A DNA stretch of 48,812 nucleotides from a virus, in the IMG/VR virus record IMGVR_UViG_3300007542_000002, positions 1 through 48,812 of that record; one strand, 5' to 3'. The notes beneath the pieces were generated by a model, which saw only the letters and a list, made by a program, of their open reading frames with translations, had not been told where the DNA came from and did no database searches. Of the stretch, positions 1 to 48,812 are shown one piece after another (the first letter of the stretch is position 1; the number at the start of each line of letters is the position of its first letter). A program made the translations under genes and the position numbers.

Positions 1-123
1 CGTGTCCAAGACGCAGTTCGTCCATGGCTTCCACATGGCCGGCATCGGCTACGAGTGGAACCTGGAGGAAATCTCTGTGGCTTCGCTCGAAGGCATCAAC
101 ATGAGCGACGCCAAGGCCCGCGC
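1..123. repeat. Terminal direct repeat, copy 1 (same as 48690-48812)
   Basis: Bases 1-123 match 48690-48812 exactly. Both copies lie inside the major capsid gene, and joining them restores one open frame. This is what a circular or circularly permuted genome looks like when an assembler reports the overlap. A true terminal redundancy inside a capsid gene is less likely. Confidence 0.97.
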
Positions 124-721
124 CGCCCGCCGCATTGCAGAGCAGATGCTGTGGAACATCGCGATGACGGGCAACACCGAGAAGAACTGGACCGGCCTCA
201 TCAACGACGCCAACGTGACTGCGGCGGATGTTGCCGGGAACGGCACCGGTTCGGCCACCTTCTGGGCGGCCAAGACGCCGGACCAGATTCTGGCCGACAT
301 CAACGGCGGCATCACCGGCATCTACACCGGGACGCAGGAAACCGAGATGGCCAACACGGTCCTGCTGCCGACGGCAATCTTCCAGTACCTCGCCTCGACG
401 CCGCGGTCGTCCACGTCCGACACGACGATCCTCAACTTCCTGCTGGCGAACAACGCCTATACGGCGGAGACGGGCCAGCCGTTGACGGTGCGCGCACTGC
501 GGGCGCTTGCGACGGCCGATCCGGGCGGCGACGGCCGGGCGGTCGTCTATCGCCGCGATCCCGAGGTGCTGCGGTTCCACCTGCCTATGCCGCATCGCTT
601 CCTTCCGCCGTTCCAGAAGTCGTCCATGACGTGGGAAGTCGCCGGCATCCTGCGGACCGGCGGTACCGAGATCCGACTGCCCAAGGCGGTCCGGTATCTC
701 GACGGCATCCTGGATTCCTAA
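2..721 (+). CDS. Major capsid protein, C-terminal part (split by the window edge)
   Basis: This is the continuation of the gene that starts at 48454. Joined through the 123-bp overlap it gives about 318 residues. The protein builds the icosahedral shell. The length, the N-terminal section (with a FYSMDSAGKAEW-like stretch) and the place after a protease/scaffold gene and a cement-like gene fit the DUF2184 (Major_capside) family. The first in-frame codon shown, GTG at 2, is internal and not a start. Head-tail connector genes follow directly, as usual for siphoviruses. Confidence 0.85.
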   Translation: MSKTQFVHGFHMAGIGYEWNLEEISVASLEGINMSDAKARAARRIAEQMLWNIAMTGNTEKNWTGLINDANVTAADVAGNGTGSATFWAAKTPDQILADINGGITGIYTGTQETEMANTVLLPTAIFQYLASTPRSSTSDTTILNFLLANNAYTAETGQPLTVRALRALATADPGGDGRAVVYRRDPEVLRFHLPMPHRFLPPFQKSSMTWEVAGILRTGGTEIRLPKAVRYLDGILDS

Positions 722-755
722 CCCTAACCACCGCGCGGCTAAAGGAGAGATCGAC

Positions 756-1103
756 ATGGCCTACACGGTCAAGAACATCGCGCCGGGGCCGCGCGGCATC
801 CACACCCCGACCGGGCTCAAACTGCTGGAGCCCGGCGAGGTGCGGGACGACATCGATCTGTCGGAGGGCGAGTATCGCAATGCCCTCACGACGGGGCATT
901 TCGAGATCAGCGGCGGGGAGGCGTCCAAGGCGCCCGGCGGCCGCGACGAAGCCATCCGCGAGACCATCGCGGCTCTCGGCAAGGACGACTTTACGAGCGC
1001 CGGGAAGCCGCAGGTGGACGCCATCAATACGCTGCTCGGCGACGAGTTCGAGCATGTGACCGCTGCAGAGCGCGACGCGGTCTGGGACGAGATGCAGGCC
1101 TGA
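756..1103 (+). CDS. Small structural protein next to the major capsid gene
   Basis: A 115-residue protein with an aaaggaga ribosome site 8 bases before the ATG. The N-terminal half is rich in Gly and Pro. The C-terminal helix (INTLLG...VTAAERDAVWDEM, about residues 85-113) resembles the end of small Mu-like head proteins, in which a similar AAERD.AW motif closes the chain. It sits between capsid and connector genes, so a role in the head or at the head-tail joint is likely. The exact function is not known. Confidence 0.7.
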   Translation: MAYTVKNIAPGPRGIHTPTGLKLLEPGEVRDDIDLSEGEYRNALTTGHFEISGGEASKAPGGRDEAIRETIAALGKDDFTSAGKPQVDAINTLLGDEFEHVTAAERDAVWDEMQA

Positions 1104-1106
1104 CCG

Positions 1107-1586
1107 ATGGCGGGCTATGGCGACGACACCGAATTCGCGGCGTGGCTGACGGCGAGGGGCTATACCCTTCCCGATAGCGCGCCGGATGCGGCCGTGCTGC
1201 GCGAGCGCGGATCGGTCTACATCGACGGCACCTACGCCGAACGGTGGCCGGGCACTCCGACGGGCGGCATCGACCAGGAGCGGGCATGGCCGCGCACCGG
1301 AGCGACCGATGTCTACGGCAACGCGATCGCCAGCAATGCCGTCCCGACGCGCGTCGAGCACGCCTCATACGAGGCGGCATGGATCGAGGCCGGCAAGCCG
1401 GGCTCGCTCGGCCGCACCTATACCGCGGCGCAGGACAAGGTTCTGACGCAGGTGGACAAGATCAAGTGGGAGGTAGTCGGCGACGCTTCGGGCAAGGGCG
1501 CCAATGTGCCGGTCTCCACGGTCATCGAGGGCCTGCTGTGGCCGCTGCTGACCTCGCGCATCTGGTCAACCGTGCTGGCGGTCTGA
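1107..1586 (+). CDS. Head-tail connector of the DnaT-like family
   Basis: A 159-residue protein starting three bases after the previous stop. The TYAERWPGTPTGG region (about 37-50), the repeated Trp residues and the VDKIKWEV stretch (about 113-120) match phage proteins labelled putative DnaT-like ssDNA-binding protein. In siphovirus late operons these are better explained as head-completion adaptor proteins, because they always lie between capsid and tail genes. I therefore infer a connector role, not replication. It is followed at 1588 by the next connector gene. Confidence 0.65.
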   Translation: MAGYGDDTEFAAWLTARGYTLPDSAPDAAVLRERGSVYIDGTYAERWPGTPTGGIDQERAWPRTGATDVYGNAIASNAVPTRVEHASYEAAWIEAGKPGSLGRTYTAAQDKVLTQVDKIKWEVVGDASGKGANVPVSTVIEGLLWPLLTSRIWSTVLAV

Positions 1587-1587
1587 C

Positions 1588-1989
1588 ATGAGCGAGGACT
1601 GGTCCGCCGTCGCCGCAGAGGTCGCGGAGGCAATCGCGTCGGTGGGCGACGTGTCGCAGCCGCAGGGCTGCCCGGCCACGCTCCGCAAGATGACGGCCGG
1701 CGGCGGCGACCCCTGGAATCCCGGCGATCCGACGCCGACCGATACGACGCTGCGGGTGGTGGAGACCATCAACCAGAAGCGCGACCGCGACGGGGCGCTC
1801 ATCGGAGAGCCGCGCCGCACGCTGCTGGTGGCGGTGTCCGGGGTGGTGCCGAGCGATGACGACACCATCGCCGTTGGCATCGAGGCGGCCGACGTGGCGA
1901 GCGATACGGTATTCGAGAACATCATCGAGGTGCGGCCCCTGAGCCCGGCGGGGGTGGATCTGCTCTACGAAATTGACCTCGCAATCTGA
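1588..1989 (+). CDS. Probable head closure protein
   Basis: A 133-residue protein beginning one base after the previous stop and ending in TGATG with the next gene. Composition is beta-rich, with a GCPATLRKMT segment and a VSGVVPSDDDTIAVG segment. Size, position after the DnaT-like adaptor and overlap with the Mu F-like gene suggest the stopper or head closure ring. No diagnostic motif is visible, so the role rests on gene order. Confidence 0.6.
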   Translation: MSEDWSAVAAEVAEAIASVGDVSQPQGCPATLRKMTAGGGDPWNPGDPTPTDTTLRVVETINQKRDRDGALIGEPRRTLLVAVSGVVPSDDDTIAVGIEAADVASDTVFENIIEVRPLSPAGVDLLYEIDLAI

Positions 1990-3041
1990 TGCCGCGCAAG
2001 ACCGACCAGCAGCTTCTCGACGAACTTCTGGCGCAGTACGAGGGGACCATCCGGCAGGCCTTCCTTGAGGCCATCGAGCAGATCAAGTCGGACATCGTCC
2101 TGCGCATCATCATCGAGTTCCTGGAGCGGGGCGACGTGTTCGGCGCGGTCGACGCCATGCAGATCGAAGCGGGCAGCTTCCCCGGCCTGGAGCGGGCGTT
2201 CCAGCAGGCGTATTTTGGCGGCGGGCAGGCGACGGTCGACAACTTCCCGCTGGTGAAGGGGCCGGACGGCAACCGGGTCGTGTTCCGCTTCGGCGTGCGC
2301 AACCCGGCTGGCGAGGCGTTCCTGCGGGAGCATTCGTCCACCATGGTGACGCGCATTGCGGAGGATCAGCGCGAGGCCATCCGGCAGCACCTCACGACGG
2401 GGCTGGAGGCGGGCCGCAACCCGCGCCAGACGGCTCTCGACGTGGTCGGCAGGGTGAACCGTGCCACCAACCGCAGAGAGGGCGGGATAATCGGCCTCAC
2501 GGCGCCCCAGGAGCGCTATGTGACGGCCGCGCGGGCCGAACTGCTATCCACGGACCCCAAGGACCTTACTGCTTATCTGGAGCGATCCAGGCGCGATAAG
2601 CGGTTCGACCGGACGGTGCGGAAGGCGATCAAGGAGGGTAAGTCGGTCGACGCCGCGATGGTCGACAAGATAGTCGGCCGCTACTCGGATCGGCTGCTTG
2701 ACCTGCGCGGCGAGATGCTGGCGCGGACGGAAACGCTCACGGCGCTCAACAAGGCCCGCGACGACGCGATCCGGCAGCAGATCGCCGAGGGCAAGATCGA
2801 CGCGCAGGATATTCAGAAGATCTGGCGCAGCGCCCACGACGCGCGGGTGCGCCTGACGCATGCGGTCCTGGACGGGAAGACGGCGCCGATGGACGGCGTG
2901 TTTCACAGCCCATCGGGCGCGGTTCTGATGCATCCCGGTGACCCGAAGGCGCCGGCATTGGAGACGGTCGGCTGTAGATGTGTATTGGAATACCGCGTAG
3001 ATTGGATCGGCGCGCTGGCGCGTAAGCAGAGAGCGGCGTAA
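1989..3041 (+). CDS. Minor head protein, SPP1 gp7 / Mu F-like
   Basis: A 350-residue protein. Its first ~160 residues are helical. The C-terminal section from about 235 has the family pattern: ARTETLTALNKAR, then a WRSAHDARVR.TH segment, a short HPSG-like loop region and the CRC pair in ETVGCRCVLEYRV (about 325-337). This fits the phage Mu protein F-like domain (PF04233), a minor capsid protein needed early in head assembly and bound near the portal. Its start ATG shares a base with the previous stop. It lies far from the portal gene here, with capsid genes between. Confidence 0.85.
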   Translation: MPRKTDQQLLDELLAQYEGTIRQAFLEAIEQIKSDIVLRIIIEFLERGDVFGAVDAMQIEAGSFPGLERAFQQAYFGGGQATVDNFPLVKGPDGNRVVFRFGVRNPAGEAFLREHSSTMVTRIAEDQREAIRQHLTTGLEAGRNPRQTALDVVGRVNRATNRREGGIIGLTAPQERYVTAARAELLSTDPKDLTAYLERSRRDKRFDRTVRKAIKEGKSVDAAMVDKIVGRYSDRLLDLRGEMLARTETLTALNKARDDAIRQQIAEGKIDAQDIQKIWRSAHDARVRLTHAVLDGKTAPMDGVFHSPSGAVLMHPGDPKAPALETVGCRCVLEYRVDWIGALARKQRAA

Positions 3042-3110
3042 AATAGACGGGCCGATGCGGTGGTGGAACACCGGCACCGGCCCTGACCAACACGACGATG
3101 GAGCGTCGAT

Positions 3111-3845
3111 ATGGCTACCACCCGTATATGCGGGATCCCCGACTGCGGCAAGCCAGTGCTGGCTCGGGCGCTGTGCGCGATGCATTACCAGAGAGCGAGG
3201 GCGGCCCAAAAGAAGGGTGGTCCGCCGCTGCCCGACAAGGCGGTTCGGGAGTGCGTGCGGAAGCCTTTTCGAGCGTGTGCGGCTGACGGGTGCGAGCGCG
3301 CGTCTATCTCGCGAGGGTATTGCCAGAAGCATTACGTCCGCTGGAAAAAGCGCGGAGACGCCTCTGACGAGGCGCTGCACCCCCGCCATCGGCATGTTCA
3401 GAAGTGGATGGACGCTCACAAGGACTATAGAGGCGAGGATTGCCTACGATGGCCGTTTCATGTTGGCGACCATGGGCGCGGGGTAACCACCCTGAACGGT
3501 TCCAACATAAGCGCACCCCGCGCGATGTGCATCCTGGCGCACGGTGAGCCACCCACACCGGCGCATCAGGCCTCGCACTCTTGTGGCAAGGGCCACGAGG
3601 GATGCGTCAGCCCGCGGCATCTGCGCTGGGCGACCGCAAGCGAGAACGAGGCTGATAAGATCGATCACGGCACGGTTCGCAGGGGCTCGAGCATCAACAC
3701 CGCGAAGCTGACCGAGGCGGACGTGAGGCAGATCAGGGAGCTATACGACAGTGTCGGGCGGGCTGCGCTGGCGAGGCGCTATGGCATCCTGCCAACGACA
3801 GTGTGGCAGGTAGCGACCCGCCGCTCATGGGCGTGGCTCGCCTGA
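3111..3845 (+). CDS. HNH endonuclease with two N-terminal zinc repeats and a C-terminal HTH
   Basis: A 244-residue free-standing endonuclease inserted among connector genes. Two similar zinc-binding repeats come first: Cys7, Cys12, Cys22, His25 and Cys56, Cys61, Cys71, His74, each ending in C..HY.R. An HNH core follows at about 152-183 (HQASHSC, then GC.SPRHLRWATASENEAD), as in phage homing endonucleases of the HNH_3 type. The last 45 residues (KLTEADVRQIRELY to TVWQVATRRSW) form a likely helix-turn-helix for site recognition. GGAG lies 7 bases before the ATG. The stop overlaps the next start (TGATG), so the insertion left the neck gene intact. Confidence 0.85.
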   Translation: MATTRICGIPDCGKPVLARALCAMHYQRARAAQKKGGPPLPDKAVRECVRKPFRACAADGCERASISRGYCQKHYVRWKKRGDASDEALHPRHRHVQKWMDAHKDYRGEDCLRWPFHVGDHGRGVTTLNGSNISAPRAMCILAHGEPPTPAHQASHSCGKGHEGCVSPRHLRWATASENEADKIDHGTVRRGSSINTAKLTEADVRQIRELYDSVGRAALARRYGILPTTVWQVATRRSWAWLA

Positions 3846-4288
3846 TGGACGGCTTCGCCGCTACCGTGGGGGAATGGGCGGAGGACGTGAAGGGCGCCAT
3901 CGAGGCGATCTGGCGGGAGAGCATCCAGGCGGTCGAGGCTGAGGCGCAGAAGCCGCGCGGGGCAGGCGGTCGGATGAGGATCAAGACCGGCTTCCTCCGC
4001 GCCTCGCTGATGGCGTCCACGTCGATGATGCCGCCGATCTCGCCTACGTCGAAGCCTGTGGACGGCCAGACGTACGCCTACACCGGTCAAGAGGTCTCGG
4101 CGGTCATCAACGGGGCCAAGCTGGGGCAGACGATATTCATGGGCTACACGGCGGCCTACGCAGCGCATCGCGAGTATGGCGCCCGCGGGCAGCCGCCGGA
4201 TGCCTTCGTGCGGACGGCCGCGCAGAAGTGGCCCCAGATCGTTGCGGCGAAGGAAGCCGAACTCAAGGGCCGTCTGGGTCTCGCATAG
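3845..4288 (+). CDS. Neck / tail completion protein, HK97 gp10-like
   Basis: A 147-residue protein. I chose the ATG at 3845, which overlaps the HNH stop as TGATG; longer upstream starts (GTG 3803, ATG 3827) lie inside the HNH gene. The RIKTGFLRASL segment (about 44-54), a YTGQEV... strand and AAYAAHREYGARGQPPDAFVRTAAQKW (broken by loops, about 100-125) follow the HK97 gp10-like pattern of tail completion proteins, which join tail terminator and head. Confidence 0.75.
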   Translation: MDGFAATVGEWAEDVKGAIEAIWRESIQAVEAEAQKPRGAGGRMRIKTGFLRASLMASTSMMPPISPTSKPVDGQTYAYTGQEVSAVINGAKLGQTIFMGYTAAYAAHREYGARGQPPDAFVRTAAQKWPQIVAAKEAELKGRLGLA

Positions 4289-4478
4289 TCGGGAGGCGGT
4301 CGGCGTTCTGCTCACCCGCCATGAGCAAGCCTAGCTGGAGCAGTCGCAGAGCCCGCCGTGCAGCCTTCAGGGCCGTGTCGGCGCGCACCGTCTCGCCGTC
4401 GGCATTGCCGAGCGCGAGCCACGCCGCATGCAAGAGATCGTAGGCCTCGTCATCGGTGAGGCGCCTGGGGCCGGTCAT
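4263..4478 (-). CDS. Possible small opposite-strand protein
   Basis: A 71-residue frame fills the only 210-base gap in the connector module. The predicted product is helical and acidic-to-basic balanced (DDEAYDLLHAAWLALG, then RADTALKAARRALRLL), unlike a random shadow. However, no ribosome site precedes the ATG, and its end overlaps the neck gene by 26 bases on the other strand. It could be an opposite-strand moron or simply a chance frame. Confidence 0.35.
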   Translation of the reverse strand: MTGPRRLTDDEAYDLLHAAWLALGNADGETVRADTALKAARRALRLLQLGLLMAGEQNADRLPTMRDPDGP

Positions 4479-4498
4479 CGGGACGGGAGACTAGCCGA

Positions 4499-4933
4499 GT
4501 GGCAAATGCCGTGGAAGCGAAGATCATGGAGGCGCTGTTCACGCGACTGTCCACGGTCGACCTTGATCCCTTGATCCCCGACCTGACAGATCGGATTGCG
4601 TGGCCCGAGCGAAATTTCACGGCGCCGGCAGACGGGAAGTATCTCGAAGGAGTCTTCATTCCCAACGGCAATGAGCGCCAGCACATCAACTCGGACGGGG
4701 CGCACCGCTTCATCGGCCTCTTGCAGGTGTCAGTGCATTGGCCGTCCGGCGTCGGTGCCGTGGCCCCAACGAGGGTCGCATGCGCCGTGGCAGATCACTT
4801 CCCGGCCGATCTGATCCTGGTCGAGGAAGACGTTGCGGTGCGGATCACGAAGCGCCCCGACGTTGCAGAGAGCATGACACAGCCCACCGGCCCAATGGTG
4901 CCGGTGACCATCGACTACGAGGTCTACGACTAG
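4499..4933 (+). CDS. Tail terminator protein (DUF4128-like)
   Basis: A 144-residue protein that starts with GTG, preceded by GGGAG about 9 bases upstream. The opening VEAKIMEALFTRL helix, the GKYLEGVFIPN segment, and the LLQVSVHWPSGVGA strand with the later AVADHFPADL helix match DUF4128 proteins, which cap the tail tube and set its end. The final residues IDYEVYD are typical. Gene order (connector, terminator, tube) agrees. An intrinsic terminator hairpin follows at 4968. Confidence 0.75.
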   Translation: MANAVEAKIMEALFTRLSTVDLDPLIPDLTDRIAWPERNFTAPADGKYLEGVFIPNGNERQHINSDGAHRFIGLLQVSVHWPSGVGAVAPTRVACAVADHFPADLILVEEDVAVRITKRPDVAESMTQPTGPMVPVTIDYEVYD

Positions 4934-4967
4934 CCCACCGCCCTCCCGCACAAGCTGTCTAATCACT

Positions 4968-4991
4968 GGCGTCCTTCGGGGCGCCTTTTTT
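4968..4991 (+). terminator. UUCG-tetraloop intrinsic terminator before the tail tube gene
   Basis: A 7-bp stem GGCGTCC / GGGCGCC (one G-T pair) closes a TTCG tetraloop and is followed by six Ts. This is a strong rho-independent shape. It lies in the middle of the late operon, so it should attenuate readthrough or require antitermination. Confidence 0.75.
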
Positions 4992-5008
4992 CATGAAAGG
5001 TGCCCGAA

Positions 5009-5506
5009 ATGGCCAAGATGTACCCCGTCGCGGGCTGCAAGTTCTTCATCGGCAATGCCGCGATTGCTGACCAGGATGACGCATTCGACGCCGCCGACTT
5101 CACGTCCGTTACATGGACCGAGGTCAAAGGTTGGGTGCAGATGGGTGCCGTTGGCGACGCCGCTGCGCTCGTCACGTCGGACCAGATCGGCAGCGCGCGA
5201 ACGAAGAAGGCCAAGGGCACGCGCAACGCCGGCTCGATGGAGAACGTCTTCGACGTGGTCGCCGACGACACCGGCCAGCTCGCGATGATCGCCGCGGAGC
5301 AGACGGACGACAACTACCCGTTCCGCATCACCTACAACGACGCGCCGCTCACCGGTTCGGCCCCCACGCCTTCGGAGAGCCTGTTCATCGGCATCGTCAT
5401 GTCGCAGGCCCGGCAGGGCGGCGGCGCCAACGATCCGCGGCGTCGGAACTTCAACATCGAGATCAACAGCAACATCGTGCCCGTCGCCGCCGCAACCGGC
5501 GCCTAA
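5009..5506 (+). CDS. Major tail (tube) protein
   Basis: A 165-residue protein. The ATG at 5009 is chosen over GTG 5000 because gaaagg lies 8 bases before it. The sequence has the tail-tube pattern: a short N-terminal strand, the TSVTWTEVKGWVQMGAVGD loop and sheet region, an ARTKKAKGTR segment, and later strands NYPFRITYNDAP and SLFIGIVMSQAR. It is followed by the chaperone gene, which is the usual order. High expression is expected; an aaggag site precedes the next gene. Confidence 0.8.
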   Translation: MAKMYPVAGCKFFIGNAAIADQDDAFDAADFTSVTWTEVKGWVQMGAVGDAAALVTSDQIGSARTKKAKGTRNAGSMENVFDVVADDTGQLAMIAAEQTDDNYPFRITYNDAPLTGSAPTPSESLFIGIVMSQARQGGGANDPRRRNFNIEINSNIVPVAAATGA

Positions 5507-5520
5507 GGAGCCTGAGCCAC

Positions 5521-5940
5521 ATGGCTGAACCCAAGAAGACCAGCGATACGGTCGACCTCGCGCAGTTCGACGAGATGCAGAGGCGCCAGGAAGACGGCAT
5601 CGACGTGAAGATCCTCTCGGCGGACGGCCGCAAGCCGCTCGGCTTCACGATCAAGGTTGCCGGGCCGGACAGCGAGCGAGCGATGCAGGCGCGCGAGCAG
5701 ATGGCCGACGAGATGGTCAACGAGGCGGACAACTCCATTGCCGGACTCCGGCAGCGGGCGCAGTACGCCATCAAGTATCTCGGCAAGGTCACGATGGGCT
5801 GGGGGCCTCGCGTCGTCGTCGGCGGCGAGGAACTGGCCTACTCGGAAGAGAACGCGACGAAGCTGTATCAGCGGTTCCCGTTCATCCGTGACCAAGTCGA
5901 CGCAGCGAGCAGCAGCCGCGCCCGTTTTTTGAAGGGCTGA
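5521..5940 (+). CDS. Tail assembly chaperone, short (G) form
   Basis: A 139-residue acidic and helical protein with a strong aaggag site. It sits between tail tube and tape measure and should coat the tape measure during tail assembly, like lambda gpG. The frame ends at TGA 5938 just after a run of six Ts at 5925-5930. That run is the shift point for the longer form. The GADGRKPLGFTIKV-like and VVVGGEELAYSEENATKLY segments are typical of siphovirus chaperones. Confidence 0.8.
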   Translation: MAEPKKTSDTVDLAQFDEMQRRQEDGIDVKILSADGRKPLGFTIKVAGPDSERAMQAREQMADEMVNEADNSIAGLRQRAQYAIKYLGKVTMGWGPRVVVGGEELAYSEENATKLYQRFPFIRDQVDAASSSRARFLKG

Positions 5941-6278
5941 TCGCGGCCCTGCGGAGGGCGGTGGAGGCGCGCCAGGACGGCAGGGCGTCCATCATACCCA
6001 TGGCGGGGGATCGGGCGTGGTCGGTCTTCTGGCGGCTCGACGCGCGCCGCACGGGGAACGGCTACGGGGCCAACGCGATCAGCCCGAGCGAAATCGACGC
6101 CTACGCCCGCATGTACGGTATGCGCCTGCGACGTTGGGAGCTTGACGCGCTCGACGTTATGGAGGCATCCCGGCTTCGTTGGCTGGATCGTATGGCGCGC
6201 CGTGACGAAGACGGCGAGCCGGATGTCGTCGAAGGCCAGCCAGTGACTCCGGCGCTGGTTAAGGCGCTGTTCGGGTAG
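5521..6278 (+). CDS. Tail assembly chaperone, -1 frameshift (GT) form
   Basis: A -1 shift on T TTT TTG (5925-5931) moves ribosomes from codon 137 into an open frame running to TAG 6276-6278, adding about 115 residues for a 252-residue product. The added domain (SPSEIDAYARMYGMRLRRWELDALDVME) matches the second chaperone domain of many siphoviruses, which recruits tail tube subunits. The downstream frame has only a GTG at 5961 with no good ribosome site, which supports expression by frameshifting. The family is well known for this mechanism. Confidence 0.75.
5925..5931 (+). promoter_or_regulatory. Programmed -1 frameshift slippery site
   Basis: The zero-frame codons are CGT TTT TTG, which gives heptamer T TTT TTG of the X XXY YYZ class. 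The zero frame stops seven bases later; the -1 frame is open for 115 codons and encodes a recognisable chaperone domain. Confidence 0.75.
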
Positions 6279-6279
6279 C

Positions 6280-6519
6280 CTACTTCGCCACGCAGTCATA
6301 GACGCGGTTCCTGACGCCTTGTCCGGGCGTTTCGAACCGGAACTTGGCGATCTTGCCGTATTGCCCGCACGCATATTGCGCCTGCGGTTCGACCTTATCG
6401 GGGTCGTCCAGCACGATGTCCTGTTCAATCGTCACGGAATCCGGACCGGCGGCGGCTATCGGTGGCGTACGCACACAGCCGGCAATCAGGGCGGCGGCGA
6501 TTAGGCAATAAAGGCGCAT
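6280..6519 (-). CDS. Small lipoprotein, opposite strand (moron)
   Basis: A 79-residue protein. The ATG at 6519 has GGAGG 7 bases upstream. It opens with a lipoprotein signal, MRLYCLIAAALIAGC, with the lipobox LIAGC at residues 12-16, so mature Cys16 should be lipidated. The mature part is short, with Cys residues at ACGQYG and YDCVAK that could form a disulfide. It lies on the strand opposite the tail genes, one base after the chaperone stop, and pairs with 6561-6866. A host-surface or superinfection role is plausible but not shown. Confidence 0.75.
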   Translation of the reverse strand: MRLYCLIAAALIAGCVRTPPIAAAGPDSVTIEQDIVLDDPDKVEPQAQYACGQYGKIAKFRFETPGQGVRNRVYDCVAK

Positions 6520-6560
6520 CCTTAGGCCTCCGTTCGTGGGGATCAATCAAGCGTCAGCAT

Positions 6561-6866
6561 CTATTGCGGCGTCAAGAGGTCACGGCAGAGCCGAGGGCCG
6601 GGACTTGTGGTGCCCTGATCCTGTCGCTCGACGGCGGCGATCATCTCTGCCGCTGTCGGCGACGTGACGCCGGCATCGGCGAGGATCTTGGGGACATCGG
6701 CCTTTGCCCTCGCATACGGCTTCGCGTCGTTGATCGCCGGGGCGCAGTGGTAGGCGACGGTGAGGCGCCAGCCGGCAAGGTTCACCGCGGCCTGCTGTTC
6801 GGCCGTCAGTGCATTTGCGGCAGTCGCCAAGCCGCACAGCGTCGCCGCCAAAATCATCGCCTTCAT
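6561..6866 (-). CDS. Small exported protein, opposite strand (moron)
   Basis: A 101-residue protein with a signal peptide (MKAMILAATLCGLATAANA, cleavage near residue 19). The mature part is helical, with Cys in AYHCAP and RLCRDLL that may pair. It is the first gene of a two-gene leftward unit, 41 bases before the lipoprotein gene. The unit interrupts the rightward tail operon, which is typical of moron genes expressed in lysogens. I recognise no family. Confidence 0.7.
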   Translation of the reverse strand: MKAMILAATLCGLATAANALTAEQQAAVNLAGWRLTVAYHCAPAINDAKPYARAKADVPKILADAGVTSPTAAEMIAAVERQDQGTTSPGPRLCRDLLTPQ

Positions 6867-6904
6867 CCCCGATCCCTATCCCGCAACTACGAGGCGCAGC
6901 AGAT

Positions 6905-9814
6905 ATGACCGTCGCCCGCCTCGGTTTCGAGGTCCAGTCGAAGCAGGCCGAAGAAGCCGCGATCGATCTGGACAAGCTCACGGACAGCGCGGGCAAAGCC
7001 CAGCGCGGCGCCCGTGGTGTTACGGCGGCGTCCAAGGAAATGTCGGCCTCGATGCAGGCCGTCACCGCCATCCTGCGGGACATCGAGCGGCACACGTCCA
7101 TCATGGCCGCGGGCTTCATGAAGGGTAGCGGCGCCATGAACGCCGTCGATGGGGCTGCGCAGCGTGCCGGGAAAGCCCTGGACGGTGCCTCGCGCGCGGC
7201 GACGACGACCGAGGCCGCGACCACGGGCATGACGAACGCCACCACCGGTGCGGCGGCTGCGGTGGACCGGCTGGTGGTCGAGGCGACGGACGCGACCAGG
7301 GTCGTGGACGCCATGGGGGCCGCAAACGACCGGGCCGCGACATCGGCCATGCGCCACATGCAGGCCATCGAGCAGTTGACCGCGGCGGAGCGTCGCATGA
7401 CGCCGGGCGCCAACACGTCGCGCGGCACCGACATCGACGCCTACGGGGCTGAACTTGACCGACTCCGAGCCAAGTACAACCCGGTCTTCGCCGTGTCGAA
7501 GGCCTACGAAGCCGAACTGGACCAGATCAACTTCGCCCATCGGGTGGGTGCGATCACCGCGCAGGAACAGGCCGCGGCCCTGGACCGGCTGAACGCGCAG
7601 TATACGGCACAGGTCGGGGCGGTGAACCGGGCAACCGGCGCGCTAGACATGAACAACGCGGCCATGCGGCGCGGCGGCACGGGCGTAGAGGCCGCTTCAT
7701 TCCAGCTTCGCAATCTCCGTTATCAGCTGTTCGACGTGGCGCAGACTGCGGCCCTCGGCATGAACCCGCTGCTCATCCTGATGCAGCAGGGGCCGCAGAT
7801 CGCGCAGATTTACGGGCCGGAGGAGGGCGGCGTCGCGCGGGCGTTCCAGGAGACCGGGACGATGCTGACGCGCATGGTCGTGCGTGCAGGGCCGGCTATC
7901 GCGGTCATCGGGACGTTGACGGTGGGTGTCGCCGCGCTGCGAAGCGAGATCAACGAGACCAAGGGCGCGACGGTCTCGATGGGTGATACGATGCTGGCGA
8001 TATTCCAGATGCTCGGCAGCGGCATCGAGTCGGCGTTCAAGCCGGCAATTGAGACGGTGAAGGCGCTGTTCTCGTCCTTCTGGAATGAGACGGGCGACCT
8101 CGCGCGCGACATGTTCAACGACATGGCGCGAAGCGGGGCTGCGTTTGGCAGTTCGACGCGACGGGAAATCGAGGTGCTGGGCGCCTATTGGAATGCCGGC
8201 GTCACGATGATCAAGCGGGCTTGGGAACTGCTGCCGGGCGCTCTCGGCGACCTGACGATGCAGACGGTGAACAACGTCATCGGCGGCATCGAGGACATGG
8301 TCAACGGGGCTATCTCGCGCATCAATGCCCTCATCGACCTCGTCAACAAGATCCCCGGCGTTGAACTCGGCAAGATGTCGACGGTGACGCTGGGGCGTCC
8401 GCAGAACATCTTTGCCGGGCAGTCGGCATCGTTCGCCAACGCCATGGCCAGCGCGAGCGCTGAAGCGTCCAAGGCCGTCGAGAAAGCCAACGCCGATCAC
8501 GAGCGCCGCATGGCCGGTATCGGCAAGTGGGATGCTTTCGGCGACCTGCGCACCCGTGCCATGGCGAACGACCGCGCCAACGACAAGCCGGACAAGGGGG
8601 CGAAGAAGGCAGCAGACGAGGCCGCGCGCGCTGCGGAGAAGATCCGCGGCGAGATGCAGAGCATTCAAAGCGCCGTCAACTCGTTCGACCTATCCAAGAT
8701 GGGCGACGTTGCCCAGGCGGTGGCGCCGTGGTTGGAGCGTGCCGGCCAGCTTCGCGAGGCGATCGAGAGCGGCGTTCTGCCGGCGAAGGATCTGGCGAAC
8801 GCCCACAAGCTGCTGGAGGAGACGTTCCGCGTAGCCGCACAGGCCGCCGACGAGGCGCGCACGAAGCTGATGGGGATCGGCGACGAACTGGTCCGGCAGC
8901 CGGATCTGCTGCGCGAGGAAATCAACGCTCTGGACCGCAGCCAGGGCGCCTACGACCGCCTTATGGACGCGCGGAAGCTGAATGCCGACGTGATGGCCTA
9001 CGAAAAGGACCTGCAGGACGCCGTCGCCCGCGGCTACGTGATCCAGGGCGATACGGTCGAAGGTCTGGTCCAGAAGTACCGAGGCCTCACGGAAGAACGG
9101 AACGCAGCCGCCGTCGTGCGCGACGTGACCGACAAGGTGGCGAACGACAACCTGCGGGAGCAGAAGGCGCTGATCGGCGGCTTCATGTCGGACGTGAAGT
9201 ACGGGCTCCAGCAGGGACATAGCGCGTGGGAAGCCTTCGGTGACGCGGCGACCCGCGCACTGGACCGGATCACGAACAAGGCCCTGGACGATCTGATCGA
9301 CAAGCTGCTGGAGGTCCAGAACGTCGGCAGCGGCAGCGGCGGAAAGGGCGGCCTGCTCGGCAGCCTGATCAGCCAGGGCTTCTCGTTCGTCACCGGATTG
9401 TTCGGCGGGTCCACGGCGTCGCCGGGCCTCTCGCTTGGGCGGGGCGACACGACCGGGGCCGGCGGTGCCGGCTTCTCCTACACGTCCTACGGCGGGCCTC
9501 GTGCCAACGGCGGTCCCGTCGACCCATCGCGCTGGTACATGGTCGGTGAGAATGGCCCGGAGCGGTTCCAGCCGGACGTGCCGGGCAGGATCATCCCGAA
9601 CCACAAGCTGCGTGCGGCTAACGACGCCTCGCCGATGGGCGCCCAGGCGCAGCAGGTCGCTCTGACCCTGACGCTCTCCGAGGATCTGAACGCCCGCATG
9701 ACGCAGACGGCGGAGAACGTGTCGGTGCGGGTGGTTAAGCAGAAGTCGCCGGGCATCGTCAAGGAGAGCGTCGGCGCCGTGTACGCCGCGAACCAGGAGC
9801 GGCCGCTCCGATGA
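6905..9814 (+). CDS. Tail tape measure protein
   Basis: A 969-residue protein, by far the longest in the tail module. The ATG at 6905 begins the conserved TVARLGFEVQSKQAEEA segment; longer frames run into the opposite-strand gene. Helical repeats fill residues 1-260. The segment FQLRNLRYQLFDVAQTA.LGMNPLLILMQQGPQIAQIYG (in pieces, about 265-305) marks the tape-measure family PF06791. A hydrophobic section follows at about 320-345 (IAVIGTLTVGVAAL). The C-terminus carries GENGPERFQP, the usual end motif. It sets tail length and may help DNA entry. Confidence 0.92.
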   Translation: MTVARLGFEVQSKQAEEAAIDLDKLTDSAGKAQRGARGVTAASKEMSASMQAVTAILRDIERHTSIMAAGFMKGSGAMNAVDGAAQRAGKALDGASRAATTTEAATTGMTNATTGAAAAVDRLVVEATDATRVVDAMGAANDRAATSAMRHMQAIEQLTAAERRMTPGANTSRGTDIDAYGAELDRLRAKYNPVFAVSKAYEAELDQINFAHRVGAITAQEQAAALDRLNAQYTAQVGAVNRATGALDMNNAAMRRGGTGVEAASFQLRNLRYQLFDVAQTAALGMNPLLILMQQGPQIAQIYGPEEGGVARAFQETGTMLTRMVVRAGPAIAVIGTLTVGVAALRSEINETKGATVSMGDTMLAIFQMLGSGIESAFKPAIETVKALFSSFWNETGDLARDMFNDMARSGAAFGSSTRREIEVLGAYWNAGVTMIKRAWELLPGALGDLTMQTVNNVIGGIEDMVNGAISRINALIDLVNKIPGVELGKMSTVTLGRPQNIFAGQSASFANAMASASAEASKAVEKANADHERRMAGIGKWDAFGDLRTRAMANDRANDKPDKGAKKAADEAARAAEKIRGEMQSIQSAVNSFDLSKMGDVAQAVAPWLERAGQLREAIESGVLPAKDLANAHKLLEETFRVAAQAADEARTKLMGIGDELVRQPDLLREEINALDRSQGAYDRLMDARKLNADVMAYEKDLQDAVARGYVIQGDTVEGLVQKYRGLTEERNAAAVVRDVTDKVANDNLREQKALIGGFMSDVKYGLQQGHSAWEAFGDAATRALDRITNKALDDLIDKLLEVQNVGSGSGGKGGLLGSLISQGFSFVTGLFGGSTASPGLSLGRGDTTGAGGAGFSYTSYGGPRANGGPVDPSRWYMVGENGPERFQPDVPGRIIPNHKLRAANDASPMGAQAQQVALTLTLSEDLNARMTQTAENVSVRVVKQKSPGIVKESVGAVYAANQERPLR

Positions 9815-10566
9815 CCATCAACGTCTACACATGGCCGCCGGTCCCGGTGACGGGCGCGGAGTGGACCGAAGATGCGCCGGTCCAGGTCAGCCGATCCATC
9901 ACGACGGGCAAGGACTATACGTCCGCGGCTCAGAGGAAGCGGCGCATGGCGACGTTGCAGGTCGCCGCGCTCGGTCACCCCAACAACATGGGCGCCGGCT
10001 ACGTCGAGGTGCTGAAGCGCTTCCTCGCGAACATCCACGCGGTGCGGCTCTACAGCTTCCCGATCAACTGGCACCTCGATGCCATACGCGACCGCGCGGC
10101 GCTCGAAAGCATGCCGCTCGGCTGGACTTCTGGCGGGAGCGAACTGACATGGACCATGCCGCCGGAGACGCTGGTCTGGTATTCGAACGTCCCGCTCACC
10201 GGCGTTGTGGGCACCTCGGGCGGCTGGGATATCGTGACTGTGTCCGGGCTACCGGCGTCGCGGCTGGTCGCGCGGCCGGGCGACTTCGTGAAGGTCCAAG
10301 AAGATCCGGCGGACACCGGGGCTGTCGCGCAGGTCATCGCGCCGTCGCGGTCCGATGCGTCGGGCGTGGCGATCGTGCGGCTTTTCTCGGCGCTGCCCTA
10401 TGACGGCATAATCACGATGAACGCCAGCGATACCGGCGTTTTCAAGCCGATGGGCCTGCCGCGGTCGACGCAGCCGGTCGGCGCCAACTGGTACTACGAC
10501 TGGTCGTTCCGTGAGGTCTTCGAGGATGAGGTTGACGGGTTCGTAGAGGTGGACCCATGGTCCTAG
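9811..10566 (+). CDS. Distal tail protein
   Basis: A 251-residue protein that overlaps the tape-measure stop (ATGA). It begins MTINVYTWPPVPVTGAEWT and shows repeated sheet segments with Trp, such as GWTSGGSELTWTMPP and NWYYDWSFREVF. Position directly after the tape measure fits the distal tail protein that joins tube to hub. No catalytic motif is visible. Assignment rests mainly on gene order and composition. Confidence 0.65.
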   Translation: MTINVYTWPPVPVTGAEWTEDAPVQVSRSITTGKDYTSAAQRKRRMATLQVAALGHPNNMGAGYVEVLKRFLANIHAVRLYSFPINWHLDAIRDRAALESMPLGWTSGGSELTWTMPPETLVWYSNVPLTGVVGTSGGWDIVTVSGLPASRLVARPGDFVKVQEDPADTGAVAQVIAPSRSDASGVAIVRLFSALPYDGIITMNASDTGVFKPMGLPRSTQPVGANWYYDWSFREVFEDEVDGFVEVDPWS

Positions 10567-12125
10567 TCCGCGACGTAGATACCGACTTCCTGACGGCTCT
10601 TTCGGAGCCGTTTTTTTATCCCGTCATCACGGTCTACCTGGACTGGCCGGCCGGCGAGCTGCGCATGCACTCGGGCGTCGGCACGATCGATTGGGACGGC
10701 GAGGATTGGGTTGGCGTCGGGGATTTCGGCAGCGTGGCGTTGCCGGAGGAATCGTTTGGGCTTGCATCCTCTCCGGCACAGCTGCGGCTGGTCGGCTTGC
10801 CGGACGACCTGGACGACAAGCTCGAAGCGCCCATCCGAAACCGCAGGGGGATCATCTACTTCGGAGTGGTGACCGAGCGGGGCGGCAACGTCCTGATCGG
10901 CGATCCTCTCGCGATCTACGACGGCTACATGGACGCCCTCAGTGACACCGTCGAGGTGTCCGAGGAAGACGGGACGAAGAAGCTACTCCGGGGCGTGCGC
11001 CTCAGTCTCGCTAGCGGCCCGTCGCAGCGTTCGTTCGCCGAGGTCTACCACACCTACGAGGACCAGGCGCGGGCGTACCCTGCCGAAGGGACGCTGCCGA
11101 GCCTCTATCTCCAGTTCGTGGGCGCGTCGGCGTTGCCCGGCAGCGTGTCCATCACGCGGGCATCGATTGGCACCTACACCGGTGCCGACGGGGCGATCAC
11201 GTCTTTCGCGAGCGGCGCCGCGCGGCTTGGGGATCGTGGCCTGCTCGTAGAGGAGGAGCGGACCAACAGCCTCGTACGGTCGCAGGAATTCAACACGACG
11301 TGGACAATCGTCGGCGCGACGGTAAGCGCGGACGCTGCTGCGGCGCCGGACGGCACGACGACCGCCGACAAGCTGATGGAGGCAGCGGCCGCCGGCACGC
11401 ACATCGCGGTCCAGGTCGTCACCAAGGCGACCGCGGCGCAGGACTGGTGCCAGTCCGTGTTCGTGAAGGCGGCCGAGCGTTCGGCCTGCCGGCTGCTGAT
11501 GTACGGGGCATCAACGAGCAACGGGGTCCGGGCCGACTTTGATCTGGCGACTGGGACGATAATCGGCGGCGCCTCGGTGCTGCTTGGCACCTTCGCCGAC
11601 AACGCCGCCGGCATCGAGGCGCTGGCCGCCACCGGCTGGTATCGGATCTGGGTTTCGGGCACGACCAATTCCGACAGTTCGGTGCGCTTCCGGTTCGATC
11701 TGCGCAACGCATCGTCGAACTCCTACACCGGGGACGGGTCGTCCGGTCTGTTGCTTTGGGGCGGGCAACTGGAGCGTGGCACGGCCCCGTCGTCATACAT
11801 CCCCACCGCCGCATCGACGGTGACGCGCCTGGCCGATGAGGTCGACGTCAGCCTCTCGGATGGCGACTACGACGTTCTGGAGCGCCGGGAAGACGACGCC
11901 GCATGGCTTGACGTTACGACCACCGGCGGGGGCGGCTGGACGATCCCGGAAGACATGACCGACCCGTTCGTCCGTGAGGCCGTGATCTACGCCGACGGCG
12001 CGGTGCCGTCTGAAGAGATGGCGGCGCTGCTGGCGGGCGGCCCGGTCGGCCACGCCGAAGACACGGCCGGTCGCCTGACCATCAACGCCGAGGCCGAGGG
12101 GCAGACGCTGAAATGGCCGGAATAG
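10557..12125 (+). CDS. Tail protein with an inserted carbohydrate-binding-like domain
   Basis: A 522-residue protein. The N-terminal part (1-180) reads FYPVITVYLDWPAGELRMHSGVGTIDWDGEDWVGVG, split by turns, a pattern of distal tail proteins after the tape measure. Residues about 195-435 form a beta-sandwich-like insert (ARLGDRGLLVEEERTN, later LLLWGGQLERGTAPSSYIPT) like the head spike fibre or jelly-roll domains that bind sugars on cell surfaces. The C-terminal ~85 residues may return to tail fold. The gene overlaps both neighbours. An intrinsic-terminator shape lies inside its codons 12-20. Confidence 0.65.
   Translation: MVLVRDVDTDFLTALSEPFFYPVITVYLDWPAGELRMHSGVGTIDWDGEDWVGVGDFGSVALPEESFGLASSPAQLRLVGLPDDLDDKLEAPIRNRRGIIYFGVVTERGGNVLIGDPLAIYDGYMDALSDTVEVSEEDGTKKLLRGVRLSLASGPSQRSFAEVYHTYEDQARAYPAEGTLPSLYLQFVGASALPGSVSITRASIGTYTGADGAITSFASGAARLGDRGLLVEEERTNSLVRSQEFNTTWTIVGATVSADAAAAPDGTTTADKLMEAAAAGTHIAVQVVTKATAAQDWCQSVFVKAAERSACRLLMYGASTSNGVRADFDLATGTIIGGASVLLGTFADNAAGIEALAATGWYRIWVSGTTNSDSSVRFRFDLRNASSNSYTGDGSSGLLLWGGQLERGTAPSSYIPTAASTVTRLADEVDVSLSDGDYDVLERREDDAAWLDVTTTGGGGWTIPEDMTDPFVREAVIYADGAVPSEEMAALLAGGPVGHAEDTAGRLTINAEAEGQTLKWPE
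10593..10617 (+). terminator. Terminator-shaped hairpin inside a tail gene
   Basis: A perfect 7-bp stem ACGGCTC / GAGCCGT with a TTTCG loop is followed by a run of Ts. It lies at codons 12-20 of the gene at 10557. The same bases encode a normal protein stretch, so the shape may be chance, but it looks complete. Confidence 0.5.
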
Positions 12126-12499
12126 TTCTCGCCAACGCAATGGAGGTCATGGACCGGCCATGGGCATGGGGCTTCGCGGACTGCTGCACCGGGGCGTGCG
12201 ACGTGTTCAGCCGCCTGCATGCGATCGATCCGATGCAGCCGCTGCGGGGCCGCTACCGGAGCAAGATCGGCGCCTATCGGATCATCCGGCAGATGGGGGG
12301 ATTCGTGACGATGGCGGAGACCCTGGCGCGCGAAGCCGGGCTGCGTGAGGGCGCAGGCGACCCCGGCGATATCGGCGTTGCCGAGCACGACGGCGGGCTG
12401 GCGTTGGTCATCGCTGTCGCGCCGGGCGTGTGGGCTGGGAAGACGCTGACGGGAATGACGACTGGGGCCGTTGCGGTGAGGGCTTGGCGTGCTCCGTAA
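12113..12499 (+). CDS. DUF6950-like tail-tip protein (NlpC/P60-type relative)
   Basis: A 128-residue protein overlapping genes on both sides. The start MDRPWAWGFADCCTGACDVFSRL holds a W..DC.. motif like that of NlpC/P60 cysteine peptidases and DUF6950 proteins found beside the tail hub. A later H in AEHDGGLALVIAV could be the second catalytic residue. Such proteins are thought to open peptidoglycan during DNA entry. Whether it is active is unknown. Confidence 0.7.
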   Translation: MAGIVLANAMEVMDRPWAWGFADCCTGACDVFSRLHAIDPMQPLRGRYRSKIGAYRIIRQMGGFVTMAETLAREAGLREGAGDPGDIGVAEHDGGLALVIAVAPGVWAGKTLTGMTTGAVAVRAWRAP

Positions 12500-14717
12500 G
12501 CGTCTGCTCGCCAGCGCGGCTTTCGTCTTCGTCATCTGGACGACGCCGGCCGCGGCCGATCCCATCTCCATCAGCCTCATCGCGGGCGCGGCCACGCTCG
12601 GTTCGACGGTGGCGTTCTCCGCGACCACGGCGCTCATCGTGTCCGCCGGCATCGGCATCGCCGCGACCCTCGCATCCGCGCTGCTGGTCAAGGTGCCGAA
12701 GCAGAAGGTGCCGGACGTAAAGCGGGATCTGTCCATCCCGGACAGCCGGCCGCCCTACCGGTTCGTCTACGGCCACGTCCGCACCTACGGGTCGCCCGCC
12801 CCCATCCGGGTTAAGGGCCGTGACCTCTACATCTGCTACATCATGAACAGCCGCCCGAGCGACGGCGGCAATCTGCGCCTGTTCATCGACAAGCGCGAGG
12901 CCGACCTAACCGGCGACCTGTTCGACTTTGACGGCTCCGGCGCTCTGGCGACCGCGCAGGACCTTGAAGGGGGATGGGGCGACCAGGACGCGCATTTCTG
13001 GCTTGGCCTAGGCGACCAGACGGGGCCACCGGCAGAGATCCTTGCTGCGATCCCTGAGTACATTCAGGCGACGGACGCATGGCGCGGCCGCACGGTCCTT
13101 TGGTGCCGCCTACACGCCGGCGGAGCAAATGGCCGCACTGACCGGTGGCCGGCGACTCCGCCGAACATCGAACTTGAGATGGATTGGTCAAAGGTCTGGG
13201 ACCCGCGCGATGAGGCGCAGGACCCTGACGACGAGACCACGTGGACCTACAGCGCGAACCAGGCGCTCTGCGTTCTGGACGCGCTCCGCCGCAATCCGAT
13301 CCGACGGTACGCCGACACGCAGCTTCACCTGTCGAGTTTCACCGAAGGCGCCGACATCGCCGACGAAGAAGTCGAGCGCAAGTATGAGGAGACGCCGGAG
13401 CCGCGGTACGAGACGAACGGCGTGCTCGTGTGGAATGGCAACGAACTGCTCGACCAGATCACGCCTATGGCAGATGCCGGCGCCGGGCAGGTCGTCCGCA
13501 TCGGATCCGCTCTCGGCTACGCGGCCGGAGCCTATCGGGAGCCGGTCTACACCATCACGGACCTCTTGGAGGAAGGCGGGATCGATCTGACGCGGCTGCA
13601 GCCCGGCCGCGACCTGCCGCGCGCAGTCAAGGTCCAGTACATCGCGCCGGATCGGGATTGGCAGGAAGCGGAACTGCCGCTGCGGCTGGTCGAGGGTGCG
13701 GAGACGCTGGTCGGCGACGACGGGATCAAGGAGGTCCGGGTCAACTTCGTCACGTCGGTCACGCAGGGGCAGCGGATCCAGAAGATCACCGCCCTACGGG
13801 CCGAGAGCCAGCGCCGCCTCCGCTGCACGCTGCCGCCGAGCGCCATCAAGCTGGTTGCCGGCGCCAACGCCTTGGGAGACCTGCCGGCGGGCTTCGAGCG
13901 GCTAAACCATGTCTGGCAAGTCGACAGCATCGACGCGTCTGTATGGACGCAGGACAGCTTCCCGGACGGCGGCGTTGCCATGCGCTGCAAGGTGTCCCTG
14001 CGCGAGGAGAAGGAGTCGCACTACGCGTGGGACCCGGAAGCCGATGAGGTCGAGATCGTCACGGAGACGTTCACCGCAGCGCGTCCAGACCTTGCGCCAC
14101 CGGGGGCCATAACAGCGACGACCGGTTCGGGGGCCGCCCTTAACGGGGAGCCGCGCATCAAGTTCGCGTTCGACCCGGCTGACGGGGATGTTGACGGCTA
14201 CGAGTGGCAGTATGCGGTCGACGACGAGCCCTACATCGACGGCGGCATTCTGACGGGCGACGAACTCGACGGCGACGACAAGGTCTACAGCTACATCTAC
14301 CCGGTCCAGGTTGGCGCCTCCTACGACATCCGCGTGCGCTCGCGCAGTGGGCCGGCGGGGCTGCGGATATCCGAATGGGTGGAGGCCGCAAACGTCGTGG
14401 CGACGGCTCCCGATGTCGACTTGGACCCGCCCTACAACGGCTCGGCGACCGGCGGCTCGTCACAGATCACGGTCAGCTTCACGTCGCCGAACAGTTCCGC
14501 GTTCCGGGGCATCGAGTTCTGGGGGAGCGACACTAGCGACATCGCCGATGCCGCCCTGTTGCCGGACGGAACAATCTACGGCTCGCAAAACCTCGTCTTC
14601 GAATACACGGAGACCGGGCTCGGCACACCGCAGACCCGCTATTACTTCGCAAGGTCCACCGGCATCTACGGCACGACTTCCGACTTCGCTGCCGTCGTCA
14701 GCGCCACTACCTCCTAA
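12489..14717 (+). CDS. Tail hub / tip attachment protein (gpJ-like)
   Basis: A 742-residue protein with GTG start, overlapping the previous gene by 11 bases. It opens with a signal-like hydrophobic segment (residues 5-24), then a second glycine-rich hydrophobic stretch (about 25-62), which is common in this hub family. The middle (VPDVKRDLSIPDSRPPYRFVYG) and the LQPGRDLPRAVKVQYIAP region fit the putative phage tail protein domain PF13550. The C-terminal ~220 residues look like two fibronectin-type repeats. It forms the base of the tail tip and binds the tailspike. Confidence 0.75.
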   Translation: MLRKRLLASAAFVFVIWTTPAAADPISISLIAGAATLGSTVAFSATTALIVSAGIGIAATLASALLVKVPKQKVPDVKRDLSIPDSRPPYRFVYGHVRTYGSPAPIRVKGRDLYICYIMNSRPSDGGNLRLFIDKREADLTGDLFDFDGSGALATAQDLEGGWGDQDAHFWLGLGDQTGPPAEILAAIPEYIQATDAWRGRTVLWCRLHAGGANGRTDRWPATPPNIELEMDWSKVWDPRDEAQDPDDETTWTYSANQALCVLDALRRNPIRRYADTQLHLSSFTEGADIADEEVERKYEETPEPRYETNGVLVWNGNELLDQITPMADAGAGQVVRIGSALGYAAGAYREPVYTITDLLEEGGIDLTRLQPGRDLPRAVKVQYIAPDRDWQEAELPLRLVEGAETLVGDDGIKEVRVNFVTSVTQGQRIQKITALRAESQRRLRCTLPPSAIKLVAGANALGDLPAGFERLNHVWQVDSIDASVWTQDSFPDGGVAMRCKVSLREEKESHYAWDPEADEVEIVTETFTAARPDLAPPGAITATTGSGAALNGEPRIKFAFDPADGDVDGYEWQYAVDDEPYIDGGILTGDELDGDDKVYSYIYPVQVGASYDIRVRSRSGPAGLRISEWVEAANVVATAPDVDLDPPYNGSATGGSSQITVSFTSPNSSAFRGIEFWGSDTSDIADAALLPDGTIYGSQNLVFEYTETGLGTPQTRYYFARSTGIYGTTSDFAAVVSATTS

Positions 14718-14730
14718 AGGGCAGAGCTAA

Positions 14731-17391
14731 ATGGCCGCACCGATCATCACCTTTCCGGTCTCCGTAGTGAACGGCGTCCAGAGGACGACGCGTGAGGGGG
14801 CAGAAGCCAGCATCCAGTCCGCGATCAACGTCCTCGACGGGCGGATCACGGACACGACGACAGGCAAGATCGGGTTCGCGACGTGGGCGGAACTGGCGGC
14901 GGTCACCGGCACGGTCAACGGACAGCTTGCTCAGACGACTGCGGACGCCGGTACGCACACGGACCCGGTCGTCGGCGGCACCGTCTCGAATACCGGTGAG
15001 TTCCGATGGTCGACCAGCCCGGCCGGATGGGAGCGCATCGGCGATCCTGCTGCCGATGCCGTCGTTTCGGAGGTCGAGGACGCGCGGCAGGGTGAGACGG
15101 CGCTGGTCGACAACCTCACGGCGATGTCGCTGGCCACGGCCGGCGTCGCTGCTGCGTCGGCTGCGCCGAACCTGTGGCCGGATCCCGAGATGCGTTCCGC
15201 CATCGGCTGGACCGGCACCAAGCCCACTAGGACGACCATCAGCGGGCGCCCGGCATTCTCGGTGGCGTCGGCGCCGGGCATCAGCCCGCTCATCCCCTGG
15301 CCCGCAAAATACGGCGATACGATCTCGCTGGGCTATACCGTCACCAAGGCGGCCGTTGCCGGGCAGGACGTGCGCATCTGGCAGTACAACGCCAGCGGTA
15401 CACAGATCGACGCGGATACCGATAGTCTGCCCTCCGGCGCGCTTACGGCGTCGCGCCGCACCCTCGCCAGCATCGCGCGCGAGACCGGTGCGGTCGCGTT
15501 CGCTCTGGTCGTTGCGCCGACCGTCTCGGGCGATGCCGTGGTCGTCGGCGATGTGACGATCGCTCCGGGCGCGTCGGCGACTGCGCGGCCGTCTCTCAAG
15601 CCGCTGGAGCGGTATATCCGGGCGTTCGGCGAAGCCACGATGCGGCCGAACAAGATCGCCGGAAGCTATCTGACCGACCCGTCGCTCTGGGTGGGCTCCG
15701 GCACCATGACGATGGAGACCATCGACCGGCGCACTGTGATGAAGATCACAGGGGGCGAGAAGACCATCCAGATTCCTCGCGCCAACTTCGCGGATCCCAA
15801 CTTCCGCGTCTCGCTGGTCATTGAGGAGAAGACCGGCACGGGCGACCAGAGCCGCATCATCTTCCGCCAGCGCACGTCGGGGAACGCGACCGTCGGCACC
15901 GATACCAGCCAGATCACGCTCACGTCCCTTACCGTCACCGGGCCGCAGGAGTGGTCGCCGCCGGCCGAAGCCTGGGACGATGACGACGACGCCGACCACA
16001 TGCTGATCTATCTGCAGGCGGCGGGCACGTCGGTGCTCAAGATCTCTTGGCCTTGCGTCGTCGAGGGCACGGAAGACGCTGCGTTCCGCCCGCCGTTCAC
16101 CGTCATTGAGGCGCCGCGCTCTCTCTACGTCGACCCCATCAGCGGCGACGACGGCGACAACGGCACATACACCAGCCCGCTGAAGACCTGGACGGCCGGC
16201 ATCTCGAAGCTGGCCGGGCGCGGCACGCTCTGGACTACGTCCGGCCTGATTACCAGCGCCACGAGCCTCGCGAGCGCAGTCGACCTGCATATCCGCGCGC
16301 TGCCCGAAGCGAAGCCGGTGGTGCATCTCGGCGTCGAGATCCCCGGCCCGTGGACTCCAACGACGGATCGCCCCAACGTCTGGGAAGCGGCCAGCGTCAC
16401 GGATCCGGGCGTGTACATCTTTGTCGAGGGTATGCCGCAGTCGGAAATCACGGCGGCGACGCGCCACGCCATGCATCGCGGCCGCGCTTACCGATCGCCG
16501 AACTATGCCCTATCCGAAATCACCACCAGCACGCTGGACGTGTCGGCCGCTGAGGGCACGTTCCTGTGGTCGAGCGGGACGGCCTATGTCCACCTGCCCG
16601 ATGACGAGGATCCGAACGACTGGACGATCTACCGAGCCTCTGCGCTGTCAGCGTTCTCCGGCGGCGTGCTGGGCCAGTCCGGCTTCGTGCACCTCGCCGG
16701 CATCGATGTCTACATGCCCAACGTCGCCTTCAACATGAAGTACATGGGCGAATATCTGATTGACGACTGCAACGTCTACGGCACGTTCAGCAACGGGTGG
16801 CGAGGCGACGTGAGCCGCGGCACGATCCGCCGCTGCTACGGCACCCAGATCGGCAACGACATCTACAGCTTCCACCACGAGACGCTGCCGGAGCCGCCCG
16901 ACGACTATCGCGAGACCGTTGCCACGATGGAGGACTGCGCCGGCAGTCTGGCGAAGGACGACACGTGCTCTCCGCATGAGAAGTGCATTCTGACGATCCG
17001 GGGCCTTCTTTCCGAATACAGCAAGGCTGCGCTGACGCCCGCCAGCGGCGCCGAGTGCCAGGCGTGGGGGCTTGTGACGCGCGGGCATCGGGAGTGGGGC
17101 GTCTCGGTACGTAACTCGATCCTGGAGGCCGAAGGCGGCGTCGGGACCATCTGCGAACTGCATGAGCCGGTCATTCAGGACGAGGTCCTGGGTATGACGT
17201 GTACCTCGCCGGCTGAGTCCCAGATCAAGGCTTACAGTCCGCTCACTGTGAACTGCGCCACGGCCGCGCTTGCCGACTACGGCAGGATCGAGACCTGGGG
17301 CTGGGAGGATATAGGGTCGTCGGTCGTCAAGGGGACCTCGACGAATGGCGGGCAACTGATCGTCAACCCCGCGCTACCGGTCCCCGCGTAA
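14731..17391 (+). CDS. Tailspike with right-handed beta-helix
   Basis: An 886-residue protein at the end of the tail operon. The N-terminal ~120 residues (VVNGVQRTTREGAEASIQSAINVLDG region) should anchor it to the tail tip. The middle carries sheet-rich carbohydrate-binding-like sections. From about residue 463 it reads SLYVDP.SGDDGDNGTYTSPLKTW, the usual entry to a parallel beta-helix, and continues with many short strands. Such spikes bind or degrade surface polysaccharide. Several Asp/Glu/His residues lie in the helix (YSFHHETLPEPPDDY) but the active site cannot be fixed by eye. It likely determines host range. Confidence 0.75.
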   Translation: MAAPIITFPVSVVNGVQRTTREGAEASIQSAINVLDGRITDTTTGKIGFATWAELAAVTGTVNGQLAQTTADAGTHTDPVVGGTVSNTGEFRWSTSPAGWERIGDPAADAVVSEVEDARQGETALVDNLTAMSLATAGVAAASAAPNLWPDPEMRSAIGWTGTKPTRTTISGRPAFSVASAPGISPLIPWPAKYGDTISLGYTVTKAAVAGQDVRIWQYNASGTQIDADTDSLPSGALTASRRTLASIARETGAVAFALVVAPTVSGDAVVVGDVTIAPGASATARPSLKPLERYIRAFGEATMRPNKIAGSYLTDPSLWVGSGTMTMETIDRRTVMKITGGEKTIQIPRANFADPNFRVSLVIEEKTGTGDQSRIIFRQRTSGNATVGTDTSQITLTSLTVTGPQEWSPPAEAWDDDDDADHMLIYLQAAGTSVLKISWPCVVEGTEDAAFRPPFTVIEAPRSLYVDPISGDDGDNGTYTSPLKTWTAGISKLAGRGTLWTTSGLITSATSLASAVDLHIRALPEAKPVVHLGVEIPGPWTPTTDRPNVWEAASVTDPGVYIFVEGMPQSEITAATRHAMHRGRAYRSPNYALSEITTSTLDVSAAEGTFLWSSGTAYVHLPDDEDPNDWTIYRASALSAFSGGVLGQSGFVHLAGIDVYMPNVAFNMKYMGEYLIDDCNVYGTFSNGWRGDVSRGTIRRCYGTQIGNDIYSFHHETLPEPPDDYRETVATMEDCAGSLAKDDTCSPHEKCILTIRGLLSEYSKAALTPASGAECQAWGLVTRGHREWGVSVRNSILEAEGGVGTICELHEPVIQDEVLGMTCTSPAESQIKAYSPLTVNCATAALADYGRIETWGWEDIGSSVVKGTSTNGGQLIVNPALPVPA

Positions 17392-17403
17392 CCCATGCCT
17401 ACG

Positions 17404-17434
17404 CCCGACGGGTGCGCTAACACCCGCCGGGTTT
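17404..17434 (+). terminator. Terminator-like hairpin after the tailspike gene
   Basis: CCCG-A-CGGGTG pairs with CACCCG-C-CGGG around a six-base loop, with a short TTT after it. The stem is strong but the T run is weak, so termination may be partial. Confidence 0.5.
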
Positions 17435-17469
17435 CGGACTTCCAACGACCTCCACGCAGGAGAGGCCGA

Positions 17470-17586
17470 ATGGCACGAACGCTCCCAGACACGGAAGCTG
17501 CGGGGAATTACGCGCGAACATGCGTGTTCCTGCAAGTGACCCACGGCACAGGCGAGTTCGCGGCAATTGGGGCGGGGCGTGCCTGA
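17470..17586 (+). CDS. Possible 38-residue peptide
   Basis: A short frame starts at an ATG preceded by aggag about nine bases upstream and ends inside the run-up to the next gene. The product has no recognisable feature (MARTLPDTEAAGNYARTCVF...). Without it, bases 17435-17620 would hold no gene. Confidence 0.25.
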   Translation: MARTLPDTEAAGNYARTCVFLQVTHGTGEFAAIGAGRA

Positions 17587-17620
17587 CCCGATTGGCCCGG
17601 AGCGCCATCGGGAGGAAGAT

Positions 17621-18031
17621 TTGTCGCAGACCCTCGACAGACTCGCGAACAACGTGCAGGTCACGTTGCTGGCGCGCGCGATGCAGATCATCGGCATCCC
17701 CATTGCGGGGGCGATCCTGTTTCAGGCGTGGGGTGCGTTCGTCGAGATGCGCGACGCCTCGAAGGAGATGAAGTGGCAGGTAACGGCTATCCAATCCAGG
17801 CTGGAAGGGCAGGAGAACGTCACTGCCTCGATCCAGTCCGAACTGCGGGCGCGAACGGCGGACAGGTTCACGAAGTCCGATGCGGGGCTTTTGGAGCAGT
17901 CGATCCGCCGGGACATCAACCGGATTGAGAATCAAGTCGGGGATGTGCGCCGGCAGGTAGACGACCTTCGGACAATCACGCTGAAGCAGGACCCGGATTG
18001 GAAGGCGCCGAAGGGGCAGGCACGCCCCTGA
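17621..18031 (+). CDS. Membrane-anchored coiled-coil protein of the lysis region
   Basis: A 136-residue protein. I chose the TTG at 17621 because GGAGG lies five bases before it; longer starts (TTG 17567, GTG 17579) lack one. One membrane segment lies at about 19-38 (RAMQIIGIPIAGAILFQAWG). The rest is a long charged coiled coil (SRLEGQ..., RRDINRIENQVGDVRRQVDD). This is the form of an i-spanin, and a lipoprotein gene lies downstream at 19215, but no spanin motif is visible. It could also be a holin-associated protein. Confidence 0.6.
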   Translation: MSQTLDRLANNVQVTLLARAMQIIGIPIAGAILFQAWGAFVEMRDASKEMKWQVTAIQSRLEGQENVTASIQSELRARTADRFTKSDAGLLEQSIRRDINRIENQVGDVRRQVDDLRTITLKQDPDWKAPKGQARP

Positions 18032-18104
18032 AAAGCAGAGACCCCGCCGAAGCGGGGCCTCATTCCACCGGGCATGCCGAGGAGGGGAATCTGCTTTTCA
18101 GGGG
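18025..18104. repeat. 15-bp perfect inverted repeat with internal hairpin
   Basis: CCCCTGAAAAGCAGA at 18025-18039 is the exact reverse complement of 18090-18104. Between the arms is a second hairpin, CCCCGC / GCGGGG at 18042-18057, with a CGAA loop (TTCG on the other strand). The left arm covers the stop codon of the gene ending at 18031. The whole could end transcription in either direction or fold as a small RNA. Confidence 0.75.
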
Positions 18105-18240
18105 GCTACTGAGTCCCGCATCACGCTCCCGGTTTCCCGGTGCTACGGCAAGTAGGCTCACCGTGTCGCGTGCAGTGCCGTCCCTTATAGCAGAAGCCCC
18201 GGCCGCCGGGAAGGCAGTCGGGGCTCTGTGTGTCTTGAAG
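18105..18240. other. Non-coding stretch with a further hairpin
   Basis: Part of the 315-base gap between 18032 and 18346. I see no credible gene. AGCCCCG at 18195-18201 pairs with CGGGGCT at 18219-18225, enclosing a GC-rich loop and followed by a T/G-rich stretch, which could be a weak terminator. Confidence 0.5.
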
Positions 18241-18307
18241 CTGCGGCGGGTGCGGAATCGAACCGCTGAGCAATTTTTACTTGCCGAGCATCCAGTCCCC
18301 GCCGCAG
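18241..18307 (-). ncRNA. tRNA-like element lacking a D arm
   Basis: On the minus strand, 10-bp perfect end arms (CTGCGGCGGG / CCCGCCGCAG) enclose a 5-bp stem with a 7-base loop GTAAAAA and then a T arm with the standard loop TTCGATT closed by GCGG/CCGC. The middle loop has T at the position of U33, which would give anticodon AAA. Only 12 bases replace the D arm, the variable region is one base, and no CCA follows. It may be a decayed tRNA, a tRNA mimic, or the 3' end of a host tRNA captured at an attachment site. Confidence 0.4.
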
Positions 18308-18346
18308 CACCCAAGAGTCTAGTCCCCCACAACCCCGAGGGCAAGC

Positions 18347-18994
18347 ATGGCATACGGCAACTTCGCCCGGGCCCTGCCGCTCGTGCTCGCGCATGAGGGC
18401 GGATACGTCAACAACCCGAAGGACCCGGGAAAAGCGACGAACCTCGGCATCACCATCGGCACCCTGTCCGACTGGCTGGGCAGGCCGGCGACCAACGCCG
18501 ATGTCCGGGCCCTCACCCGGGTGAGCGTCACGCCGATCTACCACGATCGATACTGGGACGCGGTCCGCGGCGACGACCTGCCCCCGGGCATCGATTACGC
18601 CGTGTTCGACTACGCCGTGAACAGCGGGCCCGCCCGGGCAATCATGGGCGTGCAGCGCTATCTCGGCATCGCCGACGACGGCGTGCTGGGGCCCATCACC
18701 ATTCGGGAGATCCGCGAGGCCGACCCGGGTGACGTGATCCGCGGCCTCTGTGCCGAGCGCATGGCGTTCCTGCGCAAGCTCTCGACGTGGAAGACGTTCG
18801 GCAATGGCTGGACCGACCGCGTCGACGGTGTCCGTACGCATGCGCTCGCCATGGCGGCTGACGTTCTGCCGGGCCCGGGTCCCACCCGACAACCAGACGA
18901 CCCGGGGCCCGAACCCGAACCCCCCGAACCCACCCAGCCCGCAGCACCCGCCGCGGGCTTTTCTCTGTCCTGGCTATGGAGTTGGTTCCGATGA
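18347..18994 (+). CDS. Endolysin, GH108 family
   Basis: A 215-residue muramidase that cuts host peptidoglycan at lysis. The catalytic region is clear: LAHEGGYVNNPKDPGKATNLGIT with Glu17 as the acid. The DYAVNSGPARAIMGVQRYLG section (about 87-106) and the following DDGVLGPIT motif belong to the C-terminal peptidoglycan-binding domain PF09374. After residue ~180 comes a proline-rich linker and a hydrophobic, Trp-rich tail (FSLSWLWSWF) that could touch the membrane. There is no N-terminal signal, so export should depend on the holin encoded next. Confidence 0.92.
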   Translation: MAYGNFARALPLVLAHEGGYVNNPKDPGKATNLGITIGTLSDWLGRPATNADVRALTRVSVTPIYHDRYWDAVRGDDLPPGIDYAVFDYAVNSGPARAIMGVQRYLGIADDGVLGPITIREIREADPGDVIRGLCAERMAFLRKLSTWKTFGNGWTDRVDGVRTHALAMAADVLPGPGPTRQPDDPGPEPEPPEPTQPAAPAAGFSLSWLWSWFR

Positions 18995-19212
18995 CCGTTG
19001 ACCAGCCTACCGCCACCCCAACCCGCAAGGTCGGCACCGGCATGGCGGCCGGCGGTGGTGCCGCCGTGGTCGGCGCCCCGCTCGCGCTTCTGTGGGGCTG
19101 GGGCCTAGTCACTGACGAGCCCATGCCCGTCGAGGTCGCCGTGTTTTTTGCCGGCGGCATCGTGTGGGCCGTGCAGTCCGCGTTCTCCTACTTCACCCGC
19201 GAAAGGACCTGA
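18991..19212 (+). CDS. Holin
   Basis: A 73-residue membrane protein, overlapping the endolysin stop (ATGA). Two hydrophobic segments lie at about 21-39 (MAAGGGAAVVGAPLALLWG) and 47-65 (VEVAVFFAGGIVWAVQSAF), and the tail is basic (YFTRERT). Size, topology and place directly after an endolysin without a signal peptide fit a small holin that makes the lysis hole. No family motif is needed for this call. Confidence 0.75.
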   Translation: MTVDQPTATPTRKVGTGMAAGGGAAVVGAPLALLWGWGLVTDEPMPVEVAVFFAGGIVWAVQSAFSYFTRERT

Positions 19213-19214
19213 CC

Positions 19215-19457
19215 ATGCGATACGCAATCCTCGCCGCCCTCGCGCTCGCCCTGTCCGCCTGCGGCGCCGTCTCCGAGCGCATCACCGAGACGACCGGGAC
19301 GACCCTGGAGCAGCGCTGCGCCAACTACCGCCTGACCCTCGCGCAGTGGACCGCCTACCGTGAGGCCGGCGGCAAGATGACGGAGGACCGCGTGGCCATC
19401 GTGGGCGCGCTCCAGGCCGCCATCGACGCTAACTGCGGTCCGCCGGCCACTCGCTAG
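19215..19457 (+). CDS. Small lipoprotein of the lysis cassette
   Basis: An 80-residue protein. The ATG at 19215 follows gaaagga. It opens MRYAILAALALALSAC with lipobox LSAC, so Cys16 should be lipidated. The mature ~65 residues contain two more Cys (EQRCANYR and DANCGPP). It may serve as the outer-membrane spanin, with 17621-18031 as the inner partner, but it lacks the proline-rich stretch of classic Rz1. It ends facing the first leftward gene. Confidence 0.65.
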   Translation: MRYAILAALALALSACGAVSERITETTGTTLEQRCANYRLTLAQWTAYREAGGKMTEDRVAIVGALQAAIDANCGPPATR

Positions 19458-19753
19458 GTGGCGCGCCGCCAGACGCAGCTATAGCCGTCGTCGTTCGGCT
19501 TGTGGACGGGTGGCGGCGGCGGGTCCGGGTACCAGTAGACGCCGTCGGAGTCGGTGTAGGACCCGTCTGGCCTGACTGAGTCGGCGTCGATAATGCTCGC
19601 CGGGCTCTCGTCAACGTGCCCAGGGATGCAGTCGTCGGTGTACTCAGAGCGGCAACCGATCATGACCAGCCGGCGCGGCGGCGCGTCGTCCTGCATGCCG
19701 AGCATCATCTTCCACCACGACGCGCTCGGTGGCCCCATATTGTAACCTCGCAT
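19454..19753 (-). CDS. Hypothetical protein at the end of the leftward region
   Basis: A 99-residue protein, the last gene of the leftward early region. The ATG at 19753 has AGGAGG in front; the longer frame from 19852 has none. The N-terminus reads MRGYNMGPPSASWWKMM, the middle has two Cys, and a proline run (YWYPDPPPPPVHKP) lies near residue 75-88. No family is recognised. Its end overlaps the lysis lipoprotein gene by four bases on the opposite strand. Confidence 0.55.
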   Translation of the reverse strand: MRGYNMGPPSASWWKMMLGMQDDAPPRRLVMIGCRSEYTDDCIPGHVDESPASIIDADSVRPDGSYTDSDGVYWYPDPPPPPVHKPNDDGYSCVWRRAT

Positions 19754-19766
19754 CCCCACCTCCTGC

Positions 19767-19790
19767 GCCCCGGCTTCGGCCGGGGCCTTT
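19767..19790 (+). terminator. Late-operon terminator, UUCG hairpin
   Basis: An 8-bp GC stem, GCCCCGGC / GCCGGGGC, closes a TTCG tetraloop and is followed by CTTT. It lies where rightward transcripts from the lysis genes would run into leftward genes, just upstream of the 19753 start. The T run is short. Confidence 0.6.
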
Positions 19791-19841
19791 ACGCGTTTCA
19801 GGGGCACGATCTCGTCTATGGCCCCGGACGGGCTGCGGATC

Positions 19842-20162
19842 TCAATCGGCATTGGGCGCCGTCATTGGCTTAAACGCCGGCATCCAATGTGTGAACCGCC
19901 CGGCGTGTCCGTGCCACGTCCAGCCGCCGCCATTGTGGTCAATCCAATGCGCCACTACCGGCCCCTCCCAGTCCGAGCGGCTTTCGTCGGTTGCCCATCT
20001 TGCGTTTACATGGACGCACCACGCGATGATCGTGGTCCCATCCTTCGGCGCCGTCTCCATCGTCTGCCATAGCGCCTTCTCCACCCGTGCGGCCTGCTCT
20101 GCGCCCACGTAGGTCATCCCAGCCCTTATAAGCGCTTCGTGCATGGGCGTGCGGTCAGGCAT
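19842..20162 (-). CDS. DUF551-domain protein
   Basis: A 106-residue protein. The ATG at 20162 has GGAGG six bases upstream. The ALWQTMETAPKDGTTIIAWC section and the closing FTHWMPAF (about 37-100) match DUF551, a short domain common in phage early regions. A GWTWHGHAGRF segment precedes the end. Its function is not known. It overlaps the next gene upstream by eight bases. Confidence 0.7.
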   Translation of the reverse strand: MPDRTPMHEALIRAGMTYVGAEQAARVEKALWQTMETAPKDGTTIIAWCVHVNARWATDESRSDWEGPVVAHWIDHNGGGWTWHGHAGRFTHWMPAFKPMTAPNAD

Positions 20163-20349
20163 TCTCGTCCTCCATGGCGGCACGGGCTCTGCACGCTTGA
20201 GCGAAGCGTCGCATCGACACGAGATTGAGCGCGATGTTCTTATCATCGGGACGCTGAGCGAGCGCGGATTCAAGCTTCGCGACGCTGGCCTCGGCCTTCT
20301 CGGCCCTCTCCACCCTCGCCGCGAGTGCGCGCAGCGTTTCAGCGGTCAT
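20155..20349 (-). CDS. Small coiled-coil protein
   Basis: A 64-residue helical protein (MTAETLRALAARVERAEKAEAS...) with AGGAGAG six bases before the ATG at 20349. It is probably a dimer through its coiled coil. It overlaps both neighbours by a few bases, so it is translated with them. No family is recognised. Confidence 0.6.
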   Translation of the reverse strand: MTAETLRALAARVERAEKAEASVAKLESALAQRPDDKNIALNLVSMRRFAQACRARAAMEDENA

Positions 20350-20617
20350 CGTGCTCTCCTGTGTACATGCGGTGCATATCGAATGGCGTGGCAATGGTTT
20401 GTTTGCTCCCCGCGCATCCAGGGCATGTTGCGCGCCGCTTGTCCCGGCTGATCTTCCACCCAGCCTTGCGGGCTTTCGCTAGGCACTCGCGTTCGTTTCT
20501 GCCCTCGGCCTGAAACTGCACGGTGGCGAGGATGTACTTGTGTGGGCATTTTCCGCCGTACTCTTCTCCACCTGCGTCACAATACAGGTCTATTGAGTAG
20601 CATCCGATTACGGCCAT
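20339..20617 (-). CDS. Zinc-ribbon-like small protein
   Basis: A 92-residue protein with AAGGAGAG before the ATG at 20617. It starts MAVIGCYSIDLYCD and holds a second Cys group, GGKCPHKYI and ATCPGCAGSKQ, which together could bind zinc. The middle has an NERECLAKARKAGWK helix. Similar Cys-rich small proteins are common in phage early operons, often with unknown DNA- or protein-binding roles. Confidence 0.6.
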   Translation of the reverse strand: MAVIGCYSIDLYCDAGGEEYGGKCPHKYILATVQFQAEGRNERECLAKARKAGWKISRDKRRATCPGCAGSKQTIATPFDMHRMYTGEHDDR

Positions 20618-20643
20618 TCGTGCTCTCCTTGTGTTGCACGGGG

Positions 20644-21285
20644 TCATGCCGCTTGCGCTTCCGGCGCGTCGATGTTCGCAAGGATCGCGCGGAAGGTGAG
20701 GACGCAGCACCACGGGTTTCGGTCCCAGGCGTGCGGGCCGTGGGTCGCGGACCAGCGGTTGGCGAACGCTTCGACCGGGTCGCGCGTCCATCCGTCAATC
20801 GGGTCCGTCACGCCGTCGTGGTAGATATCGCCCTCGCTGTCCGGCACCTCCGGCATGGGCTCGCCGACCAGTATCCCCTCAGCGATGGCGTCCGCCTCGC
20901 TCAGGCTTTGCAGCCGCAATACCCTTACGTCGCTCACCAGCAGCGTGATGCGGGAGGCCCAGCGGGGCATGTTGGTCGAAGGGCGGAGGCGGTTGAGATA
21001 GACGTTCCGGTACCCGCTGCGATCCGCCTCGTACCAGACGTGACCAGGGCCGCGGCACGCCTCTGTGCAGGGGCAATCGGTGAGTCGATGCGTCTCCCGG
21101 CACCAGAGGCGGTCTCCGGGCTGATAGGGCACCCCCGACTTCTGCCGGGGATATCTCCGCAGGATCGCATCGCCGACACGCTCCCACGTCGCTTGGTCCT
21201 TCAGCACGACCCGATGCTGGCTCTTCCTGCCCGCCAGGATCGCGGCGACATCGTGCGCCTTCAGGTTGATGGGGCGGTCCGTCAT
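20644..21285 (-). CDS. ASCH-like phage protein
   Basis: A 213-residue protein; ATG 21285 has GGAGG seven bases upstream. It begins MTDRPINLKAHDVAAILAGRKSQHRVV, the usual start of phage proteins that tell where a ligand of RNA-binding ASCH type may sit. Later come PYQPGDRLWCRETHRL and RITLLVSDVRVLRLQSLSEADAIAEG, which are family hallmarks. Such genes are sometimes labelled morphogenetic protein, without proof. The function is unknown; nucleic-acid binding is inferred. Confidence 0.7.
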   Translation of the reverse strand: MTDRPINLKAHDVAAILAGRKSQHRVVLKDQATWERVGDAILRRYPRQKSGVPYQPGDRLWCRETHRLTDCPCTEACRGPGHVWYEADRSGYRNVYLNRLRPSTNMPRWASRITLLVSDVRVLRLQSLSEADAIAEGILVGEPMPEVPDSEGDIYHDGVTDPIDGWTRDPVEAFANRWSATHGPHAWDRNPWCCVLTFRAILANIDAPEAQAA

Positions 21286-21533
21286 GGGATGGCCTCCATA
21301 TCTGCGCGCAGGCTCCGCATCTTGTTGATGTAGTGCTCTGGCGGCTTCCCTTCCGGGAAGAAGAACAGCGTCCGCTTCTCGTCGCAGCACATTGGCGGGA
21401 AACGGCGCGCGCTCTCTGCGTTCGGCTCCAGCATGGGATCGCATGCAGGGCCGACGAAGAATCCATTGGCGCAGTATCCATGAACACCGCGGTCGCCGAA
21501 GTGGGCGGAACATCGCCAAGGCCGGTCCGCCAT
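21282..21533 (-). CDS. Small Cys-rich hypothetical protein
   Basis: An 83-residue protein that overlaps the next gene by four bases (ATGA). Cys residues lie in RCSAHF, GYCANG, GPACDP and MCCDEK, and could hold a metal. The end reads YINKMRSLRADMEAIP. A moderately good GAGAGGG site precedes the ATG. No family is recognised. Confidence 0.55.
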   Translation of the reverse strand: MADRPWRCSAHFGDRGVHGYCANGFFVGPACDPMLEPNAESARRFPPMCCDEKRTLFFFPEGKPPEHYINKMRSLRADMEAIP

Positions 21534-21609
21534 ATCGCCCTCTCTAACAGTTAGACTTTCACCGACCCGAAAACCGCAGTTTCCCTAGCCGGCCCGAGTA
21601 CAAGATGTA

Positions 21610-21948
21610 CTACGTCGGTGTTCCGAGCAGGTCGCCGGCCGCCATCTGCTCCCGAAGCCGCCGCTGGATGCCGGCCCGCCGCATCGGCGCGTCATAGGCG
21701 TTGTGGTGCTGCTGGCACCATGCGCGCAGGTTGTCGTCGTCGCAGTGCTCTGGAATGTGGTCGAGGTGGGCAACGGTCAGGACGACCTTGCTGCCGGTCG
21801 TCGGATGCGGCTCGCCGTGCATGGCGCCGCAGCGCACGCCGTCCTGTTCCCATTCGCATCGGCCGCCAGCACGCTCGAAGCGGATGCGCTTGCTGATGGC
21901 CGGCCAGTCCTTCGGATAGCGCCCGCGATTTTCTGGACGGATAGGCAT
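21610..21948 (-). CDS. HNH endonuclease-like protein
   Basis: A 112-residue protein; the ATG at 21948 has GGAG eight bases upstream. Cys residues in GGRCEWEQDGVRCGA form the first zinc pair. The HNH core reads LTVAHLDHIPEHCDDDNLRAWCQQHHNAYD in two parts (about 60-90), with His-Asn-His-like residues in place. It lies between integrase and the early genes. Small HNH proteins of this form occur often in such regions as nicking or packaging-related nucleases, or as restriction-like enzymes. Confidence 0.75.
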   Translation of the reverse strand: MPIRPENRGRYPKDWPAISKRIRFERAGGRCEWEQDGVRCGAMHGEPHPTTGSKVVLTVAHLDHIPEHCDDDNLRAWCQQHHNAYDAPMRRAGIQRRLREQMAAGDLLGTPT

Positions 21949-22048
21949 CCTGGAAACTCCATCGCGCATTGGCAATATTGCGGAAACTGCCGCTTCTAAG
22001 CTATTGCCCAAGCAGGGGTTTGATTTATAGAACACTAACATCGAACGC
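21949..22048. other. AT-rich gap beside integrase, possible attP
   Basis: This 100-base gap is clearly richer in A and T than its surroundings and lies directly after the integrase gene, a common site for attP. No clear core or arm repeats can be seen by eye. The call rests on position and base content only. Confidence 0.2.
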
Positions 22049-23020
22049 CTATTTATTCAAACGCTTGCCGGGTGATTTGCCAGCGGTTTCCATTTGGAGA
22101 ATGGCCGCCGTCGCCAACCCGCGCTGCCGTGCAGACTTCGTGTAGTGCGATACCGTCGCCAGTGACTTGTGGCCGGTGACAGCCATGATCTGGAATTCAG
22201 AGCATCCCGCCTCGGCGAGCAGGTGCGCCGCAGTGTGCCGCAACCCGTGAAACGTGAGCCCGTGAAGGGCAACGTGGTCTCGCGCCTCACGCCAGAACGT
22301 CGTCGCGAAGCTGTTGCTCCCCAGGGGCCACGGCCGGCCGCGCTCGTTCACGAGGATGCGCACCGACTGCGCCTCGCGCTTCCACGCATCCAGTTCGGCT
22401 TTCAGCGTCGAGTGGCAGTGAATCCATAGATCAACGTCGGTCTTCTGCTGCCGGAGCGTGATGCCCTCTCCGTCGTAGGCGCTCCAGGGCATCGCCAAGC
22501 AGTCGCCTTGCCGCTGGCCGCTGTAGAGCGCGAGAACAACGGCCCGCCGCAGCGGCTCCGGCAGCCGTCCGGGCGTCGTCGCATACTGCACCGCCTCATC
22601 GCTCCAGCGGGCGCGCGACCCGGTCTCCAGGGGCTTCACGCCGTGCGCAACGTTGTGCTCTACGATCTCTCGGTCGCGCGCGAAGGTGAGCAGCGCAGAC
22701 AGGGTGCCGAGCACTTGGTTGGCGAGCGCCGGCCGGTCGTATAGGCTGTCGCGGACTTCCATGATATGCCGCCGTCGTATGTCGGTCACCGCCAAGGCGC
22801 CTAGGCCCCTGATGCGGTTGAATGCCCGCAGGCGTATCTTCTTCGTGTTTTCTTTGGCGCTTCGAAAGCCAGGGCTGACCCGATACTGGACGATCAGCTC
22901 GTCAAGCGTGGTCGGGCGCTTGGCCTTCGGTTCGCCGCGGTTGTAGGCGTAGGTTTTGACGGTCCCGTCCGCCAACACCTTTCGCACCAGCTTGACGCCG
23001 ACGCCTTTCGTCTTCCGCAT
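22049..23020 (-). CDS. int: Tyrosine integrase
   Basis: A 323-residue site-specific recombinase for entry into and exit from the host chromosome. The catalytic set is complete: Arg170 (YSGQRQGD), Lys193 (QQKTD), His258 and Arg261 (FHGLRHTAA), His284 (VTGHKS) and Tyr293 (VSHYTKS). Residues 38-130 form the core-binding domain. The N-terminus (VGVKLVRKVLADGTVKTYAY) is usual for integrases of alphaproteobacterial phages. It overlaps the excisionase-like gene upstream by 119 bases. Its presence shows the phage is temperate. Confidence 0.95.
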   Translation of the reverse strand: MRKTKGVGVKLVRKVLADGTVKTYAYNRGEPKAKRPTTLDELIVQYRVSPGFRSAKENTKKIRLRAFNRIRGLGALAVTDIRRRHIMEVRDSLYDRPALANQVLGTLSALLTFARDREIVEHNVAHGVKPLETGSRARWSDEAVQYATTPGRLPEPLRRAVVLALYSGQRQGDCLAMPWSAYDGEGITLRQQKTDVDLWIHCHSTLKAELDAWKREAQSVRILVNERGRPWPLGSNSFATTFWREARDHVALHGLTFHGLRHTAAHLLAEAGCSEFQIMAVTGHKSLATVSHYTKSARQRGLATAAILQMETAGKSPGKRLNK

Positions 23021-23291
23021 CTCGCATCCTTCGCAGAGCCTCGTCAGGGTCAGTCGAGCGTGCGCGGCTCACGGGAACGGCGTCAAGTTCCGCACCGACG
23101 GCGCGCATGACTGCGTCGGCCCTCCATCGCTCCAGCGCCGGGTCGCGGCCGATGATCTCCGGCGGCGGCAGTACGCCTTTGGCGAGCCAGTTGCGCACGG
23201 TGCCGACGGACGTGCAGAACAGGTCGGCGATCTCCTTGCGCCCCAGGTAGACGGGCAGTCCCCGCCGCTCCGGTGCCGGTAGGTCAACCAT
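22902..23291 (-). CDS. Excisionase-like / AlpA-type HTH protein
   Basis: A 129-residue protein with AAGGAGG six bases before the ATG at 23291. Residues about 14-50 (VYLGRKEIADLFCTSVGTVRNWLAKGVLPPP) form a MerR/AlpA-type helix-turn-helix as in excisionases and DNA-bending proteins. The last ~40 residues are Arg-rich and overlap the integrase start, which is a long overlap for this genome; the true end of the functional part may be earlier. Location directly before int supports an excisionase role. Confidence 0.65.
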   Translation of the reverse strand: MVDLPAPERRGLPVYLGRKEIADLFCTSVGTVRNWLAKGVLPPPEIIGRDPALERWRADAVMRAVGAELDAVPVSRARSTDPDEALRRMRDAEDERRRRQAGAKGVGGRDRQNLRLQPRRTEGQAPDHA

Positions 23292-23793
23292 CCCCGCCTC
23301 CTTCGGAGAGCGCGGCGGGCTCGCGCGCCACAACTTCTCGCCAAAGGTCTTTGACTGTTTGGCGAACGTCTTCAGGAACATCGCGACGGTTAGCGGCGTG
23401 AAATGCCCGCTGCTCCAGTTCCCACTCGGCGTCACTTTCTGGAGCCAGCGCCTCCCGCGCGTCTCCGGCCGTCACGCCTCCGCACCGCGCCAGCTTGTCC
23501 GGATCAGGCACGAAGACCACACCGACGCTTTCCGCCATCTCGGTCAGCTTGGCGACCACCGCCGCGTTGCCTTCCGGTGTGCCGAGGAGCGCGTCTCCGG
23601 CCGGCACGCGCTCGTAGCGGGCATTTAACGCCGCAGCGTCGAGACTGAGCAGCGCGCCGTTTTCAACCAGAAAAACGCGCCCATCACGTCGGTCGTTGTC
23701 AAGCCAGCGTGACGCATTGTCTGCGCCAAACTCAGCGGCAAGCCGAGCCAGGGCCGCGCCTATCTCGTTGGGCATGTCACCCTCACCGTCCAT
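23284..23793 (-). CDS. Hypothetical early protein
   Basis: A 169-residue acidic protein with no recognised motif. It reads IGAALARLAAEFGADNASRWL near the start and ends in a Gly-rich tail. Two starts are possible: 23793 (gaggag, spacing eight) or 23775. It overlaps both neighbours by a few bases, as part of the leftward early chain. Confidence 0.6.
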   Translation of the reverse strand: MDGEGDMPNEIGAALARLAAEFGADNASRWLDNDRRDGRVFLVENGALLSLDAAALNARYERVPAGDALLGTPEGNAAVVAKLTEMAESVGVVFVPDPDKLARCGGVTAGDAREALAPESDAEWELEQRAFHAANRRDVPEDVRQTVKDLWREVVAREPAALSEGGGDG

Positions 23794-24356
23794 CGGCCTT
23801 GCTCCTCGGGTTGGGTGAGGGCGGCGAACTGACCCGTCTCGTCGTCATACAGCCCGGCTGCCGTGAGGATGTTCATCAGCGTTTCGCCGGCATCAGTGCG
23901 GAAATCCTCGCTACCATCGCCCGGCTCGTAGTGAGTGACGCCGAGGAGACTGGCGAGCAGTTCTTCCGTGTAGTGCATGCCGGCGCCGTAGACGGAAGAT
24001 AGTGGGCTGTCGTCTCCCGGCGGTTCGCCAACGTGGAATTTCCACGGTTCGCACGCCTGAGTTAGGTTCGGCGCCCCCTCCAGCGCCCGCACCCTCTCGC
24101 GTAGGGTGTCGCGCTCGGCTTCGGCGGCAGTGGCGCGGTCCTTCTCCTCGTACATCTTCGCCGCGAGTGTCAGGTTGTTCCGGTGGCACGACTGGCGGGC
24201 TTCCTCCGCCTCCTCTCGCGCCTCCCGCTCTGCGTCGATGCGGGCGATGAGTGCCCGGACTGTAGCCGGCGTAAACTCCACGTAGGCGTCTCCGCGGAGT
24301 TCCGCGGCCGACCGCCACACATTCATCTCCTCATCCGTCGCCGGCTCTGTGCTCAT
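23760..24356 (-). CDS. Hypothetical protein with coiled coil
   Basis: A 198-residue protein starting in ATGA overlap with the previous gene. Residues about 35-95 are a charged coiled coil (REAREEAEEARQS, then EAERDTLRERVRALEG). The last ~100 residues look globular (WKFHVGEPPGDDSPLSSVYGAG). Long-coil small proteins of this sort are frequent in phage early regions. No family is recognised. Confidence 0.6.
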   Translation of the reverse strand: MSTEPATDEEMNVWRSAAELRGDAYVEFTPATVRALIARIDAEREAREEAEEARQSCHRNNLTLAAKMYEEKDRATAAEAERDTLRERVRALEGAPNLTQACEPWKFHVGEPPGDDSPLSSVYGAGMHYTEELLASLLGVTHYEPGDGSEDFRTDAGETLMNILTAAGLYDDETGQFAALTQPEEQGRWTVRVTCPTR

Positions 24357-24652
24357 ATCGCCACCTCTCGGAAGTCACGCGGCGACCGGCGCGGGATGCG
24401 CTTACGGGGCCGCTTCAAGGGCAGATGCGTCGCGGGCAGGATCGTCACGATCCACTGCTTCTCAATCGACCAGATCAGCGGCAGCCACACGCCGGCATAG
24501 CTGACAACGCACTCCTCGCACCCGTCGTCGGCAGGGCGGAGGTAAAGCCGGTGCCCGTTGCGGATAAGCCGGCAGATGGCGAGCAGGTCGTCCACGGTCA
24601 GGTCGAGGTTGTAGCGCTCCCTGGCGCGGGTGATGGCGTGGGGCTCGGTCAT
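24353..24652 (-). CDS. Small conserved-looking phage protein
   Basis: A 99-residue protein, joined to its neighbours by ATGA overlaps on both sides. It begins MTEPHAITRARERYNLDLTVDDLLAICRLI, has two Cys at DGCEECVV, and ends with a strongly basic tail (RPRKRIPRRSPRD). The strand WIVTILPATHLPL suggests a small alpha/beta fold. The role is unknown; the basic tail suggests nucleic-acid contact. Confidence 0.6.
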   Translation of the reverse strand: MTEPHAITRARERYNLDLTVDDLLAICRLIRNGHRLYLRPADDGCEECVVSYAGVWLPLIWSIEKQWIVTILPATHLPLKRPRKRIPRRSPRDFREVAI

Positions 24653-25149
24653 GCGGCCGTGTCCCTCGGGTCGCGCGCCATGCGGCCGATGTCCTGGAGG
24701 AACTGCGCGTTCAGTTCGTCCCAAGACTCCGCCGGGCCGCCTTTCGCGTCCAAGAGGCTGCGGCTGGTCACGCCGCAGTACCTGCGCACGAACTCCTCCT
24801 CGTTGTTCCCGCATTGGGCGAACATCGTGTGGAAGCGACGGTCCAGCCACTGCACGAACTCGGTCTCGCCGCACCGTATGCCGGCCTGCTGGCTGCGGGG
24901 CAGGTCCTGGAACCGGCGCTTCGGCTTCTCAGGCTCGGCAGGGGCGGGGGGTTGAGGAGCCGCCGCGGCCTTCGCGTCCAGCAGCGCCACCGCCACCCAC
25001 TTCTCCTTGCCGGGCACGGGGATGCCGAAGGCTTCGATGGCCAGCATCGCGTCCTCTATCGGCACCTCGATTTGCAGCTGCCACACGCCGCGGGTCTTCA
25101 CCGGCTGCATGTTGGACAGCGTGCCGCGGATCACTGCGGGGGCGCTCAC
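24649..25149 (-). CDS. Hypothetical protein of the SSB/annealing gene cluster
   Basis: A 166-residue protein. The first ~55 residues are strand-rich (VIRGTLSNMQPVKTRGVWQLQIEVP), followed by a Pro/Lys linker and a helical C-terminal domain (FQDLPRSQQAGIRCGETEFVQWL). I recall this two-part form from alphaproteobacterial phage genes close to ssb. A link to recombination or DNA-end handling is inferred from location only. Confidence 0.6.
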   Translation of the reverse strand: MSAPAVIRGTLSNMQPVKTRGVWQLQIEVPIEDAMLAIEAFGIPVPGKEKWVAVALLDAKAAAAPQPPAPAEPEKPKRRFQDLPRSQQAGIRCGETEFVQWLDRRFHTMFAQCGNNEEEFVRRYCGVTSRSLLDAKGGPAESWDELNAQFLQDIGRMARDPRDTAA

Positions 25150-25409
25150 GACTCGTCCTTTAGGAAGGACTCAGCGAAGTCGGCGTAATCGATGTTGTCC
25201 CACACCGCGCCGATGCCGCCGCACTCGCTACATCCTGCCCCGATGTAGCAGCGGAACGTCTGGCTATAGGGATACGCGCCTGTTTCCTGCCCTTGGTCCG
25301 TTTCATGGCAGCCGGAGCAGGATCGCCAGTGCCCGGAACCGCCATCGACAACTTCGGCGACACTGTCCGCAATCATGTCGAGGACCGGGTCCGCCTTCAC
25401 GTCGCTCAT
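25146..25409 (-). CDS. Small zinc-binding protein
   Basis: An 87-residue protein with CSGCHE and GCSECGG pairs (about 30-35 and 60-65), a likely zinc ribbon. The ends are acidic. It overlaps both neighbours as ATGA. Its role is unknown; placed between HNH and the cluster linked to SSB, it may help handle DNA. Confidence 0.6.
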   Translation of the reverse strand: MSDVKADPVLDMIADSVAEVVDGGSGHWRSCSGCHETDQGQETGAYPYSQTFRCYIGAGCSECGGIGAVWDNIDYADFAESFLKDES

Positions 25410-25738
25410 CGCTCAATCCTCCGTTCGACAATCTCGCCGTTGAACTTGCGCCAGCCCCGGAACCCCGCGCTGCGGATCGTCCCCTTCGGTTTCTTCGGGC
25501 CTTTCCGCAGCCGCTCCGCCTTCGCCCACATCGCCACGTCAACCGCCGACTTCACTCGGTGACAGGTGCGGTGCGCCGGGGCGAGGTTGTCGTCCGCCTC
25601 ACTGCCGAGCAGGGCGCGGGCAACCATGTGCTCCACGTCCCACCGGCACCCGACAGGGCGCTTGCAGAGCCAGCACAGCCCACCGTGGGCGGCTAAGATG
25701 CCGGCGCGCTGCCGGGGCGTGAGGCGGCGGCGGGTCAT
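25406..25738 (-). CDS. HNH endonuclease
   Basis: A 110-residue basic protein; ATG 25738 overlaps the stop of the upstream frame (ATGA). A CWLC pair (about 22-25) starts the zinc site. The HNH core follows: WDVEHMVARALLGSEADDNLAPAHRTCHRVKS in two parts. The tail is rich in Lys and Arg (RKGPKKPKGTIRS). It is a compact enzyme of the type often found near phage recombination genes. Confidence 0.8.
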   Translation of the reverse strand: MTRRRLTPRQRAGILAAHGGLCWLCKRPVGCRWDVEHMVARALLGSEADDNLAPAHRTCHRVKSAVDVAMWAKAERLRKGPKKPKGTIRSAGFRGWRKFNGEIVERRIER

Positions 25739-25949
25739 GCGGCGAATTCGCCCCACGGCTCCAATCGCTCCGTCGTCACGGGCTCGATGCGCCGGGAAAC
25801 CGACATTGCCTGTAGGACGAAGAACTCTTCGCCGGGATTGCCGAGGGCCAGCCGTCGCGCCTCTTCTTCGCCGACTGGTGCGACTGGTGGCGGCGAGAGG
25901 GGTTGTTCCCGCGGGGGTTCCAGACTAAAAAGAACTCGGTCTCAACCAT
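25735..25949 (-). pseudogene. Small gene broken by a one-base shift (71-residue ancestor)
   Basis: From ATG 25949 (aaggag nearby) the frame reads MVETEFFLVWNPRGNNPSRR but stops after 57 codons. After codon 29, moving back one base near 25863 opens a frame that reads EARRLALGNPGEEFFVLQAM and ends exactly in ATGA overlap with the HNH gene, giving 71 residues. The joined product has the look of a known small phage family (VWNP at the start, NPGEEFFVLQA later). One missing G in a GAAGAAGAGG run explains it. It may be a sequencing error, a decayed gene or a frameshift. Confidence 0.65.
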
Positions 25950-25963
25950 GGTTAACTCCTTGA

Positions 25964-26398
25964 TTAGAAAGGAATATCGTCATCTAGGTCGGTCTGGTAT
26001 GACTCGGCCTTCGATGCCTCGGATGAGGATGTCGACGATGAGGTGTCGTCGGAGCGGTCCTTGCCGTCCAGAAGCTCCAGTTCGCCACGGAATTTGCCGA
26101 GCACGACCTCAGTCGAATACCGCTCGACGCCTTCCCGGTCCTTCCATTTCCGGGTCTGCATCTGTCCGGAAACGAAGCACTTGGAGCCTTTGGAAAGGTA
26201 CTTCTCAGCAACGCCGCCGAGACCTTGATTCCAGATGACCACGCGCACCCACTCCGTGCGTTCCTTGCGCTCGCCGGACTGGTCCTTCCACTTCTCGGTC
26301 ACGGCGAGGCTAAAGGAGACGACCTTGTCGCCGCCCTGGGTTGTGTGCGTTTCTGGGTCCTTCCCCAGATTTCCGATGAACTCGCAACGGTTAAGCAT
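25964..26398 (-). CDS. ssb: Single-stranded DNA-binding protein
   Basis: A 144-residue SSB. The OB fold is clear: LNRCEFIGNLGKDPE at the start, VVSFSLAVTEKWKD, EWVRVVIWNQ, and YLSKGSKCFVSGQMQTRKW. A Ser-rich linker leads to the acidic tip DDDIPF, which binds partner proteins. It coats ssDNA in replication and recombination. The annealing-protein gene lies directly upstream, as in many phages. Confidence 0.95.
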   Translation of the reverse strand: MLNRCEFIGNLGKDPETHTTQGGDKVVSFSLAVTEKWKDQSGERKERTEWVRVVIWNQGLGGVAEKYLSKGSKCFVSGQMQTRKWKDREGVERYSTEVVLGKFRGELELLDGKDRSDDTSSSTSSSEASKAESYQTDLDDDIPF

Positions 26399-27151
26399 TT
26401 ATGCGGCCTCCTCGCCGGCAAGCTGCTTCAGACGGGCATCGAACCGGGCAGCCAGCTTTTCAGCGAGCGCGGGTTTGATGTGTGAGAGGTTCTTCCGCGC
26501 GGCCTCGCACTCCTTCTGGAGGTTCAGGCATTCGCGGTAATCGTTCGTGCCGTCGATGGCGCCGCCGACTGCAACCAGCCAAGCGGCCCAATCGGGCTTG
26601 TCGTTTTTGTGAGGGACTGGGACGGAGACAGACGCGGTCGTGATCTCGGTCGGCGGCTCCACCGGCTTGTCGGCGGGCTTCTCCGGGGCGTCCTCGGCAG
26701 CCTCGATGCGCGCCGGCAGGATCTTACGCAGGCGGTCGAACTCGCTCGGCTCGATCTGCTTGAACTGGTTCAGCTTCACCCATGGGCTGGCCACGTCGTA
26801 TAGGTACCGGCCGATGCCCCACTTCACCGCCGCCCTTTTGAAGGCGCTGGAGATACTGCCCTTTTCGGCCTCGACCGCCGTATCCCCGGCGCCGTCGGCC
26901 TTCGTGATCCAAGCGCCGTCGTGCAGCACGGACAGGTAGCAGATGGTCCGGGGCCCATCGAACTCGTATCGGTCCTGCCACCCGGCCGGGCCGCACACCG
27001 CGTCCAGGCGGTCCATGACGGCGCGCGCATCGACATAGCAGAGGGCCATGCCCTTGCTCTTGTCCTTGGTCGTGCTGCCGACGCGCCACTCGACATCCTT
27101 GGGCTCGAAGGGCGCGGCCAGCTTGTCGAAGATCGTCGCGGGCTTGGTCAT
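26399..27151 (-). CDS. Rad52-family single-strand annealing protein
   Basis: A 250-residue protein that joins complementary ssDNA, a phage recombinase of the Rad52/22 (Sak) superfamily. Motifs: WRVGSTTKDKSKGMALCYVDARAVMDRLDAVCGP.GWQDRY (in pieces, 22-62) and the hallmark GAGDTAVEAEKGSISSAFKRAAVKWGIGRYLY (in pieces, 87-118). The C-terminal ~100 residues are less ordered, with a Pro-rich linker and a helical end. It starts on the stop of the Gp157-like gene and lies directly before ssb, forming a recombination module. Confidence 0.9.
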   Translation of the reverse strand: MTKPATIFDKLAAPFEPKDVEWRVGSTTKDKSKGMALCYVDARAVMDRLDAVCGPAGWQDRYEFDGPRTICYLSVLHDGAWITKADGAGDTAVEAEKGSISSAFKRAAVKWGIGRYLYDVASPWVKLNQFKQIEPSEFDRLRKILPARIEAAEDAPEKPADKPVEPPTEITTASVSVPVPHKNDKPDWAAWLVAVGGAIDGTNDYRECLNLQKECEAARKNLSHIKPALAEKLAARFDARLKQLAGEEAA

Positions 27152-27648
27152 TAGGACCTCTTCACGGTGAGTGTCGTCGTCGGGTTGCCGAGCATGGCGC
27201 CCTCAACGCTGAAGCCGGCTTTCAGGGCGGCGGCAATGTCGGCCTTCATCGGCGTACGCTCGGTCTTCACGTACTTGTCGGGGATCGCGGCCGCGTCGGT
27301 GATGACGACCTTCGCCCCGCTACGGCCGACCGTGACGGTGAACTCCGGGGCCTCGATGCGCCGCAGACCGGCCGTCTCCATCGCCATGAGCACCGCGGTG
27401 CGCCGGGCATCCTTGCGGGCCTCGATGCGCTTCTTCCGCTCCTGCATGGTGGCGATACGCTCGGCGAGGGCCGCCGCCATGCACCCGTCGTCTTCGGCGG
27501 CAGAGAGCGTCGCGACGATGAGTTCGTTCAGCGAGGTCTCGCCCTCGACGGTGTCGTTGATGGCGTCCTCGTCTTCGTAGCCGGCCGCGAGGAGCGCTTC
27601 CTTCAGGCGTGCGGCTGCCTCCGCTTCGTGGGCCATGTATCGGGTCAT
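27151..27648 (-). CDS. Siphovirus Gp157-like protein
   Basis: A 165-residue protein. ATG 27648 is in ATGA overlap with the previous gene. A coiled-coil region (AALAERIATMQERKKRIEARKD, in part) leads to a METAGLRRIEAPEFTVTVGRSGAKVVITD section, which is the Gp157 signature (PF05565). The end reads SVEGAMLGNPTTTLTVKRS. The family is tied to phage resistance in Streptococcus by expression studies, but its role here is unknown. It clusters with recombination genes. Confidence 0.8.
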   Translation of the reverse strand: MTRYMAHEAEAAARLKEALLAAGYEDEDAINDTVEGETSLNELIVATLSAAEDDGCMAAALAERIATMQERKKRIEARKDARRTAVLMAMETAGLRRIEAPEFTVTVGRSGAKVVITDAAAIPDKYVKTERTPMKADIAAALKAGFSVEGAMLGNPTTTLTVKRS

Positions 27649-27860
27649 GACTGCACCGGGGGCCGCGGGCGGAAGGCGCCGCAGGTCGTGCACACATCCC
27701 CCGCATAGGTCTTCGTGGAAGACGACCGCAGTATCTTGGCGACGTCTTCTGGGGGGCATCCCCGTGCCCTCTGGAGATGCACGGTGGGGGCGCCGATGTC
27801 GTATCGCGGCTCGAAGTGGCAGGAGCGAAACCACTTCCCGAAACGGCTGCACTGCTCCAT
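27645..27860 (-). CDS. Small Cys-containing protein
   Basis: A 71-residue protein starting in TGATG overlap with the previous stop. It has CTTC-type Cys near the C-terminus (GDVCTTCGAFRPRPP) and two more in CSRFGKWFRSCHF. The layout suggests a small zinc-ribbon. The function is unknown. Confidence 0.55.
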   Translation of the reverse strand: MEQCSRFGKWFRSCHFEPRYDIGAPTVHLQRARGCPPEDVAKILRSSSTKTYAGDVCTTCGAFRPRPPVQS

Positions 27861-28156
27861 CACGCTGCCCTCCGTTGCTTCCGCGGCTTCCGCGCATCAC
27901 GCGCTTTCAGGGCGTCCTCCAGGCGGTCCAGCGCGGCCCGCACCACGAACGCCTCGGTGACCTTCTCCCGCGTCCAGTCCGTCGCCGGGGTGTCGGCATC
28001 GACGTAGGGGATCAGCGCGTCGATCTTCTCCGCCATGCAGCGGGCGTAGTGCCCGGCTACGGATGCGTGCTGCTCCATCACCTGCGTGGGTGTCGGCGGC
28101 GCCTGGACCGTGTAGCCCGCGTCGCGCAGGGCGGTGGCCATCTGCTCGGGGGTCAT
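27860..28156 (-). CDS. Hypothetical protein, helical
   Basis: A 98-residue protein in ATGA overlap with the NrdR-ribbon gene. It begins MTPEQMATALRDAGYTVQAPP, has a central helical part (YARCMAEKIDALIPYVD), and ends with a basic tail (KARDARKPRKQRRAA). No family is recognised. Confidence 0.6.
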   Translation of the reverse strand: MTPEQMATALRDAGYTVQAPPTPTQVMEQHASVAGHYARCMAEKIDALIPYVDADTPATDWTREKVTEAFVVRAALDRLEDALKARDARKPRKQRRAA

Positions 28157-28395
28157 GGGGACACCGGGGATGTTGTGTCGAGAGCCAGTCGTAGCCGCTC
28201 AATCGCGGCGGACATGGCCTCGATCCGCTCATATTCGGCGGCCCCGATTTCGTAGGTCGACCATGTGTGCGAGCACGCGGGGCACTTCCGGCGTCGCCAG
28301 ATCGTCCCCATGCTGTCGCGAACGCGACTATCATAAACCTTCGCCTTGCCCCCGCCGCAGCACGGACAACGCCTAGTTCCGCCCATGTCGTCCAT
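28153..28395 (-). CDS. NrdR-like zinc-ribbon protein, ribbon only
   Basis: An 80-residue protein; its ATG shares a base with the preceding stop. It carries the NrdR zinc ribbon almost entire: CPCCGGGKAKVYDSRVRDS, then RRRKCPACSHTWSTYE (about 9-48). Host NrdR goes on with an ATP-cone; here that domain is absent, and a short helix follows (YERIEAMSAAIERLRLAL). It may bind NrdR-box DNA and change nucleotide-reductase control, or act as a general DNA-binding ribbon. Confidence 0.7.
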   Translation of the reverse strand: MDDMGGTRRCPCCGGGKAKVYDSRVRDSMGTIWRRRKCPACSHTWSTYEIGAAEYERIEAMSAAIERLRLALDTTSPVSP

Positions 28396-28565
28396 CACGC
28401 TGCCCTCCTCTCTCCGTACGCCCACGCCCGCAGGTCGGCGCGGTGGGGCAGTTGTTCGATTGCCTCGGCAATGGTGCGGAGCTTGGGTTCCCGGTTCGGC
28501 GACACCGCAAGGCGCTCGTGGTGGCACTCCATGACGCTGGTGGTGCCGGCTGCCGGATCGCTCAT
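28395..28565 (-). CDS. Short protein, 56 residues
   Basis: A 56-codon frame with AGGAG nine bases before the ATG at 28565. Its stop overlaps the next start as TGATG, and its own start overlaps the preceding gene's end. The product reads MSDPAAGTTSVMECHHERLA and ends ADLRAWAYGERRAA. Perfect coupling in the chain supports a real gene. Its function is unknown. Confidence 0.6.
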   Translation of the reverse strand: MSDPAAGTTSVMECHHERLAVSPNREPKLRTIAEAIEQLPHRADLRAWAYGERRAA

Positions 28566-28756
28566 CGGTGGCGCTCCTGTGTCTGCTCCAAGCGCTGCTG
28601 CTGCTCGGAGGCGGATTTGAGAATCCCGTAGCCCCCCATCACCGCGAGCAGGAACAGCACGACCACTGCCAGGATGTGCGTAATCACGGTGTAGCGACGG
28701 CGCATGCCGATACGCTCCAATCCACGGGCAGGAGGGGGGAAGTAGACGGGGGTCAT
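28562..28756 (-). CDS. Small single-pass membrane protein
   Basis: A 64-residue protein in ATGA overlap with both neighbours. One membrane segment lies at about 25-46 (ITHILAVVVLFLLAVMGGYGIL). The short C-terminal part is a charged helix with many Gln (SEQQQRLEQTQERHR). It may sit in the inner membrane with its tail outside. Its function is not known. Confidence 0.65.
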   Translation of the reverse strand: MTPVYFPPPARGLERIGMRRRYTVITHILAVVVLFLLAVMGGYGILKSASEQQQRLEQTQERHR

Positions 28757-29031
28757 CGGCCGGTCGCCTTGGCGATGGCGGCGTCCGCCATGTCCCGCGC
28801 GTCGCTAACCGCCTCGTCGTCTACGAAGCGTGCTGCGAAGCAGAGTTCCACCAGAGCGGCCAGTAGGTCAGGCGCAGCCCCCAGCAAAGGAGCGTCTTCG
28901 GGCTCCACATCTCTGGCGACCGCGAAGTGCGGCACATCGTGCGCGCCATCGGAATAGATGGTGAACCTGCCAAAATGGCCGTCTTTCTCAGGCCGCCACG
29001 GCCCCGGCGTATGCTTCACGTCGTCCATCAT
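28753..29031 (-). CDS. HTPGPW-type phage protein
   Basis: A 92-residue protein. It begins MMDDVKHTPGPWRPEKDG and later has LLGAAPDLLAALVELC, the two conserved parts of a small family common in phages and prophages. Function is not known. ATG ATG at the start permits 29031 or 29028; the first gives the ATGA overlap. Confidence 0.75.
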   Translation of the reverse strand: MMDDVKHTPGPWRPEKDGHFGRFTIYSDGAHDVPHFAVARDVEPEDAPLLGAAPDLLAALVELCFAARFVDDEAVSDARDMADAAIAKATGR

Positions 29032-29291
29032 GCCCTCCGCTGGTAAGCATGCAGGTCCGCCAGCCGGTGCGGGTCGGCGGTGTCGGTGTTCGGGTGCGGG
29101 ATGTCGTCCATGTGCGACTGGAGGTCCCCCAGCACGTCGTGGAGACCGCGCGCCAGCCAGTCGAAGCAGTTGTCGCCCTCGGTCGTCTGCGCGTTCGTCG
29201 CCAGCACCCGCGCGCGGATGGCCGTCAACTCCCGGTGGAAGCCGAGCGCCACGTCGCTGTCGTCCTGGCGGATGGGACTGTGGTGATTCAT
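29028..29291 (-). CDS. Hypothetical early protein
   Basis: An 87-residue protein; ATG 29291 follows gagggggaag. It has His-rich parts (MNHHSPIRQ and SHMDDIPHPNTDTADPHR) and a central helix (ALGFHRELTAIRARVLA). The upstream 15 bases (cgagcagagggggaag) are almost the same as those before 29670, a repeated leader. No family is recognised. Confidence 0.6.
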   Translation of the reverse strand: MNHHSPIRQDDSDVALGFHRELTAIRARVLATNAQTTEGDNCFDWLARGLHDVLGDLQSHMDDIPHPNTDTADPHRLADLHAYQRRA

Positions 29292-29313
29292 CGCTTCCCC
29301 CTCTGCTCGACCA

Positions 29314-29670
29314 TCACGCGAAGGGCTCAAAGTCCTTGGCGATCTGCTTCAGCCGACCAGCAGCCGATGACCGACTGTCTAGAGCCTCGTGCAGCGCGGA
29401 TCGCAGGGCATCATTTGCTTCACGGAGTTCTTCAAGAATGCCGGGCATTTCCCAAATGACCCGGTCCGCTTCTGCAAAGCCGCGTAGAACATCGACGGCA
29501 TTGTCAGCGACCCACTCCGTATCGCGTCGTGACATTGAGTCGACCCAAGACCTGACTGGCGCTAGGTCGGCTATTAGCCCGTCGATCTTTGGGCATGTCG
29601 GGCCAGGGAAATTCGATACACGGTCGGTCAGGTCGCCTGCGACGTTTTCGATCTCATTGCAGATATCCAT
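29314..29670 (-). CDS. Helical protein with C-terminal KDFEPF motif
   Basis: A 118-residue protein starting in TGATG overlap. It is mainly helical (RDTEWVADNAVDVLRGFAEAD). It ends KQIAKDFEPFA. The gene at 30643-30873 ends QKDFAPFSQA, so the two share a short tail motif. The tail is somewhat like the SSB tip, but this is only a resemblance. The leader repeats that of 29291. Confidence 0.6.
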   Translation of the reverse strand: MDICNEIENVAGDLTDRVSNFPGPTCPKIDGLIADLAPVRSWVDSMSRRDTEWVADNAVDVLRGFAEADRVIWEMPGILEELREANDALRSALHEALDSRSSAAGRLKQIAKDFEPFA

Positions 29671-29858
29671 CACTTCCCCCTCTGCTCGGTCATGTGGCGG
29701 ACAAGGGCGGCGCGCTCGGCGGGGTCTTTGGTGAGGCATTCGGCAATTTCTGCCGGCGTGATGTGCCCGATGAAGGCGCGGAGCATGGCCTTGCCGACAC
29801 CCTGCTCGGTATCGAGGCTCCATTCCGCATCTCTCAGGATCTCGTCCACGGTGCGCAT
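29670..29858 (-). CDS. Small helical protein
   Basis: A 62-residue protein. MRTVDEILRDAEWSLDTEQG opens it, and an IAECLTKDPAERAALVRHM section near the end suggests a compact helical fold. It starts one base after the stop of the preceding gene and overlaps the next as TGATG. No family is recognised. Confidence 0.6.
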   Translation of the reverse strand: MRTVDEILRDAEWSLDTEQGVGKAMLRAFIGHITPAEIAECLTKDPAERAALVRHMTEQRGK

Positions 29859-29859
29859 G

Positions 29860-30099
29860 TCAGGACTGCCCGGTGGCGAGGGTCGCGAGCAGCGCCTTCG
29901 CGTCCGTCATCAGTTCCGCTTCCTCGGCAGCATGGCGCTCCGGGTGCCACGCGCCGCCGGGCAGGGCGACGAAGCGCTTCACGAGCGAAAGAAGCGCGTC
30001 GCGCTCGACCTCCAAACGCTCAATGACCGATCCGCGCCGATCCATTTCTGCTGCCATCTCCGATGGCGTCGAAAGACGGGCAAAGCTGCTAATCGACAT
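29860..30099 (-). CDS. Small coiled-coil protein
   Basis: A 79-residue protein; AAGGAA lies eight bases before ATG 30099. It has a helix MDRRGSVIERLEVERDALLSLVKRF (in part, 17-41) and a GGAWHPERHAAEEAELM section. It overlaps the upstream gene by 11 bases. Function unknown. Confidence 0.6.
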   Translation of the reverse strand: MSISSFARLSTPSEMAAEMDRRGSVIERLEVERDALLSLVKRFVALPGGAWHPERHAAEEAELMTDAKALLATLATGQS

Positions 30100-30343
30100 C
30101 CGGGTATTCCTTTGAGAGGCGAGCGATCTCGTTCCTGTCGTCGCGCAAAAGGTCGACATCCGGAGCGGCGTCACTACGCTTTGACACGGGTGAGCCGCAT
30201 TTGGCGCATTGGTAATGGACCTGCCGCGGGATGCGCGCCCCAGCGGGGTATCCATTAAGGATGTATTGGCGGTATTCTCGAACCCGCAGCACTTCTCCGT
30301 CGCAACACGGATCGAAGTCTTCGGCAAAGGCTGTCTCGTCCAT
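30089..30343 (-). CDS. Zinc-ribbon-like small protein
   Basis: An 84-residue acidic protein. FDPCCDGEVLRV near the start and VHYQCAKCGSPVSKR in the middle give four Cys that can form a zinc ribbon, and a helical tail follows (DLLRDDRNEIARLSKE). Its ribosome site, GAGGGAGAGGG, lies inside the 3' arm of a hairpin (30352-30405), which may control translation. Confidence 0.65.
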   Translation of the reverse strand: MDETAFAEDFDPCCDGEVLRVREYRQYILNGYPAGARIPRQVHYQCAKCGSPVSKRSDAAPDVDLLRDDRNEIARLSKEYPDVD

Positions 30344-30351
30344 CGCCCTCT

Positions 30352-30405
30352 CCCTCTGGCGGTTGGGAAAGCCGGGCGAACCCGGCAGACCGAACCGTCA
30401 GAGGG
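30352..30405 (-). promoter_or_regulatory. Nested hairpin covering a ribosome site
   Basis: In the leftward RNA, CCCTCTGACGGTT pairs with AACCGCCAGAGGG (13 positions, one A-C mismatch) around an inner 6-bp hairpin GCCGGG/CCCGGC with a TTCG loop. The 3' arm covers the SD of the gene at 30343, and the 5' arm covers the end of the gene at 30398. Confidence 0.55.
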
Positions 30406-30601
30406 AGGTGAGGTCGGAGAGAACGGCGTCGATGACTGTCCGCCGTTCTGCGGCATCGCGAACAATTCCACCGATGACAAAATCCGCGACATGGCGGCGG
30501 CGCCAGTCCATCGGGCCGGATATGCGGCGGACTTGATCGACAACCTCGTCGCGGGAAAGGTCCCGGTCGTTCAGGATGTCTTCGACGCTTCGCTCGGTCA
30601 T
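30398..30601 (-). CDS. Small helical protein
   Basis: A 67-residue protein; GGGAG lies eight bases before ATG 30601. It reads MTERSVEDILNDRDLSRDEV and then a helical segment (VADFVIGGIVRDAAERRTV). It resembles the gene at 29670 in its opening VDEIL/VEDIL pattern. No family is recognised. Confidence 0.55.
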   Translation of the reverse strand: MTERSVEDILNDRDLSRDEVVDQVRRISGPMDWRRRHVADFVIGGIVRDAAERRTVIDAVLSDLTSL

Positions 30602-30642
30602 CGGTGTTCTCCCTGTGTCGATGGGTTAGGCGGCGAGCGCCG

Positions 30643-30873
30643 CTAGGCCTGACTGAACGGCGCGAAGTCTTTCTGCGCCTTCTCGATGCTGTTTGCCGCG
30701 TGCCGCAGGTCCATGACCGCGCCATTGACTGCGGACTCGCAGTAGCCGACGGCTAAAGCACCGGTGATGTTCTTCTGGGCACTGGCGACCGCATTGGCCG
30801 CTAGGATCAAAGAGCTTTCGAAGCGGTCGAGCGCCGCTTTCGCCCGCTCCTGCTTCATCTCATCCGCTCCCAT
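30643..30873 (-). CDS. Helical protein with C-terminal KDFAPF motif
   Basis: A 76-residue protein, start in TGATG overlap with the upstream small gene. It is helical throughout (ERAKAALDRFESSLILAANAV). The tail, KAQKDFAPFSQA, is like that of the protein at 29314-29670. It could bind a shared partner through this tip. Confidence 0.6.
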   Translation of the reverse strand: MGADEMKQERAKAALDRFESSLILAANAVASAQKNITGALAVGYCESAVNGAVMDLRHAANSIEKAQKDFAPFSQA

Positions 30874-31046
30874 CACGCGGCCCGCGCAACTGGCGTGGAC
30901 TTCGGCCCGGCGTCCGAAACCCTGTTGAGCAGGGCGTTCCCGGAATGCTTCTCGATGTGGCCGGCGTCGATGGCCGCCTGGAGCGCGAACTCGATGGCGG
31001 CCTGCTCCCAGGCGCTCAGCTTCAGGGTGATCTTGCTGGCGGGCAT
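30873..31046 (-). CDS. First leftward early gene, 57-residue protein
   Basis: A 57-residue protein and the first gene after the leftward promoter. It begins MPASKITLKLSAWEQAAIEF and continues with a helix. The start (strand then helix) resembles ribbon-helix-helix or Arc-like small DNA-binding proteins, but this is weak. GGAGAG lies seven bases before ATG 31046. Its stop overlaps the next start as TGATG. Confidence 0.6.
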   Translation of the reverse strand: MPASKITLKLSAWEQAAIEFALQAAIDAGHIEKHSGNALLNRVSDAGPKSTPVARAA

Positions 31047-31074
31047 CTGCGTCTCTCCGTCTGTCTATGGAGAG

Positions 31075-31104
31075 AATTTAGGACGCACCGTCCTACAGTG
31101 TCAA
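31075..31104 (-). promoter_or_regulatory. Leftward early promoter (PL-like)
   Basis: On the minus strand TTGACA is followed by 18 bases and TAAATT. The palindrome at 31079-31095 fills the spacer and another at 31103-31119 overlaps the -35 box, so the repressor would block polymerase. The first leftward gene begins 29 bases past the -10 box. Confidence 0.75.
31079..31095. promoter_or_regulatory. Operator 1
   Basis: Perfect dyad TAGGACG-CAC-CGTCCTA. It lies between the -35 and -10 boxes of the leftward promoter. Confidence 0.75.
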
Positions 31105-31119
31105 GGACAAAACGTCCTA
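31103..31119. promoter_or_regulatory. Operator 2
   Basis: AAGGACA-AAA-CGTCCTA, the same dyad with one weaker half. It overlaps the -35 box of the leftward promoter and lies 24 bp from operator 1. Confidence 0.65.
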
Positions 31120-31130
31120 ACGCCGGGCAC

Positions 31131-31153
31131 AAAAAAAGCGGCCCGAAAGCCGC
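31131..31153 (-). terminator. Terminator of the repressor gene
   Basis: Read leftward, GCGGC / GCCGC form a hairpin with a short loop and are followed by seven Ts. It lies between the repressor stop (31175) and the leftward promoter and would keep the repressor transcript out of the early genes. Confidence 0.75.
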
Positions 31154-31174
31154 CTTCTTGGAATGCCAGATGGG

Positions 31175-31483
31175 TTAGCCGACTTCGCGCCTGCCGGGTG
31201 GCTCCGCTTTAGAACGCGCTGCTCGGCGACGCACCGGCTTGATGTTGGCGGGCGCACGCGCCCCCGGCATCCCCATTAGCCAACCGGCATCGCACCCAGT
31301 CACGATGCAGAAGTTCGCCACGTGCTCCGGCGGGATGCAGCGATCAAGCTCGTAGTTCTTATAGGTGTCCTGCCGGACGCCGAGCACCTGTGCAACCGCG
31401 GCCTGGCTCTTGCCGGAGGCGGCACGGGCTTGGCGCGTTCGGTCGATTATCTCGCGCTCGATCTCGGAGAGGGGCTTGTTCAT
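31175..31483 (-). CDS. Phage repressor, XRE family
   Basis: A 102-residue protein starting at ATG 31483. The helix-turn-helix (about 18-45) reads ARAASGKSQAAVAQVLGVRQDTYKNYE. A short domain follows (IPPEHVANFCIVTGCDAGWLMG), as in many small XRE regulators, then a basic tail. No peptidase domain is present, so it is not a RecA-cleaved CI type. An operator lies at 31487-31501, right before the start, pointing to autoregulation. No ribosome site is visible, so translation may be leaderless or weak. Confidence 0.8.
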   Translation of the reverse strand: MNKPLSEIEREIIDRTRQARAASGKSQAAVAQVLGVRQDTYKNYELDRCIPPEHVANFCIVTGCDAGWLMGMPGARAPANIKPVRRRAARSKAEPPGRREVG

Positions 31484-31486
31484 GGC

Positions 31487-31501
31487 GGGACAGAGTGTCC
31501 C
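31487..31501. promoter_or_regulatory. Operator 4, at the repressor start
   Basis: GGGACA-GAG-TGTCCC, a related dyad with the same spacing as operators 1-3 but less complete arms. It lies 4 bases upstream of the repressor ATG. Confidence 0.5.
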
Positions 31502-31537
31502 ACCGATGAAATCCAGGTTCACGGCACGATTTGGCAC

Positions 31538-31566
31538 TTGCGCCTTAGGACGCTCCGTCCTAAGAT
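31538..31566 (+). promoter_or_regulatory. Rightward early promoter (PR-like)
   Basis: TTGCGC, 17 bases, TAAGAT. Operator 3 fills the spacer. The -10 box ends seven bases before the ATG at 31574, so the expected transcript start is at or next to the start codon. Confidence 0.65.
31544..31564. promoter_or_regulatory. Operator 3, extended
   Basis: Arms CTTAGGACG and CGTCCTAAG around CTC, a perfect 9-bp dyad. It overlaps the rightward promoter's spacer and -10 box. Confidence 0.75.
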
Positions 31567-31573
31567 TTGAGGC

Positions 31574-31801
31574 ATGAGCGCAATCCGGACCATCATTTCG
31601 AACTGGGGCACCACCGAGGACTTCGCCGTCGCTATCGGCGTCAAGACCTCGACGGCCCACAAGTGGGTTGTGCGCCGGGCGATCCCCCCGCGCTGGTGGC
31701 CGAAGATCATCGCGTCCGCGGAGGAGCAAAACCTCACCTCCGTGACGTGGGAGGCGCTGGCGAAAACCGCGCCCCCGACTGACGCGCGTGACGCTGCTTA
31801 G
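31574..31801 (+). CDS. Cro-like regulator
   Basis: A 75-residue protein divergent from the repressor. The helix-turn-helix (about 13-38) reads TTEDFAVAIGVKTSTAHKWVVRRAIPP. A likely strand part and helical end follow. No usable ribosome site lies ahead: GAGG is only one base from the ATG. The -10 box is so near that the mRNA is probably leaderless, which is allowed for ATG starts. Confidence 0.75.
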   Translation: MSAIRTIISNWGTTEDFAVAIGVKTSTAHKWVVRRAIPPRWWPKIIASAEEQNLTSVTWEALAKTAPPTDARDAA

Positions 31802-31822
31802 ATCGACGACGGAGGCGGTTCG

Positions 31823-31993
31823 ATGAACTGGCGGCTGCTTGTCCCTCATGGCTATGGCTCCCCTCCTGTTCCGGCTTCTGAGCTGTCCGGACATGTAGGG
31901 TCGCACCATAGTGCCGTAGCGCGCAACCGAAAGGCGTACGGCTTTCAATCGAACGTGACCGATTACGCCATTCGGTCGAGGCGCGTGCGATGA
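31823..31993 (+). CDS. 56-residue protein after cro
   Basis: GGAGG lies seven bases before ATG 31823, and the stop overlaps the next gene as ATGA. The product reads MNWRLLVPHGYGSPPVPA and ends in a basic stretch (YAIRSRRVR). It is in the place of cII in lambda but shows no HTH. It is too short for a family call. Confidence 0.5.
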   Translation: MNWRLLVPHGYGSPPVPASELSGHVGSHHSAVARNRKAYGFQSNVTDYAIRSRRVR

Positions 31994-32172
31994 CGCCCCT
32001 AATCGTCGGCATCGTCATCGTCGTCGCGGCTGCGCTGTACGCCATTCGCGAGGGCGCCCGCTACCTGGACGGCACGAGCCTCGGCGTCGAGTTCGAGGGG
32101 ATGTTCAGCGAGGTCTACGCCAAGGCCCCGGAGAGCGCGTTCGAGGATGTCGCTGATGGGGAGGGGCGGTAG
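31990..32172 (+). CDS. Small N-terminal-anchored membrane protein
   Basis: A 60-residue protein in ATGA overlap. One membrane segment opens it (PLIVGIVIVVAAALYAI, 3-19), followed by an acidic tail (EFEGMFSEVYAKAPESAFEDV). The next gene also encodes a membrane protein, so the two may act together. Possible roles are exclusion or membrane-linked defence. Confidence 0.6.
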   Translation: MTPLIVGIVIVVAAALYAIREGARYLDGTSLGVEFEGMFSEVYAKAPESAFEDVADGEGR

Positions 32173-32301
32173 GTGGACGGATTCTGGATAGCGGTCCTGT
32201 TGGGTGGGTCGGTGGGCTTCATGGTCTCTGGCTGGCCTATCCCGGCGGCAGTCATGCTCGGTGCGGCGGTGACGGCTCTGATCATTAGGGATGACGCCTA
32301 A
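32173..32301 (+). CDS. Very small membrane protein, 42 residues
   Basis: GTG start with GGAGG about nine bases upstream, one base after the preceding stop. Two short hydrophobic parts (FWIAVLLGGSVGFMVSGW and AAVMLGAAVTALII) make a hairpin in the membrane. It runs straight into the next ATG (TAAATG). Function unknown. Confidence 0.5.
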   Translation: MDGFWIAVLLGGSVGFMVSGWPIPAAVMLGAAVTALIIRDDA

Positions 32302-32541
32302 ATGCCCGCCCCCCTCTCCAATCTCCAGGCCATCGAGGCCATCGAGGCCGAGCAATACGCCTCGGCGCTGGCCGCTCTTATGGGCCGTCGTAATCGGACA
32401 AACCGCCTCCCGCGTTGCAGCGCGTCGGGCGAAGGCTCTGGTCTCTGTCAGTCGGTAAATCGTCGCGGTTCTCATTCGCCAACAGTGAGTGAGAACGATG
32501 CGCAAGTCTCCATCCCCGAGGGAGGGCCAGTTGAGCCCTGA
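32302..32541 (+). CDS. Hypothetical protein
   Basis: A 79-residue frame whose ATG directly follows a stop. The first ~30 residues (LSNLQAIEAIEAEQYASALAALMG) look real and helical; the rest is less so, and the end overlaps the HTH gene by about 44 bases. It may be shorter or not expressed. Confidence 0.4.
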   Translation: MPAPLSNLQAIEAIEAEQYASALAALMGRRNRTNRLPRCSASGEGSGLCQSVNRRGSHSPTVSENDAQVSIPEGGPVEP

Positions 32542-32851
32542 CGCTCTGTACGCCGGAAGCGCGGATGCCTTCTGGTCCTGGCAACGCGAGGCGGGCCTAT
32601 CCGACAAGGCGCTCGCCCGTCTCGCTGGCTGCTCCCCGAACACGGTGAAAGCCGCTCGCCAGCGCCGCGAGCTGTTCGGCCTCAAGACACTCTACCGCCT
32701 GCGCGAGGCCCTGCCGGAAAGCTGGTGGGATCTCATCGTAGGCGTCCGCACCGACGAGCAGCAGCGCGAACTAGAAGCGCGCGCCGTCGCACTGGAAACC
32801 CGACTGCAGCAACTGCGTGCCGACATCGCGCGCACCAGGGAGAGGTCATGA
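32498..32851 (+). CDS. HTH regulator with coiled-coil tail
   Basis: A 117-residue protein. Residues about 25-50 (WQREAGLSDKALARLAGCSPNTVKAARQR) form a helix-turn-helix. The end (EQQRELEARAVALETRLQQLRA) is a coiled coil for dimer formation. ATG 32498 is chosen over GTG 32489. It lies upstream of the methyltransferase genes and may control them. Confidence 0.65.
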   Translation: MRKSPSPREGQLSPDALYAGSADAFWSWQREAGLSDKALARLAGCSPNTVKAARQRRELFGLKTLYRLREALPESWWDLIVGVRTDEQQRELEARAVALETRLQQLRADIARTRERS

Positions 32852-32976
32852 TCGAATGGCTGTCGCGGCTGTGCCATTGGCGCTCGGAGCGCCTGGAGAG
32901 GCGGGCGAACGTCTGGTGGAGCCGTCACGTGCGCCTGGAGCGGCTGTTCCACCGCGTGAAGCGGACGCCGCGATGA
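32848..32976 (+). CDS. Arg/Trp-rich small protein, 42 residues
   Basis: ATGA overlap with the HTH gene and again with the next small frame. The product, MIEWLSRLCHWRSERLERRA and onward, is strongly basic with several Trp. Coupling on both sides supports expression. Its role is unknown. Confidence 0.5.
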   Translation: MIEWLSRLCHWRSERLERRANVWWSRHVRLERLFHRVKRTPR

Positions 32977-33044
32977 CCGCCCGCATGACGGCGCTCGCGC
33001 TCAGCATCTCCCACTGGCTCGACACCGCAGAGGGCGAGCGATGA
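32973..33044 (+). CDS. 23-residue peptide in the coupled chain
   Basis: ATGA overlaps link this frame to the preceding and following genes. It may be a short leader that couples translation of the methyltransferase gene, or a real peptide (MTARMTALALSISHWLDTAE). Confidence 0.35.
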   Translation: MTARMTALALSISHWLDTAEGER

Positions 33045-33730
33045 GCCGCGTGGAAGCCATCGGGGACGCGACCCTGTATCTGGGCGACATGGCCGACATT
33101 CTCCCGACGCTCGGCCGGTTCGATGCGTGCGTAACTGATCCGCCATACGGCATCGGGAAAGACGGTCAGATGCGGACCACTGGCGGGCACGGAGGCCGTA
33201 AGGCTTACGAGTTCCGCAACTGGGATGCAATGCGCCCCCCGGCATCGGCATTTCATGCGATGTCAGACGCCGCAGACGTTCTGGTGATTTGGGGCGGCAA
33301 CTACTTCGCAGACCTCCTGCCAGCGACCGGCAAGTGGTTGGTCTGGGACAAGGGCCAGAGGATCAACCAGTCGGACGGCGAACTGGCGTACACCAGCCTT
33401 CCCGGCGCCCTTCGCATCTGCACCTTCAACCGCGTCGAACTGATGAAGGACGGCGCAGAGCACCCGACGCAGAAGCCGCTCCGGCTGATGCAATGGACGC
33501 TTACGCAGATCGGTAATCCGCCTCGCGTAGTCGACCCATTCATGGGGTCCGGGACCACTGGCGTCGCCTGCGTCAAGGCAGGGCTCTCGTTCACCGGCAT
33601 CGAGCGTGACGAGCGGTATTTCGACATCGCTGTCCGCCGCATCGAGGCCGCTTACCGCCAGCCCGACATGTTCCGCGAGCCCCCGAAGAAGGCGGTCCAG
33701 CTTGGCCTGCCCACGGGAGAGGTCGCATGA
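33041..33730 (+). CDS. Adenine/N4-cytosine DNA methyltransferase, beta class
   Basis: A 229-residue enzyme. The catalytic motif DPPY lies at 33-36, before the AdoMet motif DPFMGSGTT at 165-173; this order is the beta class (N6-adenine or N4-cytosine). HPTQKP at 141-146 is another family mark. It methylates DNA and may protect against host restriction. It overlaps the C5 methyltransferase gene (ATGA). No restriction enzyme gene is adjacent, so it is a solitary methylase. Confidence 0.92.
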   Translation: MSRVEAIGDATLYLGDMADILPTLGRFDACVTDPPYGIGKDGQMRTTGGHGGRKAYEFRNWDAMRPPASAFHAMSDAADVLVIWGGNYFADLLPATGKWLVWDKGQRINQSDGELAYTSLPGALRICTFNRVELMKDGAEHPTQKPLRLMQWTLTQIGNPPRVVDPFMGSGTTGVACVKAGLSFTGIERDERYFDIAVRRIEAAYRQPDMFREPPKKAVQLGLPTGEVA

Positions 33731-34629
33731 CCGTCCGGCGCGTCCCGACGAGCCCGTGCTCGAAAAGCGCCGACACCCGCCCGGCTGGGCAGGTAGCCGA
33801 TGCCGGGCGGGGGAAACTCCGGGTGCTCTCGCTGTTCGCTGGCATCGGCGGGTTTGACCTTGGGCTTGAGCGCACGGGCGGCTTTGAAACCGTCGCGTTC
33901 TGCGAGATCGATCCATTCTGTCGGCGCGTGCTGGCGAAGCACTGGCCGCATGTGAGGCAGTACGAGGATGTCCGAGAACTCACCGCCGACCGCCTGGCAG
34001 CAGACGGAATTGCCGTGGATGTCATCTGCGGCGGCTTCCCCTGCCAGGACATCAGCGCAGCGGGGCGGCGGGGTGGCATGGGCGGCGCGCGCTCTGGCCT
34101 CTGGCGCGAGTACGCCCGCCTTATTGGCGAGATACGACCGCGGTACGTCATCGTGGAGAACAGCGCAGGTCTCCTTGGCCTTGGGCTCGGAGTTGTCCTC
34201 GGTGATTTGGCCGCGCTCGGGTTCGATGCAGAGTGGGATTGCCTACCAGCGGCCATCCTTGGCGCCCCCCACGGCAGAGATCGCGTCTGGATTACTGCCT
34301 ACGCCTCGAAAATCGAGGGGATACACAAACCCGACATTGGGCACGAGCTATGGCGCTGGCTGTCTGACCACCGAAATGCTTGGGCGCCCTGTCCTTGGGC
34401 ATCGTCCGAAGCCGCAGTTTGTCGAGTGGATGATGGGGTTCCCGATCGGGTGGACCGAACTGGCGCCCTCGGTAACGCCGTTGTCCCGCAAATCCCCGAG
34501 CTAATCGGCCGCGCAATCCTCGCATCAATCCGCGATTCCGAGATCCAGGTGCCTCCCGCCTGGACGACTGGCCCGCTGCTGCCGCCTCGTGCTGGCGCGG
34601 CGGGCCGCTTTCTACGGGGGGACGCATGA
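33727..34629 (+). CDS. C5-cytosine DNA methyltransferase
   Basis: A 300-residue enzyme. Motif I FAGIGG is at 37-42, motif IV GGFPCQDIS at 102-110 with catalytic Cys106, ENS at 144-146, RDRVWI at 184-189, and motif X ALGNAVVPQ at 247-255. The target recognition section between RDRVWI and motif X is short (about 55 residues). The same DNA carries a second, recognisable frame (33968-34504). It overlaps both neighbours by four bases. Confidence 0.92.
   Translation: MTVRRVPTSPCSKSADTRPAGQVADAGRGKLRVLSLFAGIGGFDLGLERTGGFETVAFCEIDPFCRRVLAKHWPHVRQYEDVRELTADRLAADGIAVDVICGGFPCQDISAAGRRGGMGGARSGLWREYARLIGEIRPRYVIVENSAGLLGLGLGVVLGDLAALGFDAEWDCLPAAILGAPHGRDRVWITAYASKIEGIHKPDIGHELWRWLSDHRNAWAPCPWASSEAAVCRVDDGVPDRVDRTGALGNAVVPQIPELIGRAILASIRDSEIQVPPAWTTGPLLPPRAGAAGRFLRGDA
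33968..34504 (+). CDS. Possible overprinted gene within the C5 methyltransferase
   Basis: A 178-residue frame lies wholly inside the methyltransferase gene in another frame. From about residue 50 it shows a string of segments I recall from phage proteins linked to DNA methylases: YDRGTSSWRTAQ, WPRSGSMQSGIAYQ, GLLPTPR, and FVEWMMGFPIGWTEL. Random frames rarely give such a set. I see no strong ribosome site. It may be a real dual-coding region or a relic of an earlier frame. Confidence 0.35.
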   Translation: MSENSPPTAWQQTELPWMSSAAASPARTSAQRGGGVAWAARALASGASTPALLARYDRGTSSWRTAQVSLALGSELSSVIWPRSGSMQSGIAYQRPSLAPPTAEIASGLLPTPRKSRGYTNPTLGTSYGAGCLTTEMLGRPVLGHRPKPQFVEWMMGFPIGWTELAPSVTPLSRKSPS

Positions 34630-34940
34630 GGCGCGGCAAGTACGGCGCCCGGAAGACCGAGATCGACGGCATCACCTTCGCCAGCGCGAAGGAGGCCCGC
34701 CGGTACGCGGAATTGAAGATCGAAGAGCGCGCCGGGCTGATCCGGAACCTGGAGCTACAGCCGGTCTACGAGATCGCCATCAACGGCGTGCGCGTCTGCA
34801 AGTACGTCGGGGACTTCCGCTACTTCCGCGACCAGGACCGCGTCTTGGAGGACGTGAAAGGCCAAAAAACGCCGATGTACCGCCTGAAACGCAAGCTCGT
34901 CGAGGCGGCATACCCCGGCACCAAGATCATCGAAATCTAG
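34626..34940 (+). CDS. DUF1064 nuclease-like protein
   Basis: A 104-residue protein in ATGA overlap. It has the DUF1064 pattern: GKYGARKTEIDGITFASAKEARRYAEL near the start, YVGDFRYF with Asp at about 63, and EDVKGQKTPMYRLKRKLV with the Glu-Asp-x-Lys group at about 75-78. The set D, E, K is like a PD-(D/E)xK (VSR-type) nuclease. Such proteins may resolve DNA junctions. The gene lies next to methylases, so a link to modified DNA is possible. Confidence 0.85.
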   Translation: MRRGKYGARKTEIDGITFASAKEARRYAELKIEERAGLIRNLELQPVYEIAINGVRVCKYVGDFRYFRDQDRVLEDVKGQKTPMYRLKRKLVEAAYPGTKIIEI

Positions 34941-34952
34941 GGGAGAGGCAGT

Positions 34953-35462
34953 GTGAGTCTGCACGAACTGGTCGAGCAAGCGGCAAAGACCGCGCTCGAA
35001 ACAAGCATGGGGCACCTGCCCGAAGCGGTCGAGCGCATGGCCATCGCAGTCCGCGGTGACGCAAAGCTCTATGCCGCCCTGACGCGCCCGCATGTCGCGG
35101 AGTTGTGCCTGGCTGCCCTGCGGACGGTTCAGGCTACCGAGCGCGCGCCGAGAGAGCCGCGCCCTTACGGGCCGCGCGCGTCGACCGAGCACGACAGCGG
35201 CGCCTCTATCCGCGCCCTGGCTGCGGGCAATGCCGCGATCCTGCTGGCGACCGTCCTGCCGAGCGGGATCGTCCTGGAGAAGGCGACGCGCGGCGAAGTT
35301 GCCGCCGCCGCGGATGTCTACGAGGCGAAGGAGAAGCGCGCCGGGCACAAGTCCCGTTGGCTGCGCCTCGTCGCCCAATGCGTCCCTGAAGACAAGACCG
35401 TAGGCCGTGCGCTGACCGAGCGCCGCCTGCAAGAACTGCGGGAGGAAGCAAACCGTGGATAG
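34953..35462 (+). CDS. Hypothetical protein
   Basis: A 169-residue protein with GTG start; ggggaga lies about seven bases ahead. It is helical with a loop-rich middle (TERAPREPRPYGPRASTEHD). The section AAGNAAILLATVLPSGIVLEKATRGEV is hydrophobic. It overlaps the IS110-like gene by eight bases. No family is recognised. Confidence 0.6.
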   Translation: MSLHELVEQAAKTALETSMGHLPEAVERMAIAVRGDAKLYAALTRPHVAELCLAALRTVQATERAPREPRPYGPRASTEHDSGASIRALAAGNAAILLATVLPSGIVLEKATRGEVAAAADVYEAKEKRAGHKSRWLRLVAQCVPEDKTVGRALTERRLQELREEANRG

Positions 35463-36894
35463 AACAGAATTCGACGGCCGCGATGCGATTGACATCCAAT
35501 CATCTGCTGCTGTCGACGGGCCGGCCAGTTATGACCGTTGCGCACCCGATGTCGTAGTGCCGGCCCTTACCTCAAACGGCGACCATAGTGTCTCTGACAC
35601 CCGTTCAAACTGCGTCGCCGCGGAGCCGGCCTTACATGGATCGTCACCCGGACCTGTAGTGCCGGCTCCGACCTCTTTCGACGGCCTTGGTACACGCGAC
35701 AACCATCTTGCAACCGCCGTCGATAACGGGCCGGCCGTAGTAGCGCTGTCTCCCACAAGGCAACTGCCGGCCCGTACCAACACTGAGACCGTCGGTCTAA
35801 ATGGAAGCGTCACCCCCGCAAACCATGCCGACGAGGGGCGGGCCGTCAGAACGTCGACACCCATGGACATTCTGCCCGCCCCGAAGAAACGAGCCGCGCG
35901 CAAGGCTGCCGTAATACTCTCGGCGCCCATATCGGAGGCGCAGCCCAAGCGCGGCTCGCGCAAACAGGCCACCGCCCGCAGTCATAAGAGCAGCCCGTCG
36001 CCCGATATAGCGCAGACCGCGAGCGGTGGTCCTGCCAAGAAAGCCCGCGACCGGAAGGCCGTAGAACTCACGGCACCCACTCGACCGGCGCCGCCGGCCG
36101 CGGGCCTCGCCAACCAGGACGGGGAACAGGCCATTTATGGCCCGACGCCCGTGATAGCCACGCCCAACCCCGTCCTGGCCCCCATCGTCCTCGAAATCCG
36201 CGTGCTTCACCGGCAGCGGCAGGATCTCATGCGCGCGGAGACATCCCTGACGCTCCAGATCCGCGCCAACTGCCGGCGTCTCTGCGGCGGCGATAAGGAC
36301 GAAGCCGGCGCGATCTACAAGGCGATGTGCGGCAAGGGGCAGCACGACCTAGCCCAAGTCGCAGAGATGGCCAGCGCGCCACTCCTGGAGGCGCGAGAGG
36401 TCATCTCCCGGCACAAGAAGTCCACCGAGAAGCGGCTCGACCAGCTCGCCGGGCAACTGCCGATAGCGCAGTGGGTGAACGGCATCCGAGGCATGGGCAT
36501 CGCCTCCCTGGCGGCCGTCATCGGCGAGACAGGCGACCTGTCCACCTACGCGAACCCGGCGAAGGTGTGGAAGCGCATGGGCCTCGCCGTCATCGGCGAC
36601 CAGCGCCAGCGCAAGATTGCCGGTGACGCGGCGCTCCTGCACGGGTTCAGCCCCACCCGTCGCGCCATCATGTGGAACATCGGCGCCTCGATGCTGCGTT
36701 CCGCCGGAACCTACCGGCCGGTCTACGACGCGCGCAAGGCATACGAGCTTGCCCGCGGCATTCCCGCCGGTCAGGCCCACGCCCGCGCCAAGCGGTACAT
36801 GGAGAAGCGGCTGCTGCTGCACATCTGGCGCGCCTGGAACGGCATGGCTGTTCCCGAAGTGACGCCGTACGTCGCGCTGGAGGACGCGGCATGA
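35455..36894 (+). CDS. Phage protein with IS110-transposase-like C-terminal domain
   Basis: A 479-residue protein. Residues 1-230 are low in complexity with repeated short hydrophobic-Pro-Thr motifs (VVPALTS, VVPAPTS, VILSAPIS, VELTAPT). A coiled coil follows (about 240-335). Residues about 343-415 (IRGMGIASLAAVIGETGDLSTYA, then VWKRMGLAV) match the C-terminal Tnp domain of IS110/IS116 transposases (PF02371). The N-terminal DEDD nuclease domain is absent and the region where the catalytic Ser should stand reads QRQRKIAG, with no Ser. It is probably a domesticated, non-transposing protein. No element ends are seen. Confidence 0.7.
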   Translation: MDRTEFDGRDAIDIQSSAAVDGPASYDRCAPDVVVPALTSNGDHSVSDTRSNCVAAEPALHGSSPGPVVPAPTSFDGLGTRDNHLATAVDNGPAVVALSPTRQLPARTNTETVGLNGSVTPANHADEGRAVRTSTPMDILPAPKKRAARKAAVILSAPISEAQPKRGSRKQATARSHKSSPSPDIAQTASGGPAKKARDRKAVELTAPTRPAPPAAGLANQDGEQAIYGPTPVIATPNPVLAPIVLEIRVLHRQRQDLMRAETSLTLQIRANCRRLCGGDKDEAGAIYKAMCGKGQHDLAQVAEMASAPLLEAREVISRHKKSTEKRLDQLAGQLPIAQWVNGIRGMGIASLAAVIGETGDLSTYANPAKVWKRMGLAVIGDQRQRKIAGDAALLHGFSPTRRAIMWNIGASMLRSAGTYRPVYDARKAYELARGIPAGQAHARAKRYMEKRLLLHIWRAWNGMAVPEVTPYVALEDAA

Positions 36895-37058
36895 CCGAGA
36901 CCCCTGCGGAACGTGCCCTGCGGCTCTAGCGCGAGGCTCTGAAGGCCCGCGACACGGTCCCCAGCATCTGGACCGTGCAGCACGAGATCGACGCCAGCGC
37001 CGCGTTTATCGCCGCCGTCGCCAAAGAGGCCGGCATGGTCAACCGGGGGAGTCGTTGA
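36891..37058 (+). pseudogene. Small gene with an in-frame amber codon
   Basis: ATG 36891 overlaps the preceding stop as ATGA. The frame reads MTETPAERALRL, then TAG (36927-36929), then REALKARDTVPSIWTVQHEI and on to TGA 37056-37058. A CAG to TAG change would explain it, since Gln fits the helix. Other genes end in TAG, so amber is not recoded. It may be a mutation, an error or a leaky stop. Confidence 0.6.
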
Positions 37059-37138
37059 AATGGGCGGCACGGATATCAGCCCGCGTCCGTGCGCTCGCCC
37101 TGTTACGCGGGCCGTCACCTATGCACCGAGGTGCCATA

Positions 37139-38029
37139 ATGAAAGCCACCCCATCGCGCAATGAGGCAGCGCTATCGCTAGTGCCTCCGTCGTTTCAGGA
37201 CCGTCTCGCCGAGCTGATCCTGAACCCGCCTGAAGGGTCTCTGATGATGACCATCACTCCGATGATGGCCGAGGCGATGCTCGCCTACAATTCAGACAAC
37301 CGGCCGATCTCTGTTTCGCATGTCGCGTCGCTCGCTCGCGAAATGCTGAACGGCAACTGGGAGCATACCGGCGAGTCCATCAAGTTCAGCGACGACGGCC
37401 ACCTCAACGATGGTCAGCACCGGCTGCGGGCCTGCATTTCGGCTGGCGTCCCGTTCGCTACCGATGTCCGCTTCGGCATTCCCAGAGCATCTTTCGCAGT
37501 GACCGACCGCGGCAGGAAGCGGACGGCGGGCGATATTTTCGCAATCTACGGGGTCAAGAACCACAACCACATGGCCGCGGCGAGCATGCTGGTGTGGCGC
37601 TACGACAACGGCACGCTAATGTCGCCGAGCGCGCGGCCGTCGTCTCAGGAACTGTACGACTTCTATTGCGACCTCGGCGACTTGCAAGGCTCGATCTCCT
37701 ATGGCCGGGCGTTCTACATGGCGAAGATCGCGCCCATTAGCATCATGACCGCGATGCACTTCGTCTGCGCCCGCAAGGACCGGCGGTCTGCGGACGATTT
37801 CTTCACGAGAGCGGCAACGGGCGTGGGCATCGCCTCGCAGTCCGACCCGGCTCAACGTCTCCGAACGAGGCTCATCGAGCGGCTGACGGCGCACAGTCGC
37901 ATGCTCGACGTGTCGGTCGGTGCTTTCACTATCAAGGCGTGGAACGCCTATCGCAGCGGTCGCCCGCTCGGTGTCATCCGCTGGCGTACCGAGCAGACGC
38001 CGAACGAACCCTTCCCGAAGGCGATCTGA
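37139..38029 (+). CDS. ParB-like (DGQHRL) phage protein
   Basis: A 296-residue protein; ATG 37139 has gaggtg seven bases upstream. It has the pattern SDNRPISVSHVASLAREMLNGNW, then IKFSDDGHLNDGQHRLRACISAGV (about 85-108), which is the ParB/sulfiredoxin-like fold. A helical second half follows. Such phage proteins may bind nucleotide and DNA. The next gene has a second ParB-like fold. Exact role unknown; replication or regulation is possible. Confidence 0.75.
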   Translation: MKATPSRNEAALSLVPPSFQDRLAELILNPPEGSLMMTITPMMAEAMLAYNSDNRPISVSHVASLAREMLNGNWEHTGESIKFSDDGHLNDGQHRLRACISAGVPFATDVRFGIPRASFAVTDRGRKRTAGDIFAIYGVKNHNHMAAASMLVWRYDNGTLMSPSARPSSQELYDFYCDLGDLQGSISYGRAFYMAKIAPISIMTAMHFVCARKDRRSADDFFTRAATGVGIASQSDPAQRLRTRLIERLTAHSRMLDVSVGAFTIKAWNAYRSGRPLGVIRWRTEQTPNEPFPKAI

Positions 38030-38030
38030 C

Positions 38031-38699
38031 ATGGACATCGGCAAGGTGTTCACCGACGGCGTCGTCATCCGCGAACGCCATCGGCCGTTGGATGAAGGCA
38101 AGGTAGGGCACCTTGCCGACTCCATGCGCGAACTTGGCCTTCAGCAGCCCATCAGCATTTGGGTGGAGGGTGAGGGCAGCCCTGTCCTAGTCGCCGGGCG
38201 GCACCGCCTGGAGGCCGCGCGCAAGCTGGGATGGGAGCAGATCGACTGCGTCTTCGTCGGCCTGGACGAGACCGAGCGCGAGATGTGGGAGATCGCCGAG
38301 AACCTGCATCGCGTCGACCTCTCAAAAGAACAGAGGGATGCGCAGGTTCGGCGATATGCCGAACTTCTACTCATCCGCGAGCAGTCGGTAATTGTCCCGC
38401 AAAATGCGGAACAATTCGAGATGCCGGAGAGGCGCGGCCGTGGTCGCCCGAAGGGCATCGTAACCAAGGTGTCAGAGCAGACCGGCTTAAGCGACGACAC
38501 CGTACGTCGCGCGCTCAATCCAGCGCCTCGCGCGGTGAAGATTGCGGCCGATCCCATCAACGACCTTGAGGCGAAGGAGAAGCAGGTCGCAGCCCTGATG
38601 TCGGCGTGGAACAGGGCCGGCATCGACGCCCGCGAAGAGTTCATAGCGCGCATAGACAGACCCGCCTTCGACAACACGCGGTCGGGGAGAGCCGCGTGA
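38031..38699 (+). CDS. ParB N-terminal-domain protein
   Basis: A 222-residue protein. The segment LADSMRELGLQQPISIWVEGEGSPVLVAGRHRLEAARKLGWEQIDCVF (in pieces, 30-75) and AENLHRVDLSKEQRD (about 88-102) are the ParB nuclease/CTP-binding domain. A Lys/Arg linker (RRGRGRPKG) and a second part with a likely HTH (VSEQTGLSDDTVRRALN) follow. It may act in DNA replication, partition or transcription. It starts one base after the previous stop. Confidence 0.85.
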   Translation: MDIGKVFTDGVVIRERHRPLDEGKVGHLADSMRELGLQQPISIWVEGEGSPVLVAGRHRLEAARKLGWEQIDCVFVGLDETEREMWEIAENLHRVDLSKEQRDAQVRRYAELLLIREQSVIVPQNAEQFEMPERRGRGRPKGIVTKVSEQTGLSDDTVRRALNPAPRAVKIAADPINDLEAKEKQVAALMSAWNRAGIDAREEFIARIDRPAFDNTRSGRAA

Positions 38700-39499
38700 G
38701 CGAGAGGCCCTGGTACAAGCGGTATCCGTCAGACTTCATCACCGGCACGTTGGGGATGAGCCTGGAGGAGAAGGGCGCCTACAGCATCCTTCTTGACCTG
38801 ATCTACGACCGGGGCCGTCCGATACCGGACGACGCGAGGTACTTGGCAGGCGTCTGCGGATGCTCTGTCAGGAAGTGGAACACCATCCGTGAGCGTCTCA
38901 TCGAGACCGGCAAAATCACATGCCGGGATGGTGTCATCTCCAACTCTCGCGCCGAAAAAGAGATCGAGAACGCCGCGAAACTCGCTCGAAAACTCGCTGA
39001 AAACGGCGCGAAAGGCGGAAATAAAAAGGCGGAAAATGCCGCGGCCGCGAGTGAAAACAATGACATAGCTCTAGCCGAGCTACCACTTACGCGCGTTCTC
39101 CAGAAGCCAGAAGCCAGAGAAGAGAAGAAAGAACCCCATCCCCCTTCGGGGGATACCCCCCACGCCGCGACCGGTCCTCCCGAAAAGCGTCAAGCGACCA
39201 GCCTGCCGAGCGATTGGTGGCCGGGCGATGCCGAGGTCGAGTTTGCGAGATCCAAGGGGTTCACCGATGACGAAATCCGAGCCACTGCCGAAATCTTCCG
39301 GGATTCCTGGATCGCAAAGGGCGGTGCGGCTGGTCGAAAAACCGATTGGCCAGCCACATGGCGCAACTGGGTCCGTCGCGACATCGAGGATGGCCGCCGC
39401 GGCCCAAAGGCTCATGCAGCTTCGTCCGGCGGAAACCGACGCGGGCCTCCTAGCTACTCTGAAATCGCGCTACGGCGTGTCCATGCAGCCCGCGTATAG
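38696..39499 (+). CDS. DUF1376 replication protein
   Basis: A 267-residue protein with GTG start overlapping the previous stop. It begins SERPWYKRYPSDFITGTLGMSLEEKGAYSILLDLIYDRGRPIPDD (in pieces), the DUF1376 signature. A Lys-rich linker and a C-terminal domain (WWPGDAEVEFARSKGFTDDEI, then DWPATWRNWVRRDIED) resemble replication initiation and DnaT-like proteins. It probably starts phage replication by binding the origin and recruiting host factors. The overlap with 39390-39950 is long. Confidence 0.85.
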   Translation: MSERPWYKRYPSDFITGTLGMSLEEKGAYSILLDLIYDRGRPIPDDARYLAGVCGCSVRKWNTIRERLIETGKITCRDGVISNSRAEKEIENAAKLARKLAENGAKGGNKKAENAAAASENNDIALAELPLTRVLQKPEAREEKKEPHPPSGDTPHAATGPPEKRQATSLPSDWWPGDAEVEFARSKGFTDDEIRATAEIFRDSWIAKGGAAGRKTDWPATWRNWVRRDIEDGRRGPKAHAASSGGNRRGPPSYSEIALRRVHAARV

Positions 39500-39950
39500 G
39501 ACTATCTACCCGGCCGGCGGTGGGTTCGAGAGCACGAACGATGGCGGCGCCGTCGCCCTTGCCGAGCATCCTGACCTGGACGCCGCCCGTGATGCGGTCG
39601 AGTTGGCGATGACCCCGGCGCCGCGGGAGGAAATCACCAAGGCTCTCGCCGTGCTGCGGGCGCTCACCAAAAACCGGGCGTCCTCGGAAGCGGATATCGA
39701 CTTCGAGTACGGCGTGATGGAGCAGCAGCTATCGCGCTACCCGGCCGACGTGGTGATGGCGGCGCTGAAGACGCACGCGGACAAGTCTCCGTGGTTCCCC
39801 GCGTGGGCCGAACTGCTTCCGCGCCTGGACCGGATGACGAGCAACCGCCGGTGGATGCTGGCGCAGTTGCGACCGGTCGAGAAGAAGGACACCGCCGGCA
39901 TCATCGCCAAGATGATTGACGACGTGCTCGGCGGGGGCGACCCGGCATGA
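39390..39950 (+). CDS. Replication helper, helicase-loader-like
   Basis: A protein of up to 186 residues; the start is uncertain (39390, 39414 or later). The section VMEQQLSRYPADVVMAALKTHADKSPWFPAWAELLPRLDRM (in pieces, about 110-155) is common to small phage replication helpers located after DUF1376 genes. The protein may load host helicase. If it starts at 39390, it overlaps DUF1376 by 110 bases. Confidence 0.65.
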   Translation: MAAAAQRLMQLRPAETDAGLLATLKSRYGVSMQPAYRTIYPAGGGFESTNDGGAVALAEHPDLDAARDAVELAMTPAPREEITKALAVLRALTKNRASSEADIDFEYGVMEQQLSRYPADVVMAALKTHADKSPWFPAWAELLPRLDRMTSNRRWMLAQLRPVEKKDTAGIIAKMIDDVLGGGDPA

Positions 39951-40141
39951 CCCGCTCGTACCTTGGCCGCTTCAGCCCCTCGATCCTGACGGACGCAGAG
40001 CATCGAGCATCGCGTCGTCGTGTGCAGGTGGAGGGCCTGAGCCGTGGCGTGGCGCTGGTGGTGCTGGACGAGATAGCGCACCCGGTCATCCGGGAGGCGG
40101 TGGAACAGGAGGCGAAACGACAGGCCGGAGTGCAGCGATGA
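39947..40141 (+). CDS. Hypothetical small protein
   Basis: A 64-residue protein with ATGA overlaps on both sides. It reads MTRSYLGRFSPSILTDAEH, a basic section, and a helical end (IREAVEQEAKRQAGVQ). The end is like that of the next gene (VEQEARKQAGIGG), which may mean shared origin. No family is recognised. Confidence 0.6.
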   Translation: MTRSYLGRFSPSILTDAEHRASRRRVQVEGLSRGVALVVLDEIAHPVIREAVEQEAKRQAGVQR

Positions 40142-40704
40142 GGTGGTGCATGTCTCATCGCGCGGACCCTGCGGCTGCGAGGCTCGCGGATCGCCATTAC
40201 AACCGGCAGAAGATCGGGTCTCCACAGTTCGCGCCTACGGGCAGCTGCGTGGTCTTCCTCACCGATTGCGGGCGAGGCTTCTGGATCACCTCAGCCCCAC
40301 TGGCCGAGTGGGTGAAGCACGCATGGGCTGGCGCCTGGGTGTGCTCCGCCTTTCGCTCGGAAGGGGCTGGCGTTGCTTCGGATCTGATCACCCAGGCCGT
40401 TGCCGCGACGCGCGCCCACTACGGCGAGCCGCCATCGCTCGGCATGGTGACATTCGTCAACCGCGCCAAGGTCAGGCCGACGATGGTTCGCGGGCAACAG
40501 GTGTGGGGATGGACGTACCGTAAGGCGGGCTTCGTCGACTGTGGCGAGACCAAGGGCGGGCTTCTGGCGCTTCGGCTGCCGCCGGGAGCGATGCCGCCGC
40601 CTCAGCCAGCGCGGCCACGCGGGATGCACGGAGCGCCGTTGTTCGACGCGGTGGAACAGGAAGCCCGCAAGCAGGCGGGTATCGGAGGGCAGAATGGCCG
40701 ATGA
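40138..40704 (+). CDS. Conserved phage protein, acetyltransferase-like
   Basis: A 188-residue protein in ATGA overlap. It has LADRHYNRQKIGSPQFAPTGSCVVFL, then WVKHAWAGAWVCSAFRSEG and LGMVTFVNRAKVRPTMVRGQQVWGWTYRKAGF (in pieces). This arrangement is seen in conserved phage proteins that look like the GNAT fold. The substrate is unknown. It ends with a Pro-rich part and a VEQEARKQAG helix, like the gene before. Confidence 0.7.
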   Translation: MRWCMSHRADPAAARLADRHYNRQKIGSPQFAPTGSCVVFLTDCGRGFWITSAPLAEWVKHAWAGAWVCSAFRSEGAGVASDLITQAVAATRAHYGEPPSLGMVTFVNRAKVRPTMVRGQQVWGWTYRKAGFVDCGETKGGLLALRLPPGAMPPPQPARPRGMHGAPLFDAVEQEARKQAGIGGQNGR

Positions 40705-41023
40705 CGAGAAGCTGGTGGCGCGCGTGGCCGCGGCGATTGATGCCCCCATCGGGGCGATGTTGCGGCAATTGGCAGAGGCCCTGGAGACAGGAGAGATGCC
40801 GTCGGAGACGGATATTCTGGGGCACGTCATGGCGGCGTCTAATTTGTCCATCGCCGCAGTCCGAGCCTACGACGCAGAGCACGGCATGGTGACTGTGCCG
40901 CTGGTGCCGACGCATTCGCAGAAGCTGGCCGGCATGAATGCCATGCACCCGCCGAGCATGGACTTCGCCCACAATGTCTACGACGCCATGCTCGCCGCCG
41001 CCCCCCAGCGCGAGGGCGAGTGA
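40694..41023 (+). CDS. Hypothetical protein
   Basis: A 109-residue protein; GGAGG lies before ATG 40694, within the end of the previous gene. The first 60 residues are helical (VARVAAAIDAPIGAMLRQLAEAL). A YDAMLAAAPQ end is usual in phage proteins of this place. Its stop overlaps the next start (TGATG). Confidence 0.6.
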   Translation: MADDEKLVARVAAAIDAPIGAMLRQLAEALETGEMPSETDILGHVMAASNLSIAAVRAYDAEHGMVTVPLVPTHSQKLAGMNAMHPPSMDFAHNVYDAMLAAAPQREGE

Positions 41024-41577
41024 TGGCTGGCCGTAAGCGCAAGGCCGGTGCTCGCCACCCAGGCGGCAAGCTCGTGCAGGAACGGAAACGACCCGATGCC
41101 GGAAACGCCCGCATCGTGGCTGAACGTGAATGGCTCTCTGGTAAAAGGACCGCAGAATTGACCACGACCCCCCTGGGCATCATGTTCGCGAACGAGATCG
41201 TCTCGCAGGACCAGTACGACGCAGGAAATCGCTACGTTCGGCTCCACCGCATCGCCCTCGGGCGCGGCCCCATCACCGCCGTAGACCTTGACGGTTTGGG
41301 GCTTGGCACTGACGGGAGCGACGGGGAGGAGGAGTGGCGCGTCAAGGCGCACGACCGATGGCAGGCCGCGGTGGTCGCGCTTCGGCAGGACACGTCCCGC
41401 CGACGGCTGACCGTGGTTGACAGCGTCTGCGTTCACGAGCGGATGCCGCGTTGGATGAAGCCGCACCACCCGAGTGTCAGGCCGAGCGACGCGACTGACG
41501 CCGACGCGCTGGTCGAGGGGCTCGACATCCTCGCGGATCTGTTCGGCTACACGCGCCGTCGTGCACGGGCCGCTTGA
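41023..41577 (+). CDS. Hypothetical protein
   Basis: A 184-residue protein, start in TGATG overlap. It opens with a basic part (MAGRKRKAGARHPGGKLVQERKR), then NEIVSQDQYDAGNRYVRLHRI, and a helical end (ALVEGLDILADLFGY). I recall similar proteins near terminase genes of alphaproteobacterial phages, where they may control or assist packaging. Function not shown. Confidence 0.6.
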   Translation: MAGRKRKAGARHPGGKLVQERKRPDAGNARIVAEREWLSGKRTAELTTTPLGIMFANEIVSQDQYDAGNRYVRLHRIALGRGPITAVDLDGLGLGTDGSDGEEEWRVKAHDRWQAAVVALRQDTSRRRLTVVDSVCVHERMPRWMKPHHPSVRPSDATDADALVEGLDILADLFGYTRRRARAA

Positions 41578-41579
41578 CG

Positions 41580-41720
41580 ATGGGTATCGCAATGGCGTAC
41601 ATTTCCGAAATGCAGGATGGCGCCTTGCGCCCGGGGGAGGGCTTCGGCCCTCCCCCGACTGCTCCGATATCGGCCTGCTGCACCCCCGCGCGGGCCGTTC
41701 GCGATTCCGGGAGCCTCTGA
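41580..41720 (+). CDS. Possible 46-residue protein
   Basis: ATG 41580 lies two bases after the previous stop and the frame ends in TGATG overlap with the next gene. It reads MGIAMAYISEMQDGALRPGE and then a Pro- and Cys-containing end. The hairpin at 41633-41656 lies inside. It is either a small gene or a leader. Confidence 0.4.
   Translation: MGIAMAYISEMQDGALRPGEGFGPPPTAPISACCTPARAVRDSGSL
41633..41656. other. 10-bp perfect hairpin with UUCG loop
   Basis: GGGGGAGGGC pairs with GCCCTCCCCC around TTCG, an extremely stable RNA hairpin. There is no T run, so it is not a standard terminator. It may stall ribosomes, protect RNA or slow polymerase. Confidence 0.7.
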
Positions 41721-42274
41721 TGGAATATCCCGAGGACATCGACCTCTACGACATCGCCCGCACGCCGGTGGTCCCCACCTACGCCGACCTGCCGAGCAAT
41801 GCAGAGCCGCCCGCAGTCTTCCGGCCCGTGCACGACCTCGTCATGACCTGGGACGAAGAGGCGCAGGGCTGGATGGGAACGTCGCCCTCGGTGCCGGGCC
41901 TCATCACCTGCGCCACTACGCAGGACGAGTTGCGCGAGCAGGCGGCGATGTGTGCGTGGCACCTGCTGAAGCCGCTCACCGCTGCCGAGCAGGCCATCGT
42001 GGACCGCGCTCGCGCCGACCCAATCGCCGCCTACCACGCATCCCGCGAGGCAAAGGCGCAGCGCGTGGCGGCGGAGAGGGGTGAGGAAGCCGAGAACGAC
42101 GGATACGGAAGCGACCCGGTCAAGCTCGCCGAACGGGTGGCGGTGAGAGACGAGTTCCTCGTCGAGAGCGGCATGTTTACGGCGTTTCTGGAGTGGCTGG
42201 TCAAGCGCCCCGTTGCCGAGCCCGAAGACCTCCCCACCCTCCCCACAACTGCACTGAACACCTGGGGAGCCTAG
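41720..42274 (+). CDS. Hypothetical acidic protein
   Basis: A 184-residue protein; GGGAG lies six bases before ATG 41720. It is acidic (EYPEDIDLYDIAR), with MTWDEEAQGWMGTSPSVPGL and helical parts (AKAQRVAAERGEEAEND). It ends LNTWGA, at the left direct repeat (42250-42265). No family is recognised. Confidence 0.6.
   Translation: MEYPEDIDLYDIARTPVVPTYADLPSNAEPPAVFRPVHDLVMTWDEEAQGWMGTSPSVPGLITCATTQDELREQAAMCAWHLLKPLTAAEQAIVDRARADPIAAYHASREAKAQRVAAERGEEAENDGYGSDPVKLAERVAVRDEFLVESGMFTAFLEWLVKRPVAEPEDLPTLPTTALNTWGA
42250..42265. repeat. 16-bp direct repeat, left copy
   Basis: TGCACTGAACACCTGG is repeated exactly at 42762-42777. The two copies flank the leftward two-gene cassette 42276-42661 and its promoter. 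Confidence 0.8.
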
Positions 42275-42275
42275 C

Positions 42276-42479
42276 TCACTGCATCGGCGGAAGCCCGTGC
42301 GACACTGCCGAGCAAGCAAGCGCAACGGTCATAGGGATCTCGACGGGCCTGCCGTCGTCGCGCCTTGAGCCGCGCTCGTACAGTTCGACGCTCGACTTGG
42401 AAATGCCGAGCGCCTCGGCCGCCCGCTGTTGCGAGTAGCCAAGGCGCTTCCGCCAAGCCCGGAAGGATGCGGGGCTCAT
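42276..42479 (-). CDS. XRE-type HTH regulator on the opposite strand
   Basis: A 67-residue protein. The helix-turn-helix (about 6-35) is clear: FRAWRKRLGYSQQRAAEALGISKSSVELYERG. A short C-terminal section follows. It is the second gene of a leftward pair within rightward genes, in ATGA overlap with 42476-42661. Its likely operator is the dyad near the pair's promoter. Confidence 0.75.
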   Translation of the reverse strand: MSPASFRAWRKRLGYSQQRAAEALGISKSSVELYERGSRRDDGRPVEIPMTVALACSAVSHGLPPMQ

Positions 42480-42661
42480 TCGGCCCCGATGTGCAGAACC
42501 GGCGGCGAAATCTCGACGATGCGGAAGTCGCCCATTGAGGCACAGCGCTGCACGTCGTCGAGGTCAGCGCACATCTTCAGAACCTGCTCGCCCAGTACGT
42601 TGCGGGTTTCGACGGTGGCGGTCCAGCCTGCGGCGTCGGTGAAGGTGGTGGTCTTGGTCAT
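42476..42661 (-). CDS. Small partner of the HTH regulator
   Basis: A 61-residue protein; GGGAG lies eight bases before ATG 42661. It reads MTKTTTFTDAAGWTATVETRN and then a strand/helix section (VLKMCADLDDVQRCASM), ending ISPPVLHIGAE. Pairing with a downstream XRE gene resembles toxin-antitoxin order (toxin first), but no toxin family is recognised. Confidence 0.6.
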   Translation of the reverse strand: MTKTTTFTDAAGWTATVETRNVLGEQVLKMCADLDDVQRCASMGDFRIVEISPPVLHIGAE

Positions 42662-42703
42662 CTGGGTTCTCCCGTTTGGCGTCGCCGCCGTTTCGATAAT
42701 CAG

Positions 42704-42733
42704 AATGTAGCGTACAGAGTGCGGATTGTCCAA
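42704..42733 (-). promoter_or_regulatory. Promoter of the leftward cassette
   Basis: On the minus strand TTGGAC, 18 bases, TACATT. It lies 43 bases before the ATG at 42661, and the dyad at 42744-42773 is just upstream. Confidence 0.5.
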
Positions 42734-42743
42734 GGATAATTTC

Positions 42744-42773
42744 GTGCTCAGTACGTTTTTTTGCACTGAACAC
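42744..42773. promoter_or_regulatory. Dyad near the cassette promoter
   Basis: GTGCTCAGT (42744-42752) pairs with ACTGAACAC (42765-42773), one mismatch, with a T-rich spacer. The right arm overlaps the right 16-bp direct repeat. It may be an operator for the HTH protein. Confidence 0.4.
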
Positions 42774-42777
42774 CTGG
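42762..42777. repeat. 16-bp direct repeat, right copy
   Basis: An exact copy of 42250-42265 at the right edge of the cassette, 512 bases away. Confidence 0.8.
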
Positions 42778-42785
42778 AAGGGCTG

Positions 42786-42932
42786 ATGGACGCCCTGGCA
42801 TATTGGCAGCAGCGCGAGATGGCGTTCCCCGCCCGCGTGCGCCGTATGCAGCCGGACGACTTCGACATGCAGTCGGGCGCATGGGCGCGATGCGTCGAGG
42901 AGGCGCAAGGCCGTGACCACCCCACCTCCTGA
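42786..42932 (+). CDS. Small protein before the terminase
   Basis: A 48-residue protein; ATG 42786 has GGAAGG just upstream. The frame opens further upstream at TTG 42726, but with less support. The product MDALAYWQQREMAFPARVRR and onward is helical. It overlaps the next small frame by 20 bases. Confidence 0.45.
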   Translation: MDALAYWQQREMAFPARVRRMQPDDFDMQSGAWARCVEEAQGRDHPTS

Positions 42933-43029
42933 GCCCAACCGCCCAAGCCTAGACGAGATCCCCCTGGAGAGCAGGGACAGGATCCGGGTCGTAAGCGGCG
43001 CAAGGGTCAAGGTCAGGCAGGCGCAGTGA
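42913..43029 (+). CDS. 38-residue protein before the terminase
   Basis: GTG start with GGAGG nine bases upstream. The product reads TTPPPEPNRPSLDEIPLESR and a basic end (GARVKVRQAQ). It sits directly before the small terminase gene with a short gap. Confidence 0.45.
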   Translation: MTTPPPEPNRPSLDEIPLESRDRIRVVSGARVKVRQAQ

Positions 43030-43039
43030 GGAAATCGCA

Positions 43040-43582
43040 ATGGCGGGACTGACGGCAAAGCAGCGTCGGTTCGTGGCCGAATACCTCGTTGACCTCAACG
43101 CGACCAAGGCAGCGACCCGCGCCGGCTACAGCGAGAAGACCGCGTATTCGGTCGGGCACGAGCTATTGAAGAAACCTGAGATCGCCGCGGCACTGGCGGA
43201 GGCACAGGACGCCGCGCAGAAGCGGACGGGCGTCACGACGGACCGGGTGCTCCGGGAGTTGGCGCGCATCGGCTTTTCGGACATCCGTAAGGCGTTCACT
43301 GAGAGCGGCCACTTGCTCAACCCCCAGGACTGGGATGACGAGACGGCCGCATCGATCGCGTCCATCAAGGTCATCACCCGACCCGAGGGCGAGACCGACG
43401 AGAACGGCAAGCGCAAGGTCGAGCATGTCCACGAGGTGAAGTTCTGGGACAAGAACTCCGCCCTGGAGAAGCTGGCCAAGCATCTCGGCATGTTCATCGA
43501 GCGCCACGAGCACACGGGCAAGGACGGGGGGCCGATTGAAACCCGCACGCTCGCAGACTTCTACGGCGGCACCGACACTTAA
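43040..43582 (+). CDS. terS: Terminase small subunit
   Basis: A 180-residue DNA-packaging protein. It begins GLTAKQRRFVAEYLVDLNATKAATRAGYSEKTAYSVGHELLKKPEI (in pieces, 3-48), the PF03592 (Terminase_2) signature with a HTH for the packaging site. GVTTDRVLRELARIGFSDIR and a LEKLAKHLGMF section follow. The ~47-base overlap with the large subunit gene suggests joint translation. Confidence 0.93.
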   Translation: MAGLTAKQRRFVAEYLVDLNATKAATRAGYSEKTAYSVGHELLKKPEIAAALAEAQDAAQKRTGVTTDRVLRELARIGFSDIRKAFTESGHLLNPQDWDDETAASIASIKVITRPEGETDENGKRKVEHVHEVKFWDKNSALEKLAKHLGMFIERHEHTGKDGGPIETRTLADFYGGTDT

Positions 43583-44939
43583 CCCGGCCCTTCGGTCGTT
43601 CTGGACAGCCCCGGCACGCAACAGGGTCCTCTACGGCGGGCGGTCATCGAGCAAGTCATGGGATGCGGCGGGCTTCGCGGTGTTCCTCGCGTCGAACTAC
43701 CGCATCCGCGTCTTGTGCGCTCGGCAGTTTCAGAACCGCATAGCGGAATCGGTCTACACGCTCCTGAAGATCCAGATCGAGCGGTTCGGCCTGGCTGACG
43801 AGTTCGCCATCACGGACAACTCGATCAAGCATCGCCGCACCGGCTCGGAGTTCATGTTCTACGGCCTCTGGCGCCACATCGACGAGATCAAGTCGCTAGA
43901 GGGTATCGACATCTGCTGGATCGAGGAGGCTCACAACCTCACCGAAGAGCAGTGGAAGGTACTGGAGCCGACGCTTCGCAGCGAGGCGTCGCAGTTCTGG
44001 GTGATCTTCAACCCGCGCCTGACCACGGACTTCGTCTACCGCCGCTTCATCACGAACACGCCGCCGAAGACCATCAAGCGGCAGATCAACTACGACGAGA
44101 ACCCGTTCCTATCGCAGACGATCCTGGACGTGATCCAGGCGGCGCGAGACGAGGACGAAGACGAGTACCGGCACATCTACCTCGGAGAGCCGAGGCAGGA
44201 CGACGATTCCGTCATCATCAAGCGGTCGTGGATCCAGGCGGCGATCGATGCGCACGTCCGGCTCGGCATAGCGCCGTCCGGTCGCAAGCGTGTCGGGTTC
44301 GACGTGGCCGACGACGGCGCAGACAAGAACGCTTCGGTACTGGCGCATGGCATCGTCGCCCTTGCGGTGGAGGAGTGGAAGGGCAGGGAGGACGAATTGT
44401 TGAAGTCGGCTTCCCGTGTCCATGCCCTGGCTGCCGAGAGCGGCGCCGAGATCGACTATGACAGCATCGGCGTGGGTGCTTTCGCTGGCGCGCACTTCAA
44501 GGCGCTGAACGACGAGAAGGGCATCAACATCGCCTACCACCGCTTCAATGCCGGGGGCGAGGTGTTGAACAAGGACAAGCGGATCGACCCGGCTGACCCG
44601 AAGTCGCCGCTGAATGGCGACTACTACGCGAACATCAAGGCGCAGGCCTGGTGGGGCGTCTCCAGGCGCTTCCGCAGCACCTACAACGCGGTCACCAAGG
44701 GCGAGCGCATCGCGGAGGATGACCTGATCAGCATCTCCAGCGACTGCGAGCACCTGGACGCGCTGATCGACGAACTGTCCACCCCGCGCCGGGACTTCGA
44801 CAACCGGGGCAAGGTGAAGGTCGAGAGCAAGAAGGATCTGGGCAAGCGTGACGTGGCGTCGCCGAACAAGGCCGACGCCTTCATCATGGCGTTCGCCCCG
44901 CGATCCGGCTCGCCGCTCAGCTACGCCAACGTGGGATGA
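43536..44939 (+). CDS. terL: Terminase large subunit
   Basis: A 467-residue motor and nuclease for DNA packaging, PBSX-type (PF04466). The Walker A-like motif GGRSSSKS lies at about 34-41 and Walker B IDICWIEEAH at about 123-132. The C-terminal nuclease shows VGFDVADDGADKNA and IDYDSIGVGAF. TTG 43536 is the only plausible start in frame before the conserved LNPALRSFW segment, so the gene has a rare start inside terS. This type of enzyme often packages by headful. Confidence 0.93.
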   Translation: MKPARSQTSTAAPTLNPALRSFWTAPARNRVLYGGRSSSKSWDAAGFAVFLASNYRIRVLCARQFQNRIAESVYTLLKIQIERFGLADEFAITDNSIKHRRTGSEFMFYGLWRHIDEIKSLEGIDICWIEEAHNLTEEQWKVLEPTLRSEASQFWVIFNPRLTTDFVYRRFITNTPPKTIKRQINYDENPFLSQTILDVIQAARDEDEDEYRHIYLGEPRQDDDSVIIKRSWIQAAIDAHVRLGIAPSGRKRVGFDVADDGADKNASVLAHGIVALAVEEWKGREDELLKSASRVHALAAESGAEIDYDSIGVGAFAGAHFKALNDEKGINIAYHRFNAGGEVLNKDKRIDPADPKSPLNGDYYANIKAQAWWGVSRRFRSTYNAVTKGERIAEDDLISISSDCEHLDALIDELSTPRRDFDNRGKVKVESKKDLGKRDVASPNKADAFIMAFAPRSGSPLSYANVG

Positions 44940-44943
44940 CCAG

Positions 44944-46773
44944 ATGACCAACGTCGTCCCGCTCCATGACTCGCTGCGAGCGACCATCGGCGGGCTCGGC
45001 GACCCTGCGCGCGACAAGGCGGCCGGCGTCTACTACGCGCAGTCCCACCTGACCGACGAGCAGTTGCTGAACACCTACCGGTCCTCGTGGCTGGCCCGGA
45101 AGATCGTGGACGTGCCGGCTCTGGACAGCATCCGCAAGGGTCGCGACTGGCAGGCCGAGGGCGATCAAATCGAAAAGCTGGAGGCGGAGGAGGCCCGGCT
45201 CGGTCTGTGGGGCAAGCTGCTCGATGCGCGTGTCAAGGCGCGCCTATGGGGCGGCTCGGCACTCTACATCGGGACGGGGGACACAAACCCGGCCCTGCCG
45301 CTGAACCCTGAGCGCGTCGCCCTTGGGGGCCTGCGCTACGTCACCGTGTTGTCTCGTCGGGAGATCATCGCGGGGGAGTTGGACCAGGACGCTCTGTCGG
45401 AGACCTACGGGCGCCCGGCCAGCTACCAGGTGAGCGGCAACGGACGGCTCGCCATGGTCCATCCGTCCCGCCTCGTGATCTTCATCGGCAGCCCGCATCC
45501 GGACCCGTGGCTCTCGTTCGGCCCGAACCGGGGATGGGGCGACAGCGCGCTGCAATCGGTCATGTCGGCGGTGCAGAACGCGGACAGCACCGCGGCGAAC
45601 ATCGCCAGCCTCGTATTCGAGGCCAACGTGGACGTGTTCGGCATCGAAGGCCTGATGGACCAGGTGATGCACCCGGAGTTCCGGACGCAGCTTATGACCC
45701 GGTTCACGCTCGCCGCGGCGAACAAGGGCATCAACCGGTCCCTGATCAGGGACAAGCAGGAAGAGTATGATCGGAAGCAGATCAGCTTCGCAAATCTGCC
45801 GGAAGTCCTGCAGGAGTTCCTGATTTCGGTAGCGGGGGCATCAGACATTCCGGCTACCCGGCTGTTGGGGCGCTCGCCGGCCGGCATGAACGCCACGGGT
45901 GATAGTGATATCCGGCTCTACTACGACCGTATCCAGTCCATGCAGGAGCTGGAGATGCGCCCGGCGCTGTCTCGGCTCGATGAGTGCCTGATCCGGTCGA
46001 CCTTCGGAGAGCGCGATCCGGACATCCACTACCGGTGGGCATCGCTCTGGCAGGTCAGCGACAAGGACCGCGCCGACATCCTGAAGGTTAAGGCGGACGC
46101 GGCCCGGACGATTGCGGGCACCGGCGGGACATCGCCGCCGCTGATGCCTATCGAGGCGCTGAGCGAGGCTCTGGTCAACTCCATCACGGAGGACGGCTCT
46201 CTGCCGGGCCTAGAGGCCGCCATAGACGAGTTCGGCGTCCTCGCTGAGCAGGAAGACGAGCCGGAGACGATGGTCGCGGCAGTGACGCCGGTGGCTGGGG
46301 AGGCGCCGTCCAACGCACCTGCGCGCATGGCTGCAAACGACGCGAAGCCCCGTACTTTGTACGTCCGGCGCGACGTACTGAACCGGGGCGATATTGAGCG
46401 ATGGGCGAAGGCGCAGGGCTTCAGCCAAATCGTGCCGGACTTGCACGTCACCGTTGCCTACAGCCGAACGCCCGTCGACTGGTTCAAGGTCGGCACGTCA
46501 TGGTCCGACAAGGTGGAGATCGGCGCCGGCGGGCCGCGCCAGATGGAGCGGCTGGGCGCCGACGGGAAGTACATCGTCCTGCTCATCACCGCGAACGAAC
46601 TGGTCTGGCGCCACCGCGAAATCATCGAGGCCGGCGCATCGTGGGATTGGGCGGACTACCAGCCGCACATCTCCATCCAAATCGGCGGCGACATCGATCT
46701 TGAGAAGGTCGAGCCCTACCAGGGACGCATCGTCCTGGGGCCGGAGATCTTCGAGGAATTGAGGGCCGACTGA
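44944..46773 (+). CDS. Portal protein (DUF1073) fused to an Acb1-like anti-CBASS domain
   Basis: A 609-residue protein. Residues about 1-430 are a DUF1073 portal: LLNTYRSSWLARKIVDVPALDSIRKGRDW, ARLWGGSALYIG, and IPATRLLGRSPAGMNATGDSDIRLYYD (in pieces). This forms the ring through which DNA passes. Residues about 475-609 match Acb1, a 2H phosphoesterase that cuts cyclic nucleotide signals: LHVTVAYSRTPVDW (His501, Thr503) and ASWDWADYQPHISIQ (His575, Ser577). Both HxT/S motifs are intact, so the domain may be active. The fused form is known in phage databases. Confidence 0.85.
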   Translation: MTNVVPLHDSLRATIGGLGDPARDKAAGVYYAQSHLTDEQLLNTYRSSWLARKIVDVPALDSIRKGRDWQAEGDQIEKLEAEEARLGLWGKLLDARVKARLWGGSALYIGTGDTNPALPLNPERVALGGLRYVTVLSRREIIAGELDQDALSETYGRPASYQVSGNGRLAMVHPSRLVIFIGSPHPDPWLSFGPNRGWGDSALQSVMSAVQNADSTAANIASLVFEANVDVFGIEGLMDQVMHPEFRTQLMTRFTLAAANKGINRSLIRDKQEEYDRKQISFANLPEVLQEFLISVAGASDIPATRLLGRSPAGMNATGDSDIRLYYDRIQSMQELEMRPALSRLDECLIRSTFGERDPDIHYRWASLWQVSDKDRADILKVKADAARTIAGTGGTSPPLMPIEALSEALVNSITEDGSLPGLEAAIDEFGVLAEQEDEPETMVAAVTPVAGEAPSNAPARMAANDAKPRTLYVRRDVLNRGDIERWAKAQGFSQIVPDLHVTVAYSRTPVDWFKVGTSWSDKVEIGAGGPRQMERLGADGKYIVLLITANELVWRHREIIEAGASWDWADYQPHISIQIGGDIDLEKVEPYQGRIVLGPEIFEELRAD

Positions 46774-47927
46774 TGCACTTCACTGACCGGCTTACGTTGG
46801 ACGGCGAGATCCGCCGGACCGGCGATGGGTATGCCGTGGTCTCCGCCCGCGTGGCGCGGGCCGGCAACGTCCAGGCCTACACCGGCGCCGAGATCGGGGT
46901 GTCGGATAAGGCTGTCGTGCGCGTCTACCGTCCGGCCGATGCCGTGTTCCGTCGCGATGCGTTAGCGTCCTATGCGGGGGTCCCGGTCACCGTTGGGCAC
47001 CCCGCCGGCAAGGTCGATGCCACGTCGTGGAAGGATCTGGCGGTCGGCGAGGTCGGCGACGAGGTGCTGCGCGACGGCGATTTCGTCCGCGTGCCGATGA
47101 TGCTGCGCGACGCTAAGGCAATCGCGGCGGTCGAAGGCGGCATGCGCGAGCTGTCGATGGGCTACGACGCGCAACTGACCATGGCCGACGGCTTGACCCC
47201 GGACGGGCAGCCGTTCGATGCGGTCATGTCCGACTTCAAGATGAACCACGTCGCGATTGTCGATAAGGCGCGCGGCGGGCACGAACTCCGCATCGGTGAC
47301 GGTGCGGTGACCTGGGGCGCAAGCCCGATTTCCACCACCGATGAGAGGAACCCGGTCATGCCGGAAGCAAACCTGCGTACGGTGGTCGTGGACGGACTGT
47401 CGGTGCAGACCACCGATCAGGGCGCCCAGGCCATCGACAAGCTCCAGAAGGCCGTTGCCGATGCGCTGGCGAAGGCTGCGGATGCCGAAACCGCGCACGC
47501 TGCCGCGATCAAGGCGAAGGACGAGGAGATCGGCTCCCTGAAGGCCGAGAACCAGAAGATCAAGGACGCCGCGCCGAAGCCGGCCGATCTGGACCGCATG
47601 GTTGCGGCTCGTGTCGCACTCGTCACCACGGCGCGCGCCATCGTGGCCGACGTGAAGGTCGACGGCCTGACCGACGCGGACATCCGCAAGTCGGTCGTCA
47701 CGTCGAAGCTCGGCGCCGAGCTGGTGAAGGACGCCAGCGACGACATGATCGCCGGCATGTTCAAGGCCATCGCCAAGGACGCGAAGCCGGTCGACCCGTT
47801 CCGCGCGGCACTTCAGAGCCGCACCCATACCGCCGACAGCAGCGACCCGAAGGCCGTTGCCGATGCGGCCTATGCCAAGCGTACGGAAACCCTCCGCGGC
47901 GCTTGGGAACCGAAGACCGCGGCCTGA
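46773..47927 (+). CDS. Prohead protease/scaffold fusion (DUF2213-like)
   Basis: A 384-residue protein. Residues 1-190 match DUF2213 protease-like proteins: GYAVVSARVARAGNVQAYTG, PVTVGHPAGKVD and FKMNHVAIVDKARGG. Residues 230-270 are a coiled coil (DALAKAADAETAHAAAIKAK), and the rest is a scaffold-like helix region. An internal ATG at 47358, with gagagg nine bases upstream, could start the scaffold part alone (about 189 residues), as in other phages. It overlaps the portal stop as TGATG. Confidence 0.8.
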   Translation: MHFTDRLTLDGEIRRTGDGYAVVSARVARAGNVQAYTGAEIGVSDKAVVRVYRPADAVFRRDALASYAGVPVTVGHPAGKVDATSWKDLAVGEVGDEVLRDGDFVRVPMMLRDAKAIAAVEGGMRELSMGYDAQLTMADGLTPDGQPFDAVMSDFKMNHVAIVDKARGGHELRIGDGAVTWGASPISTTDERNPVMPEANLRTVVVDGLSVQTTDQGAQAIDKLQKAVADALAKAADAETAHAAAIKAKDEEIGSLKAENQKIKDAAPKPADLDRMVAARVALVTTARAIVADVKVDGLTDADIRKSVVTSKLGAELVKDASDDMIAGMFKAIAKDAKPVDPFRAALQSRTHTADSSDPKAVADAAYAKRTETLRGAWEPKTAA

Positions 47928-47956
47928 GCCCGGCATTCAGCAAAGGAGCCTGAACA

Positions 47957-48424
47957 ATGGCAGTGGTGCAGAGCACCTATGCGACCACGCTCCCGGTCGG
48001 CTATCCGGGCATGGTCGCGAACGGCGAGACGAGCAATCGTATCTCGCGCACGGTCGAAGATGCCGCCGGCATCGGTTTCGGCGTCGCGGTCTTCCGCGGC
48101 TCCGGCGATCACGGCGTCACGGCGACCCCGTCCGCAGCGCTTCTCGGCATCACCATCGCCGACAAGACGCAGATGGAGTTCCCGAACTCCGACACCGCCG
48201 ACGAATACGCCCAGTACGCGACCTGCGCCATCATGACGCTCGGTGTGATCTGGGTCACGGCGGGGTCGAACACGACCGATGGAGCAGCCGTCTACGTCGG
48301 TGACGGCGATCCCGATACGGCCGGCATCTTCACCGCTTCGTCCACCGGCAACGTCGCGCTCACGGGCTGGACGTTCCAGGACACCGTGTCGAGCGGCGCC
48401 CTCGTGCGCATCGCTCGCCGCTGA
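47957..48424 (+). CDS. Head cement-like structural protein
   Basis: A 155-residue beta-rich protein; aaaggag lies ahead of the ATG. It reads VVQSTYATTLPVGYPGMVANGE, then GIGFGVAVFRGSGDHGV and ITIADKTQMEF, ending ALVRIARR. The pattern is that of P22 gp24-like cement proteins, which sit between scaffold and capsid genes and stabilise the shell from outside. Confidence 0.75.
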   Translation: MAVVQSTYATTLPVGYPGMVANGETSNRISRTVEDAAGIGFGVAVFRGSGDHGVTATPSAALLGITIADKTQMEFPNSDTADEYAQYATCAIMTLGVIWVTAGSNTTDGAAVYVGDGDPDTAGIFTASSTGNVALTGWTFQDTVSSGALVRIARR

Positions 48425-48453
48425 CCCCTAACACACAGGAAAGGACAAGCCCG

Positions 48454-48812
48454 ATGCACGCGGCCCAGTTCCTCGATGCTCAGCAGGCGCTGGGCTTCGT
48501 CACTCCCCAGTTCTACAACATCGAGCGCAACATCTACGAGGTGAAGTACCCCTCGTTCGATTATGCGTCGCTGATCCCGGTCGTCACCGAAGGCAGCGAG
48601 TGGGCGCGGGGAACCGTGTTTTACTCGATGGACAGCGCCGGCAAGGCCGAATGGATGAGCGGCGCCGGGTTCGACATGCCCTACGCCGACGTGTCCAAGA
48701 CGCAGTTCGTCCATGGCTTCCACATGGCCGGCATCGGCTACGAGTGGAACCTGGAGGAAATCTCTGTGGCTTCGCTCGAAGGCATCAACATGAGCGACGC
48801 CAAGGCCCGCGC
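48454..48812 (+). CDS. Major capsid protein, N-terminal part (continues at base 2)
   Basis: ATG 48454 follows acaggaaagg. The frame reads MHAAQFLDAQQALGFVTPQF, then YEVKYPSFDYASLIPVVTEG, and runs to the window end, then goes on from base 2 through the shared 123 bases. The N-terminal section fits DUF2184-type capsid proteins. The full product is about 318 residues. It is expected to be the most abundant virion protein. Confidence 0.85.
   Translation, partial: MHAAQFLDAQQALGFVTPQFYNIERNIYEVKYPSFDYASLIPVVTEGSEWARGTVFYSMDSAGKAEWMSGAGFDMPYADVSKTQFVHGFHMAGIGYEWNLEEISVASLEGINMSDAKAR
48690..48812. repeat. Terminal direct repeat, copy 2
   Basis: Identical to 1-123. It shows that the window closes on itself within the major capsid gene. 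Confidence 0.97.

Follow-up and report, generated by a model that had tools for sequence, protein, structure and literature searches.

A phage portal protein with a C-terminal Acb1-family 2H phosphoesterase domain that behaves as an exchangeable cassette

The portal gene and its place in the head operon

The DNA analyzed here (the window) is a stretch of 48,812 nucleotides from a virus, comprising positions 1 to 48,812 of the IMG/VR record IMGVR_UViG_3300007542_000002. Near its 3′ end lies a gene encoding a portal protein with an additional C-terminal domain, surrounded by terminase and head genes. The features are as follows, with residues numbered in the portal protein.

43040..43582, + strand: terminase small subunit (Pfam Terminase_2, E 9.7e-43)
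43536..44939, + strand: terminase large subunit (Pfam Terminase_3, E 4.9e-38), ending 4 nt before the portal ATG
44944..46773, + strand: portal-Acb1 fusion gene, 609 aa, with its ATG at 44944 and its stop codon ending at 46773
45061..46104, + strand: portal core, Phage_portal_3/DUF1073, residues 40-387 (Pfam E 1.4e-107; 8HDS E 2e-180)
46231..46338, + strand: variable acidic/Ala-Pro linker, residues about 430-465 (column entropy; similarity between relatives breaks here)
46351..46770, + strand: predicted Acb1-type 2H phosphoesterase domain, residues 470-609, without the C-terminal lid (Pfam E 4.9e-34; AlphaFold2 model and structure search)
46360..46362, + strand: Y473, equivalent of the base-stacking T4 Y12 (alignment)
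46444..46452, + strand: catalytic motif 1, H501-V-T503 (aligns with T4 H44/T46; 66/66 in the core-sampled set)
46648..46650, + strand: W569, equivalent of the base-stacking T4 F107 (alignment)
46666..46674, + strand: catalytic motif 2, H575-I-S577 (aligns with T4 H113/T115; His 66/66, Thr/Ser 66/66)
46753..46755, + strand: E604, aligned with the adenine-contacting T4 E141, uncertain by one residue (alignment)
46773..47927, + strand: DUF2213 protein, probable prohead protease/scaffold, a function assigned by synteny only (Pfam DUF2213, E 7.8e-50)
47957..48424, + strand: head cement protein (Pfam Phage_cement, E 2.2e-35)

As shown, the portal gene is located directly 3′ of the large terminase gene and is followed by the DUF2213 and cement genes, with the ATG of the DUF2213 gene overlapping the portal stop codon. 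The terminase, portal, and head genes form a compact late operon, and a consensus scan found no sigma-70-type promoter of its own before the portal gene. The window, a viral record, also carries integrase and tail tape-measure genes; the phage is temperate, and its host is probably Rhizobiales-like, as judged from its nearest relatives. Two integration-type enzymes are encoded, a phage integrase family protein (22049-23020, − strand) and a transposase-like protein (35455-36894, + strand), and two DNA methyltransferase genes, one for a C-5 cytosine methylase, lie side by side at 33041-34629. A Rad52/22-type recombinase is encoded at 26399-27151 (− strand), which might assist the recombination that swaps portal tails.

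Identity and predicted fold of the C-terminal domain

The first-pass annotation had described the gene as a complete portal followed by an Acb1 domain, and the Pfam search bore this out. Phage_portal_3 (PF06381, formerly DUF1073) matched over nearly its whole profile (positions 2-355 of 357) with 360 bits against a cut-off of 33.8, and Acb1 (PF23474) matched residues 470-609 over profile positions 1-140 of 144 with 117.6 bits against a cut-off of 27. Both matches are far beyond chance. In the same search, the LigT_PEase and 2_5_RNA_ligase2 profiles stayed below their cut-offs on this domain. A sequence search of solved structures likewise matched the protein over its full length to the Pam3 portal (8HDS) and its tail to FBB1 Acb1 (7T26, E 3e-5). 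In PHROGs, the portal was assigned to phrog_146 and the C-terminal part to phrog_755, labelled RNA ligase, a label that is also carried by the T4 57B (Acb1) gene in its record. PADLOC gave no match.

An AlphaFold2 model of the domain alone, built from 35 sequences, reached a pLDDT of 91.4 and a pTM of 0.85. Foldseek against the PDB placed the two FBB1 Acb1 structures at the top (7T26, E 1.7e-7; 7T27, E 2.1e-6), and structure comparison gave Z values of 16.1 and 15.9, respectively, with an rmsd of 1.9-2.0 Å over 130 residues. A Burkholderia phage phosphodiesterase came next (Z 13.8), and E. coli LigT and Usb1 were found near Z 10. The predicted fold is that of a 2H phosphoesterase closest to Acb1, and the mismatch of fold that would have contradicted the first reading was absent. 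The full-length model was poor (pLDDT 55) and served only to find 8HDS and its modelled-residue count. Profile, predicted fold, and catalytic tetrad together assign the domain to the Acb1 domain family, an assignment that we do not extend to a complete T4-type Acb1.

Active site and conservation of the domain

Hobbs et al. 2022 (PMC9117128) described the catalytic residues of T4 Acb1 as H44, T46, H113, and T115, the stacking residues as Y12, W74, F107, and W147, E141 as contacting adenine, and residues 145-152 as a lid that becomes ordered upon ligand binding; in FBB1 Acb1, the W147-bearing lid closes over the substrate. The two 2H motifs of the window protein, His501-x-Thr503 and His575-x-Ser577, were located exactly where they had been claimed and align with the four catalytic residues of T4, S577 standing in place of T4 Thr115 as in many relatives. 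At the stacking positions, Y12 corresponds to Y473, F107 to W569, W74 to E535, and W147 to nothing. E535 sits in a poorly anchored loop of the alignment, and W74 is not conserved among relatives. The window protein ends at D609, equivalent to T4 D146 and one residue short of the lid tryptophan, so that T4 lid residues 147-152 have no counterpart. Consequently, the earlier description of the domain as intact stands for the catalytic core, which is complete as read from the alignment, but not for the T4-type nucleotide-capping lid, which is missing together with W147, nor for the W74 position. Neither feature defines the curated family: the stacking aromatics were described for T4 and FBB1, and the lid varies between members of the profile.

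Similar lid-less endings (FEELRED-stop and the like) were observed in a large set of relatives. The lid was absent in 27 of the 66 lid-scored fusions sampled by portal core (about 40%), and others keep a tryptophan there; on the portal tree, lid-less and lid-bearing forms are interspersed, with 12 changes.

Among 66 complete Acb1 domains, the window included, from loci picked by portal core and not by domain, H501, T503, H575, and E601 were invariant and position 577 was always Thr or Ser, at a median identity between domains of only about 57-61%. In a mostly domain-selected set, each of these five positions was kept in at least 92 of 93 sequences, and the first His in 92 of 93; one portal fusion (L010) has Arg at this position and is probably a natural inactive copy. 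Column entropy was highest in the linker (2.4), compared with 1.5 in the core and 1.0 in the domain. The median dN/dS of the domain did not exceed the portal core value (about 0.24 vs 0.38), a weak support only, since the loci compared had been selected by domain and their sites were near saturation.

The domain as an exchangeable cassette

Loci sampled by portal core alone and reduced at 95% identity gave 106 cores, of which 55 carried Acb1, 48 a short tail only, and one each PBECR3, an ADP-ribosyltransferase, and another domain; these are the portals nearest the query, and the proportions apply to this lineage only. On the core tree, from which the tail was excluded, presence and absence of Acb1 required 26 changes, at least 21 of them forced by well-supported branches. 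Two cores that are 98.8% identical differ in this way (L132 without the domain, L159 with Acb1), and their DNA match breaks off in the linker and restarts near the next gene. The same break pattern was observed in a cultured pair, Rhizobium phage RHph_TM3_3_3 with the domain and RHph_N28_2 without it. Among the fusions, core and domain identities were uncorrelated (rho 0.00 over 54 rows at 95%, the truncated domain of L128 being excluded; 261 of 500 permutations were as high); for instance, L140 and L116 have cores 97% identical and domains 54% identical.

Because close relatives lack the domain or have another effector domain in its place, it is an optional cassette. Furthermore, gain and loss between near-identical cores, together with the uncorrelated identities, indicate that the portal can function without the domain and that recombination in or near the linker exchanges it. 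Within this portal lineage, the Acb1 domain is thus a detachable and often swapped cassette.

Other occupants of the position were observed individually. The L026 portal (6001-7785) is fused to a PBECR3 RNase-like domain (PF18812) in place of Acb1, and in the L109 portal (4001-6019) the position of Acb1 is taken by a C-terminal ADP-ribosyltransferase domain (PF03496, E 2.5e-22); another portal (L264) was assigned to PBECR3 from sequence resemblance alone. In RHph_N28_2, a PBECR3 gene (L004, 7320-7679) directly follows the portal gene.

The interval between the portal and DUF2213 genes ranged from −3 to 3421 nt in relatives, and the window has nothing there. Its cargo in relatives, often on the opposite strand, included AbiC-like genes (L017, L126, L209), a DUF3800-like gene just below the cut-off (L136), and, in relatives including L144, L130, and L162, DUF4145, an Imm45 match, an acyltransferase, and others. 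These contents therefore indicate that the 3′ end of the portal gene borders a cargo hotspot, and the predicted products mark the interval as a defence-related neighbourhood.

Distribution among phages and prophages

A search of a phage collection with the portal matched 1671 records, but query coverage reached at least 80% in only 32 of them. Among these are Rhizobium, Synechococcus, Pseudomonas (phiPSA1 group), Pseudanabaena Pam3, Aminobacter, and Sinorhizobium phages, and the full-coverage records are annotated only as portal, head, or hypothetical. The domain itself matched 164 records, which, apart from portal fusions, were mostly free T4-like copies. Relatives of the domain turned up in at least 422 viral contigs, and portal fusions make up nearly all of the best 80. 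Prophage copies were found in Rhizobiales and other Alphaproteobacteria, Pseudomonas, Xanthomonas, and Stenotrophomonas. An apparent fusion to a prohead protease in the tblastn list, from DSS3P8, was rejected. The gene (KT870145, gp129; L003, 5989-6441) bears a prohead protease label and encodes a free-standing, misannotated Acb1-family protein of 150 aa.

Proposed function of the portal-tethered domain

We propose that the portal-tethered Acb1-type domain is probably a late-expressed anti-CBASS enzyme, on the strength of its sequence and modelled fold. The domain would be catalytically active against the cyclic di- and trinucleotides that CBASS-type defences produce, and its natural target would be CBASS or a comparable cyclic-nucleotide signal. 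Freshly synthesized portal subunits would exert this activity in the cytoplasm of the cell that makes the phage, at the stage of late gene expression, since the gene is part of the closely packed terminase-portal-head operon and no separate start for a free enzyme is evident; the signals would be degraded before assembly is complete. The long variable linker may let the domain work without disturbing portal assembly. As for a free enzyme, an internal start with an in-frame ATG or GTG and a Shine-Dalgarno-like site was present in 24 of 160 fusions, compared with 11.6% of control windows, giving it no clear support.

Nine further Acb1 homologues all cleaved 3′3′-cGAMP and cAAA in tests by others (PMC9117128); no activity measurement for any portal-fused copy was found in the literature searched. 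Counting against the anti-CBASS proposal are the missing lid, the unconserved W74, and the fact that T4 Acb1 is free and differently placed. CBASS-type SMODS synthases were found in 9 of 77 host genomes and showed no association with the domain among prophage hosts (4 of 33 with it vs 5 of 44 without it; Fisher p 1.0); the test is weak, and this result neither helps nor harms the proposal much.

Alternatively, the enzyme could be delivered by the virion, with up to twelve copies inside the head on the C-terminal side of the portal. It would then act in the next infected cell, still tethered or set free by the prohead protease. The portal of E217 has a C-terminal barrel that points into the head (PMC10329688), which would place the domain inside the capsid, and Iyer et al. 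2017 (PMC5512222) made the case that fusions on portal and MuF proteins enter the particle and are injected. Moreover, the occurrence of PBECR3 and ADP-ribosyltransferase domains at this site in relatives resembles an effector-delivery platform. However, the portal ring is not known to be ejected, and delivery would therefore require a release step. The Pam3 portal shares the architecture of the window protein, and 8HDS gives coordinates for 442 of its 621 residues, a figure available as a residue count only; the search with the domain alone did not list that structure. In particles, the domain may be flexible or disordered, or it may have been removed. We regard virion delivery as unlikely, and the suggestion of the first-pass annotation that the activity is present in every assembled head did not find support in that form. 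A broader version, in which the portal C-terminus is a general payload slot whose Acb1, PBECR3, and ADP-ribosyltransferase domains are swapped by host pressure, carried in the virion in up to twelve copies per head, and used at the start of the next infection, appears similarly doubtful.

An RNA substrate has about the same small chance of being correct. Here the domain would be an RNase or would process 2′,3′-cyclic phosphate or 2′-5′ ends, for example against an RNA-cleaving defence. RNase action was one of the two options of Iyer et al., the PHROGs label points in the same direction, the LigT and Usb1 folds are related to the domain (Z about 10), and the absent lid and W74 could mean a more open pocket for another substrate. 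Nevertheless, the Acb1 fold match lies about six Z units above LigT, and the Acb1 profile matched over its full length while the two RNA-associated profiles fell under their cut-offs. Lastly, a structural or degenerate remnant that only aids portal or capsid assembly, with little catalysis, would be in keeping with the lid loss in a large group of relatives and the lost first catalytic His of L010, but we consider it very improbable: the catalytic residues are invariant in all 66 domains, the dN/dS of the domain is not above that of the core in those domain-selected, near-saturated pairs, and near-identical portals often lack the domain wholly, showing that assembly does not need it.

If the anti-CBASS enzyme proposed here is active, widespread temperate phages, many of them in rhizobia and soil bacteria, would carry CBASS counter-defence on an essential structural protein, where it would have gone unnoticed under the annotation of portal protein. 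In staphylococcal phages, the RNA that triggers CBASS derives from terminase genes (PMC10686824). The terminase genes lie immediately upstream here, so a counter-defence coupled to their operon would be sensible in timing. Natural pairs of portals that are up to 98.8% identical and differ in whether they carry the domain offer a ready, clean test of its function.

Comparison with known systems

Acb1 activity was demonstrated by Hobbs et al. 2022 (PMC9117128), and by profile, sequence, and predicted fold the window domain belongs to the same family as Acb1 of T4 and FBB1 (PDB 7T26/7T27). Common to them are the HxT/HxT(S) tetrad, Y12, and an aromatic residue at the F107 position. In contrast to the free T4 and FBB1 enzymes, the window domain is attached C-terminally to a late structural protein, lacks the C-terminal lid with W147, and has an acidic residue in place of W74; the T4 gene also lies in a different genomic setting. 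The closest full-length homologues described here, the portals of Pam3 (8HDS) and RHph_TM3_3_3, combine portal and Acb1 and are 48% and 57% identical to the window protein over its whole length, respectively. The terminase-portal-head order is shared with the window, although another gene follows the portal in both, and Pam3 keeps the lid tryptophan that the window protein lacks.

The portal-2H fusion itself was already known, as the first-pass annotation had stated. Iyer et al. 2017 (PMC5512222) described that 2H domains, like PBECR, occur in fusion with MuF or portal domains, and proposed that they act as RNases or else degrade the nucleotides of nucleotide-activated counter-invader systems. 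The window fusion is a further example of that architecture, with the same proposed anti-nucleotide-defence role and no fundamental difference. What our analysis adds is gain and loss, swapping, and lid loss within one lineage; as far as the literature was searched, no earlier description of the cassette behaviour or the lid-less subset was found. Similarly, the MuF polymorphic toxins of temperate phages (PMC5576092) bear interchangeable C-terminal enzymatic domains on a head protein. There, however, the MuF minor head protein, whose gene neighbours that of the portal, serves as the carrier, and the payloads are mostly toxins.
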